From NCBI GenBank assembly GCA_029263455.1, contig JAJCXM010000008.1, positions 620,001-684,000 of the forward strand: 64,000 bases of DNA, in the 5' to 3' direction. How positions within the stretch are numbered: position 1 is the stretch's first letter; each line of letters opens with the position of its first letter. The translations under genes were made by a program, and so were the position numbers. This DNA comes from Holophagae bacterium (GTDB taxonomy: Bacteria > Acidobacteriota > Holophagae > Acanthopleuribacterales > Acanthopleuribacteraceae). Below are positions 1-64,000 of the stretch, piece by piece. The notes beneath the pieces were generated by a model. The model made no database searches. It was given only the letters and a program-made list of their open reading frames with translations, and had not been told where the DNA came from.

Positions 1-41
1 ATAGCGACCTGGATTTTGTTCAGGCAAGTCCGGAAGGACAA

Positions 42-1493
42 ATGAAAGCCCATATCGAATTGCCTCAGGCCTTTGGCGCTACAACCGACCGCGATGTTTT
101 ACAAGCTTATAGCGCTGATCCGTTACATGTTGCAATGCCTGATGCGGTCGTACGGCCCAAAAACGTAGAAGAGGTCAGTCGTATCTTGGCCTATTGCAAC
201 GAAAAACGCATTCCTGTAACAGCGTGCGGCAACCAAACATCGCTGACCGCAGCGGCGATTACTGATCAAGGTATTCTGATGAGCAGCGAGAGGCTAGACG
301 CGTCTTGGCGAATCGAGGAAGACACACAAATGCCTGGCCGTTGGTTGGCCTTTGTGGGTGTGGCAGCCAATTTAGCGGCATTTCAAGATGATCTAGCTGC
401 TCAAGGTTTCTTTTACCCGCCAGATCCAACCAGCCGGGCTGAGGTTATGGTTGGAGCGACGGTGGCGACCAATGCTTCGGGTGAAGATTCATTTAAATAT
501 GGCTCCACGCGACGATGGGTGAGGGGTTTACAGTACGTCCGTGCCGATGGCGAAGTAAGAAACGTGATGCGTGATGCTAAGCAAGTGGCCAACGGTAGCA
601 AGAATTCATGTGGGCTTCCTATTCGCGACTCTGAAGTTGATCTTTTGATCGGTAGCGAAGGTACGCTGGGTATTCTTACGCAGGTGATTGTGGAGGTGCT
701 TCCGAAGGTACCCGATTATGTGTCCATGCTTGTTTTTCTGAATAGCGAACAGTCTGTCTTAAGTGCGGTACAGCAAATTGTCGCTGAAGCAGGGCCCGAG
801 CTGCGCTGCTGTGAATACATGGATAATGCGGCGCTCGATATTCTCAGAGAACACGCCGACGATTTTTCTTGTCCCGACGAAACCAATGCCGTCTTATATC
901 TCAAAGCCGAATTTGAGGGGGATAGCAGTCTTGTGGTGGAATCTTGGTATACGCGATTTGAATCTTTGTTCTCGAAAATGGGGACCCCTCATTTAGCAGA
1001 CGCCATTCAGGTATTTGAAGATCCGCCCGGGCAACGACGGCTACGCGAATGGAGACATTTAGTGCCTGCTACCATTAATGAACGGGCCGCTCGTTTCCGT
1101 GATTTTGGCGGGGGCAAGGTGAGTTCCGACTGGTATGTTCCTGTTGATCAAATCGCTGAAATGATGGCTGAGGTACGCCGCGACCAAGGTTCAAGCAAGT
1201 GGATCGTTTTTGGGCATATTGGCAACGGTCATCCGCATTTCAATTTCATTGCAGAGGATTTGCGTCAATATCAGCACGATCGCATGTTGTTATTCAAACA
1301 TTGTGAGGCAGCAGTCAGGCGTGGAGGTGGCGTAAGCGCTGAACACGGCATTGGCAAAAAGAAAGCGAAGTTATTGGAGACACAATATAGCGCAAGCGAA
1401 GTTCAAGAGATGCTAGCGGTCAAGAAATCTTTTGATCCTAACCGTATCTTGGCGCCCGGTAACATCTTCGCGGCTCATTTGTGGCACCGTTGA
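42..1493 (+). CDS. FAD-linked oxidase, GlcD / D-lactate dehydrogenase family
   Basis: Probably oxidises a 2-hydroxy acid (D-lactate, glycolate or a relative) with FAD, feeding electrons to a quinone or cytochrome; the substrate cannot be read from the sequence. The 483-residue protein has the family's two parts: an N-terminal PCMH-type FAD domain (GATVATNASG near residues 138-147) and a C-terminal cap with GHIGNGHPH (about 390-398) and AEHGIGKKK (about 433). ATG at 42 has a GGAAGGA ribosome site just upstream, but the frame stays open to the left edge, so the true start could lie outside the window. A second frame ends at 43-45, overlapping this ATG as ATGA, so an upstream gene may be translationally coupled. 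It converges on coaE with an 11-base gap. Confidence 0.85.
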   Translation: MKAHIELPQAFGATTDRDVLQAYSADPLHVAMPDAVVRPKNVEEVSRILAYCNEKRIPVTACGNQTSLTAAAITDQGILMSSERLDASWRIEEDTQMPGRWLAFVGVAANLAAFQDDLAAQGFFYPPDPTSRAEVMVGATVATNASGEDSFKYGSTRRWVRGLQYVRADGEVRNVMRDAKQVANGSKNSCGLPIRDSEVDLLIGSEGTLGILTQVIVEVLPKVPDYVSMLVFLNSEQSVLSAVQQIVAEAGPELRCCEYMDNAALDILREHADDFSCPDETNAVLYLKAEFEGDSSLVVESWYTRFESLFSKMGTPHLADAIQVFEDPPGQRRLREWRHLVPATINERAARFRDFGGGKVSSDWYVPVDQIAEMMAEVRRDQGSSKWIVFGHIGNGHPHFNFIAEDLRQYQHDRMLLFKHCEAAVRRGGGVSAEHGIGKKKAKLLETQYSASEVQEMLAVKKSFDPNRILAPGNIFAAHLWHR

Positions 1494-1504
1494 CTTAGCA
1501 AGAC

Positions 1505-2110
1505 CTATTTCAAATCGACGCGCCTCAATACGGCCAACAGCACATCCACCTTAGCTTCCAGTGTAGCCATAGAACCATCATTTACGATTTCGTGGTCGGC
1601 ATGAAGTCGTTTTTCTTCATCTGTCCATTGTCGAGCCATGAGTTTGGTAGCCAAATCCTTGCTCATGCCGTCTCGGGAGACGAGCCTCTTTAGTCTTTCC
1701 TCTTTTGGGGCGGTAACCAGAATAATGCGATCGTATCGAGAAGCCGATCCAGCTTCAAGCAATAAAGCTGCCTCAACAAAGGCAAAAGGAGTTCCGGCAC
1801 GAGCCAATTCGGCGAGTTGGTTGGCTATACGCTGCCTGATCAGAGGGTGGATGATTCGATTGAGTAACGCTTGGGCTTCGGCGTCCTGAGCGATCCGGAT
1901 TCTTAGTTCTTTTCGATTTAAGCTGCCGTCCGCAAGGAGAATGTCGGGACCAAATGCGGCCGCTACTCGGCCAAGTCCGTCTTCGCCCGGCCGCACCACG
2001 TCACGAGCGATCTGATCGGCGTCAATAACCTTAATTCCGCGGTTATTTAAGAATTTGGCGACGGCAGACTTTCCGCTAGCGATGCCACCGGTCAATCCGT
2101 AAACGTTCAC
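1505..2110 (-). CDS. coaE: Dephospho-CoA kinase
   Basis: Catalyses the last step of coenzyme A synthesis, ATP-dependent phosphorylation of the 3'-hydroxyl of dephospho-CoA, in the cytoplasm. The 201-residue length is typical. The P-loop GGIASGKS is at residues 8-15, followed by the DADQIARDVV segment and the HPLIRQRI helix that are hallmarks of CoaE. The start is GTG at 2110, only 7 bases after the acyl-CoA dehydrogenase stop, so the two genes are very probably co-transcribed. The ribosome site is weak, which fits translational coupling. Confidence 0.95.
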   Translation of the reverse strand: MNVYGLTGGIASGKSAVAKFLNNRGIKVIDADQIARDVVRPGEDGLGRVAAAFGPDILLADGSLNRKELRIRIAQDAEAQALLNRIIHPLIRQRIANQLAELARAGTPFAFVEAALLLEAGSASRYDRIILVTAPKEERLKRLVSRDGMSKDLATKLMARQWTDEEKRLHADHEIVNDGSMATLEAKVDVLLAVLRRVDLK

Positions 2111-2117
2111 CTTTTGC

Positions 2118-3275
2118 TTAATGCCCTGCGTCGGTCTGCTTTTTGAGTTCGCGTGCGATCACTAATTTCTGTACTTCGGAGGTACCTTCACCGATCGTAC
2201 ACAATTTTGAATCGCGCCAGAACTTCTCGGCAGGATAATCGCGCAGATAGCCATAACCACCATGAATTTGCACGCATTCTTCGGAAGCCCAAACAGCTAC
2301 TTCCGAGGCGTAGTATTTGGCCATCGCCGAGTCGATCGTTTTGCCGTGACCAGCATCTTTGGAAGCAGCTGCCTTCAGCGTTAATAACCGCGACGCTTCA
2401 ATGCGAGTCGCCATATCGGCTAATTTGAATTGGATTCCTTGAAAACTATCGATTGAGCGATCAAACTGATTTCGTTGTGCCGCATATCTACGAGCTGCAT
2501 CGAAGGCTCCTCGAGCAATCCCTAACGACAAGGCCGCAATTGATATGCGCCCTCCGTCCAACACTTTCATCGCTTGTTTGAAGCCTTCATTCACATTTCC
2601 AATTAGGTTCTCATCAGGTACGAAACATTGGTCCATGACCAATTGTGCCGTTTCTGAACAACGCATTCCTACCTTGTTTTCTTTTTTAGCGCCATACCAA
2701 CCTGGCATGGTCTTGTCCAAAATAAAGGCGCTGATGCCACGGGTCTTTTTCGCTGGTTCGGTATTAACCAAGACGACGGCAACGTCGCCACTGATCGCAT
2801 GGGTAATAAAATTCTTGGTGCCGTTAAGGATCCAGCCACCATCCGTTTTTTTGGCTGTAGAAATCATTCCGCCTGAGTCCGAACCGGATCCTGGTTCAGT
2901 CAATCCCCAAGCACCCAAGTATTCACCAGTCGCTAACTTAGGGATGTATTTTTGTTTTTGTAGCTCGTTGCCGTGATTCAGGATATGTCCCGTGCACAAT
3001 GAGTTGTGAGCAGCAACGCCAAGAGCGACACCGCCACAAACGGAAGCTATTTCCTCCAGAACGGCAACATAGTCGACGTATTTATAACCTGAACCGCCGT
3101 AAGTCTCAGGAACCAAAACGCCCAACAGCCCGAGCTGGCCCATCTCCTTAAAGACGTCGACGGGAAAGGATTCCTTTTCGTCCCAAACATTAATGTGGGG
3201 ACGAATGCGCTCGTCAGCAAATTTGGCAATCGACTGGATGAGCATTTCCTGGTCTTCGGAATATCCTACGGCCAT
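2118..3275 (-). CDS. Acyl-CoA dehydrogenase
   Basis: FAD enzyme that introduces the trans-2 double bond in an acyl-CoA (fatty-acid or branched-chain amino-acid catabolism) and passes electrons to electron-transfer flavoprotein. The 385-residue protein has the short/branched-chain family pattern: LTEPGSGSDSGG (FAD/substrate contacts), the CVQIHGGYGYLRDYPAEKFWRD block, and GEGTSEVQKLVIARELK, whose glutamate corresponds to the usual catalytic base position. The start was chosen at the ATG at 3275 because AAAGGAG lies 5-6 bases upstream; the frame is open for 23 further codons to 3344 with no better signal. First gene of a pair with coaE. Chain-length specificity is not visible. Confidence 0.92.
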   Translation of the reverse strand: MAVGYSEDQEMLIQSIAKFADERIRPHINVWDEKESFPVDVFKEMGQLGLLGVLVPETYGGSGYKYVDYVAVLEEIASVCGGVALGVAAHNSLCTGHILNHGNELQKQKYIPKLATGEYLGAWGLTEPGSGSDSGGMISTAKKTDGGWILNGTKNFITHAISGDVAVVLVNTEPAKKTRGISAFILDKTMPGWYGAKKENKVGMRCSETAQLVMDQCFVPDENLIGNVNEGFKQAMKVLDGGRISIAALSLGIARGAFDAARRYAAQRNQFDRSIDSFQGIQFKLADMATRIEASRLLTLKAAASKDAGHGKTIDSAMAKYYASEVAVWASEECVQIHGGYGYLRDYPAEKFWRDSKLCTIGEGTSEVQKLVIARELKKQTDAGH

Positions 3276-3402
3276 GGGTTCTCCTTTAATGGCATAAATA
3301 ATTGACCTTTTGTTTGTTCGCCGCCTCGATGTTTGGCAAAACATTCCATTATAGCGATTCGTTGTAAACCCGCAATAGCACTGGGTTTGGGTGAATGGTC
3401 AT

Positions 3403-4560
3403 TCATTTATCGCGCAAGCTTGTGGCGAGTTCAGCAACCGCGAATTGCAACTGGTTGGTGTCGTTGTGGATATGGGCGGAGAAACGGATATGACCGTCTG
3501 GAGAACCGAGAATCACACCGCGTTTGGCCAGAGAGCGGATGATGGGTCTTGGGTCAAGTGATGGCATCGGGATAGACACGATGCCGGCTTCTGGTTTAGA
3601 GGCAGGCGATAATCCTGCCTGTTCTAAATCAAGCCAACAGCTTTCAGCGAGTGAACGAATACGCTGGGAGACGGTTTCAGGACCAAGTTCGTTGATCATC
3701 TGTACAGATTCTGCCAGACCTGCGATGCCTAAATTATTGGAAGTGCCAAACTCGATACGATCTGCCGTTTCTCTATACGGCTTGTCGTAATTAACGAGGT
3801 TGCCGCCGCGGGTGAGGAAGTCGATCGGGTCGATTTGACTCAACCAATTTGCGAATTCAGGCCTCATGCGACCTTTCCATTTGGGATGTACATACAAGAA
3901 CCCTGTGCCCTCAGGTCCTAGCAACCATTTGTGGCCGCCCGCTGTCACGAAATCGATGTCGTGCTGACTAAGATCTAGAGTCAGGGGAACAATTCCCTGA
4001 ATGGCATCAACACAAATAGCCACTTGAAATTCTTGGCGTAGTTGGGCTAATTGCGAGATCGCAATGACTTGGCCTGTCTGATATTGCACCCAGGACACGG
4101 CCAACAACCGAGGTTTCTTTTTCATGACCTCGTGAAAGGCGCTGCTCTGTAAGATGATGTCATTCACGTCGAGCCATTCGACATTGAGGCGGTAGCGTTT
4201 TGCCGCCATCAACCAGGTCACGGTATTAGCTGGGAACTCACCGCGTACTAAAACAATGGTGTCGCCTTCTTGCCAGGGAAACTCTTGTGCGACGACCATT
4301 AGGCCGTGAGATGTGTTGTGGGTGATGCCAAAACATTCGCTGGGTGCATGCATAAGTTGGCCTAGTCCCTTACGTAACTTGGCTTTTACATCTAACCCGC
4401 TGCTCCAAGAAAACGAGCCTTTTTCCATGAAGGCGGTGATGTAGTTATTAATCGCACAAGCGACCCGCACACACGTTGGGCCCGCCCCTGCGTGATTTAG
4501 ATAGGCTGGCACGGATATGTGATGAAACTGCTCGTCGCGAATTTTTTCCCATGAATGCAT
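3403..4560 (-). CDS. PLP-dependent aminotransferase class V (cysteine desulfurase/epimerase-like)
   Basis: Fold-type I PLP enzyme of the class V family, which includes cysteine desulfurases, selenocysteine lyases, kynureninases and isopenicillin N epimerase-like proteins. Visible signatures are the DAIQG segment for pyridine-ring binding and GGHKWLLGPEGTGF with the Schiff-base lysine at residue 211. Its 385 residues are normal. ATG at 4560 is preceded by AAGGAG with a 5-base spacer. No reactive-loop cysteine typical of IscS/NifS was recognised, which argues against a standard desulfurase. No Isc/Suf genes are nearby and it appears monocistronic, so the substrate is unknown. Confidence 0.85.
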   Translation of the reverse strand: MHSWEKIRDEQFHHISVPAYLNHAGAGPTCVRVACAINNYITAFMEKGSFSWSSGLDVKAKLRKGLGQLMHAPSECFGITHNTSHGLMVVAQEFPWQEGDTIVLVRGEFPANTVTWLMAAKRYRLNVEWLDVNDIILQSSAFHEVMKKKPRLLAVSWVQYQTGQVIAISQLAQLRQEFQVAICVDAIQGIVPLTLDLSQHDIDFVTAGGHKWLLGPEGTGFLYVHPKWKGRMRPEFANWLSQIDPIDFLTRGGNLVNYDKPYRETADRIEFGTSNNLGIAGLAESVQMINELGPETVSQRIRSLAESCWLDLEQAGLSPASKPEAGIVSIPMPSLDPRPIIRSLAKRGVILGSPDGHIRFSAHIHNDTNQLQFAVAELATSLRDK

Positions 4561-4631
4561 ATTTTCTCCTTGGAATGGTCCCTGTGCCGCGATTGAGTGG
4601 TTCTTGATAGGCAGGATTTATTGAAGCTTGT

Positions 4632-4660
4632 TTGCCTGAATCAAGGCATCAAGCTAGAAT
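4632..4660 (+). promoter_or_regulatory. Sigma-70-type promoter for the first Ser/Thr kinase
   Basis: TTGCCT (4632-4637) and TAGAAT (4655-4660) are separated by 17 bases, a good housekeeping promoter. It is followed by a short inverted repeat GTCTA-TT-TAGAC (4668-4679) near the expected transcription start, possibly an operator. Confidence 0.55.
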
Positions 4661-4667
4661 GTAAAAA

Positions 4668-4681
4668 GTCTATTTAGACAA
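4668..4681. promoter_or_regulatory. Inverted repeat GTCTA-TT-TAGAC with TTTAGACAA motif
   Basis: Five-base arms GTCTA and TAGAC flank TT just downstream of the putative -10 box. The right arm is part of TTTAGACAA, whose complement TTGTCTAAA recurs at 8115-8123 and 12915-12923, both intergenic. Likely a regulator-binding site; the regulator is unknown. Confidence 0.35.
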
Positions 4682-4706
4682 TTTATCCGGGCCAAGAGGC
4701 TGCTCA

Positions 4707-5966
4707 GTGACCGCAACGCTCTCGAAACTTGGAAAGTACCAGATTCTAGGTGTATTGGGCAAAGGTTCGATGGGTGTGGTCTACAAAGGTGTTGATCCCC
4801 GCATCGGGAAACTGGTCGCGATTAAGACCATGAACCAAAAGAACCTTTCTGATCCCAACATGCAAGAACGTTTTTATCGCGAAGGTAATATCCTTGGTCA
4901 ACTCAATCACCGGAATATTATAAGCGTCTACAACGTAGGTGAGGACCAAGAAACCTGTTACATCGCCATGGAGTATCTCGATGGCACGACGCTCGAGAAA
5001 ATTGTCCGCGGCAAGAAAAGGAATCTGCCACTGCAGATGCGATTGGAAATCGTCAAGCAAGTGTGTGAAGGGGTGCATGCAGCCCACCAGCAAGGGATTA
5101 TTCACCGCGATCTCAAGCCCGCAAACATTTTTTTACTGAATGATGACCATGTCAAAGTGCTCGACTTTGGCGTCGCACACTTCAAGAATAGTCAATTGAC
5201 GACTTCAGGTGTGGTCATCGGGACCATTAACTACATAGCTCCAGAACAAATCACCGGTCTCAAGATTGATCTTCGAGCCGATATTTTTAGCATAGGCGTC
5301 ATTTTGTTTGAATTACTTGCCAACAAACATCCATTTGTTGGCAAGAACCTATCGCAAACAATGGTCAGAATTATTAATGAAGACACGCCACGAGTTCCCG
5401 ATATACCAGATTCGTTGAACCAAGTTGTACGCAAATCTCTGCAAAAGGACCGTGATCAACGTTACTCAAGCGCCATGGAATTGGCGAACGACTTGGAAAA
5501 CGTGATGCGTACACAAGCCTTCGTGGACACACTCAACGACGAAACCATTGTTGATGCAGATCTGCAGAAGGCGCAAAAATCCTACGTTCGAAAACTCGTC
5601 GAGGAACGGATCGGCTCCATTGAAGAGGCCTTAAAAAACGAGGAAGTGGATCAAGCCAAAGATCTGATTGAACAACTATCTAGTTTTGTAGATAACACGG
5701 CAGTCATCGAACCCCTGATGGCGCGTCTAAAAGAAGCGCAGAGCCAGCGCAAGAAACGCATTAGTTTTGTGACCCAGTTAACCCACGAAACGCTGCTCAA
5801 AGCCAACCGCGAAATGGACCAAAAACACTACGTAATGGCGATTGAATACTGTCAAAAAGTATTAAAAGTGGATCCAAATAATCAAGACGCGCGCATTATC
5901 AAAGCAAATTGCCTAAAGAAACTACAAAGCTTTATCGATCGCATCAAGAAATCCAGTTTGGCTTAA
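4707..5966 (+). CDS. Serine/threonine protein kinase with C-terminal helical/TPR region
   Basis: Hanks-type kinase, probably cytosolic. Residues about 11-270 hold the kinase domain: glycine loop GKGSMGVVYKG (18-28), ATP lysine K40, catalytic HRDLKPAN (Asp135), DFGVAH, and APEQ at the end of the activation segment. The C-terminal 130 residues are charged and helical, ending in a TPR-like stretch (YVMAIEYCQKVLKVDPNNQDARIIKANCL), probably for protein contacts. There is no transmembrane segment, unlike many bacterial kinases of this class. The start is GTG at 4707 after AAGAGG. Monocistronic, with its own promoter at 4632-4660. Substrates are unknown. Confidence 0.93.
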   Translation: MTATLSKLGKYQILGVLGKGSMGVVYKGVDPRIGKLVAIKTMNQKNLSDPNMQERFYREGNILGQLNHRNIISVYNVGEDQETCYIAMEYLDGTTLEKIVRGKKRNLPLQMRLEIVKQVCEGVHAAHQQGIIHRDLKPANIFLLNDDHVKVLDFGVAHFKNSQLTTSGVVIGTINYIAPEQITGLKIDLRADIFSIGVILFELLANKHPFVGKNLSQTMVRIINEDTPRVPDIPDSLNQVVRKSLQKDRDQRYSSAMELANDLENVMRTQAFVDTLNDETIVDADLQKAQKSYVRKLVEERIGSIEEALKNEEVDQAKDLIEQLSSFVDNTAVIEPLMARLKEAQSQRKKRISFVTQLTHETLLKANREMDQKHYVMAIEYCQKVLKVDPNNQDARIIKANCLKKLQSFIDRIKKSSLA

Positions 5967-5994
5967 GCGAAATGAAACAGCATATTTGAAGAAA

Positions 5995-6012
5995 TATTGT
6001 GCACTCACAATA
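5995..6012. terminator. Hairpin between convergent genes (weak terminator or structure)
   Basis: TATTGTG-CACT-CACAATA forms a perfect 7-base-pair stem with a 4-base loop, about 28 bases after the kinase stop. It is AT-rich and lacks a real T-run (only CTTT), so termination is uncertain. Confidence 0.3.
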
Positions 6013-6099
6013 CTTTGAATAGGAAAGCGACGTTTGCGATCGGCACAATGCGAGACAGCTTCATGCTAAGTCAAGCTGTGGACACTCGATTTGGTGTCA

Positions 6100-7983
6100 T
6101 CAATTTGAGTTAAGTTTTTTCTGGGGATTACTAAAGGCCAGGATCGTAGCCTGTGCACCTGAGTCATTCGAAGACTCGATTATCGTTTCGACGCAAATGC
6201 GATTGCGACCATTGTGTTTAGCCTGGTAAAGGCCCTTGTCGGCAAGGCGAATCAAGTCATAAGTAGAATGTCCTAACTGGGGGACAAAAGCGGCTACACC
6301 GACACTCACCGTCACTTTTCCAACTGGTGATTGGTAATGGGGCAACGCAAGGTTCTCGATCTCCTGGCGTATCCTTATGGCGATTTGACTAGCCCCGTCG
6401 ATATCGGTGTGGGGCAGTATGACCGCGAATTCCTCACCGCCGTAGCGGCTGACGAGATCGGCTGATCGTTTAGTAACTGCTTTTGCCGTCTGTGCAACGG
6501 TCCGCAAGCACTGGTCACCCTCTAAGTGACCGTAATGGTCGTTGTACTGCTTAAAGTAGTCGATGTCGATCATGAGCAAGGCGAGCGATTGTGTTTGTCT
6601 TATGTGACGGTCTAGCTCCAGTTGCAGCGTTTGGTCAAAGGCTCGTCGATTGGCAAGTCCTGTTAAACCATCGACGCGTGATAGTTCTTCTAGCTTCGTG
6701 TATAGGCGTTTTGTTTCGGTAATGTCCAGGCTAAGTCCGATTAAGTGTCGGTTGCCGTTTTCTGCCTCAAACGAAGACGTGACCATCGATGCCCAGCGTT
6801 CCTGGCCATCTCGATGGCGGAAGCGATGTTCGATTTTGAAGGCAATGCCTGAACACATCTTTTTGATCACGTCACCTGTTATTTTCCGGTCTTCCTCAAA
6901 GGTAATTGCCCTGATGACATCGTTGGGTTTTTCTAGCCATTTCTCGGGGGTGTGGCCCGTCAGTTGCAAGATAGCGTTATTAATGTAAAGAATTTTCTGC
7001 TCGTTGACGTCGAAAAGCCAAAAAGCTTCTTTCAGGTTCTCCGCCAGCGAACGGAATCGCCTCTCGTTGGCTTTGAGTTGACGCACTGCCTTCTCTCGTT
7101 CTGAACGGTTGACGTAGATGCCTTGTAGGACGGTTGCTCCATCGGCTTGACGAACTAAATGTGCCGCCCCTTCGACATATACTATTTCACCGGACTTGGT
7201 GACGAATTCACTTTGAAGCTGAGGAACCTGTTCTCCCGATGTAACCGCCCGAATCACCAGATGGTGCTTTTTGCGCATCTCCTTAGAGATAATATCGTTA
7301 ACGGTCAGACCGCCAATTTCGTCGCGTGAATATCCTAAGGTTTGTAACCAATAGGCGTTAACAAACAAGAAGCGACCGTCGCTATCCACATGATGAATAA
7401 AACATTGAGCTAGCTCTAAAAAAGCGCGCGAGTTTATGTCGTTTGTCTTCAGCTCAATTCGGTTTAATAGGGCCTGACGCAGATGATTAAGGTTTACGGA
7501 AAACAGAACCGCCCCACCCACTAGTGTAGGAACGAACGAGGGTTCCAAGAACGGATTGATGTTTAGTGACAATAAAGAAGCTGCCCATAGCGCGGCCGTA
7601 GCCAGAAAGTTGATGACGTAGTGAATATGGCTCATGGTCAAAAACGAGACAATGATGTGCATCGCGATGTAAATCTGTGCAATAGCTAGCTCGTGAGTCA
7701 CATCGATTAGTGTCCATATCTTGATCAAGAAAGTGAGGTAGATAGCCACGCCCCAGTGATGACTTTGGTGGCTTGGAATCCGCTTAGTCTTGATTAGATA
7801 AGCCACGCTATATGCCATCAATAGCAAGACTATATTGCCTGCATGCGCCGCCATAGATCGGTGCAGTAGGATGTCCCGAATGACGAAAACAGGTACTGCC
7901 ATCATCATGGAGATGGCGAGATACCTTAAGACCGTTAGATAACTGCTATCTAGCTTCGATCGAAGTTGCGTTTCCTTGTTCAT
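6100..7983 (-). CDS. Membrane diguanylate cyclase with two PAS domains
   Basis: Synthesises cyclic di-GMP. The N-terminal ~180 residues form several hydrophobic helices (membrane sensor), followed by PAS 1 (about 188-300), PAS 2 (about 308-430, then a PAC-type segment) and a GGDEF domain from about 438. The active-site motif is GGEEF at 515-519, and the inhibitory-site RxxD (RSAD, 506-509) sits exactly five residues before it, so product inhibition is expected. ATG at 7983 has AGAGGAG upstream. The gene follows the NtrC-type regulator on the same strand after 156 bases. That gap holds an inverted repeat and an imperfect sigma-54 promoter, suggesting separate, activator-dependent transcription. 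Confidence 0.92.
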   Translation of the reverse strand: MNKETQLRSKLDSSYLTVLRYLAISMMMAVPVFVIRDILLHRSMAAHAGNIVLLLMAYSVAYLIKTKRIPSHQSHHWGVAIYLTFLIKIWTLIDVTHELAIAQIYIAMHIIVSFLTMSHIHYVINFLATAALWAASLLSLNINPFLEPSFVPTLVGGAVLFSVNLNHLRQALLNRIELKTNDINSRAFLELAQCFIHHVDSDGRFLFVNAYWLQTLGYSRDEIGGLTVNDIISKEMRKKHHLVIRAVTSGEQVPQLQSEFVTKSGEIVYVEGAAHLVRQADGATVLQGIYVNRSEREKAVRQLKANERRFRSLAENLKEAFWLFDVNEQKILYINNAILQLTGHTPEKWLEKPNDVIRAITFEEDRKITGDVIKKMCSGIAFKIEHRFRHRDGQERWASMVTSSFEAENGNRHLIGLSLDITETKRLYTKLEELSRVDGLTGLANRRAFDQTLQLELDRHIRQTQSLALLMIDIDYFKQYNDHYGHLEGDQCLRTVAQTAKAVTKRSADLVSRYGGEEFAVILPHTDIDGASQIAIRIRQEIENLALPHYQSPVGKVTVSVGVAAFVPQLGHSTYDLIRLADKGLYQAKHNGRNRICVETIIESSNDSGAQATILAFSNPQKKLNSN

Positions 7984-8026
7984 GGTCGCTCCTCTGAGAA
8001 ATGCTTATCTCTCCAAAGAGCTCTGT

Positions 8027-8042
8027 CTCAACTATCGTGCCA
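8027..8042 (-). promoter_or_regulatory. Imperfect sigma-54-type promoter before the diguanylate cyclase
   Basis: On the minus strand the sequence reads TGGCACG-ATAG-TTGAG. The -24 element is a perfect match at the right spacing, but the normally invariant -12 GC is GA. The site lies about 45 bases upstream of the ATG. Tentative. Confidence 0.3.
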
Positions 8043-8099
8043 CTAAATAAGTCTTTTGTTTTGTTGCATTTATGTCTTTTAGGTGATGGGGCGTGTGAT

Positions 8100-8127
8100 G
8101 AATTTTAGACGATGTTGTCTAAAATTC
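8100..8127. promoter_or_regulatory. Perfect 11-base inverted repeat, operator or hairpin
   Basis: GAATTTTAGAC and GTCTAAAATTC flank a 6-base loop, starting 12 bases after the end of the NtrC-type gene. It could be a hairpin ending that transcript, but neither side has a T-run. It also sits about 60-85 bases upstream of the imperfect sigma-54 site at 8027-8042, where activator sites are usually found. The right arm contains TTGTCTAAA. Confidence 0.45.
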
Positions 8128-8139
8128 TACAATGCAGCC

Positions 8140-9474
8140 TTACTCGTCTTCACGTTTAAGCGCATAGGTGAGTTGTGCTCGAGTTAATCCCAACAGCTTG
8201 GCCGCTTTTGTTTGATTACCTGCTGTACGTCTCAGGGCTTCTTCCACCATTCTTTGCTTCGTGCTTTCAATGTTCAAATCGGAAAAATTTGATGGTTGCG
8301 TTACGGGAGCCAACCAACGATCTAATTCGTTCTTGTCGATGAAGTCACTTTGGTTGAAGATGAGACAGCGCTCGATCACATTGCTCAATTCGCGCAGATT
8401 ACCAGGCCAGGGATATTCCTTTAACCGGGCGACAGCGGAGTCGCGAAATGTGATTACTTTGCGATTGAGTTTGTGGGCGATTCGAGCAGCAAACATATCA
8501 GCCAGAACAGGGATATCCTCTGTTCGTTCCCGTAGATTTGGCAATTTAAATTGCACGACATTTAGACGGTAAAAGAGGTCGGATCTAAATGTTTTCTCCT
8601 GGACCATCGTTTCAAGATCACGATTGGTTGCGGCGACAAATCGAACATTGACTTCGATTTCCTTCATGCCGCCGACGCGCCTAAACCGAGACGTATCCAA
8701 AAGGCCCAGCAATTTTGCTTGAGTCGACTGGCTCATGTCCCCGATTTCATCAAGAAACAATGTGCCTCCGTGCGCGACTTCGGCCAAGCCAACCTTGGTC
8801 GCTCGAGCGTCGGTGAAAGCGCCTTTCTCATGACCAAATAGTTCACTCTCCAAAAGTTCGGCCGATAACGTGGTGCAAGTAACGTGAATGAAAGGGCTGG
8901 CCCGTCTTTGACTATTATAGTGAATAAGCTCAGCCAAGAAGCTTTTACCCACGCCACTTTCTCCGGTAATCAACAAAGTGTTTGATTCCGTGGCCGAGTA
9001 TGTCTTGGCCAGCTCGAATACATCTTCCATGGCTTTGGACTTAAATCGGACTTGATCGAAACTATAGAAGCTGTCTCGTTTCTGGTGGACCTGCTTGAGT
9101 TCGTTTTCCACTTCCTGGAGTCGTAGCGCGATTTCAACTTTCAAGCGCATGACGTTGGGCTGAAAGGGTTTTTCAAGAAAATCGATAGCCCCCAACTGCA
9201 TCGCTTTCACGCCTAAATCCGTTGATCCATATCCGGTAACAAACATGAACACAGGTAGTTGGTCCGGAGGGAGAGACTGAATAAGCTCTATCCCATTGCC
9301 ATCGCCGAGCTGGTAGTCAAGGATCATTAAGGACCATTTTTGTTGTGCCAGGGCGATGCGAGCTTCTTTGATTGACATGACATGATGAAAATTAACGCCT
9401 AGTTGCATTACGATCTGGCGCATCATCAAGCCAATGTTACGGTCGTCATCCACCAATAATATAGTTTTTGTCAT
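8140..9474 (-). CDS. NtrC-family sigma-54-dependent response regulator
   Basis: Activates sigma-54 RNA polymerase. The 444 residues have the classical order: receiver domain with phospho-acceptor Asp53 and Lys102, AAA+ domain with Walker A GESGVGKS (171-178), the sigma-54-contacting loop GAFTDA (218-223, a common variant of GAFTGA), Walker B LFLDEIGD (239-246), and a C-terminal Fis-type helix-turn-helix (GNQTKAAKLLGLTRAQL). No histidine kinase gene is adjacent, so it is an orphan. It stands between a diguanylate cyclase downstream and a divergent operon headed by a near-perfect sigma-54 promoter, the obvious candidate target. ATG at 9474 has only a weak ribosome site. Confidence 0.95.
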   Translation of the reverse strand: MTKTILLVDDDRNIGLMMRQIVMQLGVNFHHVMSIKEARIALAQQKWSLMILDYQLGDGNGIELIQSLPPDQLPVFMFVTGYGSTDLGVKAMQLGAIDFLEKPFQPNVMRLKVEIALRLQEVENELKQVHQKRDSFYSFDQVRFKSKAMEDVFELAKTYSATESNTLLITGESGVGKSFLAELIHYNSQRRASPFIHVTCTTLSAELLESELFGHEKGAFTDARATKVGLAEVAHGGTLFLDEIGDMSQSTQAKLLGLLDTSRFRRVGGMKEIEVNVRFVAATNRDLETMVQEKTFRSDLFYRLNVVQFKLPNLRERTEDIPVLADMFAARIAHKLNRKVITFRDSAVARLKEYPWPGNLRELSNVIERCLIFNQSDFIDKNELDRWLAPVTQPSNFSDLNIESTKQRMVEEALRRTAGNQTKAAKLLGLTRAQLTYALKREDE

Positions 9475-9512
9475 ACCATCTCACTCGCAAAAAACAAATA
9501 TTTTGAGAATTC

Positions 9513-9535
9513 AGTCACTTTTCTTGTATGTGACT
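9513..9535. promoter_or_regulatory. Inverted repeat AGTCAC-N11-GTGACT, candidate activator site
   Basis: Perfect 6-base arms lie about 135-160 bases upstream of the -24 box of the sigma-54 promoter at 9671, the normal distance for an NtrC-type enhancer. It also lies just upstream of the divergent NtrC-type gene, so it could serve autoregulation. Confidence 0.4.
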
Positions 9536-9670
9536 CAAAGAAGTGTATCGGCAAATATTCTCAATTTCATGAACATCGCCGGTGTTTATTTTTCTGCAGT
9601 CGTTGTCGAATATCCTTCAATATTTTTCAACATGTAAACATAAGTAACATTGAATCAAGTAGATACGTGT

Positions 9671-9686
9671 TGGCACGGCACGTGCA
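9671..9686 (+). promoter_or_regulatory. Sigma-54 promoter, near-perfect
   Basis: TGGCACG-GCAC-GTGCA differs from the TGGCACG-N4-TTGCA consensus at one base and has exactly 10 bases between the -24 GG and the -12 GC. Transcription is predicted to start near 9697, 32 bases before the ATG at 9729. Confidence 0.85.
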
Positions 9687-9728
9687 AAATAGAGGCCTGT
9701 TGAGAGTATGGTTTGGAGGATCGACCCC

Positions 9729-10718
9729 ATGATTGAATTAAGCCTGAAACAAGAAAACAAACAACCGATGCTGGGAAATTGCGTGCCAGTGGATCTTTCG
9801 TTAACAGACGGAAGCACCCAGTGTGTTGGCCTGATAGGCTTTTCACCGCGCGATACGGAAATCACATTTGTGGATCCCACTAAAGAAGGCTATTCCTTGC
9901 AACGAATATCTTGCCGCAAGGTGTCGTATTTGGCTTTTGGCCACAAAAAAAATGACTTACCCATAATACTTGAAGAAAAGAGCATGGTTCCCCACCAAGT
10001 GAACTGTTCTAATAATCGTCATTTTTCGGTGCTCATTCGCCCCGATAACCTAGTCGCCAACCAAGGGTTTTTTGGCTACAGTCAAAGTGAAAACGATGAG
10101 AATGCCTACATATTCTTTTACCCATGGGGTGTCGAAAAGGTCACACAACTTGCGGAACTTCTGGTCACTGAAACCGTCAACGCAAAACAGGAACAAATGA
10201 GTCATGTTTGGTCGGAAGACGGTGCCTGGGATTTTCTGGCCTGGGATCAACCAGAGAGACTGGGAGAACGAGGTCGAATTCGGTGGAGCAATATCAAGAT
10301 TCCAGCTGTGGCCATGCTCTTACAACGTGAACTCAATGGCAAACGCGCTGTTGACAGGAGTGATGTAGACACCCATCAACATGTGAGCCTAATGATGATG
10401 TTTAACGCGATCATTGATGCTATTCATGCGCTTGGAGAAGTGGAATTTCAGATTGATCCTATCCAAGGTGATCGTGACTGTTGGATCCGGTTCATGTCCG
10501 AAGGCCAGTCCGTTTGGTCGTTTCCGTTAAGAGTAGAAGTTCGTCGCGAATTGGTAGGCATGCTGCGTGTCCTATCTTGCCTTGGAAGTGCCACCGAAGA
10601 AATTCAGGAAAGCGAACTTCGCTGGCGTGCCAATGATGAAGATGTTCAGGTGCACATTTCCTTAATCCCACAAGGCTTGTCGGAGTCACTTAGACTCACA
10701 CTGCAAGCGAACGATTGA
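9729..10718 (+). CDS. Uncharacterised protein with PilB/GspE N2-like domain, no ATPase core
   Basis: No named function. The 329-residue cytosolic protein has two small beta-rich stretches (about 10-75 and 85-145) of a pattern seen in short Sm-like/DUF domains. A C-terminal region (about 178-326) is collinear with the product of 22140-22721: RIRW...IP...LLQRE...DVDT..HVSLM, then EFQID, RFMSEG, WSFP, MLRVLSCLG and an ISLIPQG strand. The order resembles the N2 (PAS-like) domain of type IV pilus/type II secretion ATPases (DIHIEP, LRYRIDG, RLKVMAGLD, RVSTLPT), but no Walker box follows. The start was chosen at 9729 because GGAGGA lies 8 bases upstream; an in-frame ATG at 9708 lacks one. First gene of a sigma-54-type operon with the EAL protein, 14 bases downstream. 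Confidence 0.8.
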   Translation: MIELSLKQENKQPMLGNCVPVDLSLTDGSTQCVGLIGFSPRDTEITFVDPTKEGYSLQRISCRKVSYLAFGHKKNDLPIILEEKSMVPHQVNCSNNRHFSVLIRPDNLVANQGFFGYSQSENDENAYIFFYPWGVEKVTQLAELLVTETVNAKQEQMSHVWSEDGAWDFLAWDQPERLGERGRIRWSNIKIPAVAMLLQRELNGKRAVDRSDVDTHQHVSLMMMFNAIIDAIHALGEVEFQIDPIQGDRDCWIRFMSEGQSVWSFPLRVEVRRELVGMLRVLSCLGSATEEIQESELRWRANDEDVQVHISLIPQGLSESLRLTLQAND

Positions 10719-10732
10719 AAATGGAGAATATG

Positions 10733-12859
10733 ATGAATAATTCAAAATTTTATGCAGTCGACAGCGAACGAGGTTTGCATTCTGTCGCTATCATGATCGC
10801 TGAAAACTCCCAATCGTTTCAAAGCATCTGTGAGGCACTTGATGAAATGAATGTTTCCTGCGTGTTTTGTTCGCCAGTCGAGTTAAAGGCACTTGTCACA
10901 GCCCACGATCCCATTTTGGTACTTGTCGATCACGAGGTCATTGATGGTGACGGCATTGACTTTTGTAGTGAGTTACGAAACTCGTTGTTAGATATGCAGG
11001 TTCCTTTGGTTTATCTAACCAATAACGAAGACCCTTCTGAAATGGTCAGAGCCTTTGAAGCCGGCGTCTCAAATATATTTGTAAACAGTCGATGTAGTGA
11101 ACTCATTGATTATTTGCGACAAATATTAGAGTCGCCAAACGTGCCTTTGGCGGAGTCTGTTTGGGACCGAGGCAATATCCTGATGGTTGAAGATGAAGAT
11201 TTTGTGGCAGACGCACTCAAGATCGCTCTGATTCAACAAGGGCATGAAGTGAATCGGCTGGCAGACGGAAGTCGTATGCTGTCTGAAGTGGATCGCCTGC
11301 AACCTGACATCCTGCTCTTGGATCTTAATCTTCCTGGACGAAGTGGCTTTGAGTTGATTGCCGAACTGAAAAGTTCTCGACGCCATCGCCATATTCCGAT
11401 CATCGTTACATCGGGGCAAACAGATCGAGACTGTGTGCTGAAGGCGCTTCGTTTAGGGGCAGAAGATTATGTCCGTAAGCCTTTTGACATGGCAGAATTG
11501 TCGGCCCGAATTCGCAACTTAGTGCGAATCAAGTCGATGCATGATTTGATGAAACGTTCACGTATCTTTTGGCACGATCACGATGAACTAACAGGTCTTG
11601 TGAACAAGTCTGCAATGGCATCACAGATCAGACAACGTCTGGTAGCTGGCCAAAGTCTTGCCCTCTTGATTGTCGATATTGATGACTTCCATCGCATCGA
11701 TCACGGCATCGGCGATAAAGCTGGTGAAGTGGCACTGATTCGAGTCGCCGACTGTCTTAACAAAACCCTGCCCATGGCCTCAATCATCGCGCGTATTGAA
11801 GGCGCCAAATTTGCCGTGGTTATGAAAACGACATCACGAGGTCGCGTCGAACTTGCTGCCGACTTAATTGCAAAATCGCTAGCTCGACCTCTGTACCTGG
11901 GTGGGCAAGAGGTTTACCTACGTGCAAGCATCGGCGTATGCATGGCACCAAGCCAGGCGACCTCTTTTTCAGGCGCCTTTCGCTGCGCCTCGCTGGCAGT
12001 ACAAGAAGCTGCGATAAGTGGTGGTCGAGCATGTTTCTTCGACAACGCCATGGATGAAAACCGTAGGATCGAAATGACCCTAGAAAAAGATATCCTTCAC
12101 GCCATCGAACGTAACGAGATGCGTGTCGTTTTTCAGCCTAAAGTGGATCTGGAATCCCAAATGATAACCGGTGCCGAAGCTTTGTTGCGCTGGCAACATC
12201 CCAAATATGGCTGGATATCGCCTCTGAAAATGATTCCCATAGCTGAGCGTAACCTGGCCATTATCCCCATTGGTAAGTGGGTTGTAAGACAGGCATGTAA
12301 GTTCTGGTTGGCTTGTGATGCCATCGGCCGAGCAGACATGACAGTCGCAATCAATCTATCTGCAAAACAGTTTCGAGATCGTAACTTGGTCAACGACATT
12401 ATGGCTATTTTACGTCAAGAAGATGTGCCCACATCGGCAATAGAATTAGAAATAACCGAGAGCTGTTCGATGGAAAACGTTGACGCCACTCAAAAGACAT
12501 TAACCGAACTCAAACAGCTTGGCTTTCGACTTGCCGTCGATGATTTTGGAACGGGCTATTCATCGCTCTCCTACCTGACAAGATTCCCTATTGACACGCT
12601 TAAGATTGATCGTTCGTTTGTCATGAACGTTCCTTGCGATACAGCCGCGTCAGCTGTGGCAGCGGGTATCGTATCTTTGGCAAAATCACTAAGTTTGACG
12701 TGTGTCGCAGAAGGTGTCGAAACCGAGCAGCAACTAGAGTTTCTGCGCAGTCTCGGCTGTACCACGGGACAAGGCTATCTGTTCAGCAAACCTTTGGAAA
12801 TGGCCCAAGTCTTGGAAAAATTAAGAAAGGATGTGTCATACCAAAGAATGTCCGCCTGA
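10733..12859 (+). CDS. Double-receiver, degenerate GGDEF, EAL c-di-GMP phosphodiesterase
   Basis: Predicted to hydrolyse cyclic di-GMP to pGpG. Domain order in 708 residues: a receiver-like domain with Asp66 but no acidic pair or conserved lysine; a complete receiver (Asp197, KPF motif); a GGDEF domain whose active site is EGAKF (356-360), so cyclase activity is lost; and an EAL domain with all expected catalytic elements: EALLRW (Glu482), NLSAKQ, EITES, DDFGTGYSS, LKIDRSF, AEGVET and GQGYLFSKP. The ATG at 10733 was chosen because GGAG lies 6 bases upstream; TTG and ATG codons at 10715-10730 are also in frame. Second gene of the sigma-54-type operon, closed by the terminator at 12886-12917. 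Confidence 0.94.
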   Translation: MNNSKFYAVDSERGLHSVAIMIAENSQSFQSICEALDEMNVSCVFCSPVELKALVTAHDPILVLVDHEVIDGDGIDFCSELRNSLLDMQVPLVYLTNNEDPSEMVRAFEAGVSNIFVNSRCSELIDYLRQILESPNVPLAESVWDRGNILMVEDEDFVADALKIALIQQGHEVNRLADGSRMLSEVDRLQPDILLLDLNLPGRSGFELIAELKSSRRHRHIPIIVTSGQTDRDCVLKALRLGAEDYVRKPFDMAELSARIRNLVRIKSMHDLMKRSRIFWHDHDELTGLVNKSAMASQIRQRLVAGQSLALLIVDIDDFHRIDHGIGDKAGEVALIRVADCLNKTLPMASIIARIEGAKFAVVMKTTSRGRVELAADLIAKSLARPLYLGGQEVYLRASIGVCMAPSQATSFSGAFRCASLAVQEAAISGGRACFFDNAMDENRRIEMTLEKDILHAIERNEMRVVFQPKVDLESQMITGAEALLRWQHPKYGWISPLKMIPIAERNLAIIPIGKWVVRQACKFWLACDAIGRADMTVAINLSAKQFRDRNLVNDIMAILRQEDVPTSAIELEITESCSMENVDATQKTLTELKQLGFRLAVDDFGTGYSSLSYLTRFPIDTLKIDRSFVMNVPCDTAASAVAAGIVSLAKSLSLTCVAEGVETEQQLEFLRSLGCTTGQGYLFSKPLEMAQVLEKLRKDVSYQRMSA

Positions 12860-12885
12860 TCTACTCTCAACAAAGGACCTCAGGC

Positions 12886-12917
12886 AAAGGGGGCGCCATT
12901 CGGCGCCCCTTTTTTTG
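12886..12917 (+). terminator. Rho-independent terminator of the EAL operon
   Basis: A GC-rich stem (GGGGCGCC with GGCGCCCC, loop ATTC) is followed by a run of eight T residues. Confidence 0.92.
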
Positions 12918-12921
12918 TCTA

Positions 12922-12935
12922 AATTTACGTAAATT
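12922..12935. promoter_or_regulatory. 14-base perfect palindrome AATTTACGTAAATT
   Basis: A perfect palindrome about 125-135 bases upstream of the sigma-54 promoter at 13059, at enhancer distance. It overlaps TTGTCTAAA, the motif also present at 4673-4681 (reverse) and 8115-8123. Confidence 0.4.
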
Positions 12936-12952
12936 GATTTTGTTCTTTGTTA

Positions 12953-12968
12953 TGGCGCCACAGCTGCA
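12953..12968 (+). promoter_or_regulatory. Possible second sigma-54 site
   Basis: TGGCGCC-ACAG-CTGCA has the correct GG-N10-GC spacing but three mismatches to consensus. It lies 106 bases upstream of the better site at 13059. Confidence 0.3.
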
Positions 12969-13058
12969 ATCGTAGAATAGTCTTCAATGGCTGCTGGATA
13001 TTCCGCTGATTTTTAACCGGGATATATCTAAATAGCTAGAAATAAATCAGTTAAAAGT

Positions 13059-13074
13059 TGGCATGAGTACTGCA
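13059..13074 (+). promoter_or_regulatory. Sigma-54 promoter for the secreted metzincin
   Basis: TGGCATG-AGTA-CTGCA matches the consensus at 10 of 12 fixed positions with exact GG-N10-GC spacing. The predicted start near 13085 leaves a leader of about 140 bases. Confidence 0.65.
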
Positions 13075-13225
13075 TTGTTCATGAATGTCAAGGATGATTC
13101 GCAGCATTTCTAGCCACAAATTTGGCGCTTCGTTTCAAGCTTGAACAAAAAATAAACAATAAATCACGAATATCCGTCCTGGTCGAATTCAGGAAATAGT
13201 TGATTTATTTACTAGGAGTCTTTCC

Positions 13226-14410
13226 ATGTTGTTCTTGGCCGTCCTATTTGTGTCTACTCAAGTGCAAGCGTCCGACTTAGTGTTTTACGGCGCTCAATTC
13301 AAACAATCAACCGCGCAGGTCTTGACCGGGTATCATGTTGAATTGGATGTGACGCTCATTGAAGATGGCGTGGAAAGTCTTTCTCTTACTCTCCCTGACA
13401 GCGTGACTGGATTCCTGCATAAAGATGCTTATAAGGTTGCTGAAGATGGCAGCGTCAGCTGGATCGGACAATGGCAAGACGACCGTGGTCGTTCGCCAGT
13501 CTTTATTACAGCTGTTAATGGTCAAGTTTCAGCTCTGATCTACGCCGACGATCGCGTCTTTCAAATCCGACCGACCGATGATGGCCACCTGTTTGAAGAA
13601 ATTGATCAGGCTTCCTTCCCTGAATGCGGCGGAACCCTCGAGCCTCAATCCTGGCAGATGAAGGACGATCGAATCATTAATGAAGCTGTGTCAATGGACA
13701 TGCTGACGGTGGACGCAATGGTTATGTATTCGTTGGCTTCTGAGAACGCAGTAGGTGGACCAGACGGCATGACTGCCCTGATTCGTAATGCCATCGACAT
13801 CACCAATTTCGCTTTCACGCAAAGCCAAATAGAAGCGCGTGTACGACTGGTGCATCATCAAGTTGTGGCTTATTCTGAAACCGCTGATTTAAACAAAGAC
13901 CTCAAATGGCTGAAAGATAACCGTGACGTCGCCCGTTTGCGAGATTTATATGGCGCAGATGTCGTCGGCATGATCGTAGAGAATGGTGGAAACAGCTGTG
14001 GAACCGCTTACCTTCAACGTCAAATAAAGAATAGCTTTTCAACGGATGCCTTTCACGTGACTGCTCGAGCCTGTACGGCAAGCAATCTTTCCTTAGCCCA
14101 TGAATTGGCGCACAACCTTGGTTGCGAACATGATCCAGGCAATACCGATGCGATTGCTAGCAAGGCTTCCAATCCTTGGTCTTTTGGCCATTATGTTAAT
14201 GGCAGTTTTCGAACCGTTATGTCCTATGCGGCCCATTGTTCATCAGGTTGCAAGCGCATGCCTTATTTCTCCAACTCTAATGTCCTTGTCAACGGCTTTC
14301 CGGCAGGCATTGCTAACCAACGTGAAAACTATCGCACCATCAAACAAGTGACCCAGTTGGCAGCCAATTTCCGACCTTCAAAAACCAAGTCATTAGCCGT
14401 CCGTCAGTAA
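13226..14410 (+). CDS. Secreted zinc metalloprotease, metzincin (reprolysin-like)
   Basis: Predicted exported endopeptidase. The 394-residue precursor begins with a short hydrophobic signal (LFLAVLFVSTQVQA, cleavage probably before SDLVF) and a pro-region of about 150 residues with a cysteine (PECGGT near 132-137) that could act as a cysteine switch. The catalytic domain carries the long metzincin zinc motif HELAHNLGCEHD (His292, His296, His302, Glu293) and the Met-turn TVMSY with Met332. It ends soon after, with no extra C-terminal binding module. ATG at 13226 has AGGAG upstream. It appears monocistronic, between a sigma-54-like promoter (13059) and a terminator (14431-14467). Confidence 0.92.
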   Translation: MLFLAVLFVSTQVQASDLVFYGAQFKQSTAQVLTGYHVELDVTLIEDGVESLSLTLPDSVTGFLHKDAYKVAEDGSVSWIGQWQDDRGRSPVFITAVNGQVSALIYADDRVFQIRPTDDGHLFEEIDQASFPECGGTLEPQSWQMKDDRIINEAVSMDMLTVDAMVMYSLASENAVGGPDGMTALIRNAIDITNFAFTQSQIEARVRLVHHQVVAYSETADLNKDLKWLKDNRDVARLRDLYGADVVGMIVENGGNSCGTAYLQRQIKNSFSTDAFHVTARACTASNLSLAHELAHNLGCEHDPGNTDAIASKASNPWSFGHYVNGSFRTVMSYAAHCSSGCKRMPYFSNSNVLVNGFPAGIANQRENYRTIKQVTQLAANFRPSKTKSLAVRQ

Positions 14411-14430
14411 ATTAATCGATCCAAACCTAA

Positions 14431-14467
14431 AGGGACGTGTGAATTCTATTCCACGTCCTTTTTTTTT
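14431..14467 (+). terminator. Rho-independent terminator after the metzincin
   Basis: Stem GGACGTG/CACGTCC with a 12-base loop, followed by nine T residues. Confidence 0.85.
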
Positions 14468-14472
14468 GCTCG

Positions 14473-14500
14473 TTGCGGTAAGGTATATCATCTATATAAT
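14473..14500 (+). promoter_or_regulatory. Sigma-70-type promoter for the first hybrid kinase
   Basis: TTGCGG (14473-14478), 16-base spacer, TATAAT (14495-14500, perfect -10). Confidence 0.6.
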
Positions 14501-14560
14501 AACCTTTCTCAGGTTAGGCCAGGACTCAAACAAAACCTGTTTCTTGTGAATCTGGTGTTG

Positions 14561-14595
14561 TGTGACGTGATAGTTGTCACAGAGATTCGTGACAA
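14561..14595 (+). promoter_or_regulatory. Three-armed inverted repeat in the kinase leader
   Basis: TGTGAC (14561-14566) can pair with GTCACA (14576-14581); overlapping TTGTCAC (14574-14580) can instead pair with GTGACAA (14589-14595). The two stems are mutually exclusive in RNA; in DNA they would give a multi-site operator. Confidence 0.4.
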
Positions 14596-14762
14596 ATGTA
14601 CGTGGCTTCGGCCTCGAATTGACGCAAGATAACGAATGTTAGGCTGGTGTCCGCCGCGTAATACGTGATTAACAACCGGCCGCAATCCGTAACATAACCC
14701 CTTTTCAATGCCAAGTGGCATCTCCAATTTTGTCAAATTGGCACCAAGGACTGGATAAGATT

Positions 14763-16742
14763 ATGAATGACGGCAAGGCGTCGCGGCCGTCCGAACCGAC
14801 ACCTGTGAGCCATTCGCATCTCGATGCGGAACGGAGTCACATTCGCTATTCTGTTTTCGATGAGCTCATTGAAGGCGTGCAAGTGATCGATTACGAATGG
14901 CGGTATCTGTACCTTAATCCGGCAGCCATAAAACATGGCAAACTAGACGCTGTTTCGTATAGCGGCCGAAAGATAAGTGATTTGTATCCCGGTATCTGTG
15001 ACACCGAAGTGTTTGATCATATGGCCACCTGCATGAAGGGTCGAAAACCTCACACGATGGTCAATCGATTTAGCTATCCAAATGGGGAGAATGCTTGGTT
15101 TGAACTGAGAATGAATCCAGTTCCTGATGGTATCTTGGTTTTCTCGGTAGACATTACCGCGCGTGTCGAGGCCATTGAACAGGCCCGCCAAGCTAAAGAG
15201 GATTTGGCCACGACCTTGGATTGCATGGTTGTCTCGGTCTTTAGTTGCGATATTAAAGGACACGTAACCAGAATAAATCCAGCTGCAGAATTACTGACCA
15301 ATCGGCCCAGTGATCAAGCCATTGGGATTCCCTTAAACAAACTTGTCCGTTTCATTGTCGGTGAGGATGAGGTCGTTGACCCTTTAGAACGAGTGTTAAG
15401 AAATGGCGGCCAGAAATGGATGGCCAGTCGTGCTGAGGTTGAAAACGCGGACGGGGTTTCATTGGCAGTCGCATGCAGCGCTGCTCCCATTCGTTACGCG
15501 GATAACAGCATCCGAGGCGTTGTTATTTCTGTTCGCGACATGAGCGAAGAACGCCGTTTGAGTGAATTGTTGAAGCAGGCTGATCGTTTGAGCTCAATCG
15601 GACGCCTTGCTGGCGGCGTCGCCCATGATTTCAATAATCTGTTGACCGTCATTCAGGGCTATAGCGAATTGTTACTGGCTAAAAAGCTCCCTGCCGAACA
15701 CGAAGAGTGTGTGGAACAAATTAATCAGGCTTCTATTCGGGCTAGCGCGTTGACACGCCAACTGCTTGCCTTTTCCAGAAAACAAGTACTATCGCCCAAG
15801 GTAGTTGACCTCAACTTGGTCGTTGAAAATTTCAGTAAACTTGTTCAACGTCTAATTGGTGAGGACATTCACTTCTCCACCAAACTCAAACCTGATCTTG
15901 GCACGGTGTGGTTTGACCCAAACCAACTAGAGCAAGTGATCATGAATTTGGTCGTAAATGCTCGCGACGCCATGCCGCAGGGCGGGCGTCTCACCATTGA
16001 AACCGCCAACGTCGAACTATCGTCTGAATATGCGGCCATGCATCCTGGCTCAATGACTGGACCACACGTGATGCTTGCGGTTACTGACACCGGCTGCGGC
16101 ATTTCACACGAAATTCAATCTCGTGTATTCGAACCCTTTTTTACAACTAAGATTGCAGGGTCTGGGACTGGACTCGGATTGGCCACAGTCTACGGCATTG
16201 TCAAACAAAGCGGTGGCAACATTTGGCTCTACAGTGAACCCAATAAAGGGACAACCATCAAGGTATACATCCCCTGGCACGAGCAGGATCAGCGACAAAT
16301 CTTGATCGAGGAACCCAAGCACGTTATCCCAGACAATGTTAACGCGACCATTTTGTTGGTCGAGGATGAAGAATCCGTACGTACGCTTGTGTCCCGGGTG
16401 TTGCGCTCTGCCGGATACCATGTCTTTGATTTTGACAATGCGGATGATGCAGTCAAACTATTTACCAACCACCATTCGCCTGTCCATATGCTATTGACTG
16501 ATGTGGTTCTTCCTTGTTCTAGCGGTCGTAGTTTGGCCGACCAACTAATCGCCTTAGATCCAGATCTTATGGTGGTGTTTATGTCAGGCTACACGGATGA
16601 CGCCATCGTCCGTCACGGCATCCTAGATGAGGGGACCCGATTTATTGAAAAACCCATTACGCCTCGTGCGTTGTTAGAGAAGATACGAGGTTTTTTGAAA
16701 CCTAAATCCAATGCTTCCAATTTAAGTATGGACATTCGTTGA
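14763..16742 (+). CDS. Hybrid histidine kinase, PAS-PAS-HisKA-HATPase-receiver
   Basis: Soluble sensor kinase; no transmembrane helix is visible. In 659 residues: PAS 1 (about 29-135), PAS 2 (about 146-265), an HisKA domain of the NtrB-like type with GGVAHDFNNLLT (His288), an HATPase_c domain with MNLVVNARDAMP and GTGLGLATVYGIV, and a C-terminal receiver with Asp580 (LLTDVVLP) and EKPITP. The start is uncertain: ATG at 14763 gives a normal N-terminus, while a GTG at 14715 is in frame and would add 16 residues; neither has a strong ribosome site. It is the first of three kinases in tandem. Its kinase and receiver halves closely resemble those of the 930-residue hybrid at 19326. Confidence 0.9.
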   Translation: MNDGKASRPSEPTPVSHSHLDAERSHIRYSVFDELIEGVQVIDYEWRYLYLNPAAIKHGKLDAVSYSGRKISDLYPGICDTEVFDHMATCMKGRKPHTMVNRFSYPNGENAWFELRMNPVPDGILVFSVDITARVEAIEQARQAKEDLATTLDCMVVSVFSCDIKGHVTRINPAAELLTNRPSDQAIGIPLNKLVRFIVGEDEVVDPLERVLRNGGQKWMASRAEVENADGVSLAVACSAAPIRYADNSIRGVVISVRDMSEERRLSELLKQADRLSSIGRLAGGVAHDFNNLLTVIQGYSELLLAKKLPAEHEECVEQINQASIRASALTRQLLAFSRKQVLSPKVVDLNLVVENFSKLVQRLIGEDIHFSTKLKPDLGTVWFDPNQLEQVIMNLVVNARDAMPQGGRLTIETANVELSSEYAAMHPGSMTGPHVMLAVTDTGCGISHEIQSRVFEPFFTTKIAGSGTGLGLATVYGIVKQSGGNIWLYSEPNKGTTIKVYIPWHEQDQRQILIEEPKHVIPDNVNATILLVEDEESVRTLVSRVLRSAGYHVFDFDNADDAVKLFTNHHSPVHMLLTDVVLPCSSGRSLADQLIALDPDLMVVFMSGYTDDAIVRHGILDEGTRFIEKPITPRALLEKIRGFLKPKSNASNLSMDIR

Positions 16743-16767
16743 CTCTTGGCGTCGATAAGCATAGATT
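16739..16767 (+). promoter_or_regulatory. Sigma-70-type promoter for the second kinase
   Basis: TTGACT (16739-16744), 17-base spacer, TAGATT (16762-16767). The -35 box overlaps the stop codon of the preceding kinase. Confidence 0.6.
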
Positions 16768-16876
16768 GAATAGTGTAAAAAATTGCAAAAAGCGGATGGT
16801 TGGATAACCGAAAAATAATATGTAACTGTAACAATCGTCGTTTTATGAAAAGTGGTTTGTATGCATCAGTCGAGCC

Positions 16877-18889
16877 ATGCTTAAGAGCACCATGATTTCA
16901 GATCGAGAGCTGCTTCACTACTCAGCTTTGGCCGAATATTCCGCGGACGCCATTGTTACGAAACAGCTGGACGGAACCATATTGAGTTGGAACGCAGGGG
17001 CCGTTTCTCTATATGGCTATGAAGCCAATGAAGCGATAGGCCAGAACATCGAGATCATTGTTCCCGACGACAGGCGTGACGAACTGGCCTGGATCGACCA
17101 AAACCTGGTTGAGAAAAAGATCGTCGACCAGCTGGAAACGGTTCGCTGTCGAAAAGATGGCAGCTTGGTCAACGTATCAATTTCGGCGGCCCCTGTTAAA
17201 GAAAGAGACGGTACCGTCATTGGTGCAAGCACCATAACCCGTAACATCACGAAACGGGTGCGCGAAGAACAGTACTTCAGGTTGGCATTTCGAGCGTCGC
17301 AAATCGCCATGTTCTTTGTCGACAAAGCGGGTCTGATTTGTTTAGCCAACCGACAAGCTGGTCTCTATTTTGGTCTTTCTGAAAGCGAAATGGTTGGCAA
17401 GAAAATAGAAGATTTTGTGCCGATTTCAATGCAAGATCGACATGCCACCATGCGTGAATCCTACATGCGTGACCCCACGGAACGGGTCATGGGCGCGGGA
17501 CGCGACTTGCAAGCTATTCGACATGACGGCCGGGCGTTTCCCGTTGAAATAGCGCTTTCCCATATTGAAACTGAGGAAGGGCTACGAGTCCTTGCTGCTG
17601 TCGTCGATATCACCAGACGTAAAAATGCCGAAGACGAGATTCGTCGCATTAATGCCACGCTGGAGCAACGCATTGTGAAGCGCACGGCGCTATTGGAGGA
17701 AAGTAACGCCAAACTCACAGATGAAATAACGAAACGTCGGCATTCGGAAGCCAAAGTGCGTGAGCTTGCAAACAAGGCGCACGCTCAAGCTATGATGCTG
17801 CACGCCGTTATTTCGGCCTCGCCAGACCCTATCTACCGTTTTTCCAGAGACATGAAGTACCTGTATGCCAGCCCGTCCGGATTGGAATTCATAGGCAAGA
17901 CATCCGAGGAAGTGATAGGCAAAACATGGCGAGAAGTCGGTCAGCCGGCTAGCATCATGCAGGCTTATGAGAAGAATGTGAAACGTGTGTTTGAGACCTC
18001 AATCCCCTGTTCACATACGACCGAATGGACCCTAGGTGGTCGGACGCAATATTTTGACTGTTACTTGAATCCCATCTTAGATCGGGATGGCGTGGAATCC
18101 GTTGTATGCACAACAAGAAACGTCACGGAACGTGTCGCCAAAGAGAGGGTCATTATTGACTTGAATCGAGAGCTGGCTCGCCAGGCGGCAGCTTTGAGCA
18201 ATACCAATGCTGAGCTTGAAACCTTTGCTTACTCGGTATCGCACGATTTGCGCGCCCCTCTTCGGTATATCGATGGTTATGTGGGCATGCTGATCGAAGA
18301 TGCCTCTGATCGGCTAACAACTGAAGATCGGCGCCAACTTGACGTGGTTTCACAATCGGCTCGAGAAATGAGTGAATTGATCAATGATTTATTGGCCTTT
18401 TCAAAAATTGGTCGCGACGAATTGGCAATGGCGGAAGTGGATATGAATCGTCTCGTTTGTGAAGCCCGTAACTTATTGCGTGGATTCACAAAGGGCTGCG
18501 GTATCAAATGGAAGATATCCTCGCTACCGTGCGCGTTCGGCGACGAAAGCATGCTGCGCCTAGTGTGGCAAAACCTAATTGAAAATGCCACTAAATACAC
18601 GAAGAACAAGAAGGAGCCGGTAATTGAGATTAGTGGTTGGTCAACTGACGTCGAGACAATTTATCGCATTCGCGATAACGGCATAGGATTTGACAACGCC
18701 TTTTCGAAAAAGATGTTTGGCGTGTTCGAACGCTTGCATACGAAGAAGGAATTCAAAGGAACGGGTATCGGTTTAAGTAATGTCGACCGTATCGTGCAGC
18801 GTCATCGAGGCAAGATAGTAGCTGATGGCAGATTAGGCAAATACGCCGAATTCACCTTCCATATCCCACAAAAGGAAATGGACCCATGA
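16877..18889 (+). CDS. Multi-PAS sensor histidine kinase, phytochrome-like kinase core
   Basis: The 670-residue cytosolic kinase has three PAS domains (about 13-130, 135-255 and 310-430), with a charged coiled coil (about 255-305) between the second and third. An HisKA domain of the SVSHDLRAPLRYIDGY type (His456) and an HATPase_c domain (NLIENATKYT, RDNGIGF, GTGIGLSNV) follow. This core is typical of kinases paired with small Rcp1/CheY-like receivers. The next gene is exactly such a receiver and overlaps its stop by 4 bases (ATGA). The signal is unknown; the PAS domains show no obvious heme or flavin signature that I can identify. Confidence 0.93.
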   Translation: MLKSTMISDRELLHYSALAEYSADAIVTKQLDGTILSWNAGAVSLYGYEANEAIGQNIEIIVPDDRRDELAWIDQNLVEKKIVDQLETVRCRKDGSLVNVSISAAPVKERDGTVIGASTITRNITKRVREEQYFRLAFRASQIAMFFVDKAGLICLANRQAGLYFGLSESEMVGKKIEDFVPISMQDRHATMRESYMRDPTERVMGAGRDLQAIRHDGRAFPVEIALSHIETEEGLRVLAAVVDITRRKNAEDEIRRINATLEQRIVKRTALLEESNAKLTDEITKRRHSEAKVRELANKAHAQAMMLHAVISASPDPIYRFSRDMKYLYASPSGLEFIGKTSEEVIGKTWREVGQPASIMQAYEKNVKRVFETSIPCSHTTEWTLGGRTQYFDCYLNPILDRDGVESVVCTTRNVTERVAKERVIIDLNRELARQAAALSNTNAELETFAYSVSHDLRAPLRYIDGYVGMLIEDASDRLTTEDRRQLDVVSQSAREMSELINDLLAFSKIGRDELAMAEVDMNRLVCEARNLLRGFTKGCGIKWKISSLPCAFGDESMLRLVWQNLIENATKYTKNKKEPVIEISGWSTDVETIYRIRDNGIGFDNAFSKKMFGVFERLHTKKEFKGTGIGLSNVDRIVQRHRGKIVADGRLGKYAEFTFHIPQKEMDP

Positions 18890-19326
18890 CTCAACTCCTT
18901 AATATCTTTCTTGTCGAAGATGACGATCGTGACATTGAGTTGATTACTCGAGCGCTTAAGAAAACGGATCTCGTTACCCATATCGATTCAGCCAGGGATG
19001 GGCAAGAGGCTCTGGACTATGTGCACTGTGAAGGTCGCTTTCGGGACCGTCACCCAAGCAATCCGGCATTGATCATCCTCGATATCAAAATGCCAAAAGT
19101 AGATGGACTGCAGGTATTGGGTGAAATCCGGCGTTCCGAAAAGATGAAGTACGTGCCGGTCGTTTTATTGACCTCTTCGAATCATCCATCGGACAAGAAG
19201 GTCGCCTATCAGAAGGGTGCCAACGCATTTGTGGTTAAGCCCTTTAACTACCAATCATTCGCAGAAGCCGCGAGGAGATTGGGCGAGTTTTGGCTGTTGG
19301 TCAATGAACAACCGGACGAGTTCTGA
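18886..19326 (+). CDS. Stand-alone CheY/Rcp1-like response regulator
   Basis: A single receiver domain of 146 residues: acidic pocket EDDD (11-14), phospho-acceptor Asp66 (ILDIKMPK), switch Thr/Ser (LLTSS) and lysine in VVKPFNY. The insertion around residues 50-60 (GRFRDRHPSNP) is typical of Rcp1-type regulators that accept phosphate from phytochrome-like kinases. No output domain. Translationally coupled to the kinase upstream (ATGA overlap) and to the hybrid kinase downstream (one-base overlap), so phosphate flow among the three is likely. Confidence 0.94.
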   Translation: MTQLLNIFLVEDDDRDIELITRALKKTDLVTHIDSARDGQEALDYVHCEGRFRDRHPSNPALIILDIKMPKVDGLQVLGEIRRSEKMKYVPVVLLTSSNHPSDKKVAYQKGANAFVVKPFNYQSFAEAARRLGEFWLLVNEQPDEF

Positions 19327-22118
19327 TGATCAATCCACTTCACATTCTTCTTGTAGAAGACGATCAACGTGATGTTGAGCTGCTCATTAGGCATTTGCGC
19401 CGAGAGGGCATTCAATTCGAATTTGTAAGCGTTGATTCGCCGGAGCGATTGCAGGAAGAACTCTTGGGCAATCGATTTGACCTGATTTTGTCTGACTACC
19501 ATTTACCTCTTTTTGGCCAATCATCGGTATTGAAATCGGTGTTAGCCATTACCCAGGATATACCGATCATTTTTGTTTCAGGAACCGTTGGCGAGGACCT
19601 CGCCGTAGAGCTGCTGCGCCAAGGAGCTACCGATTACATCCTCAAGAACAGGCTGGGGCGACTAAAACTAGCCATCGAACGCGCGTTTGCGGAAAGAGAA
19701 GAGCGGCAAAAAAGGCAATTGGCCGAACAGGCCCTGCATTTGAAATCGACCCGTCAGGCTGCCGCGGCAAACTTTGGGCTCAGGGCCATGGCTGCTGGCA
19801 ATATTGAAGCATTGTTGGCTGGCGCGGTCGACCTATGCAATCGGAATTTTGATGTGAAGTTCAGTCACGTGCTGCAATGGAACCGAGGAACCGAACAGTA
19901 TGAGTGCCCAAAGATGAATGATGGTGGTGCGATCGAATGGGTCACTAATCCATATGGAGTTTTTTGGCAACATGACGAATGGGTTTCTCGCACGATCACA
20001 TACTATGGCGTCTCGGACCGTCTTGGAGACATGCCTGCCGCAATCGTGGAGTTGGGTATTCAAAGCGCACTGGCTGCACGAATTCCTGGATCAGCGGATT
20101 CCTGCCTGCAATACGTCTTGTGCGTCTATGACACGGAGGTGCGGGAATTCACTGTAGATGACGTGCATTTCATTGAGATGATCGCTCATTTCTTGACAGG
20201 AGCACTGCTGCGTTTGCAGGCAAGTGATGCCCTAGCTAAGAGTGAATCTAAGTTCCGCACACTTACAGAGACGAGTCCAGCTGGCATATGGCAAATGAAT
20301 CATCTCGGTGACATAGAATACGCCAACCCTGCTATGTGCCGGCTATTGGAGATCGAAAAAGTTGATAGTAAGCTCCCTGTCAAACTATTTGACTTTGTGG
20401 ATCCCGCTGAACGTGAACGAGTCATAGGCCAGCTAAATGATTCGCTCAGAGGTGTCCAATGCGAATTTATGATGGTTCTTCAAGGCTCTCGATCTTCTCA
20501 ACATCCCGTGTGGGTTGCGCTTTCGAGCATTCAAGTTGAAACAGAGCATTCGATCACCATGGGTACTTGTGTTGACTTGACCTCGCAAAAACGGGTAGAA
20601 GCCGAATTGAAAATGGTTTTAGAACGCTACGATCGCGCGCTTCGCGGATCGATGGATGGCATTTGGGAATGGAACCTGCCTACGCATGAGTTCTATTTTT
20701 CGCCTGGCTTTTTTGACCTGCTGGGATATGGCGACCATGAAGACACGTCAAGATCTGACTGGCTTGTTGAACGCTTGCATCCTAGTGATGTTGATCGTGT
20801 CAATGCAGCCTTAAGACAACATTTCAGAGACAAACAACCATTCGATATCGAATACCGTTTGCAAAGCCAAGACGGTAGTTATCGTTGGTTTAGCTCGCGC
20901 GCTGATACGATGAAACGGGACGATAGAGGTCGATCCATTCTCATGTCTGGTTCCATTCGTGACGTCGATGAGCGAAAGCACCTTGAAGAACAGTTGATTC
21001 AGGCTCAAAAAATGGAAGCTGTTGGTCGCCTTTCTGGAGGGGTGGCCCACGATTTCAACAATCTTCTGACCGTTATTTCCGGGTACGCGAATCTAATTAA
21101 AGAAAAACAACCTGAAACGCCCATCGAACTTCAGGCCATTATTGATGCGGCCGACCGTGCATCGTCGTTGACGCGCCAACTCTTGGCCTTTTCACGTAAG
21201 CAAGTGATTGAACCACGTGTCATACATCTGAATGAGCTTTTGCGAAACTTGGAAAGTATGCTCAGACGTCTTATTGGTGAAGATATTCGATTGAAAGTGC
21301 GAGCTGCTCGTGGCCTGGGACCGATCCATGCAGATCCAGGTCAGATTGAACAAATCATCATGAACCTATCCGTCAATGCGCGAGATGCCATGCCGGACGG
21401 AGGTAGTCTTGAATTGGTTACCAGCATGGTGACCGTTGATGAGTCATTTGCAAAAAGCCACTTTGAAGTAAAGCCAGGTCAATACGTTTTACTAAGGGTG
21501 AGTGACAGCGGATCAGGTATGACTCAAGACACGATACAACGCGCATTTGAACCCTTTTTCACCACAAAACTGGATGGACGGGGCACAGGGCTAGGGCTTT
21601 CAACCGTTTATGGCATCGTCAAACAAAATGGAGGCATGGTTAGCATTTATTCAGAGGAAGGCCACGGATGCACATTTAAAGTCTATTTCCCTATGTTCGA
21701 GGGAGTGGACGTGAAAGTCCCCATCTTGCCAAAACGTCGTTTATCGGTCGGTTCCGAGTCCATATTGTTAGTGGAAGATGACGACTCTTTGCGGAAACTC
21801 ATCACTATAATGCTGGAAAAGATGGGCTACCAGGTGATTGCCGCCGCCAACGCAGACAGGGCTGAGGAGCTCGTGTCGAATTTAGACCGATCGATCGATT
21901 TGTTATTAACCGATGTGGTCATGCCTGGGCGCAACGGTCGTATTTTGGCCGAAATGTTAATAGCTCAACTTCCCCACTTAAGGGTGATATTTATGTCAGG
22001 ATACACGGCCGACGCCATGATCGACCGCGGTGTCCTTAACGACAAAGTTCATTTCATAGAAAAGCCATTTTCATCAGCGCAGTTAGCCCAGAGCATCCGT
22101 GACGCCTTAGACCGCTGA
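19326..22118 (+). CDS. Hybrid histidine kinase, receiver-GAF-like-PAS-PAS-kinase-receiver
   Basis: The 930-residue protein has an N-terminal receiver (Asp57, DLILSDYHLP; Lys in ILKNRL), a GAF-like region (about 140-295), PAS 1 (about 305-425), PAS 2 of the PAS_3 type (about 430-555, DGIWEWNLPTHEFYFSPG), HisKA with GGVAHDFNNLLT (His575), HATPase_c (GTGLGLSTVYGIV) and a C-terminal receiver (Asp863, LLTDVVMPG; EKPF). Having receivers at both ends suggests it takes phosphate from an upstream kinase, perhaps the one at 16877, and passes it on through its own kinase core. No DNA-binding output is encoded in the cluster. It converges with the gene at 22140-22721, with 21 bases between. Confidence 0.93.
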   Translation: MINPLHILLVEDDQRDVELLIRHLRREGIQFEFVSVDSPERLQEELLGNRFDLILSDYHLPLFGQSSVLKSVLAITQDIPIIFVSGTVGEDLAVELLRQGATDYILKNRLGRLKLAIERAFAEREERQKRQLAEQALHLKSTRQAAAANFGLRAMAAGNIEALLAGAVDLCNRNFDVKFSHVLQWNRGTEQYECPKMNDGGAIEWVTNPYGVFWQHDEWVSRTITYYGVSDRLGDMPAAIVELGIQSALAARIPGSADSCLQYVLCVYDTEVREFTVDDVHFIEMIAHFLTGALLRLQASDALAKSESKFRTLTETSPAGIWQMNHLGDIEYANPAMCRLLEIEKVDSKLPVKLFDFVDPAERERVIGQLNDSLRGVQCEFMMVLQGSRSSQHPVWVALSSIQVETEHSITMGTCVDLTSQKRVEAELKMVLERYDRALRGSMDGIWEWNLPTHEFYFSPGFFDLLGYGDHEDTSRSDWLVERLHPSDVDRVNAALRQHFRDKQPFDIEYRLQSQDGSYRWFSSRADTMKRDDRGRSILMSGSIRDVDERKHLEEQLIQAQKMEAVGRLSGGVAHDFNNLLTVISGYANLIKEKQPETPIELQAIIDAADRASSLTRQLLAFSRKQVIEPRVIHLNELLRNLESMLRRLIGEDIRLKVRAARGLGPIHADPGQIEQIIMNLSVNARDAMPDGGSLELVTSMVTVDESFAKSHFEVKPGQYVLLRVSDSGSGMTQDTIQRAFEPFFTTKLDGRGTGLGLSTVYGIVKQNGGMVSIYSEEGHGCTFKVYFPMFEGVDVKVPILPKRRLSVGSESILLVEDDDSLRKLITIMLEKMGYQVIAAANADRAEELVSNLDRSIDLLLTDVVMPGRNGRILAEMLIAQLPHLRVIFMSGYTADAMIDRGVLNDKVHFIEKPFSSAQLAQSIRDALDR

Positions 22119-22139
22119 CAATTAATATCCAAAACATGC

Positions 22140-22721
22140 TCAATCACGGATCGGTGATTCGATCCAAACGACCAGTCGCGCGTGTCCTTCATGCGTGGGT
22201 TTCGCCATAACTTTGATGTGGCTCTCGCGATTATTGACATTCCAACGAATGGAACGTTCGGTTTCGTCCATGAGAGAGTCCATATTGGACATCACTTTAA
22301 ACATAGAGATCATTTCGTTAGAGATCGCGTCAGGGACTGGTAACGACCAGAAGGTTCTACCTTCAACGACGTAACGTAGGCTGCCATAAGCACAACCCAT
22401 CGCGGAGTTGAGATGTAGTTCTGCATTTTGAATTTCGTGAAGTTCATTGACGATGGCTTTCACCATAGACATCAAGTTCACGCGGTGCATGGTGTCGACA
22501 CCGTCAGCGTGGCGCGTTGCCTTGGATTCGTATTCCCGTCTCATCATGCGCACAAGGCTAGGAATGTCACTCCCTTTCCAGGTGATCTTTGGCGAGGATT
22601 CGGAAGAGCCGATCACCGGAATCCGTGTCCCTTTGGCGGGGCGAACAACGGGCGCGCTTATTTTCAGGTTTGATTCCCTGAGTGCTATGTCAAGTCGTTC
22701 GGTTACTGATAAATGGCTCAT
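22140..22721 (-). CDS. Uncharacterised small protein, PilB/GspE N2-like domain, paralogue of the 9729-10718 product
   Basis: No named function. The 193-residue soluble protein has a ~65-residue linker-like N-terminus and then a domain (about 52-190) collinear with the C-terminus of the protein at 9729-10718: IP..VRMMRRE, DGVDTMHRVNLM, AELHLN, SLRYVVEG, WSLP, ISMFKVMSNMD, IKVMAKPT and ARLVVWI. These follow the order of the pilus/type II secretion ATPase N2 domain (DIHLEP, LRYRIDG, SRLKVMAGLD, RVSTLPT, GEKVVLR), but no nucleotide-binding core follows. The start was set at 22721 (AGGGAG 8 bases upstream). An earlier in-frame ATG at 22775 would precede the transcription start predicted from the sigma-54-like promoter at 22782-22797. 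Monocistronic. Confidence 0.8.
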   Translation of the reverse strand: MSHLSVTERLDIALRESNLKISAPVVRPAKGTRIPVIGSSESSPKITWKGSDIPSLVRMMRREYESKATRHADGVDTMHRVNLMSMVKAIVNELHEIQNAELHLNSAMGCAYGSLRYVVEGRTFWSLPVPDAISNEMISMFKVMSNMDSLMDETERSIRWNVNNRESHIKVMAKPTHEGHARLVVWIESPIRD

Positions 22722-22781
22722 TTTTGGCTTCTCCCTAACTAGCGTGTTAACGTGGCTGGCCGCGTTGTCGAACACAGATAG

Positions 22782-22797
22782 AGCATAGCTTGTGCCA
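22782..22797 (-). promoter_or_regulatory. Sigma-54 promoter for the small PilB-N2-like gene
   Basis: On the minus strand: TGGCACA-AGCT-ATGCT, with exact GG-N10-GC spacing and TTGGCAC at -24. The start is predicted near 22771, about 50 bases before the chosen ATG. Confidence 0.65.
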
Positions 22798-22915
22798 ATA
22801 TGTAAGATGCTTGTTTTAAACGTTTTGATGAATTCGACCGACGGCAGTTGCAGAAAATCCTACAAGCGTTGTCGACTATTCAACAGGGCTGAGCAGAGCA
22901 AGTATGGATCGCCGA

Positions 22916-25900
22916 TTAATTTGCAGAAAGCGCATTGATGCCGCCAAGGTGGGTGCGTGGTGAGCCGTTGTTGCCATAAAGCTGAAATCCATTAATGGCA
23001 TGGTTGTCGGCCAGGACTTCGACCCAACCACCTTGAGCATAGCTGTTTGGAAATAGATCACGCATTAAGAGGCTGCGTTTGGCTTTGGCCGCCAAGTTTG
23101 CGGATTGTTCAGCTATGCGAGTCCCGTTGTCGGCATAGTGGACAAACATCAGGTCGCTGGCGGCACTGCTCAGGTTAACAACGACCAATCCAACCCAATC
23201 GTCCGCGGAATGCACACTCATGCCGAACTGCAACTTGTCGTGGGTTTGCAGGCTCCCCTGCAAACCTGCAAACACGCTATGTGGCGATTCAATTGGAGAA
23301 CCAAATAGCTCATATCCGATGATGGGGCTAGAGGTTTGGATCAGACACCAGTCACTACCGACTGGTACCAGAGGGTCCGATGAGGTTTGTGTTTGAGCAT
23401 CAACTAACAAGATCCTTTTTTCGTTCTTTTGTAGGGTTGCGGATCGTGATAGCAATAATTCTCCCTGATCGGAATAAAATAACTCTTGTGCCGATATCGG
23501 TTCAGGATTGATGTTGATATAAACCATGCCCGTCCAAAACAGAGATGTATCTTTTGCGATGTGAAGAAAAGCCAGCTCTGTGGCGGACTCACCGCTTAGT
23601 GCCAAACCCGCTACTTCGTTTTTGCCAGTTAGACGACTAAAAGTCTCGATCGCAGAGAAAGGTTGACTGGCACTGATCGTTGCCCAGTCAATATCTTGCA
23701 AATCATTACCCAACCAGAGGCGAATGTCTGCGCGTTCTTGAAAGAAACTCCGTTTTGTTCGACCTAAATCTGTTTGACGATTGTCGGCCAAAAGCTCCAA
23801 GCGGTCTATCACTCCACCTGGATTCGCAAGGCCAAGCTCTGTCAGGAACTGGTTGGTATCCTTGGCCACATGTGGCACATAGGCAATTGTTGTGGCCGCT
23901 TGGGCGCTGTAACCGTAGCGATGCTCGCTGCGTAAGACATCAACCCAAACGTTCAACGGTTGATTACTGCGTATTTGAACCCAGCGCAAGGCTTCGGGAT
24001 TGGAAAGCAAATCGGAAGCCGCTATCGAGTGGCGTTGTTTGGGACCGATTGTGATGTCGGAAGTGCCGGCCTGCTTTCCGCCTGCGGTCATGGCCAGCAT
24101 TGTGACCTCCGCATTGGTTAATGACGAAGAGTTCACGAGTATGATTTGGCTTTGATCGGTGCCCCTTACCTGGATATCGGATAGGGAATAGACATAAGCT
24201 GAGTCGGCGATCGTAGGCTCGGGAAGAGATGACAGTCGTTCCATCGAAAACGCACCATTGCCGTGACTCGCCAAAATGACCTGGTCTACTTCGGCGTTGA
24301 GCGCAAAATCAGACACTTGCAATGCTTCTGGTAGCCCATCTGGGATTGCGAACCATGTGTAACCCGCATCTTGACTCGCGTAGGCCGTAAGGTCGTTTCC
24401 TAGATAAAGAATATCCGCGTCGACGGGGTCCATGGCGACCGCGTTGCAAGGAAGCTTTGGAAGTTCACCACGCGCTAAATCCTGCCAAGTTTCGCCAGCG
24501 TCACGTGTCTCTAGGAGATGTTGGTCTTGGAAGCCAGAGAATAGGAGCAGCAGATGCCGGTCATCAGCCTCATCGATGAATAAATCGCTGGGCATGAGGT
24601 CGGGCAAATTCTGCGTGATATCTTGCCAGCTTTCACCGCCATCAGATGTGCGAAAAGCATGCATTCGGGTCGATTTTGGAGTGGTCACTGCATAGGCGGT
24701 ATCGACATCTTGAGAGGATGCCACCAGATAGCCAATTGGATTACCGTCCAATACTTGGCCTCCGTTCATGAGTACCCAATTGTCACCGCCAGTGTCCGAT
24801 CGATAGACATAATCACGGCCTGCAAATATCCGATTGGTATCGACAGTACTCATGACAAAAGGGGCAACGAAATTAGTGGAATCTTGCGTGTCGACAATGG
24901 TGCAGTTTCCATTAGGGCAGAATGGGACCGGTTTTGTATTCTCACCAGATCGGTGAAACGACCAATGATGAGGACCGTTGGTGTAGATCTTGGTTGAATC
25001 GTTGGCGTCTATAAAAAATAGTCCGGCCTCTGATCCATTGACCATCGACCACATGCCAAACGCATTCATCGTACGTGCGCCAATATCCTGCGCCGATGCG
25101 TAGAAACTCGCTTCCTTCGTCAACGCGGTACCGTTGTAAAACTGCAAAAGCTGAAAACCATCATTCCAACCTTGATAACTCTGGCCTCCATCTGTTGAAC
25201 GGGTGACCCCAAAATCGCTAGCCACGTAATAAACCTGAGGATTAGAAGGCGCGAAAGTCAGGGCATGATTGTCTACTCCTGGGTAGACATCGGCCAGGGT
25301 GCGCGTATAGAAATCCAATGTTTGGCCTGCGTTTTGAGAAGAATAAAAGTAGACGCCACCCACATACAAGTGGTCTGAATTTACGGGGTCGACCGCGGGG
25401 TAATGGGAGTACCACCCCTGAAATTCGGCAAAGTTTTGGCGGCTGACGACAATCCAGCTTTGGCCATTATCATCCGATCTCACGAGCCACGATCGCCTAG
25501 GATTTTCGGGATGCAAAAAGCCATCGTCGCCAATCGATGCGTAAAGACGATCTGGCTGCGAAGGTGCACGGTCCAAGATGATTTTTCCCATGAAGTCTGT
25601 TGGAACCGGGCTGCCGGCTTTCTGCCAGGTCAATCCGCCGTCAGATGTGTTGTATATGCCTCGTTTGTCACTGCCGAGTCCGCCACACGCAACCGCCACC
25701 GATTGCGGATTCTGCGGATGAACGGAAACACTGGTTGCCATTACCACATCCAGCTTTCGTGACCATGTGAAACCCCGGTCACGGGAAACATACACGCCCT
25801 CCGTCGTAGCAGACCAAATTGTTTGAGAGTCGTTCGGGTCAAATTCAAGGTCTTGGACGCCAGTCGTTTGTTGCAACCGCCAGTCAAGTGACATGGTCCA

Positions 25901-26512
25901 ACTGGAACCACCATCCTCGCTTTTTAGGATACCGATACCGTAACTCCCTCTACTGACCCTGGCTCCTGTGCCGCCAACTGCGCTTTCATAACCGTAAACT
26001 TCTCCAGTACCTATGAGTAGGAAATTAGAGTCGTTGGGATCAATGGCGATACTAGCCACACCCGTCACAGGGTAGCCGGTTGTTAGGCGTCGCCAATTTG
26101 CCTTGCTTTCCCCATCACTAAACCAAATTCCGCCACTAGCGGAGCCAGCAAAAACTCTATTTGAATCTTGAGGATCAACCGCTATTGCAAGCGTTCTTGA
26201 GCCTTCATTGGGGCCTAAAGCGATCCAGGCTCCATTCAATTTTTTGTTTTTTGACTTTCGACGTTTGGCTAGCCTTTCACTTGCTTCAACTAAACCCGTT
26301 CTCGCCATATGTTGAGCCGGATAAGCCCTTGATTCTTGCCAGGCGAGTAATGCCCTAAACGACTTATGTGGGCCAACGCTTAATGTAACTTCGTTCGTGG
26401 GCGGTTTGTGATCACGAGTACCAGCGATCCCCAAGGCGATCAAAACAACCATCACGCCAGCTAGAACTCTTAGGACTGATTTCTTGAGCGGGCCTATTGC
26501 TGACCGGTCCAT
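22916..26512 (-). CDS. Giant exported BNR/sortilin-like beta-propeller protein
   Basis: The 1198-residue extracellular or surface protein starts with a signal/anchor (basic start, hydrophobic residues about 15-32). Residues about 85-745 hold many BNR/Asp-box-type repeats (S.DGG..W and variants such as SEDGGSSWTM, TSDGGLTWQ, SDDNGQSW, TRDAGETWQ), giving one or more beta-propellers of the sortilin/photosystem-stability-factor kind. Residues about 755-1198 form a different region with YVPHVAKDT (about 876) and FLHIAKDT..FWTGMVYIN (about 978-995). This is shared with the partial protein at the right end of the window. No catalytic residues can be assigned; a carbohydrate- or protein-binding role is a guess. 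ATG at 26512 has AGGAG 8 bases upstream. Confidence 0.88.
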   Translation of the reverse strand: MDRSAIGPLKKSVLRVLAGVMVVLIALGIAGTRDHKPPTNEVTLSVGPHKSFRALLAWQESRAYPAQHMARTGLVEASERLAKRRKSKNKKLNGAWIALGPNEGSRTLAIAVDPQDSNRVFAGSASGGIWFSDGESKANWRRLTTGYPVTGVASIAIDPNDSNFLLIGTGEVYGYESAVGGTGARVSRGSYGIGILKSEDGGSSWTMSLDWRLQQTTGVQDLEFDPNDSQTIWSATTEGVYVSRDRGFTWSRKLDVVMATSVSVHPQNPQSVAVACGGLGSDKRGIYNTSDGGLTWQKAGSPVPTDFMGKIILDRAPSQPDRLYASIGDDGFLHPENPRRSWLVRSDDNGQSWIVVSRQNFAEFQGWYSHYPAVDPVNSDHLYVGGVYFYSSQNAGQTLDFYTRTLADVYPGVDNHALTFAPSNPQVYYVASDFGVTRSTDGGQSYQGWNDGFQLLQFYNGTALTKEASFYASAQDIGARTMNAFGMWSMVNGSEAGLFFIDANDSTKIYTNGPHHWSFHRSGENTKPVPFCPNGNCTIVDTQDSTNFVAPFVMSTVDTNRIFAGRDYVYRSDTGGDNWVLMNGGQVLDGNPIGYLVASSQDVDTAYAVTTPKSTRMHAFRTSDGGESWQDITQNLPDLMPSDLFIDEADDRHLLLLFSGFQDQHLLETRDAGETWQDLARGELPKLPCNAVAMDPVDADILYLGNDLTAYASQDAGYTWFAIPDGLPEALQVSDFALNAEVDQVILASHGNGAFSMERLSSLPEPTIADSAYVYSLSDIQVRGTDQSQIILVNSSSLTNAEVTMLAMTAGGKQAGTSDITIGPKQRHSIAASDLLSNPEALRWVQIRSNQPLNVWVDVLRSEHRYGYSAQAATTIAYVPHVAKDTNQFLTELGLANPGGVIDRLELLADNRQTDLGRTKRSFFQERADIRLWLGNDLQDIDWATISASQPFSAIETFSRLTGKNEVAGLALSGESATELAFLHIAKDTSLFWTGMVYININPEPISAQELFYSDQGELLLSRSATLQKNEKRILLVDAQTQTSSDPLVPVGSDWCLIQTSSPIIGYELFGSPIESPHSVFAGLQGSLQTHDKLQFGMSVHSADDWVGLVVVNLSSAASDLMFVHYADNGTRIAEQSANLAAKAKRSLLMRDLFPNSYAQGGWVEVLADNHAINGFQLYGNNGSPRTHLGGINALSAN

Positions 26513-26910
26513 GTTTCATGCTCCTATTTTGGTTATACTTCTTTGACCTTTGAATCAAAAGCAGCGTTTTCCAAATGTCACTGAATATCATTATTCTTGA
26601 TAAATTGATGAAATAGGCTTAAAGCAAAACGTGGGCCATGTCATAGGTACCCTCCGGGATTCGCAATAATGTTGCATGGGGCGTTCAACACTTTCCCGCG
26701 AGCAACATCCTAGAAAATACCTGCAATGGCTCTTTTCGAATTGGTCATTCAATTGCATGAAGGGATATCTAAGCGAGCGTTTCCCTAGGCTTTTGGATGA
26801 TTTCCAATGAATTCTTTATAGAATGATCAGACGTTAATGTCATGCGAACGGGACTATGTCTGCCTTTCCACTAACCGATCATTTGATTGATTGTCGATCT
26901 GCTCCGATGA
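26513..26910 (-). other. Intergenic region upstream of the BNR protein gene
   Basis: This 398-base AT-rich stretch contains a sigma-54-like promoter reading towards the BNR gene (26624-26639). No gene and no clear terminator for the membrane/TPR gene ending at 26911 were found. Confidence 0.6.
26624..26639 (-). promoter_or_regulatory. Sigma-54-like promoter for the BNR protein
   Basis: On the minus strand: TGGCCCA-CGTT-TTGCT, with perfect TTGC at -12, exact GG-N10-GC spacing and two mismatches at -24. The start is predicted near 26612, a leader of about 100 bases. Confidence 0.55.
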
Positions 26911-28611
26911 TCATTTTTGGATCGCGGGAACCTGCCGCTCCAGATTCTGTAAAGAAGATCGCAGACGAGCTTGTGTGTCGAAACTGGTATTTGAATTGAT
27001 CAAGTGTTCCTCGATCGCAACGCGTAAGTTGATCGTGCTGTCCGGCTCAAGGTTTGCCAATTCGGCAGCGCGGGCCCAGTTCAGCAGATCATCTGTCGAT
27101 AACGGCGTCTGCTCTTGGGCAGATGAGTAGGCTTCATAACTGAGTGCCGGTTGTTCAAATTCCAATAAGTGTTCGCCTAGTTCGCAGTAGGATTTACTAG
27201 GGTTTTGTGAATCAATGAATGCAGCGACCAATTCTTTGTAGCCGTCTTCTAAGTGGCCCATATTAATAAGCGTAACCCCGTGTGAGTAGAGAACAGGCTT
27301 GTCGTCAGGTCTCCACTGAAGCGCCAAATCGAACTGCTCCAAGGCGCGATTGAATTCACGTTTCTTGAGGTAAACGGAACCCAAGTTAAAGGCGATTGTC
27401 GCATTTTGGTGGGTGTTTTTTAGGCTGGCTCTATATAGATCTTCGGGATTTTCCCATAGACGAACCTGAATGATGGCTAACCCCATCCACCAAAGAACTA
27501 AAGCCAGGGCGATCGTTCGAGCCGGTAAACGCCACTTTTTGTGTGCTTCGCTGAAAATTAATCCACTACCGAATGTGGCGATGAAGAGGCCGATCATCGG
27601 AAAATAAGCGTAACGGTTTGCAACGTGCAATCCACCAATGCGCACCAGTCCAATGATTGGCAATAAGGCACCAACGAACCATAGCGCGCCAAGCGGGATG
27701 ATTGGGGTTGTGGTTCGAATTCTAATAAGCAAATAGATAAGAACAAATAAAAAACAGGCGCCAACTGCCAGCCACAAGACAGGTGGTTGTTCTAGATACG
27801 GGTAGAGGAACGCGAGCGATGTGGGAAAAATCGTTTTGCTGACATAAAAACCAATGCCAGCTACTACATGGGCGACTGAAGTTTGGCCTTCGTCTATAGC
27901 TTGGGTCTGAGCGATCAAAGTGATCCAACATATGCCCAACACCATGAGCCACATTAACCATTTTTCGGAAACCAGATGAATGCCCATCTTCCAGTTACTG
28001 AGTTCCAATTTGATACGGCTGAGATGACTGTAGTCCAGGAGCAACAATATGAAGGGCAATGTGACGGCGATCGGTTTGCTTAACAAGGCGAGCATTAGGG
28101 TCAAATGGTACGGAATTCGATCGTTGATGCTTTGATGATTGGACTTGAGATAAAGGTGTAGCGTGTAAAGGGAAAAAAATTGGCAAAGCAAGCTCTTGCG
28201 TTCTGAGATCCAGACAACATTCTCAACATTGAGTGGATGGATGGCAAAGCCGAGCGATATCAGTAGCGCAATGGCTCGATTTCCGACGAGGCGTAAACAT
28301 ACAAAGTAGGCAGCGAAAGCAGCAAATGTGTGGATGATCAGGTTGTTCAAGTGAAAAATGCTGGTTCTTAAGCCAAAAACCTCGTATTCCACCATCATGC
28401 TTAGCGATGTGAGTGGATGCCAGTTGCCGAGGTGGAATTGAGTTAGCCATGCAAATTGGGTCCAGTGGTTGAGCCCACCTTGGACAAGCGAATCTTTAAG
28501 GTAGAGTCGATCGTCGATATCGAATAACCCATATTGGACGACTGGAAAATAGACTAAACAGATCGCAACGGCAATGAAGACGAGCGGGTATTGCCGAATA
28601 AGTTTAGTCAT
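26911..28611 (-). CDS. TMTC-like polytopic membrane protein with C-terminal TPRs
   Basis: The 566-residue inner-membrane protein has about ten hydrophobic helices in residues 8-390. It carries the sequence pattern of bacterial TMTC/GT-C-type proteins: an acidic D-D motif in the first loop (DIDDRLYL), GNWHPLTSLSMM, and FAIHPLNVENVVWISERK. Three or so TPR-type repeats follow (about 395-540; AFNLGSVYLKKREFNRALEQFD). Relatives are thought to transfer sugars from lipid-linked donors to proteins, but activity is rarely shown; here it is an inference from family resemblance. It may be co-transcribed with the small membrane protein upstream at 28672. The ribosome site at 28611 is weak. Confidence 0.75.
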   Translation of the reverse strand: MTKLIRQYPLVFIAVAICLVYFPVVQYGLFDIDDRLYLKDSLVQGGLNHWTQFAWLTQFHLGNWHPLTSLSMMVEYEVFGLRTSIFHLNNLIIHTFAAFAAYFVCLRLVGNRAIALLISLGFAIHPLNVENVVWISERKSLLCQFFSLYTLHLYLKSNHQSINDRIPYHLTLMLALLSKPIAVTLPFILLLLDYSHLSRIKLELSNWKMGIHLVSEKWLMWLMVLGICWITLIAQTQAIDEGQTSVAHVVAGIGFYVSKTIFPTSLAFLYPYLEQPPVLWLAVGACFLFVLIYLLIRIRTTTPIIPLGALWFVGALLPIIGLVRIGGLHVANRYAYFPMIGLFIATFGSGLIFSEAHKKWRLPARTIALALVLWWMGLAIIQVRLWENPEDLYRASLKNTHQNATIAFNLGSVYLKKREFNRALEQFDLALQWRPDDKPVLYSHGVTLINMGHLEDGYKELVAAFIDSQNPSKSYCELGEHLLEFEQPALSYEAYSSAQEQTPLSTDDLLNWARAAELANLEPDSTINLRVAIEEHLINSNTSFDTQARLRSSLQNLERQVPAIQK

Positions 28612-28671
28612 GGCTCATTCTGCCATATCGCCATACCGCTGGGTTGCTTTGCATTTATGGTTTAGTCGTGT

Positions 28672-29097
28672 TTACTGGCTTAGCTTATGGCTGTCATCGG
28701 CTGAGTCTTGATCCTTTGGTTTTGGCTGTTTTGGCTTACTAAATGCCGCCAAAATAGCCAGTAGGCCTGCTAAACAAAGCACGTAAGAAATAGGGTGGAG
28801 AGGTGCGACGTAAACGGCACCTACGCCTAAACCCAATACGTATAACGCGCTTGCGATAAGGGTTGTTGATGCTTGTATTGAACGTGGACCGCGACGCCAT
28901 AACCACTGGATAACACCACAAAGGACAACGGCTGAACAGGACGCCAAATACAATAATATGAAGATACTGAATTGAATACTTGCAAGCGAATCAAATCGTT
29001 TTGAGACCCAAGGCATGGCGGCGATATTGGCAACGCCTAGGACAATTAGAATAGGGCCAACCCAGTGGATAAATCTTTTGAGTTTGCTTGTAGACAT
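28672..29097 (-). CDS. Small four-helix membrane protein, unknown
   Basis: Not recognised. The 141-residue protein has four predicted transmembrane segments (WVGPILIVLGVANIAAM; FSIFILLYLASCSAVVLCGV; TTLIASALYVLGLGVGAVYV; ISYVLCLAGLLAILAAF) and a short polar C-tail (KPKQPKPKDQDS). The ATG at 29097 was chosen because GGAGG lies 4 bases upstream; a GTG seven codons earlier is in frame. It ends 60 bases before the TMTC-like gene on the same strand, so an operon is possible. Confidence 0.7.
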   Translation of the reverse strand: MSTSKLKRFIHWVGPILIVLGVANIAAMPWVSKRFDSLASIQFSIFILLYLASCSAVVLCGVIQWLWRRGPRSIQASTTLIASALYVLGLGVGAVYVAPLHPISYVLCLAGLLAILAAFSKPKQPKPKDQDSADDSHKLSQ

Positions 29098-29731
29098 AAG
29101 GCCTCCGTTAGGCGACACCTGATTAGAGCCGCCGTGTCTAATGTTACCTCAAGTTGGTATAAGTCGATCTATGCAAACGTATTAGCCATAGTTAACCAAG
29201 GACTTATCCATGTGTAAAAATACTTGGGAATAATTGGCTCATCAATGTACAAAAATAGCGGGTCTTCGCGTGTAAGCTTGCCAAGTGGACTTTGGGGTTC
29301 TGTGTTACGGAGTGGCGATGAATATCGTTTTTTGCCTTATGCTCTTGGATTCGCCGTGCGGGCCGCTGTGTAGCGAACCTGATTGCATCCATGAAGTGCC
29401 TAGTGAGTGGATGCCGCTCTCGTTTGTTATGTTGGCTACCTTTGAGAACAACGAGAAAAATCGTGCAGGCCGACGAAATAGCGCTTGGAGTTTATGTGAA
29501 TTTAGTGTCAGAGTTCGGTTTCGACGTCATCCAAGTCGACTGTCGTGAAGCGAACGCGTTTGGGGGTGCGCTGCATGGCTCAGCACGCGAGATTTCAACC
29601 CAGGCAATGGAAGTCCAGATTCCGCATCAATAGCATAGTCATCAGCAAAATTTGACCCAGGCGATGATAGGATGGGGTGAGCGTAAACCTGCTGGCGGAG
29701 CAGCGATATTTAGATTCAAAAAGGCCACTAA
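29098..29731. other. Long intergenic region before the antiporter gene
   Basis: About 630 bases without an intact recognisable gene. It contains short open frames (29285-29548 and 29391-29633), the second of which may be a relic of a deiminase/amidinotransferase-like gene, and AT-rich near-repeats around 29210 and 29247. No clear promoter for the antiporter was seen. Confidence 0.5.
29463..29633 (+). pseudogene. Possible 3' relic of a deiminase/amidinotransferase-like gene
   Basis: A ~56-codon frame reads ADEIALGVYVNLV, then EFGFDVIQVDCREA and NAFGGALHGSAREI. The pattern resembles the C-terminal active-site block of guanidine-modifying enzymes, where a cysteine follows the histidine (GGALHC). 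Here that codon is glycine. No intact N-terminus or start with a ribosome site is present. Family assignment is from memory of the motif and is weak. Confidence 0.25.
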
Positions 29732-31771
29732 ATGCACTCTAGCTACATACAAGATCTGGCCATCGTATTGGGTGTCGCTGCACTCGTAGGTATCCTATTT
29801 CGATATTTACGGCAACCTTCGATCTTAGGCTATTTGATTGCCGGTTTGATCGTGGGTCCTTACATTCCTATTCCCATCTTTGCTGACCCGGAACGTATTC
29901 ACTCGCTGTCAGAACTTGGTGTGGTACTTGTCATGTTCGTCATAGGACTCGAGTTCCAATTGAGTCGACTCTTTCGTGTCTTGCCAACGGCCGGTTTAGC
30001 TGCCTTATTCCAGATTGGCGCCATGATTTGGATCGGGTATTTGGTGGGGCTTTCTCTAGACTGGACGCCTATACAAGCCTTGTTCTTGGGCTGTGGAATA
30101 GGGATTTCCAGCACCATGGTTATCAGTAAAGTGTTTGAAGAGAAAGACGTTTCACCTCAGGTACGAGAATTTGTGTTTGGCATTCTGGTTATTCAGGATG
30201 TGGTTGCCATTGCGATCCTGGCGTTACTCACGGCTGTAGCCGACAGCGGAAACGTATCGGCTTCGGACCTGTTTCGGACAACCGCAGAATTGGCGCTGAC
30301 GCTAGTCGCATTCCTCGTCGGCGGATTATTGGTGGTTCCACGCTTAGTCAAAACGGTTAGAGGAAAAACAAGTCAAGAAGCTTTGGTTGTTACCTCGGTT
30401 GGACTTTGTTTCGGTTTTGCTTATTTGGCTGAGAGCCAGGGTTATTCTGTGGCATTGGGCGCTTTTGTGGCTGGCTTATTGGTTGCGGAATCGGGACGTG
30501 GCCACGACGTAGAACAACAAATTCATCCGATCAAACATATGTATGCGGCAATCTTCTTTGTCTCCATCGGCATGACGGTCGATCCCGTACTTGCATACAC
30601 CAATATGGGACCCGCGATCATCATATTCCTGGTGATTCTTTTTGGTCAGTTCGTGTTTGTATCCATTGGCGGCATGTTGTCAGGTCGAGGCTTGCGTAGC
30701 TCGTTGGTTGCAGGGTTGGCTTTAGGCCAAATCGGTGAATTTTCTTTCATTATCGCTGGCGTAGGTCAAGCTGTTGTTCCTGATTCACTTCGTCCTATCC
30801 TGATTACGGCCGCCATTTTGACCACCTTCACCACACCACTTTTCTTGAGTCAGTCGGGTCGGGTCGTCGATTTTGTTGACCGGAACCTTCCAACTCGAAT
30901 CAAAAATATGCTGATTGTCTACGGATCATGGCTAGAAGGTTTGGCTGCAACCCCCAGATCCAACCCACTTTCTGGCGGGAAATTAGCGTTGCGGGCGATT
31001 ATTTTTGACCTACTCTCTTGGTTGAGCCTCTTGGCGGTCGCGGTTGTATGGGCTGATGAAATCAAAGCCTGGATTGCAACGAAAGCCCACCTCACAGATG
31101 CTTGGACGATGATCGTCTTTTATGTATGTCTCTTGATCGGATCGATACCACCGCTCTGGGGTATTGCTCGAAATACCAATCATCTAAGCGTTAGTATGAT
31201 CACCAATTTGTCACGTGGATCTCATCGCTCCGACTTTGAAATGACTGAGTTTGGCAAATCGTTCTTACGAGCGACGCTTAGATTGATCGTGGTGGTGGTT
31301 GTTGGCTTACCCGTTGCATTGCTGCTTGACCCGCTCTTGGGTGTGGGACCTGTCGCCATCACATTAGTCACTTTATTAGTGATTGCAGCTACATTTTTCT
31401 GGCGTAGCGCGGGTCGTTACGATGCAACAATTCGTTCTGAAGCGGAACGTTTGGTGAACTATCTTGATGATCAAAGGTCTGAGCCTGAAAAGGCCCTCAA
31501 TCCAGCTAAGTTTTTTCCTGATTTCGAAAATATGGAAGGCATTTTCATTGATAGTTCAGCGCCTGCCGTTGGGCAAAAGCTCGCCGATCTAAACCTTCGG
31601 GCCACCACAGGCGTGCTAGTCGTTTTGATCCACAGAGACGGCGGTGACCTTGCCATGCCCAAAGGCACTGCCTTGGTGGAAGCGGACGATCTATTATTCG
31701 TTACCGGCACGACGGAGTCTATTGAACGCGCTCGTATCTTGTTGACCCAGATTGAGAAAGAAGAAGCCTAG
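29732..31771 (+). CDS. Monovalent cation:proton antiporter, CPA2 (KefB-like), with TrkA-C domain
   Basis: Inner-membrane Na+/H+ or K+/H+ exchanger. Of 679 residues, the first ~390 form about 12 hydrophobic helices with family signatures (SILGYLIAGLIVGPYIP-like start, FVIGLEFQLSRL, GCGIGISSTMVISK, VIQDVVAIAILALL). A second membrane segment block (about 430-560) and a C-terminal RCK-C/TrkA-C-type domain (about 600-675) follow; no TrkA-N nucleotide-binding domain lies between them. Its stop codon lies in the palindrome CTAG (31768-31771), which also provides the stop of the convergent FAD dehydrogenase. Confidence 0.88.
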   Translation: MHSSYIQDLAIVLGVAALVGILFRYLRQPSILGYLIAGLIVGPYIPIPIFADPERIHSLSELGVVLVMFVIGLEFQLSRLFRVLPTAGLAALFQIGAMIWIGYLVGLSLDWTPIQALFLGCGIGISSTMVISKVFEEKDVSPQVREFVFGILVIQDVVAIAILALLTAVADSGNVSASDLFRTTAELALTLVAFLVGGLLVVPRLVKTVRGKTSQEALVVTSVGLCFGFAYLAESQGYSVALGAFVAGLLVAESGRGHDVEQQIHPIKHMYAAIFFVSIGMTVDPVLAYTNMGPAIIIFLVILFGQFVFVSIGGMLSGRGLRSSLVAGLALGQIGEFSFIIAGVGQAVVPDSLRPILITAAILTTFTTPLFLSQSGRVVDFVDRNLPTRIKNMLIVYGSWLEGLAATPRSNPLSGGKLALRAIIFDLLSWLSLLAVAVVWADEIKAWIATKAHLTDAWTMIVFYVCLLIGSIPPLWGIARNTNHLSVSMITNLSRGSHRSDFEMTEFGKSFLRATLRLIVVVVVGLPVALLLDPLLGVGPVAITLVTLLVIAATFFWRSAGRYDATIRSEAERLVNYLDDQRSEPEKALNPAKFFPDFENMEGIFIDSSAPAVGQKLADLNLRATTGVLVVLIHRDGGDLAMPKGTALVEADDLLFVTGTTESIERARILLTQIEKEEA

Positions 31772-33384
31772 CGCAAGGCTTGAATGATGGATTCGGCTGC
31801 TTTTAACCCGTCGACGGCCGCACTAACGATACCGCCTGCATAGCCTGCGCCTTCGCCTACAGGATAAAGACCTGTAAAACTGCTCGACTGCAAGTCATCA
31901 TTGCGTGGGATCCTGATAGGTGAACTGCTTCGACTCTCAATAGCAAAAAGATTTCCATCATTGCTGTCATAACCACGTATCTGTTGTCCGAACTTCTTTA
32001 TTCCTTGTGAGATAGGCTCAATTAACCACTGCGGAAATAGATCGTGTAAGTCGTGTGCTTCGACGGCAGGTCGAAAATCCGATGGCGCCAATTTGGCGGT
32101 CGCTTTTTTCCTTAAAAAGTCGCCAATGCGCATGGCGGGTGCGGCATATGGGCTCGAAACTGCATTGAAGCAAATAGATTCTAGTTCACGTTGAAATTGG
32201 ATACCCATTAACGGGTTTGCTGGGATGCCGTGGCGTTTCATGTCCTGGGGTTCAACCTGTACGACGATGCCTGAATTGGCAAAACGAGCCGAGCGGTTCG
32301 CGTTGCTCATGCCATTGACAACCATATGACCTGGCTCGGTGGGCGTGGGCACGATAAATCCGCCCGGGCACATACAAAATGAGTAAACACCGCGAGTACC
32401 CGAGCCCGTATGAGCTTGGAAAGACAACCGATAATCCGCGGCGCCCAAAGAGGCTTCCTGCGCGTACTTACCGAATTGTGATTGGTTAATAAGGGCTTGT
32501 GGATGTTCGGCTCGGAAACCTACTGCAAATGGTTTTGCCTCCATTCGCAAGCCAGCCTTAAAAAGGGATGTCAACGTATCTCGAGCCGAATGGCCAATCG
32601 CTAGTACCACGTGCGTGGCATTGATTTCACGATCGTCATGCAGCCGAACGCCAACAACCTGATCTTGGTGGATAAGTAGGTCGTCTACTTTCGTTTCAAA
32701 CAGAATATCGACATCCACTTCGATCAAGCGTGCTCGCAGGTTTTGGATGATACGCATTAACTTGTCAGTACCGAGATGAGGGTGGGCGTCAACGAGAATA
32801 TCGGTTGGGGCACCGAAACGAACAAATTGCTGCATAACCCACCTTAGAAATGGATGTTTGATGCGCGTATACAGTTTTCCATCTGTGTAGGTACCAGCCC
32901 CTCCTTCACCAAAGCAAACGTTACTTTCCGGGTCCAGCGAACCTTTAGAGCGTAACTGTCCGATATCGCGCATCCTTGTTTCTACCGGTTTGCCGCGCTC
33001 AATTAAAGTCGTTTTGATTCCGGCTTCGGCTAGGGCTAGGGTGGCGAATAATCCAGCGGGACCTGATCCTACGACGACTATATGCGCTGCCTGACTAACT
33101 GAATGCTTTAAGGGTTCGGGCTTGTCGATCAAAAACGTCGAACAAGTTAGGCGTTTAGTGTCGCTGGGCAGGGGTTCTGCGAGCGGAGATACCAATTCGA
33201 CTTCTAATTGATACAGATATCGGATTTGATCGCGTTTTCTCGCGTCGAGTGAACGCTTGGCAATTTTAACCGAAACGATCTGTTCAACCGTACAGCTCAA
33301 GTGCTGTGCCGCGATGAGAACTAGACTGGGTTCGGCGGAACCAACTGGGACGCGTATATCGCGAATAAGGTAGTATGCGTTCAT
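31768..33384 (-). CDS. NAD(P)/FAD-dependent dehydrogenase (COG2509-type)
   Basis: Flavoprotein of the uncharacterised FAD-dependent dehydrogenase family. An N-terminal ~100-residue alpha/beta domain precedes an FAD Rossmann motif (IVVVGSGPAGLFATLALAEAG). CFGEGGAGTYTDGKLYTR and the C-terminal GLYPVGEGAGYAGGIVSAA are diagnostic for the family. The reaction is unknown. The frame extends upstream to 33477, but that would overlap the divergent murB. ATG at 33384 (MNAYYLIRDIRVP) matches the usual family N-terminus, giving 538 residues; ATG at 33420 is an alternative. Ribosome sites are weak at both. Confidence 0.82.
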   Translation of the reverse strand: MNAYYLIRDIRVPVGSAEPSLVLIAAQHLSCTVEQIVSVKIAKRSLDARKRDQIRYLYQLEVELVSPLAEPLPSDTKRLTCSTFLIDKPEPLKHSVSQAAHIVVVGSGPAGLFATLALAEAGIKTTLIERGKPVETRMRDIGQLRSKGSLDPESNVCFGEGGAGTYTDGKLYTRIKHPFLRWVMQQFVRFGAPTDILVDAHPHLGTDKLMRIIQNLRARLIEVDVDILFETKVDDLLIHQDQVVGVRLHDDREINATHVVLAIGHSARDTLTSLFKAGLRMEAKPFAVGFRAEHPQALINQSQFGKYAQEASLGAADYRLSFQAHTGSGTRGVYSFCMCPGGFIVPTPTEPGHMVVNGMSNANRSARFANSGIVVQVEPQDMKRHGIPANPLMGIQFQRELESICFNAVSSPYAAPAMRIGDFLRKKATAKLAPSDFRPAVEAHDLHDLFPQWLIEPISQGIKKFGQQIRGYDSNDGNLFAIESRSSSPIRIPRNDDLQSSSFTGLYPVGEGAGYAGGIVSAAVDGLKAAESIIQALR

Positions 33385-33453
33385 GTAGGTATGTCGAGCA
33401 AAAAGTCGGATGCTAATCATGCCTGAAACCACGGAATCGAGCAAGGAGACCTC

Positions 33454-34512
33454 GTGCAAATCCCAGCTTGGATGCAAGAGAATGTATCGATCGCACCTTA
33501 TACCAGTATGCAGGTTGGGGGTCCCGTTAGGTTCTTAGTCAAAATCGAATCCACGGAACGCTTGGTGCAAGCCCTTGCCTTTGCGGAAGAACGGAAATTG
33601 AAATCACTTATTCTTGGCGGTGGTAGCAACTTGGTGATCGCCGATGATGGATTCGCAGGCGTCGTGATGCATATGCAGACGAAAGGGATTCAAAACGAGG
33701 ACACAGGTGAAGACGTATTGGTTTTGGTCCATGCGGGCGAAGTTATGGACGATGTCTGTGCGGCTGCCTGCCGATCTGGTCTGAGCGGTATTGAGTGTCT
33801 GTCCGGCATCCCGGGATTGGCGGGAGCGGGACCCATTCAGAATATTGGTGCTTACGGGCAGGAATTGGCCGATGTGATTGATTGGGTGGAGGTTTGGGAC
33901 CGTGAAGATAGAGCATGTATCACCTTAGCGCGTGATGCCTGTCGCTTCTCATATCGAGATAGTCTCTTTAAACAGTCACAAAGATATGTAGTGCTACGGT
34001 TTCAATTGAGGTTATGTCGAAAAAATAGGGGCTGTTTGTCTTATCGCGATGTGAAACGCTATTTTGACGACCAAAAAAATGAGTCTCCAACCCCTGTTCA
34101 AGTGCGCAACGCAGTTCTCACAATTCGGCGCCAAAAATCTATGGTACTGGACGTGACGGATCCATATAGTCGCGGTTGTGGATCATTTTTCACGAATCCG
34201 ATCGTTGAGACACAGATAGCGGATCAAGTGGATTCTAATCATAGTGATCAGATGCCACGTTATCTTCAGAAAGACGGCCGCGTAAAACTTTCTGCCGCCT
34301 GGTTGATAGAACACGCTGGTTTTCCGCGAGGTACGGAATTTGGCAACGTAGGACTGTCACCCAAACACGCGTTGGCGATCATTAATTACGGTAGCGCAAA
34401 GACCGTTGACGTCCTCAATGCGGCAGCAAAAATACGAAATGGTGTCCATCAACACTTTGGAATTGTTTTAGAGCCGGAGCCTGTATTAGTCGGCTGCAGG
34501 TTGCCCGACTAA
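33454..34512 (+). CDS. murB: UDP-N-acetylenolpyruvoylglucosamine reductase
   Basis: Second committed step of peptidoglycan precursor synthesis: FAD/NADPH reduction of enolpyruvyl-UDP-GlcNAc to UDP-MurNAc. The 352 residues show the FAD domain start (NTSMQVGGPVRF-like), LGGGSNLVIAD, the GLAGAGPIQNIGAYGQE block, and the proton-donor serine context RGCGSFFTNP; the C-terminal EPEPVLVG is also typical. The length and YRDS loop fit the E. coli-like type I enzyme. The start is GTG at 33454 with AAGGAG 5 bases upstream. It overlaps the next gene by one base. Confidence 0.95.
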   Translation: MQIPAWMQENVSIAPYTSMQVGGPVRFLVKIESTERLVQALAFAEERKLKSLILGGGSNLVIADDGFAGVVMHMQTKGIQNEDTGEDVLVLVHAGEVMDDVCAAACRSGLSGIECLSGIPGLAGAGPIQNIGAYGQELADVIDWVEVWDREDRACITLARDACRFSYRDSLFKQSQRYVVLRFQLRLCRKNRGCLSYRDVKRYFDDQKNESPTPVQVRNAVLTIRRQKSMVLDVTDPYSRGCGSFFTNPIVETQIADQVDSNHSDQMPRYLQKDGRVKLSAAWLIEHAGFPRGTEFGNVGLSPKHALAIINYGSAKTVDVLNAAAKIRNGVHQHFGIVLEPEPVLVGCRLPD

Positions 34513-35354
34513 TGGGTGTCCGTCCGTTACTCGGCATTTCTTCTTGTTTGCTGGGAGAAAATGTACGTTATGACCAGGTTCTTAAACGCCATTCATGGTT
34601 GGTTGAGGTTGTCGGTAATCATGTGGAATGGTTGCCTTTCTGTCCAGAAGTTGCCCTTGGATTAAGTACACCGAGGCCGGCAATGCGGCTCGAAAGGGAT
34701 GCCCACGGAAAAACACAGATGGTTGTCATCGACAATGGTCGGGTCGTTAATGCTGATCAATCTTGGCCGAACCATTTAGCCCGATGCCTAGGTCGTTTGA
34801 ACGGCTATATATTCAAAGCCAAATCCCCATCCTGTGGGTTGCAGGTCCCGGTTTTTGATCGGGACGGTCATCAATCTGGTAAATCAGATGGAGAATTTGC
34901 CAAAAGAGTTCAAAGCCAGCTGGGTCACATCCCTATTTGTGATGAAATTATGCTTGGAGATGAACTTCACCGTTTCCATTTCTTCGAGTCAGTATTTATG
35001 CTGTCAAGCCTCCATGAACACGTCAAAGGAGGTCAAGCTCTTGCGCATTGGGTTTCCGAATATCGATGGTCGTTGCTCTTGCGCTGTGAAGACGCATGCC
35101 AGCAAATAGAAGCTGCCGGTGAAGCGCTTGCTGGTGATGAAGTGGTTGCTATAGTTGAACAAATCATTTGTATGCCTTTGCGCCCTGACGGTTGTGATGT
35201 GATGAAAAAAGCATGTCTACAACAAGGTTTGGCTGTTGACTATGAGGTAACGAGCTATTTGGAGTTAAGATCGATTCTCAGCTCTGGCGTTATCAAAACG
35301 AACGAACACGCGCTTTCAAAACCATTCCCATTTGAGTTTAGGAGAAATCAATGA
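34512..35354 (+). CDS. DUF523 / DUF1722-type protein
   Basis: The 280-residue protein of unknown function combines an N-terminal DUF523 (GISSCLLGENVRYDQ, FCPEVALGLSTPRPAMRL, AKSPSCGL; conserved cysteines at about 12, 44 and 109) with a diverged DUF1722-like C-terminus (LHRFHFFESVFMLSSLHEHVKGG). The cysteine pattern suggests metal or Fe-S binding, which is an inference. It starts one base before the murB stop ends and overlaps the gamma-carbonic anhydrase gene (ATGA), so murB, this gene and the next form one translationally coupled unit. Confidence 0.82.
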   Translation: MGVRPLLGISSCLLGENVRYDQVLKRHSWLVEVVGNHVEWLPFCPEVALGLSTPRPAMRLERDAHGKTQMVVIDNGRVVNADQSWPNHLARCLGRLNGYIFKAKSPSCGLQVPVFDRDGHQSGKSDGEFAKRVQSQLGHIPICDEIMLGDELHRFHFFESVFMLSSLHEHVKGGQALAHWVSEYRWSLLLRCEDACQQIEAAGEALAGDEVVAIVEQIICMPLRPDGCDVMKKACLQQGLAVDYEVTSYLELRSILSSGVIKTNEHALSKPFPFEFRRNQ

Positions 35355-35905
35355 CGTATCTGGAATTACCGCACATAAACCGCGAACCGCGTATTCCCGA
35401 TCAGTGTTACGTGGACGCAAGCGCCCGAATCAACGGCGATGTTGAATTGGGGCATGGTTGTTCCGTATGGTTCAACGTCTCCATTAGAGGTGATGTACAC
35501 GAAATCCGTATTGGAAAGCGAACCAATATTCAGGATAACTGCATTTTTCACACGTCTTACCAAGCCCACCCACTCCATGTAGGAGACGATGTGACTTTTG
35601 GGCATGGCGTCATCGCTCATGGCTGCCAAATTGGCCACCGTGTCCTGATAGGAATGGGTTCAATCGTTATGGACGGCGCGGTTATCGGGGATGATGTCAT
35701 CATTGGCGCCGGCTCTTTGGTGACGGAAGGAACACAGATACCATCGGGCAATTTAGCCTTTGGGCGGCCTGCCAAAGTGGTAAGAGAACTTAAGCCCGAA
35801 GAGCGTAGTTTATTAGTAGAACGGGCTCAGCACTATCAGGCATATGCAGAAGCATATCGACGCGCTGGGAAATTTAGCAGTTGGTCTGACAATTTGTATC
35901 GCTGA
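35351..35905 (+). CDS. Gamma-carbonic anhydrase family hexapeptide protein
   Basis: Left-handed beta-helix protein of the YrdA/PaaY group (184 residues). The metal-ligand histidines are visible in FHTSYQAHPLHVG and FGHGVIAHGCQIG, as are the RGDVHEIRIGKRTNIQDNC hexapeptide coils and the closing GRPAKVVREL. Relatives are zinc or iron carbonic anhydrases or thioesterase-like proteins; which applies here cannot be decided. Translationally coupled to the DUF523 gene upstream. Confidence 0.9.
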   Translation: MTYLELPHINREPRIPDQCYVDASARINGDVELGHGCSVWFNVSIRGDVHEIRIGKRTNIQDNCIFHTSYQAHPLHVGDDVTFGHGVIAHGCQIGHRVLIGMGSIVMDGAVIGDDVIIGAGSLVTEGTQIPSGNLAFGRPAKVVRELKPEERSLLVERAQHYQAYAEAYRRAGKFSSWSDNLYR

Positions 35906-35964
35906 TCGATGGCTGGTAATAACACATTCGTGGCGAAGGATTCGTCGCCATAATCGCAAACCTT

Positions 35965-35980
35965 TGGTACATTAGTTGCG
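35965..35980 (+). promoter_or_regulatory. Possible sigma-54-like promoter before the tail-specific protease
   Basis: TGGTACA-TTAG-TTGCG has exact GG-N10-GC spacing and a perfect TTGC, but the -24 C is T. The predicted start near 35991 is 31 bases before the ATG. Tentative. Confidence 0.35.
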
Positions 35981-36021
35981 TACGATGGTTCCATTGAGTG
36001 TTCAATTCGTTGGGAGGTCAC

Positions 36022-38109
36022 ATGCGTTTTCGCACTGCCGCAATCTTATTGATAAGTACGGTTGGATGGGTCCATGCTGACTCCGGTCCGTTGTCGGCGG
36101 AAAGCTATCAGCCTGAGTTGGCCAAGTTGGTGTCCTCTTTTTTGACCTATTACCATTACTCGAAAGAAATGGTTGACGATAAGGTGGCTGAACGCGCATT
36201 TGACAATTACCTGGAATCGCTTGACTACAATCACATGTATCTGCTGGCGTCAGACGTTAAAGATTTCCAAACTTTTGTGCCATCCATGGACGATGATTTA
36301 CGTGGCAAGACGGTGAAAATCGATAAACCGTTCTTGATGTTTAACCGATTTCGAAACCGAGTATATGAACGGATACCTGCGATATTAGACATGATTGACA
36401 AAGGGTTTGATTTCACGCTTGACGAATATTTGACCATCGACCGCTCTAAGGAGCCTTGGGCTGACACCGTCGATGATCTAAACGAGAGATGGCGACTAGC
36501 TGTGAAGGAACAAAGTTTAAGGTTCCGTATGAATGGAAAGTCGGATGAGGATACACGTAAATTGATGAAAGTCCGTTATGAACGTCTACTTAAAGACTAT
36601 CAGGACTTCGATTCCGTTGACGTGCTAGAGCAGTATTTATCGGCAATTGCTCATGCTTTTGATCCCCATTCCACCTACCTTAAACCAGCTACCAAAGACA
36701 ATTTCGACATCGATATGGGACACTCCCTTGAAGGCATAGGTGCCACCTTACGCAGGGAAAACGAATACACGATCGTGGTCGATTTGATTCCCGGCGGCCC
36801 TGCCGCAATGAGTGGAGAAGTAAAACCAAACGACAAGATATTTGCCGTTGCACAAGGCGATGAGGAACCGGTTGATGTCGTTGACATGCGAATCGATAGA
36901 GTCGTCAAATATATTCGGGGTACAAAGGGCACGGAAGTCCGACTACACCTTATTCCGGCCGACGCCATGGGTGACGAGACCAAACTGGTTAGTTTGATTC
37001 GCGATAAGGTCATGATCACTGCCGAAGATGTTTCGAAGGAGATCCGGGAAGTAGAAGACAAAGACGGCAACAAACATCGCTATGGGGTCATTACTGTTCC
37101 TTCCTTCTATCTCGATTCGCAAGCCAAAATGAAAGAAGACCCCAACTATAAGAGCACCACGCGTGACGTACGTAAACTTATCAAAGAGCTGGAACAAGAA
37201 TCAGTCGATGGCCTTGTGATTGATCTGAGGAATAATGGCGGCGGCTCTTTGGATGAGGCGGTCGAATTGACAGGCCTCTTTATTAAAGATGGGCCGGTGG
37301 TTCAAGTGCGTGGTCGTAAAGGGCAATACCGTGTGCTAGATGACCCGGACCACGACATCGTCTACGAAGGGCCGTTGGTTGTTTTGACCAATGTGTTCAG
37401 TGCTTCGGCTTCTGAGATATTTGCTGGCGCTATTCAAGACTATGACCGTGGTTTGGTCGTCGGAGACTCTGCGACCCATGGCAAAGGAACGGTGCAAAAT
37501 GTCATTGGACTCGATTCTTCTTTGGAGCGTGTTCTAAACCGGCAGTTTGAAGATGGCGTCGCTGGCGCGCTTAAACTTACAACACACAAATTCTATCGTG
37601 TGTCAGGAAGTTCAACTCAATTAAAGGGTGTTGAGCCCGATCTGATCTTGCCTTCGCCTTCTGATGTGTACGAGCTTGGTGAGCAATATTTGGATAACGC
37701 GTTGGAGTGGGATGTCATTGATCGCGTGAACTATACGAACTACGGCTTAGCCAATTCGTTCGTCGAAGTCATTAAGGAAAACTCTAAAAAAAGGGTAGAT
37801 CAAAACCGTGAGTTTCAGTACCTCCGGGAGGACAACGAAGCTTGGCGAAAACGGAAACTTGAAAATCGCGTTAGCCTCAATGAAGCTGTACGTGCGAAAG
37901 AAAAGGCTGATCTAGAAAGCTTGGATAAGATCCGTAAACAGGCGCGTCTAGCAGCGATGTCAAAGACTCCACAAGACGTCGAAGGTGGACTTGATGAGGT
38001 CACCATCACGGACTTTGTTCTTGATGAGGCGGTTAATATTCTCTATGACTACGATCGTGCGACACGGGGTAAGTTTGTTGCCTCAAACAATCTGAAAAAG
38101 GCGGGTTAA
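36022..38109 (+). CDS. prc: Carboxy-terminal (tail-specific) processing protease
   Basis: Periplasmic serine protease of the S41 family, long Prc/Tsp type (695 residues). Signal peptide MRFRTAAILLISTVGWVHA, an N-terminal helical domain (to about 230), a PDZ domain (GIGATLRRENEYTIVVDLIPGGPAAMSG), then the protease domain with the Ser/Lys dyad in FSASASEIFAGA and HGKGTVQ. The C-terminal DUF3340-like helical domain is charged. Substrates in relatives are SsrA-like tails, lipoproteins and peptidoglycan hydrolases. ATG at 36022 was chosen for GGGAGG 4 bases upstream; a GTG eight codons earlier would disrupt the signal peptide. Confidence 0.94.
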   Translation: MRFRTAAILLISTVGWVHADSGPLSAESYQPELAKLVSSFLTYYHYSKEMVDDKVAERAFDNYLESLDYNHMYLLASDVKDFQTFVPSMDDDLRGKTVKIDKPFLMFNRFRNRVYERIPAILDMIDKGFDFTLDEYLTIDRSKEPWADTVDDLNERWRLAVKEQSLRFRMNGKSDEDTRKLMKVRYERLLKDYQDFDSVDVLEQYLSAIAHAFDPHSTYLKPATKDNFDIDMGHSLEGIGATLRRENEYTIVVDLIPGGPAAMSGEVKPNDKIFAVAQGDEEPVDVVDMRIDRVVKYIRGTKGTEVRLHLIPADAMGDETKLVSLIRDKVMITAEDVSKEIREVEDKDGNKHRYGVITVPSFYLDSQAKMKEDPNYKSTTRDVRKLIKELEQESVDGLVIDLRNNGGGSLDEAVELTGLFIKDGPVVQVRGRKGQYRVLDDPDHDIVYEGPLVVLTNVFSASASEIFAGAIQDYDRGLVVGDSATHGKGTVQNVIGLDSSLERVLNRQFEDGVAGALKLTTHKFYRVSGSSTQLKGVEPDLILPSPSDVYELGEQYLDNALEWDVIDRVNYTNYGLANSFVEVIKENSKKRVDQNREFQYLREDNEAWRKRKLENRVSLNEAVRAKEKADLESLDKIRKQARLAAMSKTPQDVEGGLDEVTITDFVLDEAVNILYDYDRATRGKFVASNNLKKAG

Positions 38110-38256
38110 AAAGCATCTAGCTAATTGGCATGCTGTGTCTGGATCCGATTGCGACACCTACATTTGCGTACCGCGAAAACAAAGCACGCGAATTCCACAG
38201 CCAAATCCTGCGAACTTTCGTCGTGATTCTTGTCGACACCGTTAAGGGGTAGAACC

Positions 38257-39105
38257 ATGCGATGGCAGCAAATAACCACGGACGACGGAACCCTGTTGTC
38301 TGCATGTATTTTTGAAGCACGAGAAGATCAGCGCGGCTGGGTTGTGATTGTGCCCGCAATGGGAATCCCGCAAAAGTATTACCACGGCTTTGCTGCCTGG
38401 CTCAGCATTCAGGGTTATGGAGTCACGACGTTCGATTACCGGGGTTCTGGTAAAACGGGCGCGCATCGTGTGCGGCAAGAGAAAGGCAATTTGATGGATT
38501 GGGCTCGCCAAGATGCGTCGGCAGCTCTAAACGATGCATTGAGTCGAAAGGGCTCTGGAAAATTGATATGGATAGGCCACAGCTTGGGGGGCCAAATCGT
38601 ACCCTTCGTGCAAAATCATCAGGCCATCGATGAAATCATCACGGTCGCTGCAGGCAGTGGTTATTGGCGCGAAAATACGGAGTCACTTAGAAAAAGAGTA
38701 TGGTTCCTCTGGTTCTTTTTAGTCCCAATGTTGATTCCTCTATTTGGTTACTTTCCTGGTAAACGGTTGGGCCTGATCGGTAATCTGCCGCGTAATGTTA
38801 TGCGGCAATGGCGGAAATGGTGCTTGCATCCCCATTATGCGGCGGGCGCTGAAGATTGCTACGAAGACTATGCTCAAATAGGCCAACCTATTCTTTCTCT
38901 GTCGTTTACGGACGATGAGTTCATGTCACAAATTAACATCGAATCTCTGCATGGTTTTTATCGGTCAGCCAAGGTGGATCTACGACGTATCGAACCGGCT
39001 GATGTAGGTCTAGATCGGATCGGCCATTTTGGTTTCTTTCGGTCGGCAATTGGTGTTCCTCTGTGGAATGAATTCTTGTTGCCGATATTAGAGCGTGATT
39101 CATAG
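38257..39105 (+). CDS. Alpha/beta hydrolase
   Basis: The 282-residue soluble or weakly membrane-associated serine hydrolase has the nucleophile elbow GHSLGG, an early FDYRGSGKTG strand-loop, and a late Asp/His pair (SFTDDEFM; GLDRIGHFGFF). A hydrophobic stretch (VWFLWFFLVPMLIPLFGYF, about 150-168) in the cap could contact the membrane. It resembles the group annotated as predicted alpha/beta hydrolases (COG4757). Substrate unknown. ATG at 38257 has AAGGGG 7 bases upstream. Confidence 0.83.
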   Translation: MRWQQITTDDGTLLSACIFEAREDQRGWVVIVPAMGIPQKYYHGFAAWLSIQGYGVTTFDYRGSGKTGAHRVRQEKGNLMDWARQDASAALNDALSRKGSGKLIWIGHSLGGQIVPFVQNHQAIDEIITVAAGSGYWRENTESLRKRVWFLWFFLVPMLIPLFGYFPGKRLGLIGNLPRNVMRQWRKWCLHPHYAAGAEDCYEDYAQIGQPILSLSFTDDEFMSQINIESLHGFYRSAKVDLRRIEPADVGLDRIGHFGFFRSAIGVPLWNEFLLPILERDS

Positions 39106-39227
39106 CCCAACCACTTTTCGAACTTCGGTGATGTTCTGAATGCGCGGTTTGAGACGAATTTGGGAGCTTAAACAGGTTCGTATCTACCCGTGTTACACTT
39201 GCCAGTTGTTCGCGATAGGAGGGCCCA

Positions 39228-40895
39228 TTGTTGACGATTGCTTTTTTGATCTTGACGAGCCTTGCACAAGGACTCGACTACCCGGTGGCCGGTGCTCATG
39301 GCGCCGTTGCTTCCAGTTCGACGCTTGCTTCACAGGTGGGCATCGATATCATGAAGCAGGGTGGAAATGCGATTGATGCGGCCGTGGCCGTTGGTTTTGC
39401 GCTTGCGGTTACTCATCCTACAGCCGGGAATATTGGTGGCGGCGGATTTGCCGTGATCAGAACCTCAAAAGGGACCATCATCACGCTCGATTTTCGTGAG
39501 ACCGCACCCGCAAAATCTCATCGCGATATGTATATCGATGAAAGTGGCCAGGTGATTGAAGACCTTTCCACTAAGGGTCATTTGTCGACTGGCGTTCCAG
39601 GAACGGTTGACGGTTTATTGGTGTTGTTGGAGAAGCATGGCAGTCTCAGTCGCGAACAGGTTTTGCAGCCCGCAATTATGTTGGCGGAAAAGGGTTTCCC
39701 CTTGTCTCGTGTTCTAGTCTCAGAATTCAAGAATCTGCACGGCTCAATGTCTAGCTATCCTCAATCAATGAAAATTTTCAGCAATAGTGGCAAACCCTAT
39801 GAAGCTGGTGATGTTTGGATTCAGCGTGATCTAGCTGCAACGCTTAAGCGTATTGCTGCCAACGGACGCGATGGATTCTATACGGGGGAAACAGCGGACT
39901 TGATCGTGGCTGAAATGGAGCGCGGTGGTGGGATCGTTTCTCGAGAAGATCTAACCAACTACAAATCAATGTGGCGAGAACCTGTTAAAGGAAGTTATCG
40001 CGGATATGAAATTTGGAGTATGTCTCCACCATCATCGGGGGGCGTATTACTGGTTAATATGCTCAATATGTTGGAGCCATTTGATGTGTCTGGCATGGGC
40101 TGGGGAAGCAGCGCACTGATTCACATGATGATTGAAGCTGAACGAAGAGCTTACGCTGACCGAGCCCAATACTTAGGTGACCCTGAATTTTCGGATATAC
40201 CAGTCGCAGAACTGACTTCCAAGGCATATGCAGCGCAACGCTTCTCGGATTTCGACGCCCAAAAGGCTTCAAAAAGTGCTGAAATTGGTCATGGCAGCTT
40301 GCCCGCTGAAAGTACTGAAACCACCCATTTTTCGGTGGCTGATAAAGCAGGCAACGCGGTTGCGATCACGACAACCCTGAATTGGGGCTACGGAAACCGT
40401 ATCGTGGTTACTGGGGCCGGTTTCCTGTTAAACAATGAAATGGACGATTTTTCTGCCAAAGCAAATACGCCTAACACCTACGGTTTGATTGGCCGCAAGG
40501 CGAATGAGATTCAGCCAGGAAAACGGATGTTAAGTTCCATGACGCCCACCATTGTTACGAAAGATGGTAAGCCAGTATTGGTGACGGGCTCTCCTGGAGG
40601 TTCAACTATTATTACCACCGTGTTGCAGGTGGTCATGAATACGATTGATTTTGGCTATAACGTCTCGCATTCGGTATCAGTGCCGCGATTCCATCATCAA
40701 TGGTTACCGGATCGTGTGGTTTTCGAAACGAGATGTATTTCTGCGGATGGCTTGAAGGCGCTTGAAGCTAGGGGACATAAAGAGCTTCAGATAAGTACTT
40801 GGCGCATCGGTGCGGCAAACTCCGTGTCCTATCGTGACGGGCTCATTGAAGCCGCATCAGACCCGAGACGGGACGCCCAAGGCGTGGCGTATTGA
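39228..40895 (+). CDS. ggt: Gamma-glutamyltransferase (periplasmic glutathione hydrolase)
   Basis: Ntn-hydrolase that cleaves or transfers the gamma-glutamyl group of glutathione. The 555-residue precursor has a short signal (LTIAFLILTSLAQG) and the large subunit, with RETAPAKSHRDMY containing the substrate arginine. The processing site is at ESTE|TTHFSV, where Thr365 becomes the nucleophile of the small subunit; GSPGGSTI follows. The start is TTG at 39228 (or 39231), supported by AGGAGG 5 bases upstream. It ends 13 bases before RNase D. Confidence 0.93.
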   Translation: MLTIAFLILTSLAQGLDYPVAGAHGAVASSSTLASQVGIDIMKQGGNAIDAAVAVGFALAVTHPTAGNIGGGGFAVIRTSKGTIITLDFRETAPAKSHRDMYIDESGQVIEDLSTKGHLSTGVPGTVDGLLVLLEKHGSLSREQVLQPAIMLAEKGFPLSRVLVSEFKNLHGSMSSYPQSMKIFSNSGKPYEAGDVWIQRDLAATLKRIAANGRDGFYTGETADLIVAEMERGGGIVSREDLTNYKSMWREPVKGSYRGYEIWSMSPPSSGGVLLVNMLNMLEPFDVSGMGWGSSALIHMMIEAERRAYADRAQYLGDPEFSDIPVAELTSKAYAAQRFSDFDAQKASKSAEIGHGSLPAESTETTHFSVADKAGNAVAITTTLNWGYGNRIVVTGAGFLLNNEMDDFSAKANTPNTYGLIGRKANEIQPGKRMLSSMTPTIVTKDGKPVLVTGSPGGSTIITTVLQVVMNTIDFGYNVSHSVSVPRFHHQWLPDRVVFETRCISADGLKALEARGHKELQISTWRIGAANSVSYRDGLIEAASDPRRDAQGVAY

Positions 40896-40908
40896 TGGGG
40901 GTGACCAT

Positions 40909-42093
40909 ATGAGCAAACCTGACATAACAACGGATTCCGATTTACACGCTCTTTGCGAAATCTTGGCGTCCCAAGACAGCGTGGCTTTGGACACAGAGTT
41001 TCTGAGAGAGAAGACGTTTTATCCCGTCCTCGCTTTGGTTCAAATAGCCTATCCTGGCTCCGATCCCATTTTGCTTGACCCACTTACTATCACCGATTGG
41101 GGTCCCTTTCACGCCATCCTTAAGGACAAGAAGATTTTAAAGATCATGCATGCTGGTCGACAGGATTTGGAGATCTTCGCCTTTCAGATGGGTGAAATTC
41201 CAGAGCCCGTTTTTGATACGCAAATAGCAGCTTCGATGTGTGGGTTGGGTGATCAGCTTGGCTATGCTGCCTTAGTTCAAAAAATTTGTAAGGAGCATCT
41301 GCAGAAGAGTGATGGTTATACGGATTGGTTGCAGCGCCCGTTAACCGAAAGACAAGCCGCCTACGCCCGTAACGATGTTCGCTACTTGATCGAAATACAT
41401 CAGAAACTCAACGAAATGTCACAAGTGATGGGGCGAACGCGCTGGGTGGACGAAGAAATACAGGAGACATACCCCAAGGATCTATTTGATGCAAACCCGG
41501 ACGATGCCTGGATGCGAGTCAAAAAATGGTCCAGCCTAGTTGACCGCGATTTGATCGTTCTGCAAGCATTGGCGCGTTGGAGAGAGCTACGTGCACGTGA
41601 ATTAGACAAACCCGTCCGCTTTGTTGTCTCAGATGAAGGTTTGATCGGCATATGTCGCATGAAACAGGTGAATTTGGAAGATATCAGAGCCAGACGTTCC
41701 TTAACACGGCTGCCTTTGACCGAAATCGCCTCGAGAATCATGGAAGTCCATCAGCAGGCACGCTTGATCCCTAGTGATAGCTGGCCAAGGTTCCGCAATA
41801 AGAAGCGCAGTCCTTCAGAAGACTCTGAATTGATTGCCGAATTAAGCTGGGCACTCCTGCATATGGTGGCTCGCGATTCGAAAATTTCAGCTTCACGATT
41901 GGTCTCTAAAAAAGAGCTGCCTTTGCTGATCGATCGATTACTCGCCGGCAATGACGTAAGCGATCACACCTTGTTCCACGGATGGCGCTTGGAAATGGCC
42001 GGTCATTTAATTATTAAGATGGTCTCAGGTAAATTGGGACTGACTGTTGACGAAGGAAAAGTCGCCATGGTTCAGGCTGGTGATGCCTCCTAA
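40909..42093 (+). CDS. rnd: Ribonuclease D
   Basis: 3'-5' exoribonuclease for tRNA 3'-end maturation. The 394-residue protein has the DEDDy exonuclease domain: DTEFLRE (Asp28, Glu30), HAGRQDLEIF, and YARNDVRYL with the Tyr/Asp pair, followed by HRDC-type helical domains (about 205-290 and beyond). ATG at 40909 follows a GGGGGTGA ribosome site; the frame is open for 33 codons upstream inside ggt, without a signal. Probably co-transcribed with ggt. Confidence 0.93.
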   Translation: MSKPDITTDSDLHALCEILASQDSVALDTEFLREKTFYPVLALVQIAYPGSDPILLDPLTITDWGPFHAILKDKKILKIMHAGRQDLEIFAFQMGEIPEPVFDTQIAASMCGLGDQLGYAALVQKICKEHLQKSDGYTDWLQRPLTERQAAYARNDVRYLIEIHQKLNEMSQVMGRTRWVDEEIQETYPKDLFDANPDDAWMRVKKWSSLVDRDLIVLQALARWRELRARELDKPVRFVVSDEGLIGICRMKQVNLEDIRARRSLTRLPLTEIASRIMEVHQQARLIPSDSWPRFRNKKRSPSEDSELIAELSWALLHMVARDSKISASRLVSKKELPLLIDRLLAGNDVSDHTLFHGWRLEMAGHLIIKMVSGKLGLTVDEGKVAMVQAGDAS

Positions 42094-42159
42094 GTCGTTG
42101 CAACCGTTCACTTTTCTGAGATAAAAAGGAACATGTTAAAAGTAGGTGTCGGCACGAAC

Positions 42160-42176
42160 GGTTTGCTATACTCTGG
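42160..42176 (+). promoter_or_regulatory. Extended -10 promoter for mgtE
   Basis: TGCTATACT forms an extended -10 box; no good -35 box at 17 bases. The start codon lies about 30 bases downstream. Confidence 0.35.
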
Positions 42177-42202
42177 CGCCGGTGTTGAATTTGAGGTGGA
42201 CC

Positions 42203-43591
42203 ATGAGTGAGACACAGGAAGCAGTGATCCACGCCATCGGACGTCTTCGCGACGAGCTTCCTAACCTACTAGAACGTGACGATCGCGTACAGCTGTTACG
42301 GGTTATTAGCGGTGAACATCCGTCTGACGTTGCTGAAGCGCTGGACACGTTTGAAGAGCACCAAATCGCGCAGATATTTAGGATCGTGCTCTTGGCTGAC
42401 GCGGACCTGTGCAGCGAGATACTGATTGAGCTTGATCCCGCCATCATTTCGCATCTCTATCCCGCACTAAATCAACAAGAATGGGCCTGGATCTTCAAAG
42501 AGCTTAGCGACGACGATGCCGTATTCGTATTAGACCTGTTCCCTCCTGAAGCCAGAGACTTATTGGTCGCGCGCATGGCGCGTAAAGACAAACAAGAAGT
42601 CTTAGAACTCCTGACTTACCCAGAAGAGACCGCAGGTCGAATGATGACCAACGAATTTCTGGAAGTGGATCAAGAGTTGACGGTGGGCGATGTCACGCGC
42701 CTTATTCGAAGCTCGTTGGACTTTGATCAAACCAACTTGTTCTTTGTTTATGTGACCCACGAGCAGAAATTGGTTGGCATGGTGAGTCTGCGCCAACTGC
42801 TTTTGAATAAGCCCCGAACAAAACTAAAGTCGTTTATGCGTCGGGACTTCAATTCCGTCCTTGTTGACACGGACCAAGAACAAGTTGCCGACATGGTGTC
42901 TAGATATGACGAAGTGAACGTGCCGGTGGTGGATGCTCAAGGTCACATTCTCGGAATCATAACGGTGGATGACGTTATTGACGTGATCAACGAGGAGTCG
43001 GAAGAAGATTTTTTTAAGGGTATCGGGTCGTCTGACGAAGAACTTGTATTCAAAGATAGTGTTAGCAAAATTGTGCGTTTACGACTGCCCTGGATATTGG
43101 CTTCGTTTTTTGGCAGTTTACTGGTGGTGATGGTTATGCGATTCACCGAAGCTGGCTTTGGCGATAAGGCTGCATTCTTTTTTATCTTTGTACCGATGAT
43201 CTCCGCGATGGGTGGCAATGTGGGTGTTCAATCTGCAACCATCATGGCTCGCTATCTGTCAAACTCGCATGTACCTTGGCACGAAGCACGAAAATCGACG
43301 ATACGCGAAATGCGTGTGGGACTTTCACTGGGAATTATTTGTGGCAGTTTGATCGGTTTAGTAGCTTGGTACTGGGGCGGCCCATATCTATTGATCACGA
43401 TCCTTTTGGCCATGATCTGCACCATGACCGTGTCTGCGACTACTGGCACCATCATTCCGGTGGCGCTAAAGAAGCTTGGCTTTGACCCCGCGATTTCCAC
43501 CGGACCATTTGTCACTTCACTTAATGATCTGGTTGCGATTTGTGTCTATTTCTCGATTATCTATTCGTTCCGTGGGGTCTTGGGCGTGTGA
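42203..43591 (+). CDS. mgtE: Magnesium transporter MgtE
   Basis: Mg2+-gated Mg2+ channel of the inner membrane. The 462-residue protein has the complete layout: N-terminal helical MgtE-N domain (HPSDVAEAL, about 35-140), two CBS domains (about 145-270; AGRMMTNEFLEV start and ITVDDVIDVINEESEED linker), then a plug helix and five transmembrane helices, with GGNVGVQSATIMAR in the pore region and TGPFVTSLNDL near the end. The start at 42203 is preceded by GAGGTGG. The cytosolic domains sense Mg2+ in characterised homologues. Confidence 0.95.
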   Translation: MSETQEAVIHAIGRLRDELPNLLERDDRVQLLRVISGEHPSDVAEALDTFEEHQIAQIFRIVLLADADLCSEILIELDPAIISHLYPALNQQEWAWIFKELSDDDAVFVLDLFPPEARDLLVARMARKDKQEVLELLTYPEETAGRMMTNEFLEVDQELTVGDVTRLIRSSLDFDQTNLFFVYVTHEQKLVGMVSLRQLLLNKPRTKLKSFMRRDFNSVLVDTDQEQVADMVSRYDEVNVPVVDAQGHILGIITVDDVIDVINEESEEDFFKGIGSSDEELVFKDSVSKIVRLRLPWILASFFGSLLVVMVMRFTEAGFGDKAAFFFIFVPMISAMGGNVGVQSATIMARYLSNSHVPWHEARKSTIREMRVGLSLGIICGSLIGLVAWYWGGPYLLITILLAMICTMTVSATTGTIIPVALKKLGFDPAISTGPFVTSLNDLVAICVYFSIIYSFRGVLGV

Positions 43592-43601
43592 TCTGAAATG
43601 C

Positions 43602-43629
43602 TTGCGCCGCTTGCTATCGGTTTTAGAGT
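43602..43629 (+). promoter_or_regulatory. Candidate promoter of the recO-glyQS-ppdK operon
   Basis: TTGCGC (43602-43607), 16-base spacer, TAGAGT (43624-43629), about 45 bases before recO. Modest match only. Confidence 0.3.
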
Positions 43630-43673
43630 TGGGGTTTGACTCCCATGCGTTGCTTTGAGAAGGTAACCTCAAT

Positions 43674-44417
43674 ATGCGAGAAGTAACAGGTCGAGGTTTT
43701 TGTCTTCTCAGCACGGCAATCTCTGACCACAAATATCTTGTAACCTTTTACACCCGCGAAATTGGGCTGGTCAAAGGCGTCATTCGGCTAGGCTCCGGTA
43801 AGAAGTTTAGTCGCACTTTATTAACCCCACTGGTTGAAGTGGACCTCGTGTTACGTGGACGGGAGCACCAGGAACTAAATCAAGTGGTGTCTATAGAACC
43901 CATATCCAACCCAATGCCAACTACTGCGTCGTACGTCAGACTCGCCCTCTTTCAGACCTGGTGTCAATTGCTAGCTGGATCCCAAGCGCCCGAACAACCA
44001 GACGACCATGTTTATCGATTGGTGGCCAGTTGCACACAAGCTGTCGCCCAATCACAGGACGTAGGGCAGTTGATTTTGGCTGAATTGTACTTTGAGTATT
44101 GGTTGTTGCGGCTTAATGGATGGCTGCCTTCGGTCCACACCCCAAATCTATGGACGTTTGATGTTGCAAGCGGTCACATCTCCTATGCCGACACGCCATT
44201 AGCGAAAATTGATAGTCCGATTGAACCTTCTGAGTTCAAGAAATTGGCTGTAGCTGCCAAAGTTAACGTTGAGCATTTCTTGGCGCTTGCACTAGAATGG
44301 CAGGGTTTAACCCGAGTGTTCGTTCTTTTTGGCGAGCTTTGGCAGCAACATCTCACCCTAAACATCAAGGCGAGGCGAACACTAATGGATTTGTTTTCGG
44401 AGCATTTAAAATCGTGA
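43674..44417 (+). CDS. recO: DNA repair protein RecO
   Basis: Loads RecA at gaps with RecF/RecR. The 247-residue protein has the N-terminal OB-fold start ([33 protein letters not shown]; residues about 7-75) and the helical C-terminal half with the RLNGWLPSV stretch. The zinc-binding cysteines found in many RecO proteins are not evident. First gene of a long packed run; its stop overlaps the glyQ start (GTGA). Confidence 0.88.
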
Positions 44418-45265
44418 ATTTTCAACAGCTGATACTTTCCCTACAAGACTTCTGGGCACAGCAGGACTGCATAATCTCGCAGCCTTATGACATTGAGACG
44501 GGTGCAGGCACCATGAACCCGCATACGTTCTTGAGGGCATTGGGACCTCAACCCTGGCGTGTTGCCTATGTTGAGCCGAGCCGAAGACCGGCCGATGGTC
44601 GCTACGGTGAGAACCCTTTTCGGGTCCATAAACATTACCAATTTCAAGTGCTCCTGAAGCCATCTCCAGATAACGTTCAAGAACTCTATTTGGATAGTCT
44701 GCGTTCATTTGGGATTGAACCTGCTGAACATGACATCCGTTTTGAAGAGGATAATTGGGAGGCGCCAACATTAGGTGCTTGGGGTGTTGGCTGGCAAGTT
44801 CTTTTAGACGGCATGGAAATCACCCAGTTCACTTACTTCCAACAGGTTGGAGGTATTGATACGCACCCTGTTTCCGTCGAAATCACGTACGGCATAGAGC
44901 GGCTGTGTATGTTCTTGGGCGGTTACGACAATATGTTCGATCTGCCTTGGGTCGGTGATGTGCGTTATGGGGACGTTCGCAAACGTGAAGAATATGAATT
45001 TTCCAAGTACTGCTTTGAAGTGGCGGATATTGAACTACATCAGAATCTCTTTGATATGTACGAAAAAGAGGCCTTTGCAACTTTGGAGCAGGAACTACCC
45101 ATGGCCGCCTACGACTATGCGCTTAAATGCTCTCATGCATTTAACGTGCTTGATGCCCGTGGCGCGATCAGTGTGACCCAACGACCAGGCTATATTGCCC
45201 GTGTCCGCAAAATGGCCTGTGCTGTTGCCGAACAGGTTGTAGCCCAATCGGAGGTGCAGCCATGA
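44414..45265 (+). CDS. glyQ: Glycyl-tRNA synthetase alpha subunit
   Basis: Catalytic subunit of the bacterial two-subunit (alpha2beta2) glycyl-tRNA synthetase. The 283-residue protein shows family hallmarks: [33 protein letters not shown] at the start (class II motif region), [21 protein letters not shown] and the C-terminal [15 protein letters not shown]. The start is GTG at 44414, overlapping the recO stop; the frame extends upstream within recO, but the family N-terminus begins here. Overlaps glyS (ATGA), ensuring balanced subunit synthesis. Confidence 0.96.
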
Positions 45266-47337
45266 AAGAGTTTGTATTCGAAATTGGCACAGAAGAAATC
45301 CCGGCGAGAATGCTCAATCGTGCAGCAAAGGATATTGCCAACGGAATCTCCACAGCGCTTGCAGAGGCGCATTTGCAATCGGAGCCGCTACACAGTCTTG
45401 CTGCCCCCAGACAGATCATTGTCTATTCGGCGGCCGTTCAGGCCATGCAAGAAGATCGTGAAGAAATTCTCATGGGGCCACCGGTGAGAATTGCTTATGC
45501 TGCTGACGGCGCGCCAACCAAGGCGTTAAAAGGGTTCCTGCGTAAGAATGCAGATATCAAAATGGATGATCTTTATCGCGTAGAACAGCCGAAAGGGGAA
45601 GTGGTCGCCGCCAAACGATTCGTGCGCGGTGATTCGGCAGAGTCCATTCTGGCGCAAGCTATCCCCAACGTTTTGGCGTCTTTACACTTCGCCAAAAGCA
45701 TGAGGTGGGGCGCTGGGGACACGCTTTTTGTCCGTCCAGTTCGCTCACTTGCTGCGCTTTTCGGCACCGATGTCATCTCATTCCATTTTGCGGGTGTCGA
45801 TTCCTCGAACACAAGTTTCGGGCATCGTTTCCACGGCTCAAAGAGCTTTGAATTCAAAAGCTTGCATGAGCTACTGCAAAAAAAATCTGACAATCATATC
45901 GTGTCGTCTCACCAGGATCGGAAAAAGACGATTAGCGAACAAATAGATCGTCATCTAGCTGAGATTAAAGGCGAATTGGTTTCAGACGATGCGCTACTCT
46001 CTGAAGTCGCTGATTTGGTTGAGTGCCCTTATGTTGTTTTGGGTGAATTCGATCGCGAATTTCTTGCGATTCCCCGAGAAGTATTGGTTTCGAGCTTACG
46101 CGTCCATCAGAAATCGTTCTGCGTTGAGGACGAGTCTGGCCAACTAATGCCTTTCTTCTTGTCCATTGCTTCAGTTCCAAGCGACCCTGCTGGTTTGATA
46201 AAAAAGGGTAATGAGTGGGTGCTTCGGGCACGGCTTTGGGACGCCAAGTTCTTTTGGCAATCAGACCTAAAGAAAGAGCTTTCACAGCTACGATTGAAGC
46301 TGGAGCACTTGATGTTTCAGAACGAGTTGGGTTCCTATTTGGCTAAAACAGAGCGCATGGTGGCTTTAGCCCAACTGGAAGCTGACGATATGAGTTGGTC
46401 GGCCGAACGGATTGAATGTCTAAAATTCGCCGTTAGCCATGCGAAAACAGATCTTGTGAGTGAGTTAGTGTTTGAGTTTCCCGAGCTGCAAGGTGTCATT
46501 GGCGGTCTTCTATTACGTGAGCAGGGTCAGCCGGAACCAGTCTGGAAGGCGGTCTATGATCATTATTTGCCGCTCTCAACAGATGACGATCTACCTCAAT
46601 TGCAAGAGGGTGGACTGCTTGCCTTAGTCGACAAGATAGACACGTTGGTAGGCTGTTTTTCGATTGGGCTGATTCCCACAGGCACCAAAGATCCTTATGC
46701 ACTCAGGCGAGCGGCCCAAGGCGCTATAAGAATTTTGATGGAAATGGATTTACCCTTGTCACTTGATACCTTGGTTAGCCGATCAATCAAGATTTATGGA
46801 GCAGATCAAAGCCCGTTACACAGACAGATAATGGACTTTTTTTGTGATCGCATCCGTCACTTACTCAAACGGCGTGGTTTTGACCATGACCTGGTGGAGG
46901 CGACGCTGGTCGTTGGCTATGATCGCGTTGATCAGGTGTTGGCTCGAGCGCAGGCCATCAAAGCGCAGCAAAGTCGCGCGGACTTTAGGTCGCTGTCACT
47001 TAATCTGAAAAGAATGAGAAATGTGATTGCCGATGAGCAGTCTGATCTACCTGTTTTTGATAGCGCCAAATTGGTAGAAGCTGCGGAGCTTGAACTGTGG
47101 CGTGAATTCTCCACGTTGCAACCTGAAATCGAAAGCTCTTGTCTATCGGCGGACTACAGTAAGGCTATGAACCTGATGACACAATTGGCTGCGCCCGTGG
47201 ATGTCTACTTTAGTCCAGGTGGTGTTTATGTAAACGTCGATGATATTGCCATCAGACGCAATCGAAAAGCTATGATGCGTGATATGTTGTTGACGTTAGG
47301 GCTTGTTGGAGATTTATCCCAACTGGAGGCCAAATAG
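45262..47337 (+). CDS. glyS: Glycyl-tRNA synthetase beta subunit
   Basis: tRNA-binding subunit that pairs with GlyQ. The 691 residues start with the typical [15 protein letters not shown], followed by GPP...A and KGF motifs, an HD-like domain (about 380-520: [15 protein letters not shown] and the [37 protein letters not shown] block) and a C-terminal anticodon-binding-like domain. ATG overlaps the glyQ stop. Confidence 0.96.
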
Positions 47338-47359
47338 CACACCTCAGGAAGGAACCTTA

Positions 47360-50044
47360 ATGCAATCTCTTGTCTATCGTTTTTCAAAAGAATTGACTGA
47401 TGGTCGGGGGGACATGAAAGATGTCCTGGGCGGTAAGGGTGCTGGATTGGCCGAAATGTGTCGCATTGGTGTACCGGTCCCACCCGGATTCACGATTACG
47501 ACTGCTGGATATCGAAACTATATTCAAGCCGGTAATCAAGTAGAGGAAGAATTACGTAGCCAGGTCAATCAAGCCTTGAAGTGGTTGCAGACCTATTTGA
47601 GCAAAGATTTTGGAGGTGTTGGCTCCCCGCTTTTGTTGTCAGTGCGTTCCGGTGCCCCCGTTTCCATGCCAGGCATGATGGATACGATTCTCAATCTGGG
47701 GCTTAATTCCGATACGGTCAAAGCATTAGCCGACGTTTCCGATAATCCAAGATTCGCGTACGACTCCTATCGCCGCTTCATTCAAATGTACTCGCAAGTG
47801 GTACTTGGTGTTGATCATGATGAGTTTGAACGTCTACTCGAAGAGACCCGCGACGCTGAGTCGGCAAAGATTGACGCGGAGATTAGTGCTGCTGGATTGA
47901 TTGATTTGGTCGAGCGTTATAAGGATGTTGTTTTAGAGCACACAGGACTCCCGTTTCCCGAAGATCCAGCAGAGCAATTATGGGGCTCAATTGAGTCGGT
48001 GTTTCGTTCGTGGGAAAATCCGCGCGCCAAGTTTTACCGCAAGATCAATCATATCCCTGGTGAAACAGGAACAGCTGTCAGCGTTCAAAGCATGGTGTTC
48101 GGAAATAGTGGTAACGACTCCGGTACGGGTGTTTGTTTCAGCCGCAACCCATCTGACGGTAGCCCTGGCTTATACGGCGAATATCTCGTTAATGCGCAAG
48201 GCGAAGACGTCGTTGCCGGCATCCGGACGCCCCATGAGATTCGGGGCGAAGATGCCCAGGCCATGCAGCAGGTGATGCCCGAACCTTACAAGCAATTAGT
48301 TAAAACGGTTGAGATACTTGAGTCCCATTTCAGAGACATGCAGGACATTGAGTTCACTGTTGAGCACGGAACACTTTATCTTCTGCAGACACGTACGGGC
48401 AAACGGACGAGCCACGCTAGCCTGCGGATTGCCGTCGATTTATGTGATGAAGGATTAATTGATTCGAATGAAGTCGTTAGGCGGGTTGATCCAAACTCGC
48501 TAAGCCAGCTTCTGGCCTCGGAATTCGACTATGAGGCCAAGAAACGCGTGCTCGAAGATGGCGCGCTGCTGGCTCGAGGTCTCAATGCTGGTCCAGGCGC
48601 CGCAACAGGCATGATTGCTCTATCAGCTGAACGGGCGGTGGAATGGTGTGACCAAGGACATGCCGTTATTTTAGTGCGTGAAGAAACGTCACCGGAGGAC
48701 ATTGCCGGGATGCACAGTTCGGCTGGCATCCTAACGCAGAGAGGTGGCATGACCTCCCATGCGGCAGTCGTGGCTAGAGGGATGGGGAAACCTTGTATTG
48801 TGGGTTGCTCCGAAATCATCGTTGATCTCAAATCACGTACTTTAAGGTTCAACGAAACCGTTTTGCGTGAAGGTGACGCAATTTCGATTGATGGTTCAAC
48901 GGGTGAAGTGATTCGCGGAATGATTTCTACACAACCGTCCTCCCTAGTGCGTGGCTTGGTAGAGGGTGATGCTGACAAAGGCAGCTTGACCTCCTATTTC
49001 AATCGCTTAATGGCATGGGCCAATCAGGTTCGTAAGTTGGGTGTTCGCGCCAATGCAGACACCCCTGAGGATGCTCAACTCGCTCGTGCGTTGGGCGCTG
49101 AAGGCATTGGTCTGTGTCGCACGGAACACATGTTTTTCGGAGACCATCGCATCTTTTGGGTGAGGCGTATGATCCTCGCGTCCAACCCTAGCGAACGACG
49201 GGAAGCGCTGGGTCACTTACTGCCGTTTCAGACCGATGACTTTTATGAATTGCTCGTTGCGATGGATGGATTACCGGTCACTATCCGCTTACTCGACCCG
49301 CCTCTACATGAATTCCTACCGGGAACGGACGAGCTAATAAGTGGGCTTGCTCGTGAAATGAACTGTGACGAAGAGGGCATAAGGCGACGGGTTGTTGAAT
49401 TGCACGAGTCAAACCCCATGTTAGGTCATCGCGGTTGTCGCCTAGGGATCTCACATCCCGAGATTTATCAGATGCAGGTACGCGCCGTGGTCGAAGCGAT
49501 GAAACGCGCTCGAGCCGAAGGTGTTGACGCTAAGCCGGAAATTATGGTCCCGTTAATCGGCACAAAAAAAGAGTTGGAAATTGTGTCGCAATCAGTGGCA
49601 GCCATCATTGCTGACGGTGGCTTTGAAATTCCAGTGGGCACCATGATCGAGACACCTCGTGCAGCACTGACTGCAGCTTCGGTGGCAGAATCAGCAGACT
49701 TCTTCTCTTTTGGCACCAACGATTTGACCCAGTGCTGTTTGGGCTTGTCTCGAGACGACAGTGGCAGTTTTTTGCCCTTGTATATCGAGATGGGTATCTA
49801 TGCACGAGACCCTTTTAAGACAATCGATGTTGAAGGCGTTGGACAGCTCTTGAAGTTAGCGGCCCAAGCTGGGAAAGACACGAAACCCGACTTGAAGATT
49901 GGTGTTTGTGGTGAACATGGTGGAGATCCTTTGAGCATTATGTTCATTGCAACTACCGCGGTGGATTATGTGTCTTGTTCCCCATATCGAGTGCCCGTCG
50001 CACGCTTGGCGACTGCCCAAGCTGCGATAACGAGTGAAGCTTGA
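47360..50044 (+). CDS. ppdK: Pyruvate, phosphate dikinase
   Basis: Interconverts pyruvate + ATP + Pi and phosphoenolpyruvate + AMP + PPi. The 894-residue protein has all domains: N-terminal ATP-grasp (DVLGGKGAGLAEM, SVRSGAPVSMPGMMDTILNLG), swivelling phosphohistidine domain with GGMTSHAAVVARGMGKP (His467) and the C-terminal TIM barrel with GVCGEHGGDP (Cys850). ATG at 47360 is supported by AGGAAGGAA. It allows gluconeogenesis or PPi-linked glycolysis. Same transcription direction as glyS, 22 bases downstream; a second PEP source near acsA-type acetate metabolism would fit gluconeogenic growth. Confidence 0.96.
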   Translation: MQSLVYRFSKELTDGRGDMKDVLGGKGAGLAEMCRIGVPVPPGFTITTAGYRNYIQAGNQVEEELRSQVNQALKWLQTYLSKDFGGVGSPLLLSVRSGAPVSMPGMMDTILNLGLNSDTVKALADVSDNPRFAYDSYRRFIQMYSQVVLGVDHDEFERLLEETRDAESAKIDAEISAAGLIDLVERYKDVVLEHTGLPFPEDPAEQLWGSIESVFRSWENPRAKFYRKINHIPGETGTAVSVQSMVFGNSGNDSGTGVCFSRNPSDGSPGLYGEYLVNAQGEDVVAGIRTPHEIRGEDAQAMQQVMPEPYKQLVKTVEILESHFRDMQDIEFTVEHGTLYLLQTRTGKRTSHASLRIAVDLCDEGLIDSNEVVRRVDPNSLSQLLASEFDYEAKKRVLEDGALLARGLNAGPGAATGMIALSAERAVEWCDQGHAVILVREETSPEDIAGMHSSAGILTQRGGMTSHAAVVARGMGKPCIVGCSEIIVDLKSRTLRFNETVLREGDAISIDGSTGEVIRGMISTQPSSLVRGLVEGDADKGSLTSYFNRLMAWANQVRKLGVRANADTPEDAQLARALGAEGIGLCRTEHMFFGDHRIFWVRRMILASNPSERREALGHLLPFQTDDFYELLVAMDGLPVTIRLLDPPLHEFLPGTDELISGLAREMNCDEEGIRRRVVELHESNPMLGHRGCRLGISHPEIYQMQVRAVVEAMKRARAEGVDAKPEIMVPLIGTKKELEIVSQSVAAIIADGGFEIPVGTMIETPRAALTAASVAESADFFSFGTNDLTQCCLGLSRDDSGSFLPLYIEMGIYARDPFKTIDVEGVGQLLKLAAQAGKDTKPDLKIGVCGEHGGDPLSIMFIATTAVDYVSCSPYRVPVARLATAQAAITSEA

Positions 50045-51072
50045 GCACGTTACGGCCGCACTCATTTAGGGACCGACCACCTAATGCAGCCACGTCGAGT
50101 TATTTCATTGCCGAACTCTGCTATCAACGTGGTGACTATCAAAGGGCCATGGTGATGGCCGCGAAACGGGTCAAACAAAACCCCAGGGAATTGCGTGCCT
50201 TGAATCTGCATGCCGCCTGTTTAGCGATGCTGGAACGATACGAAGAAGCCGAACAAGAATTCGTCCGCTTGTCACGACAAAGTAAAGCCAGTCCGTACAA
50301 AGAGCGCGTGCTTTTTAATTTAGGGCTGGTGCGTCTGTATATTGATCTTGGCATTACCGGCGATTGCTCGGTGGCAAAAAACGCCTTCGCGCCGCCTTCG
50401 GCCTCATTCCGCCTCCACGTTTCCGCCACATTACCCTTTTCTCGACCGATTGAAACGTGGACCAAGATCATTTCGCGGCGTAACCGCAACGAAAACGTCG
50501 TCCGTACCTACTTATCGTTTGCCCTACTGCAATTTGGCCGCATTGATGGGGCACTTGCCCACATAATTCAGGCATTGGGATTAAGTGAAAGCTACTTTGT
50601 TTCTAACTTTGTGCTGGGCCGCATATTTTTGGATCTGTATATGTTGGGCGCCGAGGATAACCATTTTTACCTGTCCAATAACTTGCTGACTTTTTTTGAA
50701 ATCGAAGACGCTGAAATACGAGATAGGAAAGATAATCTAGCGGCCATTTACCACGAAATCTATTTGGATTTTGCGCTCCAGGCCTTCACCGATGCACGGG
50801 CGCTCAATCCCTATTCGGTTGAGGTACTGTTGGGTCTTTTTCATACCTACATGCTGGGAGGCATGTTTGAGGAAGCCCAACAAGTGTTATTCCAAGCGGA
50901 GAACCTTGCCCCTGACGCATTACCCATTCTCGACGCCCATTTCCGTCTCAACGAGCTGACTCAAAAAGGGGTTGAACACATCAGGCCGCTGGTGGCGCGA
51001 CTACATCGTCTGAAACAGAAGAATGGCCGTTACCTTGGTCAATTCCTGATTCCCGCCAATTACCTCGTTTAG
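50041..51072 (+). CDS. TPR-repeat protein, unknown
   Basis: No specific function recognised. The 343 residues are mostly helical with TPR-like repeats: YFIAELCYQRGDYQRAMVMA (about 20-40), RELRALNLHAACLAMLERYEEAEQEF (about 50-75), VLFNLGLVRLYIDLG, and YSVEVLLGLFHTYMLGGMFEEAQQVL near 255-285. No signal peptide, so probably cytoplasmic scaffolding. The start is TTG at 50041, overlapping the ppdK stop (TTGA), with GAGTGAAG upstream. It is 8 bases before the trmB-like gene and so in the same operon. Confidence 0.75.
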   Translation: MSTLRPHSFRDRPPNAATSSYFIAELCYQRGDYQRAMVMAAKRVKQNPRELRALNLHAACLAMLERYEEAEQEFVRLSRQSKASPYKERVLFNLGLVRLYIDLGITGDCSVAKNAFAPPSASFRLHVSATLPFSRPIETWTKIISRRNRNENVVRTYLSFALLQFGRIDGALAHIIQALGLSESYFVSNFVLGRIFLDLYMLGAEDNHFYLSNNLLTFFEIEDAEIRDRKDNLAAIYHEIYLDFALQAFTDARALNPYSVEVLLGLFHTYMLGGMFEEAQQVLFQAENLAPDALPILDAHFRLNELTQKGVEHIRPLVARLHRLKQKNGRYLGQFLIPANYLV

Positions 51073-51080
51073 CTAGCCAA

Positions 51081-51782
51081 GTGAGTACGCCCGAACAGGC
51101 ATTAACGCCAGTCACGTTCCCGCTACCTACTCTAGAGGATGACGTGAAGACTGAATTACGCCGAATCTGGGCGCGGATTGATTTGCAAAAGTACCTGCTG
51201 CGTTGGGAAAACACGAATCTGGTCGAAATACCTCATTCTTTCTTCGATTTCGAGCAACGCTCGATTGACGTTGGCTGCGGATTAGGCGCCTATATCATTC
51301 GCGAATCAGCCATTCGTCCTAAAATGGCGTTTCTTGGCGTGGACAAGAGTTCACACCGAGCTTCTATGATCGAAAATAGAATCGACCAGACACGACACAA
51401 GAATCTCTTTTTTGCGCATACCAATATCGTGCCTTTCTTGTGTCAATTCCCCGACCAATCTTTAGATGAGATAACCATCTTTTACCCGAACCCGTGGTGG
51501 CCGCGTAAACATCGCAAGAAACGCTGGTCGTACCATCCGTTATTAACGAAGTTAGCGTCGGTATTGAAGCCCAACGGACGTATCTTGGTGTGTAGCAATG
51601 AATGTTTTTATTTGGCCGAGTGGCTTGAGGCCATGAACCATCACCCTTCTTTCAGTAACTACCAGATAAGCTATGTCGGTCCGGCCCGTTTTGAACAGCC
51701 AAGAAGTCATTTTGAGAAACAGTTTGTGAGTAGGGATATGATATTGGGTGAGATTGAATGCGTGAGGCGTGATTTAACATGA
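51081..51782 (+). CDS. TrmB-like tRNA (guanine-N7)-methyltransferase
   Basis: SAM-dependent Rossmann methyltransferase of 233 residues, resembling TrmB, which makes m7G46 in tRNA. Motif I is DVGCGLGAYI (about 68-77), FLGVDKS is motif II, and YPNPWWPRKHRKKRW corresponds to the TrmB signature (F/Y)PDPWPKKRHHKRR, with Asp replaced by Asn and an extra Trp. That change at the usually conserved Asp makes orthology less certain. The start is GTG at 51081 without a clear ribosome site; it probably relies on coupling to the upstream gene. Overlaps the next gene (ATGA). Confidence 0.72.
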   Translation: MSTPEQALTPVTFPLPTLEDDVKTELRRIWARIDLQKYLLRWENTNLVEIPHSFFDFEQRSIDVGCGLGAYIIRESAIRPKMAFLGVDKSSHRASMIENRIDQTRHKNLFFAHTNIVPFLCQFPDQSLDEITIFYPNPWWPRKHRKKRWSYHPLLTKLASVLKPNGRILVCSNECFYLAEWLEAMNHHPSFSNYQISYVGPARFEQPRSHFEKQFVSRDMILGEIECVRRDLT

Positions 51783-52672
51783 AGGTAGTGATAGCAGGTG
51801 GTTCAGGGTTTGTGGGACGAGGTCTCATTGATGCGTTACTCGATGAAGGCAATCAAGTTGTCTTACTGTCACGAAGCGCGACCTCAAGCTTGAATGTATC
51901 GCAAGTTATTAAGTGGGATCCTGCTGCTTCGTTAATCGAAGGGGATTTGAATGGCACCGACGTACTGATTAATTTGGCGGGTGAAAATATAGCTTCTGGA
52001 AGGTGGACAAAAGCGCGCAAAAAGCGCTTCTGGCATTCGCGTATCAATTCTGTGAAGCTGCTCAATCAGGTGCTGGCAAAAACTGAACGCAAACCGCGAT
52101 TAGTCATACAGGCGTCGGCGACTGGCTTTTACGGAGATCAGCGGGACCGAGAATGTGATGAAAGCGCACCCGCCGGTTCTGGCTTCTTAGCGGATCTTTG
52201 TCAGGCTTGGGAGAAGGAGGCCGAGTCGTTTGAGGCACATCAGATTCCCCTGGTAATTTTGCGGTTGGGCATGGTCCTAGGACGCGATGGTGGTGCGTTA
52301 GCGAAGATGCTGCCTTTGTTCAAAATGGGGTTGGGATCGCGATTGGGAGACGGTAAACAGTGGATGAGTTGGATACATAAAGACGATGTCGTGCGTCTGA
52401 TCATGTTTCTTATGGATGAAAAGTCTCCTCGCGGCGCGATCAACGCAGTCTCACCCAATCCAGTCACCAACCGTGAATTCACGCGTACGTTAGCTAAGTC
52501 GGTTCGTCGGCCGAGCTTTCTGCCAGTACCCGCAATGGCATTAAGGATGGTTCTGGGCGAACTCTCCCATATTGCACTCGACAGTCAACGCGTCAAACCG
52601 CAGGTATGTTTGGAACATTCCTTTGAGTTTAGATTCCCCAAACTGTCAGATGCGCTTAGCGATCTTGTGTAA
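51779..52672 (+). CDS. NAD(P)-dependent epimerase-like SDR (YfcH/TIGR01777 family)
   Basis: The 297-residue extended SDR-type protein has an NADP motif GGSGFVGRGLI (7-17), LINLAGENIASGRW, QASATGFYG and the C-terminal DUF1731-type segment (PVPAMALRMVLGELS...VKPQVCLEHSFEFRFP). Family members are widespread but biochemically uncharacterised (annotated as epimerases or SulA-like). Last gene of the recO-to-SDR run; it converges with the CsgG-like gene. Confidence 0.88.
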   Translation: MKVVIAGGSGFVGRGLIDALLDEGNQVVLLSRSATSSLNVSQVIKWDPAASLIEGDLNGTDVLINLAGENIASGRWTKARKKRFWHSRINSVKLLNQVLAKTERKPRLVIQASATGFYGDQRDRECDESAPAGSGFLADLCQAWEKEAESFEAHQIPLVILRLGMVLGRDGGALAKMLPLFKMGLGSRLGDGKQWMSWIHKDDVVRLIMFLMDEKSPRGAINAVSPNPVTNREFTRTLAKSVRRPSFLPVPAMALRMVLGELSHIALDSQRVKPQVCLEHSFEFRFPKLSDALSDLV

Positions 52673-52702
52673 GTTATATAGTTTGCTTGGCGCGACTATC
52701 AT

Positions 52703-53581
52703 TTACGGGTAGATTGCCTGGCCTTCGATCGGAGGTGTACCGCTTACCAAATCGCAAATAGAGATCTTTTCCTTAACATCAATCACTCGAATGACGGCTA
52801 GTTCGGTTATATCTGTGTACAGAAGTTCACCTGTGTCTGGATCTCGAATCTCTTCCGACTCACCTACTTTAAATGTCATGCCCGCCGTTACGCCTTCACG
52901 TGTGCCACGGTTGACAATAATTTTGCTACCAGACTTCACCACGGTGCCTGTCCATTGGACCTGATCCAGTTGTTGCTGGATAAATGTAACAGCATCCTGG
53001 CAAGCATCGCTCATGAGTTCACCCGCCGGGGTCTTCTTGAATCCGCCTACATCACCATGGAATCCATGTTTGGAAAGGCTAAGCCCAAGACCTCTGACCT
53101 TTAATTCTTTGTTGAACTCTTCAGAGGCCACAACTGTTCCAGTGGTGCTATCGACGACATAGATTACTCCGGAAATGAGTGCCGTTCCTGATTTCACTTT
53201 AATGCCAACGCCTTTGTATCTCGCCCCTGCGCCGCCCTTGGATGTTCCGTCATCAAATTGATGAATGACGCCGCGCACTAAGAGCTGAGAAGGTGTCATC
53301 TCGCCGGTTTTGGGCGCTTTGTTGCCGCCAGCCGTGCGACCCGAAGCAGCGAAGTCCTGTTCATCCATGGCAGCGCCGCGCATACCTGGATCTGCAACCA
53401 CAATGAAATTCCCAGATTGAGTAAGGGCGTCAGTTAATAGAGCATCCCACGCATGACCCAGTTGCCATTGCCCGTGCCATCCACTACGATTCTCGAACTC
53501 GATGACCTGAATTGAATAACGCAGCCCGCCTTGGCCCAAGGCTAAGGTGGAAACAAGAATGCCTGCAAAGAATCGCTTCAT
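52703..53581 (-). CDS. CsgG/HfaB-like exported protein
   Basis: The 292-residue exported protein begins with [18 protein letters not shown], then the CsgG-domain pattern: [10 protein letters not shown] at the start, [53 protein letters not shown], and a C-terminal extension with [15 protein letters not shown]. CsgG proteins form outer-membrane pores for curli export, but most CsgG/HfaB-like homologues have other or unknown roles. The signal lacks a clear lipobox cysteine, so this may be periplasmic rather than a lipoprotein. Its ATG overlaps the acsA stop by 4 bases, so the two are co-transcribed. No other curli gene is nearby. Confidence 0.8.
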
Positions 53582-55536
53582 TTTTTCACCATTTCCTTGT
53601 GCACGCCGATGATTTGGTCAACGACAGAAGGGTCTGCTAGGGTCGTTACGTTGCCCAAATTGCCATATTCACCGACCGAAATTTTCCGCAAAATACGTCG
53701 CATAATCTTGCCTGATCTCGTTTTTGGGAGACCTGGACAAACAAGGATTAGGTCGGGGCGAGCAAATTTGCCGATGTCTGTTGCGACTTGTTCGCGAACA
53801 GCTTGCACAATCTCCTCTTTTGCCTGATCACCGATGTTGGCATTGAGAATCACGAAACCTAATATGCCAGTTCCCTTAATCTCGTGTGGATAACCGACCA
53901 CAGCAGACTCAGCAACCCAAGGATGGGCGTTGATTGAGCTTTCAATTTCAGCGGTGCCAAGTCGGTGCCCGGAAACGTTGATGACATCGTCGACACGGCC
54001 TGTAATCCAATAATCACCATCTTTATCACGATTACAGCCGTCGCCTGTGAAATAGAGGCCAGGATACTGTGAAAAGTAGGTTTGCTTAAAGCGCTCGTGA
54101 TCGCCATATACGGTTCGTGCAAGACCGGGCCAAGCTGCTTGCATACATAAATATCCTTTAGCTTCAGTTGCCTCTATCTTTTTACCTTCCTCGTCAACCA
54201 AGCAGGGATGAACTCCGAAAAAAGGTAATGTGGCTGCGCCCGGTTTGAGTTCATTCACACCCGGCAGGGGCGTGATCATAATGCCGCCTGTCTCTGTTTG
54301 CCACCATGTGTCCACGATGGCGCACTTTTGTTCGCCAACCACATCGTAATACCATTCCCATGCCTCAGGGTTGATAGGTTCACCAACCGTACCCAGGATA
54401 CGGAGACTTGAGCGGTCGTATTTCTTAACCCATTGGTCTCCTTCCCTTGCGATCGCGCGTATCGCGGTTGGCGCGGTATAGAAGATATTGACCTTATGGC
54501 GCTCGACAATGTCCCAATAACGGCCTGGATCGGGATAGGTGGGCACCGATTCGAACATGATTGTGGTGGCCCCGTTAGCCAACGGGCCGTAAATGATATA
54601 TGTGTGGCCGGTGACCCAGCCGATATCGGCCGCACAGCAATACACATCACCGGGATGTACGTCAAAAACGTACTTATGCGTGAGTGAAGCGTAGGTTAAA
54701 TATCCTCCTGTTGTATGCAAGAGTCCCTTTGGCCTGCCTGTTGATCCACTTGTGTAGAGAATGAATAATGGGTCTTCTGCGTCCATCCATTCGGCCGGGC
54801 AGGTGGGTCGTTGTTTGCTGCAGGCTTCTTCAAACGAAAAGTCTCGGCCTGACTTCATGGGCACATCCGTGTCGGTTCGCCGGCAAACAAGAACCGACTC
54901 AACCACTTCAAGCCCTTCAACGGCTTTGTCCACAATTGACTTTAGAGCGATTCTTTTCCCACCTCGCACACCCTCATTGGCTGTAATCACCATTTTAGCT
55001 TCGCAATCAAGGATTCGGTCACGAATAGATTCAGCCGAAAATCCAGCAAATACAATTGAATGGATAGCGCCAATGCGGGCGCAGGCCAACATGGTGTAGG
55101 CAAGTTCCGGAATCATGGGTAAATAGATACAGACGCGATCGCCTCTTTTTACACCCATTGATTTAAGCACGTTGGCCGTTTTACAGACCTCTGCATGCAG
55201 CTCGCGATAACTAATGTGACGCCCGTCTTTCGCTTCATCAGCTTCCCAAATGATTGCTGTCTGGTCGCCCCGTTCACTCAAGTGCCGATCCAGGCAGTTA
55301 TGGGCCACGTTTAGCTTGCCGCCTTCGTACCAGCGAATGCTGGCATTGGCTAGATCGCAATCTGATACTTTTTGAAAAGGGTGAAACCAATCCAAGCGAT
55401 TGGCTTGCTCGCGCCAAAACTCGTCCGGTTCGTCAATGGACTTTTTGTACATCGCCGTATATTCGTCCCGGGACTTCAAATAGGAACGCTTGCGGATGTG
55501 TTCCAGGACGGGATAGGTAACGTGGGCTTCTGTCAT
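53578..55536 (-). CDS. acsA: Acetyl-CoA synthetase
   Basis: Converts acetate, ATP and CoA to acetyl-CoA through acetyl-AMP. The 652-residue length is typical for Acs. Motifs: [14 protein letters not shown] (phosphate loop), [11 protein letters not shown] (acetyl-site Trp and A5), [33 protein letters not shown] (A7/A8 hinge) and the C-terminal lysine motif [11 protein letters not shown], the site of regulatory acetylation in characterised enzymes. ATG at 55536 was chosen for AAGGGAG 6 bases upstream; the frame extends 8 codons further. Preceded by a sigma-70-type promoter at 55581-55610. Confidence 0.96.
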
Positions 55537-55580
55537 GGATTGCTCCCTTTTCAGCGACAAGATGTCTGTATGGTTTAGGT

Positions 55581-55610
55581 ATTCTATCGGTTCTCGTGGA
55601 ACAGCGTCAG
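55581..55610 (-). promoter_or_regulatory. Sigma-70-type promoter for acsA
   Basis: Minus strand: CTGACG (55605-55610), 18-base spacer, TAGAAT (55581-55586). The predicted leader is about 38 bases. Confidence 0.45.
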
Positions 55611-55661
55611 TAAAATCCTGACCCTAAGTGTCACTTTCGGACATTAACTGAGCTTTTCGAC

Positions 55662-55690
55662 TTGCGTTCATTCCTCATTCCGGCTATGAT
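55662..55690 (+). promoter_or_regulatory. Sigma-70-type promoter for rpmG
   Basis: TTGCGT (55662-55667), 17-base spacer, TATGAT (55685-55690), giving a leader of about 45 bases. Confidence 0.6.
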
Positions 55691-55743
55691 CCACGCTTGC
55701 GGCTAGGTCCGCCTGTTAGTTTTAAGAGTTAAGGAAGGTCACT

Positions 55744-55923
55744 GTGGCAAAGAAAGGCAATCGAATCAATATCATTCTCCAATGCACCGAGGCCAAAGAA
55801 GCGGGAAGACCTCCTTCAAGGTATGTGACTTCCAAGAACCGTAAAAATACACCGGGACGCATCGATTTGAAGAAATACAACCCGTTCATGCAAAAACACA
55901 CGGTGCATCGCGAAATCAAATAG
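55744..55923 (+). CDS. rpmG: 50S ribosomal protein L33
   Basis: The 59-residue basic ribosomal protein begins (M)[17 protein letters not shown] and contains [19 protein letters not shown] and the C-terminal HTVHREIK, all L33 signatures. It has one Cys only, so it lacks the zinc-binding CXXC pairs (C-minus paralogue type). The start is GTG at 55744, with TTAAGGAAGG upstream giving a good ribosome site. A bidirectional terminator follows. It stands alone; the usual partner genes (secE/nusG or rpmB) are not nearby. Confidence 0.93.
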
Positions 55924-55945
55924 ATTTCACGTCAATCAATTGAAC

Positions 55946-55975
55946 AAAAAGCCTCGCAGTTGCGAGGCTTTTTTT
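55946..55975. terminator. Bidirectional Rho-independent terminator between rpmG and rfbA
   Basis: Stem GCCTCGCA/TGCGAGGC (55951-55968) is flanked by A5 on the left and T7 on the right, so it can end both convergent transcripts. Confidence 0.92.
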
Positions 55976-55987
55976 GTGCGCGAAGCG

Positions 55988-56854
55988 CTAAGGCTCCAGC
56001 AGACTCAGCAAGTAGCGGCCATATTCGTTCTTCGACATAGCTTCACCGTATGTGCGTAGCATTTTTTCGTCAATGAACCCCATTTCGTAGGCAATTTCTT
56101 CGAGACAAGCGACCTTAAGGCCTTGACGATGTTCGATAGCCTGAATGAAGGTATTGGCCTCTAACAAAGATTCGTAGGTGCCCGTGTCTAGCCAGGCGAT
56201 ACCTCGACCCAGTTTCTCAACTTGAAGTTCTTTCATTTCTAAGTAGGCCTTGTTGATATCTGTGATCTCATATTCGCCCCGGGCCGAAGGTGCCAAGTTA
56301 CGTGCGATATCTACGACCCGGTTATCGTAAAAATAGAGTCCTGGGACTGCATAGTGTGATTCAGGATGTTCGGGTTTTTCGACGATTTTTGTGGCGCGTC
56401 CCGTTTCATCGAAGGAAACCACACCATATCGTTCAGGGTCGTGCACCCGGTACGCGAAAATGGTTGCGCCATGATTGTTGGCCGCCGCTGCGCGCAATGA
56501 ATGCGTAAGGTCATGGCCGTAAAAAACGTTGTCGCCCAAGATGAGGCTCACAGAGTCGGAACCAATAAAGTCAGCTCCGATCGTGAAAGCCTGTGCCAGG
56601 CCTTTCGGTTCTGGTTGAATGGCGTAGGTAAACTTAACGCCAAACCTCTCGCCGTCGCCCAAGAGTCTCTGAAATGAGGGTGTATCCTCAGGTGTCGAGA
56701 TAATCAGGATTTCACGGATTCCCGAGTACATCAGTACGGATAGCGGATAATAAATCATCGGCTTGTTGTAGATGGGGATTAACTGTTTGCTGATCGCCAT
56801 CGTTATTGGATATAGTCTTGTACCTGAACCGCCTGCTAAAACAATGCCTTTCAT
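55988..56854 (-). CDS. rfbA: Glucose-1-phosphate thymidylyltransferase
   Basis: Makes dTDP-glucose from glucose-1-phosphate and dTTP, first step of dTDP-rhamnose and related surface sugars. The 288 residues show [30 protein letters not shown] at the N-terminus, [16 protein letters not shown] and [10 protein letters not shown], all diagnostic for RmlA. No rfbB, C or D neighbour in the window, so it is an isolated copy here. The upstream ribosome site AAGGGAGG lies just before the ATG. Confidence 0.96.
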
Positions 56855-56975
56855 TCCGCCTCCCTTAAAACAGCTGGCAGTTTAACGAGCGAGGACGCAG
56901 CCCGCAAGATAAACGTTGCCGAGTGAAGGTCAGTTTTCTATGGTGGAGGGTTGAAATACAAAGAGGAGGTCGATT

Positions 56976-57710
56976 TTGGAATGGTTCGCTGACCCTAATG
57001 CTTGGATAGGATTGTTTACGCTCACGGTTTTGGAAATTGTGTTGGGCATTGACAATATCGTCTTTATTTCCATCATTTCCGAAAAACTGCCGTTGGCTCA
57101 GCAGCCTCGTGCGCGCCGGTTGGGCTTAGCTGCTGCCCTTATTACGCGTGTACTTTTATTGTTCAGTCTTTCGTGGCTGGTTAAATTAACTAATCCTCTT
57201 TTCGAATTACTTGGGCACGGATATTCAGGGCGCGACATTATTCTCATCATAGGGGGCCTGTTCTTACTGGCTAAAGCAACCCATGAAATTCACGGAAACC
57301 TAGAAGCCGAGGATGGCAGCAAATCAAAGAAACTGGCTTCCAGTTTTGCGGGTGTTATTTTTCAAATCATGATCTTGGATATCGTTTTTTCGCTGGATTC
57401 TGTAATCACAGCTGTGGGCATGGTTGATGAGGTATCTATCATGATTACGGCCGTCATCATTTCGGTGATTGTCATGATGTTGAGTGTGAACAAAATCGCA
57501 GCTTACATTGCTCGTCATCCTAGTATCAAAATTCTGGCCCTGAGCTTTTTGTTACTTATCGGAGTTTCGCTGATTGGCGATGGCACCGGGCACCATATTC
57601 CTAAAGGATATATCTATTTCGCCATGGCATTTTCGGTCATTGTTGAGCTCCTAAACCAAGCAAACACACCAAAAGCTGAGCCAGTCGAAATGCATCAAAA
57701 GTTTCGGTGA
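56976..57710 (+). CDS. TerC-family integral membrane protein
   Basis: The 244-residue protein has about seven hydrophobic helices and the TerC signature acidic helices: TVLEIVLGIDNIVFISI (about 17-33) and IMILDIVFSLDSVITAVGM (about 128-146). TerC/YgdQ-like proteins are linked to metal-ion (Mn2+) export or to metal loading of exported proteins. The start is TTG at 56976 with AGAGGAGGT 5 bases upstream. The BtuF-like gene begins 7 bases after its stop, so an operon continues through 59849. Confidence 0.87.
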   Translation: MEWFADPNAWIGLFTLTVLEIVLGIDNIVFISIISEKLPLAQQPRARRLGLAAALITRVLLLFSLSWLVKLTNPLFELLGHGYSGRDIILIIGGLFLLAKATHEIHGNLEAEDGSKSKKLASSFAGVIFQIMILDIVFSLDSVITAVGMVDEVSIMITAVIISVIVMMLSVNKIAAYIARHPSIKILALSFLLLIGVSLIGDGTGHHIPKGYIYFAMAFSVIVELLNQANTPKAEPVEMHQKFR

Positions 57711-57717
57711 TAATGAC

Positions 57718-58767
57718 ATGGTCGATCGTTCGCTCGTATTTGAAACTGAACGTTTAAGCGTAAGGCGAAGCGCTCAACCGGACTATTTCCATACGGATCA
57801 AACGAACGATCAATGGCCTATGGACCTGACGTCACAAGAAATTCCTGACTCGCTGCTCGACGACAGTTTCATTGCCGCAATAGAAGCCTGGCTCATTGCG
57901 CGAGGGCAACGAACCAGTTGCATTAATGGGGAACTCAGAAAGATTGACGTACGCCAGCTCGATAATCTACCAGTCACGGAACCACAGCGAATCGTTAGTA
58001 TTTGTCCATCCAACACAGAATGTGTGGCGGCGCTTGGGTGCGCCGATAGGCTAGTAGCTTTGGACTCTAGCTCGGATTTTCCAGAAAACATCCGCGGATT
58101 GCCAAGGCTAGGTATGGATCTGGACGTGGACTTAAATCAGTTAGCCAAATTTTCTCCCGACCTTGTGGTCGCTTCGTTGAGCGTTCCGGGTATGGAAAAA
58201 AATGTGGTTGCGCTAAAGCGCTTGGGTTTTTCGGTCGTTGTCTTGGCGCCCAAGAGCTTAGATGACGTATTCGACGATATGCTATATCTAGGCTCAATTC
58301 TTGGTGTCAAAAACAAAGCTCAGCAGGAGGTTTCAAATTTACGTGATAGGCGCTCCCGTATTAAACGGGCTTGCTCAACGTCGCGTCCCGTTCGGACCTA
58401 CTTGGAATGGTGGCCCAAACCCTACTACGCGCCGGGCCAATCCTGTTGGACAAATGACCTTGCCGAACTCGTATCAGCCAAATGGATATTTTCGGACCGA
58501 CTGGGCCAATCCGTTGCGGTCAACGCTGACGAAATTATCCATGCCGACCCTGAGCTTATTTTGGTGTCATGGTGTGGTGTTCCTTATCATCAGCTTAAGC
58601 CAGACAAGGTTTCACAGCGAAAGGGTTGGGGCGGGATTAACGCCATCGTCAACGGGCACGTTTATGCGGTTGATGAAGATTTATTGGGTCGGCCCGGCCC
58701 GCGTTTGTTGGATGGCGCACTGATTATTGCTGAACATTGTGCTTCGGTCAGACAGGGACTGAATTAA
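57718..58767 (+). CDS. BtuF-like periplasmic-binding-protein fold protein without signal peptide
   Basis: The 349-residue protein of the cobalamin/iron-siderophore binding-protein superfamily has RIVSICPSNTECVAALGCADRLVALD (about 90-115), LGMDLDVDLNQLAKFSPDLVVAS and the late VNADEIIHADPELILVSWCG. An N-terminal extension of ~85 residues has no signal peptide or lipobox, so the protein is probably cytosolic. No permease or ATPase gene lies nearby, unlike btuFCD loci. Similar signal-less proteins are annotated as cobalamin-binding, but a corrinoid role is unproven. Starts 7 bases after the TerC gene and overlaps the CvpA-like gene by one base. Confidence 0.72.
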   Translation: MVDRSLVFETERLSVRRSAQPDYFHTDQTNDQWPMDLTSQEIPDSLLDDSFIAAIEAWLIARGQRTSCINGELRKIDVRQLDNLPVTEPQRIVSICPSNTECVAALGCADRLVALDSSSDFPENIRGLPRLGMDLDVDLNQLAKFSPDLVVASLSVPGMEKNVVALKRLGFSVVVLAPKSLDDVFDDMLYLGSILGVKNKAQQEVSNLRDRRSRIKRACSTSRPVRTYLEWWPKPYYAPGQSCWTNDLAELVSAKWIFSDRLGQSVAVNADEIIHADPELILVSWCGVPYHQLKPDKVSQRKGWGGINAIVNGHVYAVDEDLLGRPGPRLLDGALIIAEHCASVRQGLN

Positions 58768-59849
58768 TGGTGAATTCATTGGGCCTAATCGTTGTTCTCG
58801 TTTTCGTCTATTCAGGATATCGGAAGGGTTTGGCGGCCGTCATCATTGGCCTTGCTGGTCTCGTTTTTGCCTACGTCGCATCGCTAAAACTAGCTTTTCC
58901 GTTCGGGGACATCTTGCGGCTGATGGGGTTAGCACAGGGACTGAGTGCGTATTTTATGGCGGCGACGATCATTTTTATGGGCGTGGGTTTCTGTTTTTTT
59001 ATACCCGGACTCTTGCTTAAGCGGCGTGCGCGAAAACAGGTCGAGCGAGGTGAGGCTCGATCCTGGACCTTCATACTTGCGGCCATTCTAAATGGCACTG
59101 TTGGATTGGTTTATTCGTTGGTGGTCGTGTGGATGGCTATGTTTGTTCGTGACGCACTCATGCCAGAGCAACTAGAGTATTCAACCCGTCGTCCCGTATT
59201 TGAACGGATGAGCATAGCGGCGGCTAAGTTCATTGCGAGACGTGTGGTGCCAGATTCAGAAAAGAATCAAGCCATGGTCGAATTTGCGGCTGATCCTGGT
59301 CAAGTTGCTCGTCACGCAAAGACAGTTATGAATCACCCGCTTCTAAATCAATGTTTACAGGATAATGCTATACGGGATGCAATGACGCGCGGAGACACGG
59401 CTGCAATTCTTGAATCAAACGCGTTTAAGAATCTTGCTCAAGATCCTGCGTTTAGTGAGGCTGGCCAAGCACTTAGGCTAATTAACGATGAAGGGGAAGC
59501 TAAAGGTTTGGCAGAATTGTTGGCCAGGGTTGGTTCCGCATTTGATCAGCTTCAACAGGATCCTGAAGTGCGTGCGATATTGGAGGACCCAGAATTCAAT
59601 GAACAACTGCGTCAGTCATCTCCATGGAAGCTATTGAACGACGAGCGTATGCTGACATTGATTCGGCGGCTAAATGAGGTGTCTCCCTCAAGCGCTGAGC
59701 TGCCTCATGTGGAACCCAATCGGGTTCAACCCGTTCCAGTCGAAACTCAAAAAGAAAAAACACCACGCAAGCTGTACCGCTGGCGAGACGCGCAGGGAGG
59801 GCTCCACCTAACCAACGACCCGCCGCCGGAAGGGGCAGAAGAACTTTGA
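58767..59849 (+). CDS. CvpA-like membrane protein fused to DUF4124
   Basis: The 360-residue protein. Residues 1-130 contain four hydrophobic helices in the CvpA arrangement (GLIVVLVFVYSGYRKGLAAVIIGLAG at the start). A long helical, probably periplasmic or cytosolic region follows, with an internal near-repeat (FKNLAQDPAFSEA and FDQLQQDPEVRAI, then ILEDPEFNEQL). The last ~30 residues read KLYRWRDAQGGLHLTNDPP, the DUF4124 pattern found in exported proteins. The start is ATG at 58767, overlapping the upstream stop (TAATG). Function unknown. Confidence 0.78.
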   Translation: MVNSLGLIVVLVFVYSGYRKGLAAVIIGLAGLVFAYVASLKLAFPFGDILRLMGLAQGLSAYFMAATIIFMGVGFCFFIPGLLLKRRARKQVERGEARSWTFILAAILNGTVGLVYSLVVVWMAMFVRDALMPEQLEYSTRRPVFERMSIAAAKFIARRVVPDSEKNQAMVEFAADPGQVARHAKTVMNHPLLNQCLQDNAIRDAMTRGDTAAILESNAFKNLAQDPAFSEAGQALRLINDEGEAKGLAELLARVGSAFDQLQQDPEVRAILEDPEFNEQLRQSSPWKLLNDERMLTLIRRLNEVSPSSAELPHVEPNRVQPVPVETQKEKTPRKLYRWRDAQGGLHLTNDPPPEGAEEL

Positions 59850-59909
59850 CGCTTTAGGCTAATCTGTGAATCTAGCAATGCTAGAATGAACAAAATAAGG
59901 AGGCATCAC

Positions 59910-60350
59910 TTGTGGAACCCATTTCGTAAGAAAAAAGATGTCTCTGAATTGATCAAAGATGGTTCTTTCATAGACGCGCGGGCACAACTACTTGATGAGC
60001 TTGACGAGAGCCGCGATTTATCAAGCGATACCCATTCTAAATTCCATGTGTTGCTCGGCCAGATCGCTGATTTATGCCTTAAACAGGATCAGCCATTAGA
60101 GGCCAAGAAATATTATGCTGAATTGGTCGACCACCATGTGGAGCGGGGTTTTTATACCAAAGCTGTCGCTATTCTGAAGAAGATGCATCGCCTCGATCCC
60201 GAAGACCCGGAGGTCTTGACAAGAATTGCTGATTTCAATCGCAGGGTACCCAAATATATGGTGAATACCAAGATGGCCGAGGAACTGGTAGAGAAGTCAA
60301 AAGAGATCGAGTCCAATCAGCGAGCTCCACGCGCACGTCGACGGTCATAA
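59910..60350 (+). CDS. Small helical TPR-like protein
   Basis: The 146-residue soluble protein contains helix pairs resembling TPRs (KFHVLLGQIADLCLKQDQPLEAKKYYAELVDHHVERGFYTKAVAILKKMHRLDPEDPEVLTRIADF) and a basic C-terminus (RAPRARRRS). The start was set at TTG 59910 because AAGGAGG (59897-59903) lies 6 bases upstream; an ATG at 59886 is in frame, but the ribosome site would then be inside the gene. Sixty bases after the CvpA-like gene. Function unknown; a partner of the kinase downstream is possible. Confidence 0.7.
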   Translation: MWNPFRKKKDVSELIKDGSFIDARAQLLDELDESRDLSSDTHSKFHVLLGQIADLCLKQDQPLEAKKYYAELVDHHVERGFYTKAVAILKKMHRLDPEDPEVLTRIADFNRRVPKYMVNTKMAEELVEKSKEIESNQRAPRARRRS

Positions 60351-60363
60351 AGCCCGCTTTTGC

Positions 60364-60393
60364 TTGTCAATGCTTATTGCAACAGTGTAGAGT
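60364..60393 (+). promoter_or_regulatory. Candidate sigma-70 promoter of the second Ser/Thr kinase
   Basis: TTGTCA (60364-60369), 18-base spacer, TAGAGT (60388-60393). A small inverted repeat GGCAA-GGT-TTGCC (60397-60409) follows at the expected start and may be an operator. Confidence 0.4.
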
Positions 60394-60467
60394 GAGGGCA
60401 AGGTTTGCCTTCTATTACTATGAGAATTCGGTGAACCCAAATCGAAAGTTTGGCGGCGGATCGAAGT

Positions 60468-61577
60468 ATGGGTTTAAGCGATCTTTGGAAAAAAGAGGAA
60501 TTTGCCAAGCGTGGCGATGAGCTTGATGACAAAGACGTGAACCGTGAAGTTCTAGAAAGCGGCAATGACATGATTGGCCATGTCATTGGTGGCAAATATG
60601 TTATCGAAGAAGTGCTTGGTTATGGCGGCATGGGCGTCCTCTATTTAGCCAAACACAAAGTCTTGGGCCGTAAATACGTGATCAAAATTATTCGGCTCCA
60701 TTTAGTGGATCAACACGCAAATGTAGCGATTAAGAGATTTAGGCGAGAAGCTCAAGCGCTTGCAAAAGTGCCCCATCGCAATATTGTCGAAGTGGTTGAC
60801 TACGATACCATCGACGAGCGGACACCTTATTTCGTGATGGAATACGTCGAAGGCGACACCTTGGCTGCGCTACTTGAGAACAACCCAATGGGTGTGCCCC
60901 ACGAGATGTTTCTCACGATCATGCAGCAACTGTGTGAAGCGATGGCGGTTGTTCACGCAAAAGGCATCGTGCATCGCGATTTGAAGCCGACCAATATCAT
61001 GATCCAAACCACCGATGATGACGTCAGCATTAAAGTGTTGGATTTTGGTCTCGTCCATGTGGACGCAAAAGAGTTTGAATCGGCCATCCTTAAACTGACC
61101 GGTACAGGCCAGGTAATAGGAACTCCGGCTTATATGTCGCCGGAACAGTGTCGCGGGAACGCCGTAGACCAACTTTCTGATATCTATGCCATTGGTCTCC
61201 TGGCATATGAGATGTTGGCAGGTGTGCCAGCTGTTGATGGTGAAAGTTTTATTGAGATTATCGAAAAGCAATTGAGCGAGAGACCGGACCCCTTGCTCAA
61301 GATCCGTTCGGACGTGCCGAGCCATATTGTTCGTGCCATTGATCGAGCCCTCAGCAAAGAGCCCGCTGATCGCTACCAATCGACAACCGACTTTTTCCGA
61401 GCTATTTCTGGTGAACCTCTTGAAGATGAAGTCGAGAGTAATGCGACCGAAAAGCCCGCTAAGGTTTCACAAAAAGATGCAGCCGAGAAATCGTCTAAAT
61501 CAGCAACTGGTATTTATGTGATGATCGGTGGAATTGCCTTAGCTGTCGCACTTGCCCTTTGGATTTGGGTGTTTTGA
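60468..61577 (+). CDS. Tail-anchored serine/threonine protein kinase
   Basis: The 369-residue Hanks-type kinase: glycine loop GYGGMGVLYLA, ATP lysine in YVIKII, catalytic HRDLKPTN (Asp171), DFGLVH, and SPEQC. After the kinase domain (about 35-300) comes a Lys/Glu/Ser-rich linker and a single transmembrane helix at the extreme C-terminus (YVMIGGIALAVALALWIWVF) with no outside domain, so the kinase faces the cytosol and no extracellular sensor is present. The ATG at 60468 was preferred; TTG at 60450 is in frame. Ribosome sites are poor at both. It converges closely with the halogenase-like gene (7-base gap). Confidence 0.9.
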   Translation: MGLSDLWKKEEFAKRGDELDDKDVNREVLESGNDMIGHVIGGKYVIEEVLGYGGMGVLYLAKHKVLGRKYVIKIIRLHLVDQHANVAIKRFRREAQALAKVPHRNIVEVVDYDTIDERTPYFVMEYVEGDTLAALLENNPMGVPHEMFLTIMQQLCEAMAVVHAKGIVHRDLKPTNIMIQTTDDDVSIKVLDFGLVHVDAKEFESAILKLTGTGQVIGTPAYMSPEQCRGNAVDQLSDIYAIGLLAYEMLAGVPAVDGESFIEIIEKQLSERPDPLLKIRSDVPSHIVRAIDRALSKEPADRYQSTTDFFRAISGEPLEDEVESNATEKPAKVSQKDAAEKSSKSATGIYVMIGGIALAVALALWIWVF

Positions 61578-61584
61578 TTGCTGA

Positions 61585-62853
61585 CTAGGAAAGTCCTGGA
61601 TAAGGCGATCGAAAGCCAAGTTTCCGATTCTCGCGCCTAACGTTCCACCAGAAAAAGGATGTCCATAAACGGGTCATCCGCGATGGCGTAAAAACGTTAC
61701 CTGCTAAGTTTGAGGCCACAGCGCGCCGAAACGCGTGAAACGGGGGATCACTATAAAAGACCTTCTGAAATCCTGGCGTGTAGTATCCGTAAATATAAGA
61801 CTTAAATCGCCTTAGACCTTGGTCTAGCCATTTTTGGTAGATATCAAACTTCTCCAAAGTAGGCGTTATGCCCGCTTTCAGTTGGTCCTCAACTAAATCG
61901 AATGCCCGCTCAGCCGAAACGGTGGACAACATCACGCCCGATGAAAAAACAGGGTCTACAAAAACCGCGGCATCTCCAATACAGAGCCAGCCATGGCCCC
62001 ATGCCGGTTGCACGCAATAAGAAAAATCAGCAACTGACGTGACATCACCTATCTGTTCAGCTCCAGCCAGTCGCTCTCGCAAAACCCGAGACTCAGCTAA
62101 GCCCTTGTGGTACATAGCGGTCAGTGAATTTGCTTGCGCCTTGATGGCTTCTTTCGTCCAAACCATGCCCACACTTACGTGATTAGCTGACAATGGGATA
62201 AGCCATGACCAAGCGCCTTCGGTTTGTATGATTTCAATATCGCCCGGTTCAGCGATAGGGCTTGCGGTGAAGCGATTGAAATAAGCATACGCGCTACTTT
62301 GATTAAGTATGGGATCGCGCTCAACGTGACTGAGCGACTTTGCCAGAAAAATGGCTCGACCAGAGGCATCAATGGTTAACGTTGCGTGGATACTGTGTTT
62401 TTCGCCCTCTGCATCTTTGTAAATAAATCCATGTACCTTGTCTTTGTCACCAACAACTTCAACCACATTGGCAGGCTGTCTGACGTCGACGCCCACTTCT
62501 TTTGCTCTTTCAACAAAGAGACAATCAAACGCCGCCCGCTCTACTTGGTAGGAATAATTTGCTTTGCATTCGAACGCGTCGCGAAAACGAATTTCTCGCG
62601 AAAATTTACTTTCTTCATGCGTAAAAACGGCACCTGGTTTCTTTTGAAAAGGGCCGTTGTCGATGCGATCAAAGAGACCGAGACGTTTGAAAAGCGGCGT
62701 GTTGTTGGGCAATAGCGATTCGCCTATTTTTTGTCTAGGGAATGTCTCGCGCTCAACAACGACCACCTTTAAGCCGGCTTGAGCTGCGAGAATCGCAAAC
62801 GTACAGCCACCTGGTCCAGCGCCAATAATCGCGACGTCAACTTTTTCGACCAT
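61585..62853 (-). CDS. FAD-dependent halogenase/geranylgeranyl-reductase-like monooxygenase
   Basis: The 422-residue flavoprotein has a Rossmann motif GAGPGGCTFA (11-20), the GESLLP segment typical of flavin halogenases and related reductases, a WSWLIPL motif (WxWxIP pattern of halogenases), and CIGDAAVFVDPVFSSGVMLS for FAD ribityl contacts. It could halogenate or oxidise a small molecule or reduce a polyprenyl chain; the class cannot be decided. ATG at 62853 follows TGAGG. It has no biosynthetic partners in the window. Monocistronic, back-to-back with the sigma-54-like promoter of the next gene. Confidence 0.8.
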   Translation of the reverse strand: MVEKVDVAIIGAGPGGCTFAILAAQAGLKVVVVERETFPRQKIGESLLPNNTPLFKRLGLFDRIDNGPFQKKPGAVFTHEESKFSREIRFRDAFECKANYSYQVERAAFDCLFVERAKEVGVDVRQPANVVEVVGDKDKVHGFIYKDAEGEKHSIHATLTIDASGRAIFLAKSLSHVERDPILNQSSAYAYFNRFTASPIAEPGDIEIIQTEGAWSWLIPLSANHVSVGMVWTKEAIKAQANSLTAMYHKGLAESRVLRERLAGAEQIGDVTSVADFSYCVQPAWGHGWLCIGDAAVFVDPVFSSGVMLSTVSAERAFDLVEDQLKAGITPTLEKFDIYQKWLDQGLRRFKSYIYGYYTPGFQKVFYSDPPFHAFRRAVASNLAGNVFTPSRMTRLWTSFFWWNVRRENRKLGFRSPYPGLS

Positions 62854-62855
62854 GG

Positions 62856-62937
62856 ATCAACCTCATCGCGACATTATAGGCGAACAGGCATTGACAAGCA
62901 TCAGTCAGAGGAATGTTGGAGGTCGGTTGAGGTTGAT
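62856..62937. repeat. Widely spaced 10-base inverted repeat
   Basis: ATCAACCTCA (62856-62865) and TGAGGTTGAT (62928-62937) are perfect complements 62 bases apart, flanking the region upstream of the sigma-54-like site. The left copy is also the ribosome site of the halogenase-like gene, so coincidence is possible. Confidence 0.35.
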
Positions 62938-62971
62938 TCTCGAATGGTTGACGCCGACTCCTGTATTGTCT

Positions 62972-62988
62972 TTGGCTTGTTCATTGCA
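62972..62988 (+). promoter_or_regulatory. Sigma-54 promoter for the right-end secreted protein
   Basis: TGGCTTG-TTCA-TTGCA (62973-62988): perfect -12, exact GG-N10-GC spacing, two mismatches at -24. The start is predicted near 62999, a leader of about 150 bases. Confidence 0.65.
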
Positions 62989-63151
62989 TAAAATGTGGTC
63001 TTGCATGATCTAAGATATGCGTTTCGTAACCTAATGCATCGATTGGCAAAGAACGGAAACATTTTTTCAACCATGAAATCTTGATATCCAATATTCGTGC
63101 TCCTAGGCGTTCATGGGGTCAGCGAAGTGAAGTAATGCTAAGGAGACCTAT

Positions 63152-64000
63152 ATGTATTTCAAAAACTGTGTGCTAATGGCATTAATGGCGACCGGCCTAG
63201 TCGGTTTGAGCCAATCCGATCGAACTAATCTCTATTATTTACCTGAAGTTCAGTTGGGTAATGAGTCTGATACAGCCTTCTATTTGGTTAACCCTGGTGA
63301 CATGGCCACAGGCATCGATATCTATGGATTTTCGATGGACGGCACTTCAGTCAATCAATCGACGCTGCTAACTGAGGTTGCTGGCAAGTCAAAAGTGCTG
63401 GTCATGGCATCTGCGTTGTGGCCTGAAGTGATAGATATTCATTGGGTTCAAGTCGGTTCTGACAGTGAACTTTACATCGTCGCTGAATTATTGAGTGATG
63501 GTACCAAATCCGCTTATTGGGCGGCATCTTCGCTCACCGAGTCCGCCTTTATGCCTCATGTCGCTAAGAACACAACCACGTTTTCAACCACTCTTTCTGC
63601 ATTGAATGGATCTAGCGAAGGCATCTTCACGGGTCTGCTACCTAGACCCTCAGGAGGTATCAAGACGGTTCCCGAGCACAGTATGCCATATGGTCTTGCG
63701 AAACATGATGTCCTTGATTATTGGTCAGACCTCGATCCCATTAACTGGGTGCTTCTAGAGTCAAACGCCAAAGGTTTGGCCGCGATGGAGTATTTTGATT
63801 ACATCGACGGTAATAAGCGACGCGCATCTTTGGGGCTCACCAACCAATCGGGTCGTGTATTGCGTTTTTTGCACGTCGCCACGGATACCGTGAACTTCTG
63901 GACAGGTATGGTGTACATCAACGTGGGCGACGCCAGCGCTAGCGTGACCGAAACTTACTACAACTCGGCGGGTACGGTTCTCAATAGCCGACAGTTAACG
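63152..64000 (+). CDS. Secreted protein, 5' part, sharing a module with the BNR protein
   Basis: Runs off the right edge; 283 codons are present. ATG at 63152 follows AAGGAG (6 bases). It starts with a signal peptide (MYFKNCVLMALMATGLVGLSQS) and continues as a beta-rich extracellular protein. FMPHVAKNT (near 133) and RFLHVATDTVNFWTGMVYIN (ending near 257) align with YVPHVAKDT and FLHIAKDTSLFWTGMVYIN in the C-terminal 440 residues of the 22916-26512 product, about 113-115 residues apart in both. The protein lacks the propeller repeats at its start. Function unknown. Confidence 0.85.
   Translation, partial: MYFKNCVLMALMATGLVGLSQSDRTNLYYLPEVQLGNESDTAFYLVNPGDMATGIDIYGFSMDGTSVNQSTLLTEVAGKSKVLVMASALWPEVIDIHWVQVGSDSELYIVAELLSDGTKSAYWAASSLTESAFMPHVAKNTTTFSTTLSALNGSSEGIFTGLLPRPSGGIKTVPEHSMPYGLAKHDVLDYWSDLDPINWVLLESNAKGLAAMEYFDYIDGNKRRASLGLTNQSGRVLRFLHVATDTVNFWTGMVYINVGDASASVTETYYNSAGTVLNSRQLT

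Follow-up and report, generated by a model that had tools for sequence, protein, structure and literature searches.

What does the N2 domain of a traffic ATPase do in a protein that contains no ATPase? It is not settled how the motors of type IV pili and of type II secretion are switched on and off, and the motor regulators known so far either bind N1 or act via PilZ. In the window (the whole stretch of 64,000 nucleotides from a Holophagae bacterium analysed here) an earlier note had read the open reading frame at 9729-10718 (+) by eye as small beta domains fused to a domain resembling the N2 domain of PilB/GspE, in an operon with an EAL phosphodiesterase gene. A natural N2 domain of this kind provides a testable handle on the motor surface contacted by N2 and suggests regulation by domain mimicry. 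New in the present analysis are three relatives of the protein, a sigma-54-type promoter shared by their genes, and an MshEN-like open reading frame in the orthologous operon.

The gene at 9729-10718 and the architecture of its product

The open reading frame is intact: it starts with ATG at 9729, immediately preceded by GGAGG, and ends with the stop codon at 10716-10718, encoding a protein of 329 amino acids (P0001). The AlphaFold model of P0001 (mean pLDDT 64.8), for which an alignment of the four family proteins described below was the input, contains two predicted five-stranded beta modules at the N-terminus (residues about 19-71 and about 87-140; 9783-10148, +), which agree with the "small beta domains" of the earlier note, and the N2-like domain at residues about 188-329 (10290-10715, +).

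The beta-module part is present in three of the four family proteins. Compared with Pfam, the PDB, the same ATPases as were used for N2 and 396 genomes of the phylum, the N-terminal part of P0001 had no match beyond the genus; the PilZ profile matched neither P0001 nor the set of N-terminal sequences, and the MshEN profile (PF05157) did not match P0001. A fold search with the modules (model pLDDT 67.7) gave YaeO (Z 5.0) and Hfq (Z 4.5) as the best matches. We do not claim an Sm/Hfq identity, a likeness at Z 4-5 being too low to name the modules.

Identity of the C-terminal domain

When P0001 alone was searched against Pfam, NCBIfam and the PDB, no significant match was obtained; YdjC and later DAPG hydrolase, which had come up in single-sequence searches, were rejected as chance matches. 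For P0001 the match to N2 was visible only with a family profile built from the protein and its relatives. The orthologue in the second genome (L004), searched alone, matched T2SSE positions 8-109 (E 0.035) and the NCBIfam models of GspE, ComGA and PilB (E 0.0011-0.17). With the four-sequence profile (A3), 12 of 13 PDB matches were to GspE, PilF or PilB (E 1.6e-5 to 0.5), among them EpsE, GspE of V. vulnificus, PilF of Thermus and further PilB chains, and the confident ones (best E 1.6e-5) were exclusively to the N2 regions of these proteins. In 59 additional genomes of Acidobacteriota profile A1 found the N2 domain of real ATPases, always with the same profile positions; Walker A was present in the same open reading frame at 37 of the 38 N2-match loci that were re-read, the exception (L071) being located on a 3-kb contig.

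The alignment is far better than random: the family profile scored 45.2 against N2 in hhalign, as compared with a mean of 12.4 (sd 2.4, maximum 20.3) for 200 column shuffles and with 18.2 for the reversed profile. The motifs in the C-terminal half, whose order had been recognized by eye, fall in that order on the strands and helices of N2, EFQID pairing with DIHIE, RFMSEG with RFRVDG, MLRVLSCLG with RVKVMAKLD and ISLIPQG with VSTMPSSHG. The structure search proposed in the earlier note, carried out with the predicted model, likewise put N2 of GspE/PilB on top: the best 23 Foldseek matches were all PilB, GspE or PilF, plus one bundle-forming pilus ATPase, and residues 188-329 of the model superimposed on EpsE 98-230 with Z 14.1 and rmsd 2.7 over 118 residues. 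The fold match is specific to N2 of GspE/PilB (Z 13-14), PAS domains appearing at Z about 4 only. As judged from profiles and the predicted fold, the C-terminal domain of P0001 is therefore of the N2 kind known from GspE/PilB traffic ATPases.

A family of four genes

The family has four genes, two in each of two genomes that belong to a single genus of Acidobacteriota, and is kept across the two at about 25% identity with invariant residues. The second member in the window, at 22140-22721 (-), was found by a six-frame protein search and is a stand-alone N2 protein of 193 amino acids without beta modules; its open reading frame spans 22140-22775 (-), the likely start being the ATG at 22721. The same search revealed the two family genes of the other genome, that of the Acidobacteria MAG HKST-UBA04, which was the only further genome of the genus covered.

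In 93 genomes of the class and 396 of the phylum no further ATPase-less N2 member was found with confidence. One open reading frame of 251 amino acids (G024) probably represents a disrupted ATPase, because the close relatives G010 and G022 have 552-585 amino acids there. Viral contigs contained no relative; contigs of other phyla were scanned with one peptide pattern, so that relatives elsewhere may be missed. According to the earlier note stand-alone N2 domains are not known as a described class, and none came up here: Pfam and NCBIfam have no family for them, and no paper on them was found in the limited open-access literature.

What the family has lost

As the earlier note had observed, no Walker A, Asp-box or Walker B follows the N2 domain; P0001 ends there, and the next open reading frame encodes a REC-REC-GGDEF-EAL protein. 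The losses extend into N2 itself. Of 26 motor-conserved columns, each at least 90% conserved across the N2 domains of 61 local ATPases, only one (a proline) is kept by all four family proteins, and 14 are kept by at least one of them. The R-PQDG loop of motor N2 domains is gone in the family. At the positions of the two N2 arginine fingers (R210 and R225 in EpsE), which are 98% arginine in the 61 local ATPases, the family has H/K/K/H and Q/W/W/W. We equated R210 and R225 of EpsE with R271 and R286 of PilB-Gm via the 15-residue spacing and the numbering of 1p9r, a construct that presumably lacks the first 90 residues. In PilB-Gm the nucleotide of the adjacent subunit is sensed by R271 and R286 of N2 (PMC5424180).

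The loss of nearly all motor-conserved positions argues against a simple substitution for a normal N2 domain, and, with only one of the 26 columns kept, the surfaces for normal packing of N2 against the C-terminal ATPase domain (CTD) may be gone. The family has acquired invariants of its own (WSxP, RE, DT and W299), which are absent from the ATPases. This ATPase-less and finger-less N2 family would be the first entry for a family unnamed by current Pfam and NCBIfam models.

The operon partner and the neighbouring genes

About 14 nt 3' of the N2 gene begins the gene of the REC-REC-GGDEF-EAL protein (10733-12859, +), whose GGDEF domain is degenerate (EGAKF) and whose EAL signature is intact, all signature residues being found by eye (EALLRW, the N in INLSAKQ, ELEITES, DDFGTGYSS, the K in LKIDRSF, AEGVE and QGYLF). 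From these residues the partner would be an active phosphodiesterase. The pairing of the N2 gene with an EAL gene noted earlier is conserved at the orthologous pair in the second genome, where the protein encoded after the N2 gene is 40% identical to the partner.

The orthologous operon in the second genome encodes, in this order, an MshEN-like protein of 103 amino acids, the N2 protein, a REC-REC-degenerate GGDEF-EAL protein, an Hpt protein and a hybrid kinase. The MshEN/N1-like open reading frame (L059:11077-11388, -) was recognized with E 3.3e-4 and 21.0 bits, the cut-off being 23.1, and its stop codon overlaps the start codon of the N2 gene (ATGA). This operon thus has separate N1-like and N2-like genes and no ATPase. 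At two family members (window 22140 and L002) no c-di-GMP gene is directly adjacent.

Divergent from the N2 operon are the gene of an NtrC-type sigma-54 activator (REC-Sigma54_activat-Fis HTH; 8140-9474, -) and, after it, that of a PAS-PAS-GGDEF diguanylate cyclase with intact GGEEF (6100-7983, -), so that one divergent regulatory region is flanked by a cyclase and a phosphodiesterase gene. Both genomes have a gene for a reprolysin-like secreted metalloprotease close to the N2 operon (window 13226-14410; L059:15964-17196, the second recognized by eye).

Sigma-54-type promoters

A sigma-54-type -24/-12 site, TGGCACGGCACGTGCA (9671-9686, +), is located 58 nt 5' of the start codon of the N2 gene, and the NtrC-type activator is the candidate regulator of this promoter. 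A second site, TGGCACAAGCTATGCT (22782-22797, -), lies 76 nt 5' of the ATG of the paralogue. These are the only two matches of the strict pattern TGGCACN6TGCW in the 64 kb (0.30 expected), each directly 5' of a family gene. The site at 9671 was first noticed by eye and then tested, and is therefore the discovery case. The pattern TGGC-N8-TGC precedes all four family genes or operons, at -58, -76, -65 and -39 (0.013 expected per 100 nt), and when the upstream stretches are aligned, TTGGC and TGC are among the few invariant columns. The chance of such a site in a random 120-mer is 0.0013 for the discovery case and 0.0013, 0.005 and 0.026 for the other genes. In the whole genome the strict sigma-54 pattern is no more frequent than the reversed-pattern control (2 versus 2; 22 versus 23), and what carries the promoter argument is therefore where the sites lie, not how many there are. 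The genome contains rpoN. From the sites we infer that the family genes would be expressed together from sigma-54-type promoters.

In both genomes an orthologous gene, the first of two tandem major-pilin-like genes, is preceded by TGGCCT-N5-TTGCT (p about 0.02 and 0.01). The distance of these pairs (L148, G000:C8, about 581 kb; L141, G001:C58, about 91 kb) to the N2 operon is 48 kb and 38 kb. A sigma-54 link between the N2 family and pilin is suggested by these sites; it is weak, since sites at p<0.04 precede 6 of 30 pilin loci.

Proposed role and alternatives

We tentatively propose, with somewhat less than even confidence, that P0001 regulates a pilus or secretion motor in trans, probably by braking it, within a sigma-54/c-di-GMP circuit. 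The target of the N2 paralogue with its two added beta modules would be the motor of a type IV pilus or of a type II-like system: the N2 fold would bind a component of the motor or the platform, and the c-di-GMP signal would enter through the EAL partner or the beta modules. With neither N2 arginine finger present, the ATP site would stay incomplete in any unit that P0001 formed with a subunit of the motor; P0001 would then not activate the motor but brake it, or fill a place in it unproductively. In favour of a motor are the N2 homology, the conserved EAL pairing, the MshEN/N1-like open reading frame beside the orthologue, the sigma-54-type sites, the motors and pilins encoded in the genome, and the precedent from Xanthomonas citri given below. 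Counting against this role are the few motor-conserved columns kept, the location of the N2 operon outside any pilus gene cluster, the pilin genes being 40-50 kb away, the two family members with no c-di-GMP gene directly adjacent, and the weakness of the pilin link.

Less likely is the explanation that the PAS-like N2 fold now serves two-component/c-di-GMP signalling as a general module for dimerisation or for binding a partner, without contact to a motor, the REC-REC-GGDEF-EAL protein or a nearby kinase being its partner. The surrounding genes are those of kinases, regulators and c-di-GMP enzymes, motor-specific residues were lost while the fold and the new invariants WSxP, RE and DT were kept, and the fold search gave weak PAS matches; these matches, however, remain at Z about 4 as against 13-14 for N2 of GspE/PilB, and a general signalling module does not predict the MshEN/N1-like open reading frame beside the orthologue.

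The braking of a motor, to return to it, may be pictured more concretely: a detached N2 domain without arginine fingers, under sigma-54 control together with pilin, would insert into or cap PilB/GspE hexamers and stall them, the partner phosphodiesterase setting the timing. As a description of the mechanism this is unlikely, and if it were true, a traffic ATPase would be controlled in trans by a copy of one of its own domains. Docking in an ATPase hexamer and a link from c-di-GMP to it, which the earlier note had suggested, are likewise conjectural.

Quite unlikely is an adaptor that activates assembly or localises the motor, loading or positioning it at the platform as FimX-PilZ does for PilB. 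Such an adaptor would fit the conserved EAL partner and the sigma-54-type sites before pilin genes, and it has a precedent in PilB-PilZ-FimX (PMC8389850). The loss of the arginine fingers and of the QDG[RK] loop leaves it no way to support hydrolysis, and the EAL catalytic signature of the partner is intact, whereas the EAL domain of FimX is degenerate. That P0001 is merely what remains, without function, of a traffic ATPase decaying after the loss of its motor half is hardly credible. Most motor-conserved residues are indeed lost, but against decay it can be said that all four genes in the two genomes have open reading frames, that the added domains and the operon partner are conserved, that the promoter type is shared, and that the proteins have common invariants which the ATPases lack.

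Comparison with known systems

The N2 domains of GspE/EpsE, PilB and Thermus PilF (the N-terminal about 110 positions of T2SSE, PF00437) have the same alpha-beta-beta-beta-alpha-beta-beta-beta order as is predicted for P0001, which differs from the GspE/EpsE, PilB and PilF motors in that the CTD, the Walker motifs, the Asp box and the His box are missing.

Among the best N2 scores for the family are those of Acidobacteriota ATPases of about 770-890 amino acids with the order GAF-MshEN-N2-CTD, which have an insertion before the R-x-R-x-D-G strand similar to that in the family. Unlike P0001 they are complete motors with a GAF-like N-terminus, in which no likeness to the beta modules was found. 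Traffic ATPases of this size with N2 among the nearest to the family are encoded at L009, L010, L014, L062, L063, L065-L069, L072-L074 and L076; L010, L062 and L068 were read through and have a GAF-like N-terminus (by eye) followed by MshEN-N2-CTD.

Stand-alone MshEN (N1) proteins, which exist in these genomes, are likewise a domain of the same motors without the ATPase; they differ in being N1 rather than N2, and MshEN is a known c-di-GMP receptor domain. Open reading frames of about 355 amino acids with two MshEN domains each and no ATPase match are found at G000:C21, about 11.5-12.2 kb, and G001:C26, about 185 kb (L094, L095, L098, L099).

The FimX-PilZ-PilB system, in which a GGDEF-EAL protein is tied to a pilus motor via a small protein, may serve as a working analogy only; P0001 has no homology to PilZ or MshEN, and the EAL signature of its partner is intact. 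In Xanthomonas citri an EAL protein acts on PilB through PilZ (PMC8389850).

Follow-up and report, generated by a model that had tools for sequence, protein, structure and literature searches.

Can the N2 domain of a GspE/PilB-type extension ATPase exist as a protein of its own, or is an ORF that encodes little else the remnant of a broken pilB? This question is raised by positions 22140–22721 of the window, as we call the whole 64-kb stretch of DNA analysed here, for which an earlier note had proposed a stand-alone N2-like domain of 193 residues. The ORF is real and is read from the minus strand (22721 to 22140), where its ATG at 22721 is preceded by GGGAG; the plus-strand reading of the same interval contains seven stops. 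All four peptides quoted as fitting the N2 pattern (AELHLN, SLRYVVEG, ISMFKVMSNMD, IKVMAKPT) are present in the translation. The N2 core occupies residues 76–193, with a helix in front (residues 53–69) and residues 1–47 modelled at low confidence.

Homology to the N2 domain of extension ATPases

Scanned as a single sequence, the protein had no match in Pfam and a weak one to the GspE NCBIfam (residues 75–180, E 0.062), while one family member from the sister genome HKST-UBA04 reached E 0.0011 for a GspE-type family and E 0.035 for PF00437, likewise in single-sequence scans. Two faint PHROGs hits (E 0.064 and 0.07) were to families without an assigned function. Aligned by hhalign, the N2 regions of the four family members described below matched those of 35 ATPases with a probability of 98.1% (E 8.6e-14), compared to at most 2.2% for 40 column-permuted controls and at most 2.7% once a reversed control was added. 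The ATPase reference comprises 35 loci selected from those fetched, all with a Walker A motif downstream of N2; repeat fetches (L035, L056, L059), PilT-type loci and the doubtful loci L036, L045–L047 and L055 were left out. A profile of the four members retrieved GspE from the PDB (E 9.6e-5). As the earlier note had asserted, the protein fits the N2 pattern better than its paralogue at 9729–10718, scoring 26.6 vs 21.7 bits against an HMM of the 35 ATPase domains.

Predicted structures agreed with the profiles. An AlphaFold2 model built from the four sequences had pLDDT block means of 79–90 over residues 51–190, except for 67 in the block 71–80, and the top 22 Foldseek rows for this model were all GspE, PilB or PilF. 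Superposition in VIA on the N2 domain of EpsE (1p9w) gave a Z of 12.9 over 119 residues at 2.8 Å, and the N2 model of the paralogue a Z of 14.9. A PAS domain was considered in place of N2 and rejected, PAS-like VIA rows having Z values of ~3 as opposed to 10.4–12.9 for the nine best GspE/PilB/PilF rows. The 22140–22721 protein is a true homologue of the N2 (ND2) domain of GspE/EpsE and PilB/PilF, which lies within PF00437 (T2SSE) and which the stand-alone family resembles in both fold and sequence profile.

A genus-restricted family that cannot be motors

The paralogue (9729–10718, plus strand) combines an N-terminal beta-rich domain (about residues 20–145) with a C-terminal N2 domain; its start is most likely the ATG at 9729, which has GGAGG in front, and the listed ORF begins at 9708. 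The paralogy that had been claimed for its C-terminus was borne out (27% identity over 132 residues, BLASTP E 2e-20), and in the genome, a 6.25 Mb Acidobacteriota MAG, this is the only other relative of the 22140–22721 protein (two matches in all at E ≤ 10). Two further members are encoded in HKST-UBA04, one at L061 7512–8474, which is 46% identical to the 22140–22721 protein, and one at L062 7377–8453, bringing the stand-alone family to four proteins in two genomes. On a tree these form one clade (support 100/98) containing the 22140–22721/L061 pair (99/91); the tree is unrooted with long branches, and the join of the family to the ATPases is uncertain. From this topology, the two paralogues therefore probably existed before the split of the two species, which belong to one Acidobacteriota genus.

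The beta-rich domain, which carries an FSP motif, occurs in three copies in the genus (window 9777–10157, L061 7596–7955 and L062 7425–7787). Since the other members have it in common, the 22140–22721 protein is probably a secondarily minimal copy. The domain had no clear relative elsewhere in 396 genomes of the phylum (best other match E 0.0075), and its model, of modest confidence, was most similar in VIA to RimP (Z 5.1).

The profile search across genome and phylum that the earlier note had called for thus yielded two further members, both in HKST-UBA04, but inspected homologues beyond the genus were all complete ATPases. In the 396 phylum genomes, 38 of 38 matches outside the genus sat in frames of 503–1065 aa, and five other genomes of the same taxonomic family contained no stand-alone member. 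Contigs scanned with the single protein gave no match to a wider family, those scanned with the family alignment only the two HKST-UBA04 loci, and the viral contigs searched held no member. Among 61 relatives searched there were 28 rows beyond the four members, most of which were inspected; L046, L047 and L055 (E 0.1–0.5) were left out. L036 was rejected as a member, being an ATPase interrupted by a gap in the assembly, as was L045, which looks like a chance match. Because the inspected remote homologues are all complete ATPases and the members fall into one genus-level lineage, the stand-alone family is a lineage-specific offshoot, confined to that lineage in everything searched, and not widespread. 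The "new regulatory family" of the earlier note thus stands as a family of four members in two genomes; it is genus-restricted, and a regulatory role is inferred from operon partners and promoter.

All four members terminate at the N2 boundary. The C-terminal RecA-like ATPase domain with its Walker A and B motifs is absent from each, and the next genes encode none. Conservation in 80% or more of the 35 ATPases defines 34 columns; seven of these are kept in at least three of the four members and ten are lost in all four, the latter including D101, R118, R140, E151, R153, R170 and R186. Residues D101, R140, Q156, D157 and the following G are present in 35/35 ATPases and mostly not retained in the stand-alone proteins, and the ExRxPQDG stretch has gone from all or most of them. 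Columns 170 and 186, arginine in every one of the 35 ATPases, are occupied by K/H and W/T, respectively. By an alignment offset of 100, they were equated with two arginines of Geobacter PilB, R271 and R286. From across the interface between packing units, these act on the glutamate of the ASP box and on the phosphates of the nucleotide (PMC5424180); the same paper speaks of two arginine fingers in PilB-type ATPases as completely conserved. With no ATPase domain and both arginine-finger columns lost, the predicted proteins cannot be motors.

They might instead act as dominant-negative decoys, a free N2 replacing that of a subunit in the PilB/GspE ring, where N2 and CTD form a packing unit, and stalling the ring under RpoN-inducing conditions for lack of arginine fingers. 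The loss of columns 170 and 186 in 4/4 members would suit such a role, the chains of PilB touch one another mainly through N2 and CTD (PMC5424180), and a natural PilB inhibitor, CpiA, is described in PMC11656802. However, the residues found in all 35 ATPases are mostly not kept, so that docking in the native way is not favoured; we consider a decoy unlikely.

Gains accompany these losses. Ten residues never vary within the family but do so in the ATPases (D76, T77, V81, L83, A89, W125, S126, P128, E136 and W160; four sequences only), W125-S126-x-P128 and W160 being gains of the stand-alone proteins. Between the 22140–22721 gene and its L061 orthologue, synonymous sites are saturated (pS 0.753 vs 0.766 for shuffled codons), and pN is about half of random (0.342 vs 0.734 for shuffled codons); neighbouring orthologue pairs had pN values of 0.430 and 0.456, and the second paralogue pair 0.485. 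By this measure, the pair is under purifying selection. A pilB fragment or pseudogene is rejected in view of the common N2-boundary ends, purifying selection and the family-invariant residues, in agreement with the earlier note, which had argued against a broken pilB. Decay of a former GspE-type gene into fragments retained by chance would be compatible with the completeness of the inspected remote homologues and with the missing N-terminal domain of the 22140–22721 protein, which its orthologue has. Yet such decay is highly improbable, given selection despite saturated synonymous sites, one domain boundary in four proteins, a conserved promoter-like site and operon, and invariant residues that the ATPases lack.

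A little-known lineage of Acidobacteria keeps the N2 domain of the motor that builds pili in the form of small, independent proteins, probably duplicated before the species split. N2 has so far been regarded as half of the unit by which extension ATPases bind nucleotides, and as inseparable from it, and among the MshEN and motor papers in the open-licence literature we found no description of a free N2 protein.

Sigma-54-type sites upstream of the N2 genes

Promoters recognised by sigma-54 follow a GG-N10-GC consensus in a TGGCAC/TGC context. The claim that both genes have promoters of this type proved stronger than originally put, as the only two perfect TGGCAC-N6-TGC matches of the window face the two N2 genes: TTGGCACAAGCTATGCT (22782–22798, minus strand) lies 61 bp, measured from its 3′ GC, from the ATG at 22721, and TTGGCACGGCACGTGCA (9670–9686, plus strand) 43 bp from the ATG at 9729. 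The L061 gene is preceded by a near-perfect orthologous site (L061 7446–7462), which has CATATTGGC..ATGCT in common with that of the 22140–22721 gene. Two perfect matches compare with 0.60 expected, and 13 of 100 shuffles of the window had at least two somewhere, so what matters is where the sites lie, not how many there are. When one mismatch is allowed, matches in the window are at chance level (19 vs 16.8 expected). Across the 6.25 Mb, TTGGCAC-N6-TGCW, a pattern written after both sites had been seen, occurred in five places as compared to six for a control pattern, i.e. without genome-wide enrichment; two of the five are the N2-gene sites. Of the other three (L081–L083), one lies within a clpA-like gene and two before unrelated genes. 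The L082 site (1501–1517, minus strand), for instance, is located ~86 bp before the gene for a 394-aa secreted-looking protein that adjoins a histidine kinase gene.

When the 120 bp before 46 window ORFs and five ORFs of the sister genome were ranked by a weighted motif score, the 22140–22721 and 9729–10718 genes came first and second, the HKST-UBA04 orthologue third and the HKST-UBA04 operon with the MshEN-like and N2 genes fifth. The site before this operon departs from TGGCAC at two positions and does not reach significance by itself. Fourth was TTGGTACATTAGTTGCG (window 35964–35980, plus strand), 34 bp before a 703-aa ORF (35998–38109). Each family member is preceded, directly or at the operon head, by a predicted GG-N10-GC element. 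The genome encodes rpoN (E 5.3e-68), and from the predicted sites we infer that RpoN may control the N2 genes. As a possible operator before the first site, the sequence offered short repeats only, among them an 8-nt inverted repeat (9503–9510/9557–9564).

Genomic context and possible function

Downstream of the long paralogue, and either overlapping it by 4 bp (TTG start) or abutting it (ATG 10721), lies the gene for a REC-REC-GGDEF-EAL protein (10715–12859, plus strand) with a degenerate GGDEF motif (EGAKF) and intact EAL catalytic motifs. Its HKST-UBA04 orthologue (L062 8476–10686) is 39.7% identical, the pairing with the N2 gene is operonic in both genomes, and the best match outside the genus has an E of 6.6e-92 vs 2.6e-146 in HKST-UBA04. 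Divergent from 9729, an NtrC-type REC-AAA(sigma-54 interaction)-Fis HTH regulator (8140–9474, minus strand; PF00158 E 3.3e-63) is, by position, the candidate activator of both sigma-54-type sites. The neighbourhood is conserved to include a PAS-GGDEF gene (6100–7983, minus strand), 34% identical to L062 13646–15484.

Directly upstream of the N2 gene in HKST-UBA04 are two genes (L062 6546–7380), the first for a lone REC and the second for a 103-aa MshEN-like protein; the second overlaps the N2 gene by 4 bp, and the REC-REC-GGDEF-EAL gene follows the N2 gene. The arrangement resembles a split N1–N2 with no ATPase. The 103-aa protein scored 21.0 bits (E 3.3e-4) against MshEN PF05157, for which the Pfam cut-off is 23.1; it had no match in NCBIfam, the PDB or the window's genome, and the 24-residue c-di-GMP motifs of MshEN were not seen in it by eye.

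The 22140–22721 gene, on the other hand, is solitary, with a convergent hybrid histidine kinase gene on one side and a same-strand BNR/sortilin-like gene upstream, and neither it nor its HKST-UBA04 orthologue is co-operonic with a c-di-GMP gene. Two-component genes surround it; on the plus strand, closely packed genes for PAS histidine kinases, REC proteins and hybrid kinases (window 14715–22118) extend to ~22 bp from the convergent N2 gene. The neighbours examined included no pilus or secretion gene.

Our tentative preference, held at slightly less than even odds, is that the N2 proteins are accessory, non-catalytic adaptors, switched by RpoN, that relay c-di-GMP and two-component control to a type IV pilus or type II secretion machine. 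RpoN and an NtrC-type activator, for which 8140–9474 is the best candidate, would turn on both N2 genes together, and their products would pass the signals on as non-catalytic subunits. The long version may act with its operon mate, a predicted c-di-GMP phosphodiesterase under receiver control, and in HKST-UBA04 also with the separate MshEN-like subunit and the lone REC. The minimal version, without the N-terminal beta domain, would presumably compete with or complement the long one. Against this model, most of the positions that ATPase N2 domains conserve have gone (7/34 kept in at least three members), which would weaken native-style docking on an ATPase ring. The 22140–22721 gene and its orthologue also lie outside c-di-GMP operons, pilus and secretion genes were absent from the neighbours examined, the MshEN match falls short of the Pfam cut-off, and the site before the HKST-UBA04 operon lacks significance by itself.

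Such adaptors would work like FimX-PilZ or PdeR control of PilB, with the adaptor domain taken from the motor itself. FimX-PilZ-PilB and PdeK-PdeR control type IV pili, as PMC8389850 and PMC11656802 describe, and the proposed likeness lies in a REC/GGDEF/EAL protein with degenerate GGDEF acting with a small adaptor. Unlike in FimX-PilZ, the adaptor here is N2-like and not PilZ, and whereas FimX (REC-PAS-GGDEF-EAL) is degenerate in both GGDEF and EAL, the 10715–12859 protein is so in GGDEF only. Recruitment of a motor N-terminal domain into signalling outside the motor has a parallel in ATPase-less MshEN proteins, the domain there being MshEN and not N2; MshEN may also be joined to a different domain, as in the response regulator Bd2402 (both from PMC5013675).

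A possible alternative, and nearly as good, is that the N2 fold has been taken over for signalling or dimerisation, in the manner of a PAS domain, and now controls only the REC-REC-GGDEF-EAL enzyme or nearby two-component kinases, with its link to pili or secretion lost. This would fit the operon with the predicted phosphodiesterase in both genomes, the loss of most ATPase-conserved N2 positions, the weak PAS rows in the VIA fold list (Z about 3) and the two-component genes around 22140–22721. It accounts less readily for that gene and its orthologue, neither of which shares an operon with a c-di-GMP gene, and for the MshEN-like N1 fragment beside an HKST-UBA04 N2 gene, which points to a motor-tied origin and perhaps function. 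A more elaborate and rather doubtful version of a motor link is a motor dismembered into a signalling complex: N1 (MshEN-like) and N2 of a GspE/PilB-type ATPase would persist as subunits of their own after loss of the ATPase, in an operon that is switched by RpoN and also encodes a c-di-GMP phosphodiesterase under receiver control. Through the docking geometry of the motor, c-di-GMP would then be linked to the activity of the pilus or of secretion.

A natural N2 that is free, kept by selection and served by its own sigma-54-type promoters would demonstrate an independent function for this domain, and would make a convenient soluble tool for testing its binding partners. It would also extend the short list of known regulators of pilus and type II secretion motors by a further kind of adaptor.

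As to origin, Acidobacteriota GspE/PilB-like ATPases of about 780–890 aa (L037, L039, L050, L064, L065, L067–L070) have the same two-residue-longer first hairpin as the stand-alone family and attach beside it on the unrooted tree; they are complete, unlike that family, which lacks the ATPase domain, the arginine columns and, in all or most members, ExRxPQDG. Each of the two genus genomes encodes four long N2-bearing ATPases, none of this type. Descent from them is suggestive only, because its support consists of the hairpin insert and a long-branch tree position, and the neighbourhoods differ. The 780–890-aa ATPases occur in other genera of the taxonomic family and across the phylum, possibly as c-di-GMP-controlled motors of an unknown system; by eye, L037, L039 and L050 combine GAF, MshEN, N2 and ATPase domains.

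Follow-up and report, generated by a model that had tools for sequence, protein, structure and literature searches.

A tetrad of predicted ASRT/ASRAH-type β-sandwich units carried by many exported proteins in Acanthopleuribacteraceae

Introduction

As described by De Souza, Iyer and Aravind (2009; PMC2739507), the ASRAH superfamily is built on an eight-stranded sandwich whose strand 1 opens with a Trp, and has as its hallmark an almost absolute Asn closing strand 2. Solo forms are tetramers and secreted ASRAH domains occur as dyads or tetrads: the secreted dyads were found in actinobacteria, and secreted, amidase-fused tetrads in Chloroflexi (Roseiflexus). Sugar binding was predicted for the superfamily in a cleft whose lining comes from strand 2, and H25 of TM1070 contacts a bound ethanediol in the crystal. 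SHExxC is the cleft signature of the ASRT-like subfamily, other subfamilies having residues of their own. Acidobacteria are not mentioned in the text of that paper. Since DNA binding and looping have been reported for the Anabaena ASRT protein (PMC8660804), the ASRT superfamily has no one established ligand.

The window analyzed here is a 64,000-nucleotide stretch from a Holophagae bacterium of the family Acanthopleuribacteraceae. In a preliminary description, two of its proteins, one with a BNR propeller and one at the right end, were said to share the motifs PHVAK(D/N)T and FLH(I/V)A...FWTGMVYIN within a new module. This module is real and widespread, and its scale in the lineage is striking. 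The fold is already known, and the family is nameless in the libraries searched.

Results and Discussion

Two copies in the window

The BNR protein (1198 aa) is encoded on the minus strand at 22,916–26,512, as an open reading frame with a hydrophobic signal or anchor segment (aa ~12–31), a BNR/sortilin-type propeller and a C-terminal module. The propeller region, assigned by Pfam, covers aa ~90–750 (24,263–26,245, minus strand), with matches to Sortilin-Vps10 (2.6e-22) and PSII_BNR (3.9e-8). The four-unit, ASRAH-like module spans aa 771–1196 (22,925–24,202, minus strand), as delimited by BLASTP, profiles, the structural model and unit HMMs. Further large BNR-propeller paralogs with the module were seen elsewhere in the genome (L040:5548-9243, L021 and L023), the four units of the L040 paralog forming a divergent pair of pairs.

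On the plus strand, the gene of the right-end protein begins at 63,152 and is cut at 64,000 by the window end, so that the first 283 of its 831 residues are present (full gene, L024:5153-7648). Its layout is a signal peptide, the module, a PPC-like domain and a C-terminal region. The flavin-dependent halogenase-like or FAD monooxygenase protein at 61,585–62,853 on the minus strand (Pfam Trp_halogenase, 6.4e-27) was compared for the shared module and gave no similarity.

By BLASTP, the C-terminal ~430 residues of the BNR protein aligned with the N-terminal ~425 of the right-end protein with 28% identity over 264 aa (E 8e-27). The motifs were located where they had been described: PHVAKDT, FLHIAKDT and FWTGMVYIN start at aa 880, 982 and 992 of the BNR protein, and PHVAKNT, FLHVATDT and FWTGMVYIN at aa 135, 239 and 249 of the right-end protein. 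Their separation is nearly equal, as proposed, with the figures of 113 and 115 residues corrected to 112 and 114 from PHVA to FWTG; PHVA and FLH are 102 and 104 residues apart. A C-terminal location holds for the BNR protein, whereas in the right-end protein the unit HMMs place the module at aa 24–446, N-terminal and straight after the signal peptide.

Unit anatomy

The module consists of four tandem homologous units of ~105 aa each, with between-unit hhalign probabilities of 97–99.7; unit 3 is the closest relative of unit 4 in comparisons of unit profiles. The unit HMMs placed unit 1 of the BNR protein at aa 771–875 (23,888–24,202), unit 2 at aa 869–977 (23,582–23,908), unit 3 at aa 971–1090 (23,243–23,602) and unit 4 at aa 1086–1196 (22,925–23,257), all on the minus strand. 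Unit 2, in which a P-H pair and a T are invariant, contains PHVAKDT (23,855–23,875), and unit 3, the most conserved, contains FLHIAKDTSLFWTGMVYIN at 23,513–23,569. On the plus strand, the same HMMs placed unit 1 of the right-end protein at aa 24–129 (63,221–63,538), unit 2 at aa 124–234 (63,521–63,853; PHVAKNT at 63,554–63,574) and unit 3 at 63,833–64,000, cut by the window end, with FLHVATDTVNFWTGMVYIN at 63,866–63,922. The motifs quoted earlier thus correspond to strand 1 of unit 2 and strands 1–2 of unit 3.

Unit-specific profiles found exactly four units in 51 of 59 proteins, almost always in the order 1-2-3-4. The remaining proteins, which include the cut copy of the window and divergent members, have three or two. 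From these profiles, the tetrad thus appears to have been duplicated and moved as a single block. Among the 59, the tetrad mostly ends no more than 5 aa from the C-terminus. It is N-terminal or internal in the group of the right-end protein (L024, L093, L102, L097, L100, L103 and L113, ~380 aa following), in L035/L114 and in L034; across these architectures 230–714 residues follow it.

In an alignment of 36 rows, P118, H119 and T129 of unit 2 and H222, W231 and N238 of unit 3 (model numbering) are invariant, and conservation is highest in unit 3. The final Asn of strand 2 is present in 35, 34, 36 and 35 rows for units 1–4, respectively. Trp occurs in the strand-1 stretch in 0, 4, 2 and 7 rows of the same units; the likely equivalent of the ASRAH strand-1 Trp is mostly Leu or Ile, with Trp as a minority in units 3 and 4.

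Fold of the module

AlphaFold2, given the BNR module of the window and 35 relatives, returned a confident model (mean pLDDT 93.6, pTM 0.91) whose nearest solved family is ASRT/ASRAH. With the whole module as query, five ASRT-family PDB entries were at the top of the solved-structure search and the next, unrelated entry had Z 6.1. TM1070 (1nc7) superposed on unit 4 (model residues 326–436) with Z 13.7 and rmsd 2.7 over 108 of 116 residues. The Anabaena ASRT entries gave Z 10.4–10.8, one of them on unit 1 (2ii8, Z 10.8, model residues 10–96). Foldseek also matched the module model to 1nc7 (prob 1.00, target TM-score 0.75).

As one domain can fill a structure-match listing, a separate model was made of unit 2, whose sequence is the least ASRT-like (pLDDT 89.9). 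This model again matched 1nc7 (Z 11.7) and the ASRT entries (8.8–9.1), with the next entry at 5.0. The predicted models of units 1, 4 and 2 all show an eight-stranded β-sandwich of ASRT topology. An extracellular tetrad of ASRT/ASRAH-type sandwich units is thus, at the level of prediction, a well-supported description of the module. Matches to complement, pilins and other sandwiches (Z <6.2) were set aside as reflecting a common arrangement.

Profile comparison with the ASRT alignment by hhalign gave probabilities of 71 for unit 1 and 77.9 for unit 3, against no more than 1.2 for these units in 30 column shuffles; units 2 and 4 gave 0.3–15, short of significance. A PDB sequence search with the module or its profile yielded no significant match, ASRT appearing at E 0.41. 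Weak matches to FlgD_ig, Big_15 and FxLYD were set aside as generic sandwich similarity.

Relation to described families

The module resembles ASRT/ASRAH (PF07100; 1nc7, 2ii7) in its sandwich fold and in the strand-2 Asn, and its four units recall both the homotetramer of ASRT and the secreted tetrads of PMC2739507. Unlike ASRT, it is extracellular, has its four units in one chain and is joined to peptidases or propellers. The ASRAH strand-1 Trp is mostly replaced by Leu or Ile, and SHExxC by [FW]-W-T-G; the His and Cys of the cleft are substituted. PF07100 had no match in a search of the genome. The amidase tetrads of Chloroflexi (Roseiflexus, PMC2739507), likened here by their description, are also secreted and also combine four tandem ASRAH units with a hydrolase, but differ in phylum and in catalytic partner.

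The best Pfam match in 13 of 36 and in 11 of 19 members was DUF5719 (PF18986; best E 6.4e-8), which is probably, by our inference, the actinobacterial ASRAH dyad family. The window module scored 12 bits, below the cut-off of 26.2, and one protein of the same genome (L027) passed it with 26.7; DUF5719 matches span parts of one or two units and not the whole tetrad. A distant relationship of the module to DUF5719 is suggested by these mostly sub-threshold matches.

The view that the module lacks a named domain was borne out, in that neither window copy reached a Pfam or NCBIfam cut-off, NCBIfam giving no match at all to them, and the tetrad points to a domain model absent from Pfam. Novelty at the level of fold was not upheld: the structure comparison identified an ASRT/ASRAH-type β-sandwich, and there is the mostly sub-threshold relation to DUF5719. 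Since the strand-1 Trp of ASRAH is generally missing, we place the module next to the described ASRAH families as a new, divergent family, and not as a plain member, on the basis of modeled fold and aligned sequence; in predicted fold and in arrangement it is ASRAH-like. The little-studied ASRT fold thereby gains an extracellular setting.

Copies, carriers and distribution

The assembly that contains the window (6.25 Mb, 40 contigs) was searched for further copies. The BNR module as query found 24 places and a profile of 19 copies recovered 75 at E<=1e-3. Complete or near-complete modules account for 20 of the 75 (E 3e-145 to 9e-68), and the other places are one to three units in additional proteins. 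These 20 copies and the BLASTP alignment exclude chance, and on sequence comparison the BNR and right-end modules are homologous; the similarity had been expected to face its test in a proper alignment and a profile search, and it held in both.

Counted from the match table, roughly 65 reading frames of the genome are carriers, and nearly all complete carriers start with a hydrophobic signal-like segment. Their Pfam partners include BNR/sortilin propellers, M12 reprolysin, M4 thermolysin, S41 and, weakly, M36 peptidases, as well as PKD, FG-GAP, LVIVD, BACON and PPC domains. M10/M66-like and C25 peptidases are added in named relatives. In a contig scan with a six-member alignment, the 19-paralog alignment being too divergent for it, the named loci came from Sulfidibacter corallicola, Acanthopleuribacter pedis and Acidobacteriota or Holophagae MAGs. 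Two small proteins near module genes (L025:22-1314 and L023:262-1740) consist of two to three units without a large partner domain.

Many copies were present in each of the six other genomes tested from the same genus or family and in each of the nine from a sister family within the class; the module was found in 0 of 25 genomes of the other family of the class. A scan of the phylum gave a match in 44 of 297 genomes at E<=1e-10, mostly partial beyond the two families. The tetrad family is thus expanded in Acanthopleuribacteraceae and the sister family, where many exported enzymes and propeller proteins have it as a single block. No relatives of the module were found in the viral contigs, phages and plasmids searched. 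One module protein came from a MAG labeled Proteobacteria (L104, DOLZORAL124_48_12). It is 97% identical to that of an Acidobacteria MAG (L098) whose sample series has a similar name, and judged by this identity the label or the binning is doubtful.

Among the relatives of the right-end protein, an M10/M66-like metallopeptidase region precedes the tetrad in L097, L100, L103 and L113, all from other genera. The right-end protein itself begins with the tetrad, and L093 groups with it against those four. Because of this order it seems to be without the peptidase part of its other-genus relatives.

Proposed role

The preliminary description had suggested a common surface, matrix or secretion function. 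Secretion is disfavored, as the chain position of the module is free, and a surface or matrix role is the best remaining reading. We infer a ligand, a site and an attachment role of the following kind. The four units would pack as one body that takes the place of the homotetramer formed by single-domain relatives. A conserved face near units 2–3, with invariant His, Trp and Thr on strands 1–2, would bind a polymer, either a glycan or one of the matrix, and so retain the attached peptidase or propeller on the cell surface, in biofilm or on degraded tissue. When residues are counted from the shared Asn, W231 falls at the position of the cleft residue H25 of TM1070; together with the invariant residues, this suggests that the predicted binding cleft is formed by the central units. 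Attachment is the likeliest role because the partners are secreted and otherwise unrelated and the module is not tied to one chain position. We consider such a glycan- or surface-binding anchor somewhat more probable than not, and it would unite about 65 secreted proteins per genome, most of them hypothetical, in one set with a common, testable attachment module.

Free chain position also bears on the idea that the module is a sorting or secretion signal comparable to the C-terminal domains of type IX cargo, which an export machine would recognize and which would afterwards be used or cleaved for surface attachment. Dozens of unrelated cargoes carry the module, mostly at the very C-terminus, and the type IX sorting domain (TIGR04183) is likewise a β-sandwich found C-terminally on many unrelated secreted proteins, including peptidases. 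Gingipains carry a C-terminal sorting domain. In an Acidobacteriota MAG (L117:1569-5678), a C25 (gingipain-family) peptidase with a propeptide and a MAM domain has a C-terminal tetrad. However, the module is made of four ~105-aa units and not of one short domain, and at least three architectures (L024-type, L034 and L035/L114) have it at the N-terminus or internally. At E<=10 the window copies gave no TIGR04183 match, as against very weak matches in 3 of the 36 rows (best E 0.046); a search of the genome for SprA was also without a match, which weighs little since the control was empty as well. Given the C-terminal, N-terminal or internal position of the module, a C-terminal secretion signal is unlikely, and we give the type IX-like reading little credence.

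A ligand-free role as structural spacer or oligomerization unit, in which a rod or assembly of sandwiches displays the catalytic or propeller part, would suit the tetrameric solo forms of ASRT (PMC2739507), the common use of tandem sandwiches as stalks and the moderate conservation per unit (mean top-residue frequency 0.40–0.54). Nevertheless, the unit number of spacers is usually variable, whereas here number and order are fixed, and the invariant polar and aromatic residues of units 2–3 favor a binding site; we regard the spacer as rather unlikely. The module might otherwise bind protein targets or substrates and give peptidases affinity for extracellular matrix proteins of animals instead of glycans. 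Peptidases are frequent among the partners, and the cultured relatives are animal-dwelling and peptidase-rich (PMC8841776). Against this, no peptidase is evident in the BNR, FG-GAP, PKD and PPC-only carriers. We know of no protein-matrix binding in the ASRT fold family, and this role is very doubtful.

Returning to the glycan- or surface-binding anchor, cultured Acanthopleuribacteraceae are reported to have no plant-polysaccharide hydrolases (PMC8841776), so its target would have to be host glycans or the bacterium's own. The tetrad carriers belong to an animal-associated bacterial family, in which dozens of secreted peptidases and propellers are suggested to act at a common location. More tentatively, the tetrad could be the fixed part of an undescribed anchoring system that recognizes a lineage-specific surface or matrix polymer and docks dozens of unrelated secreted proteins regardless of its position in the chain, a role comparable to that of dockerin or S-layer anchoring modules.

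Sigma-54-like promoter sites

Scoring of -24/-12 elements placed a sigma-54-like candidate site, TGGCCCACGTTTTGCT, at 26,623–26,638 on the minus strand, ~110 bp upstream of the BNR gene, and another, TGGCTTGTTCATTGCA, at 62,973–62,988 on the plus strand, ~163 bp upstream of the right-end gene. Outside the window, another module gene has a near-perfect site, TGGCACAAGGATTGCT, ~35 bp ahead of its start, upstream of 4268 in L039.

Sites of this type scoring at least 10 of 12 were found for 3 of 21 module genes versus 2 of 139 other open reading frames. When the two starting genes were left out, a good site remained in 1 of 19 module genes (p 0.32), and the same-genus counterpart of the right-end gene (L093) had no site scoring 9 or more. 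Sigma-54 was therefore rejected as the common regulator of module genes, and the shared promoter type proposed for the two proteins did not extend to the genomic copies, few of which have such a site upstream. Single module genes may use sigma-54.
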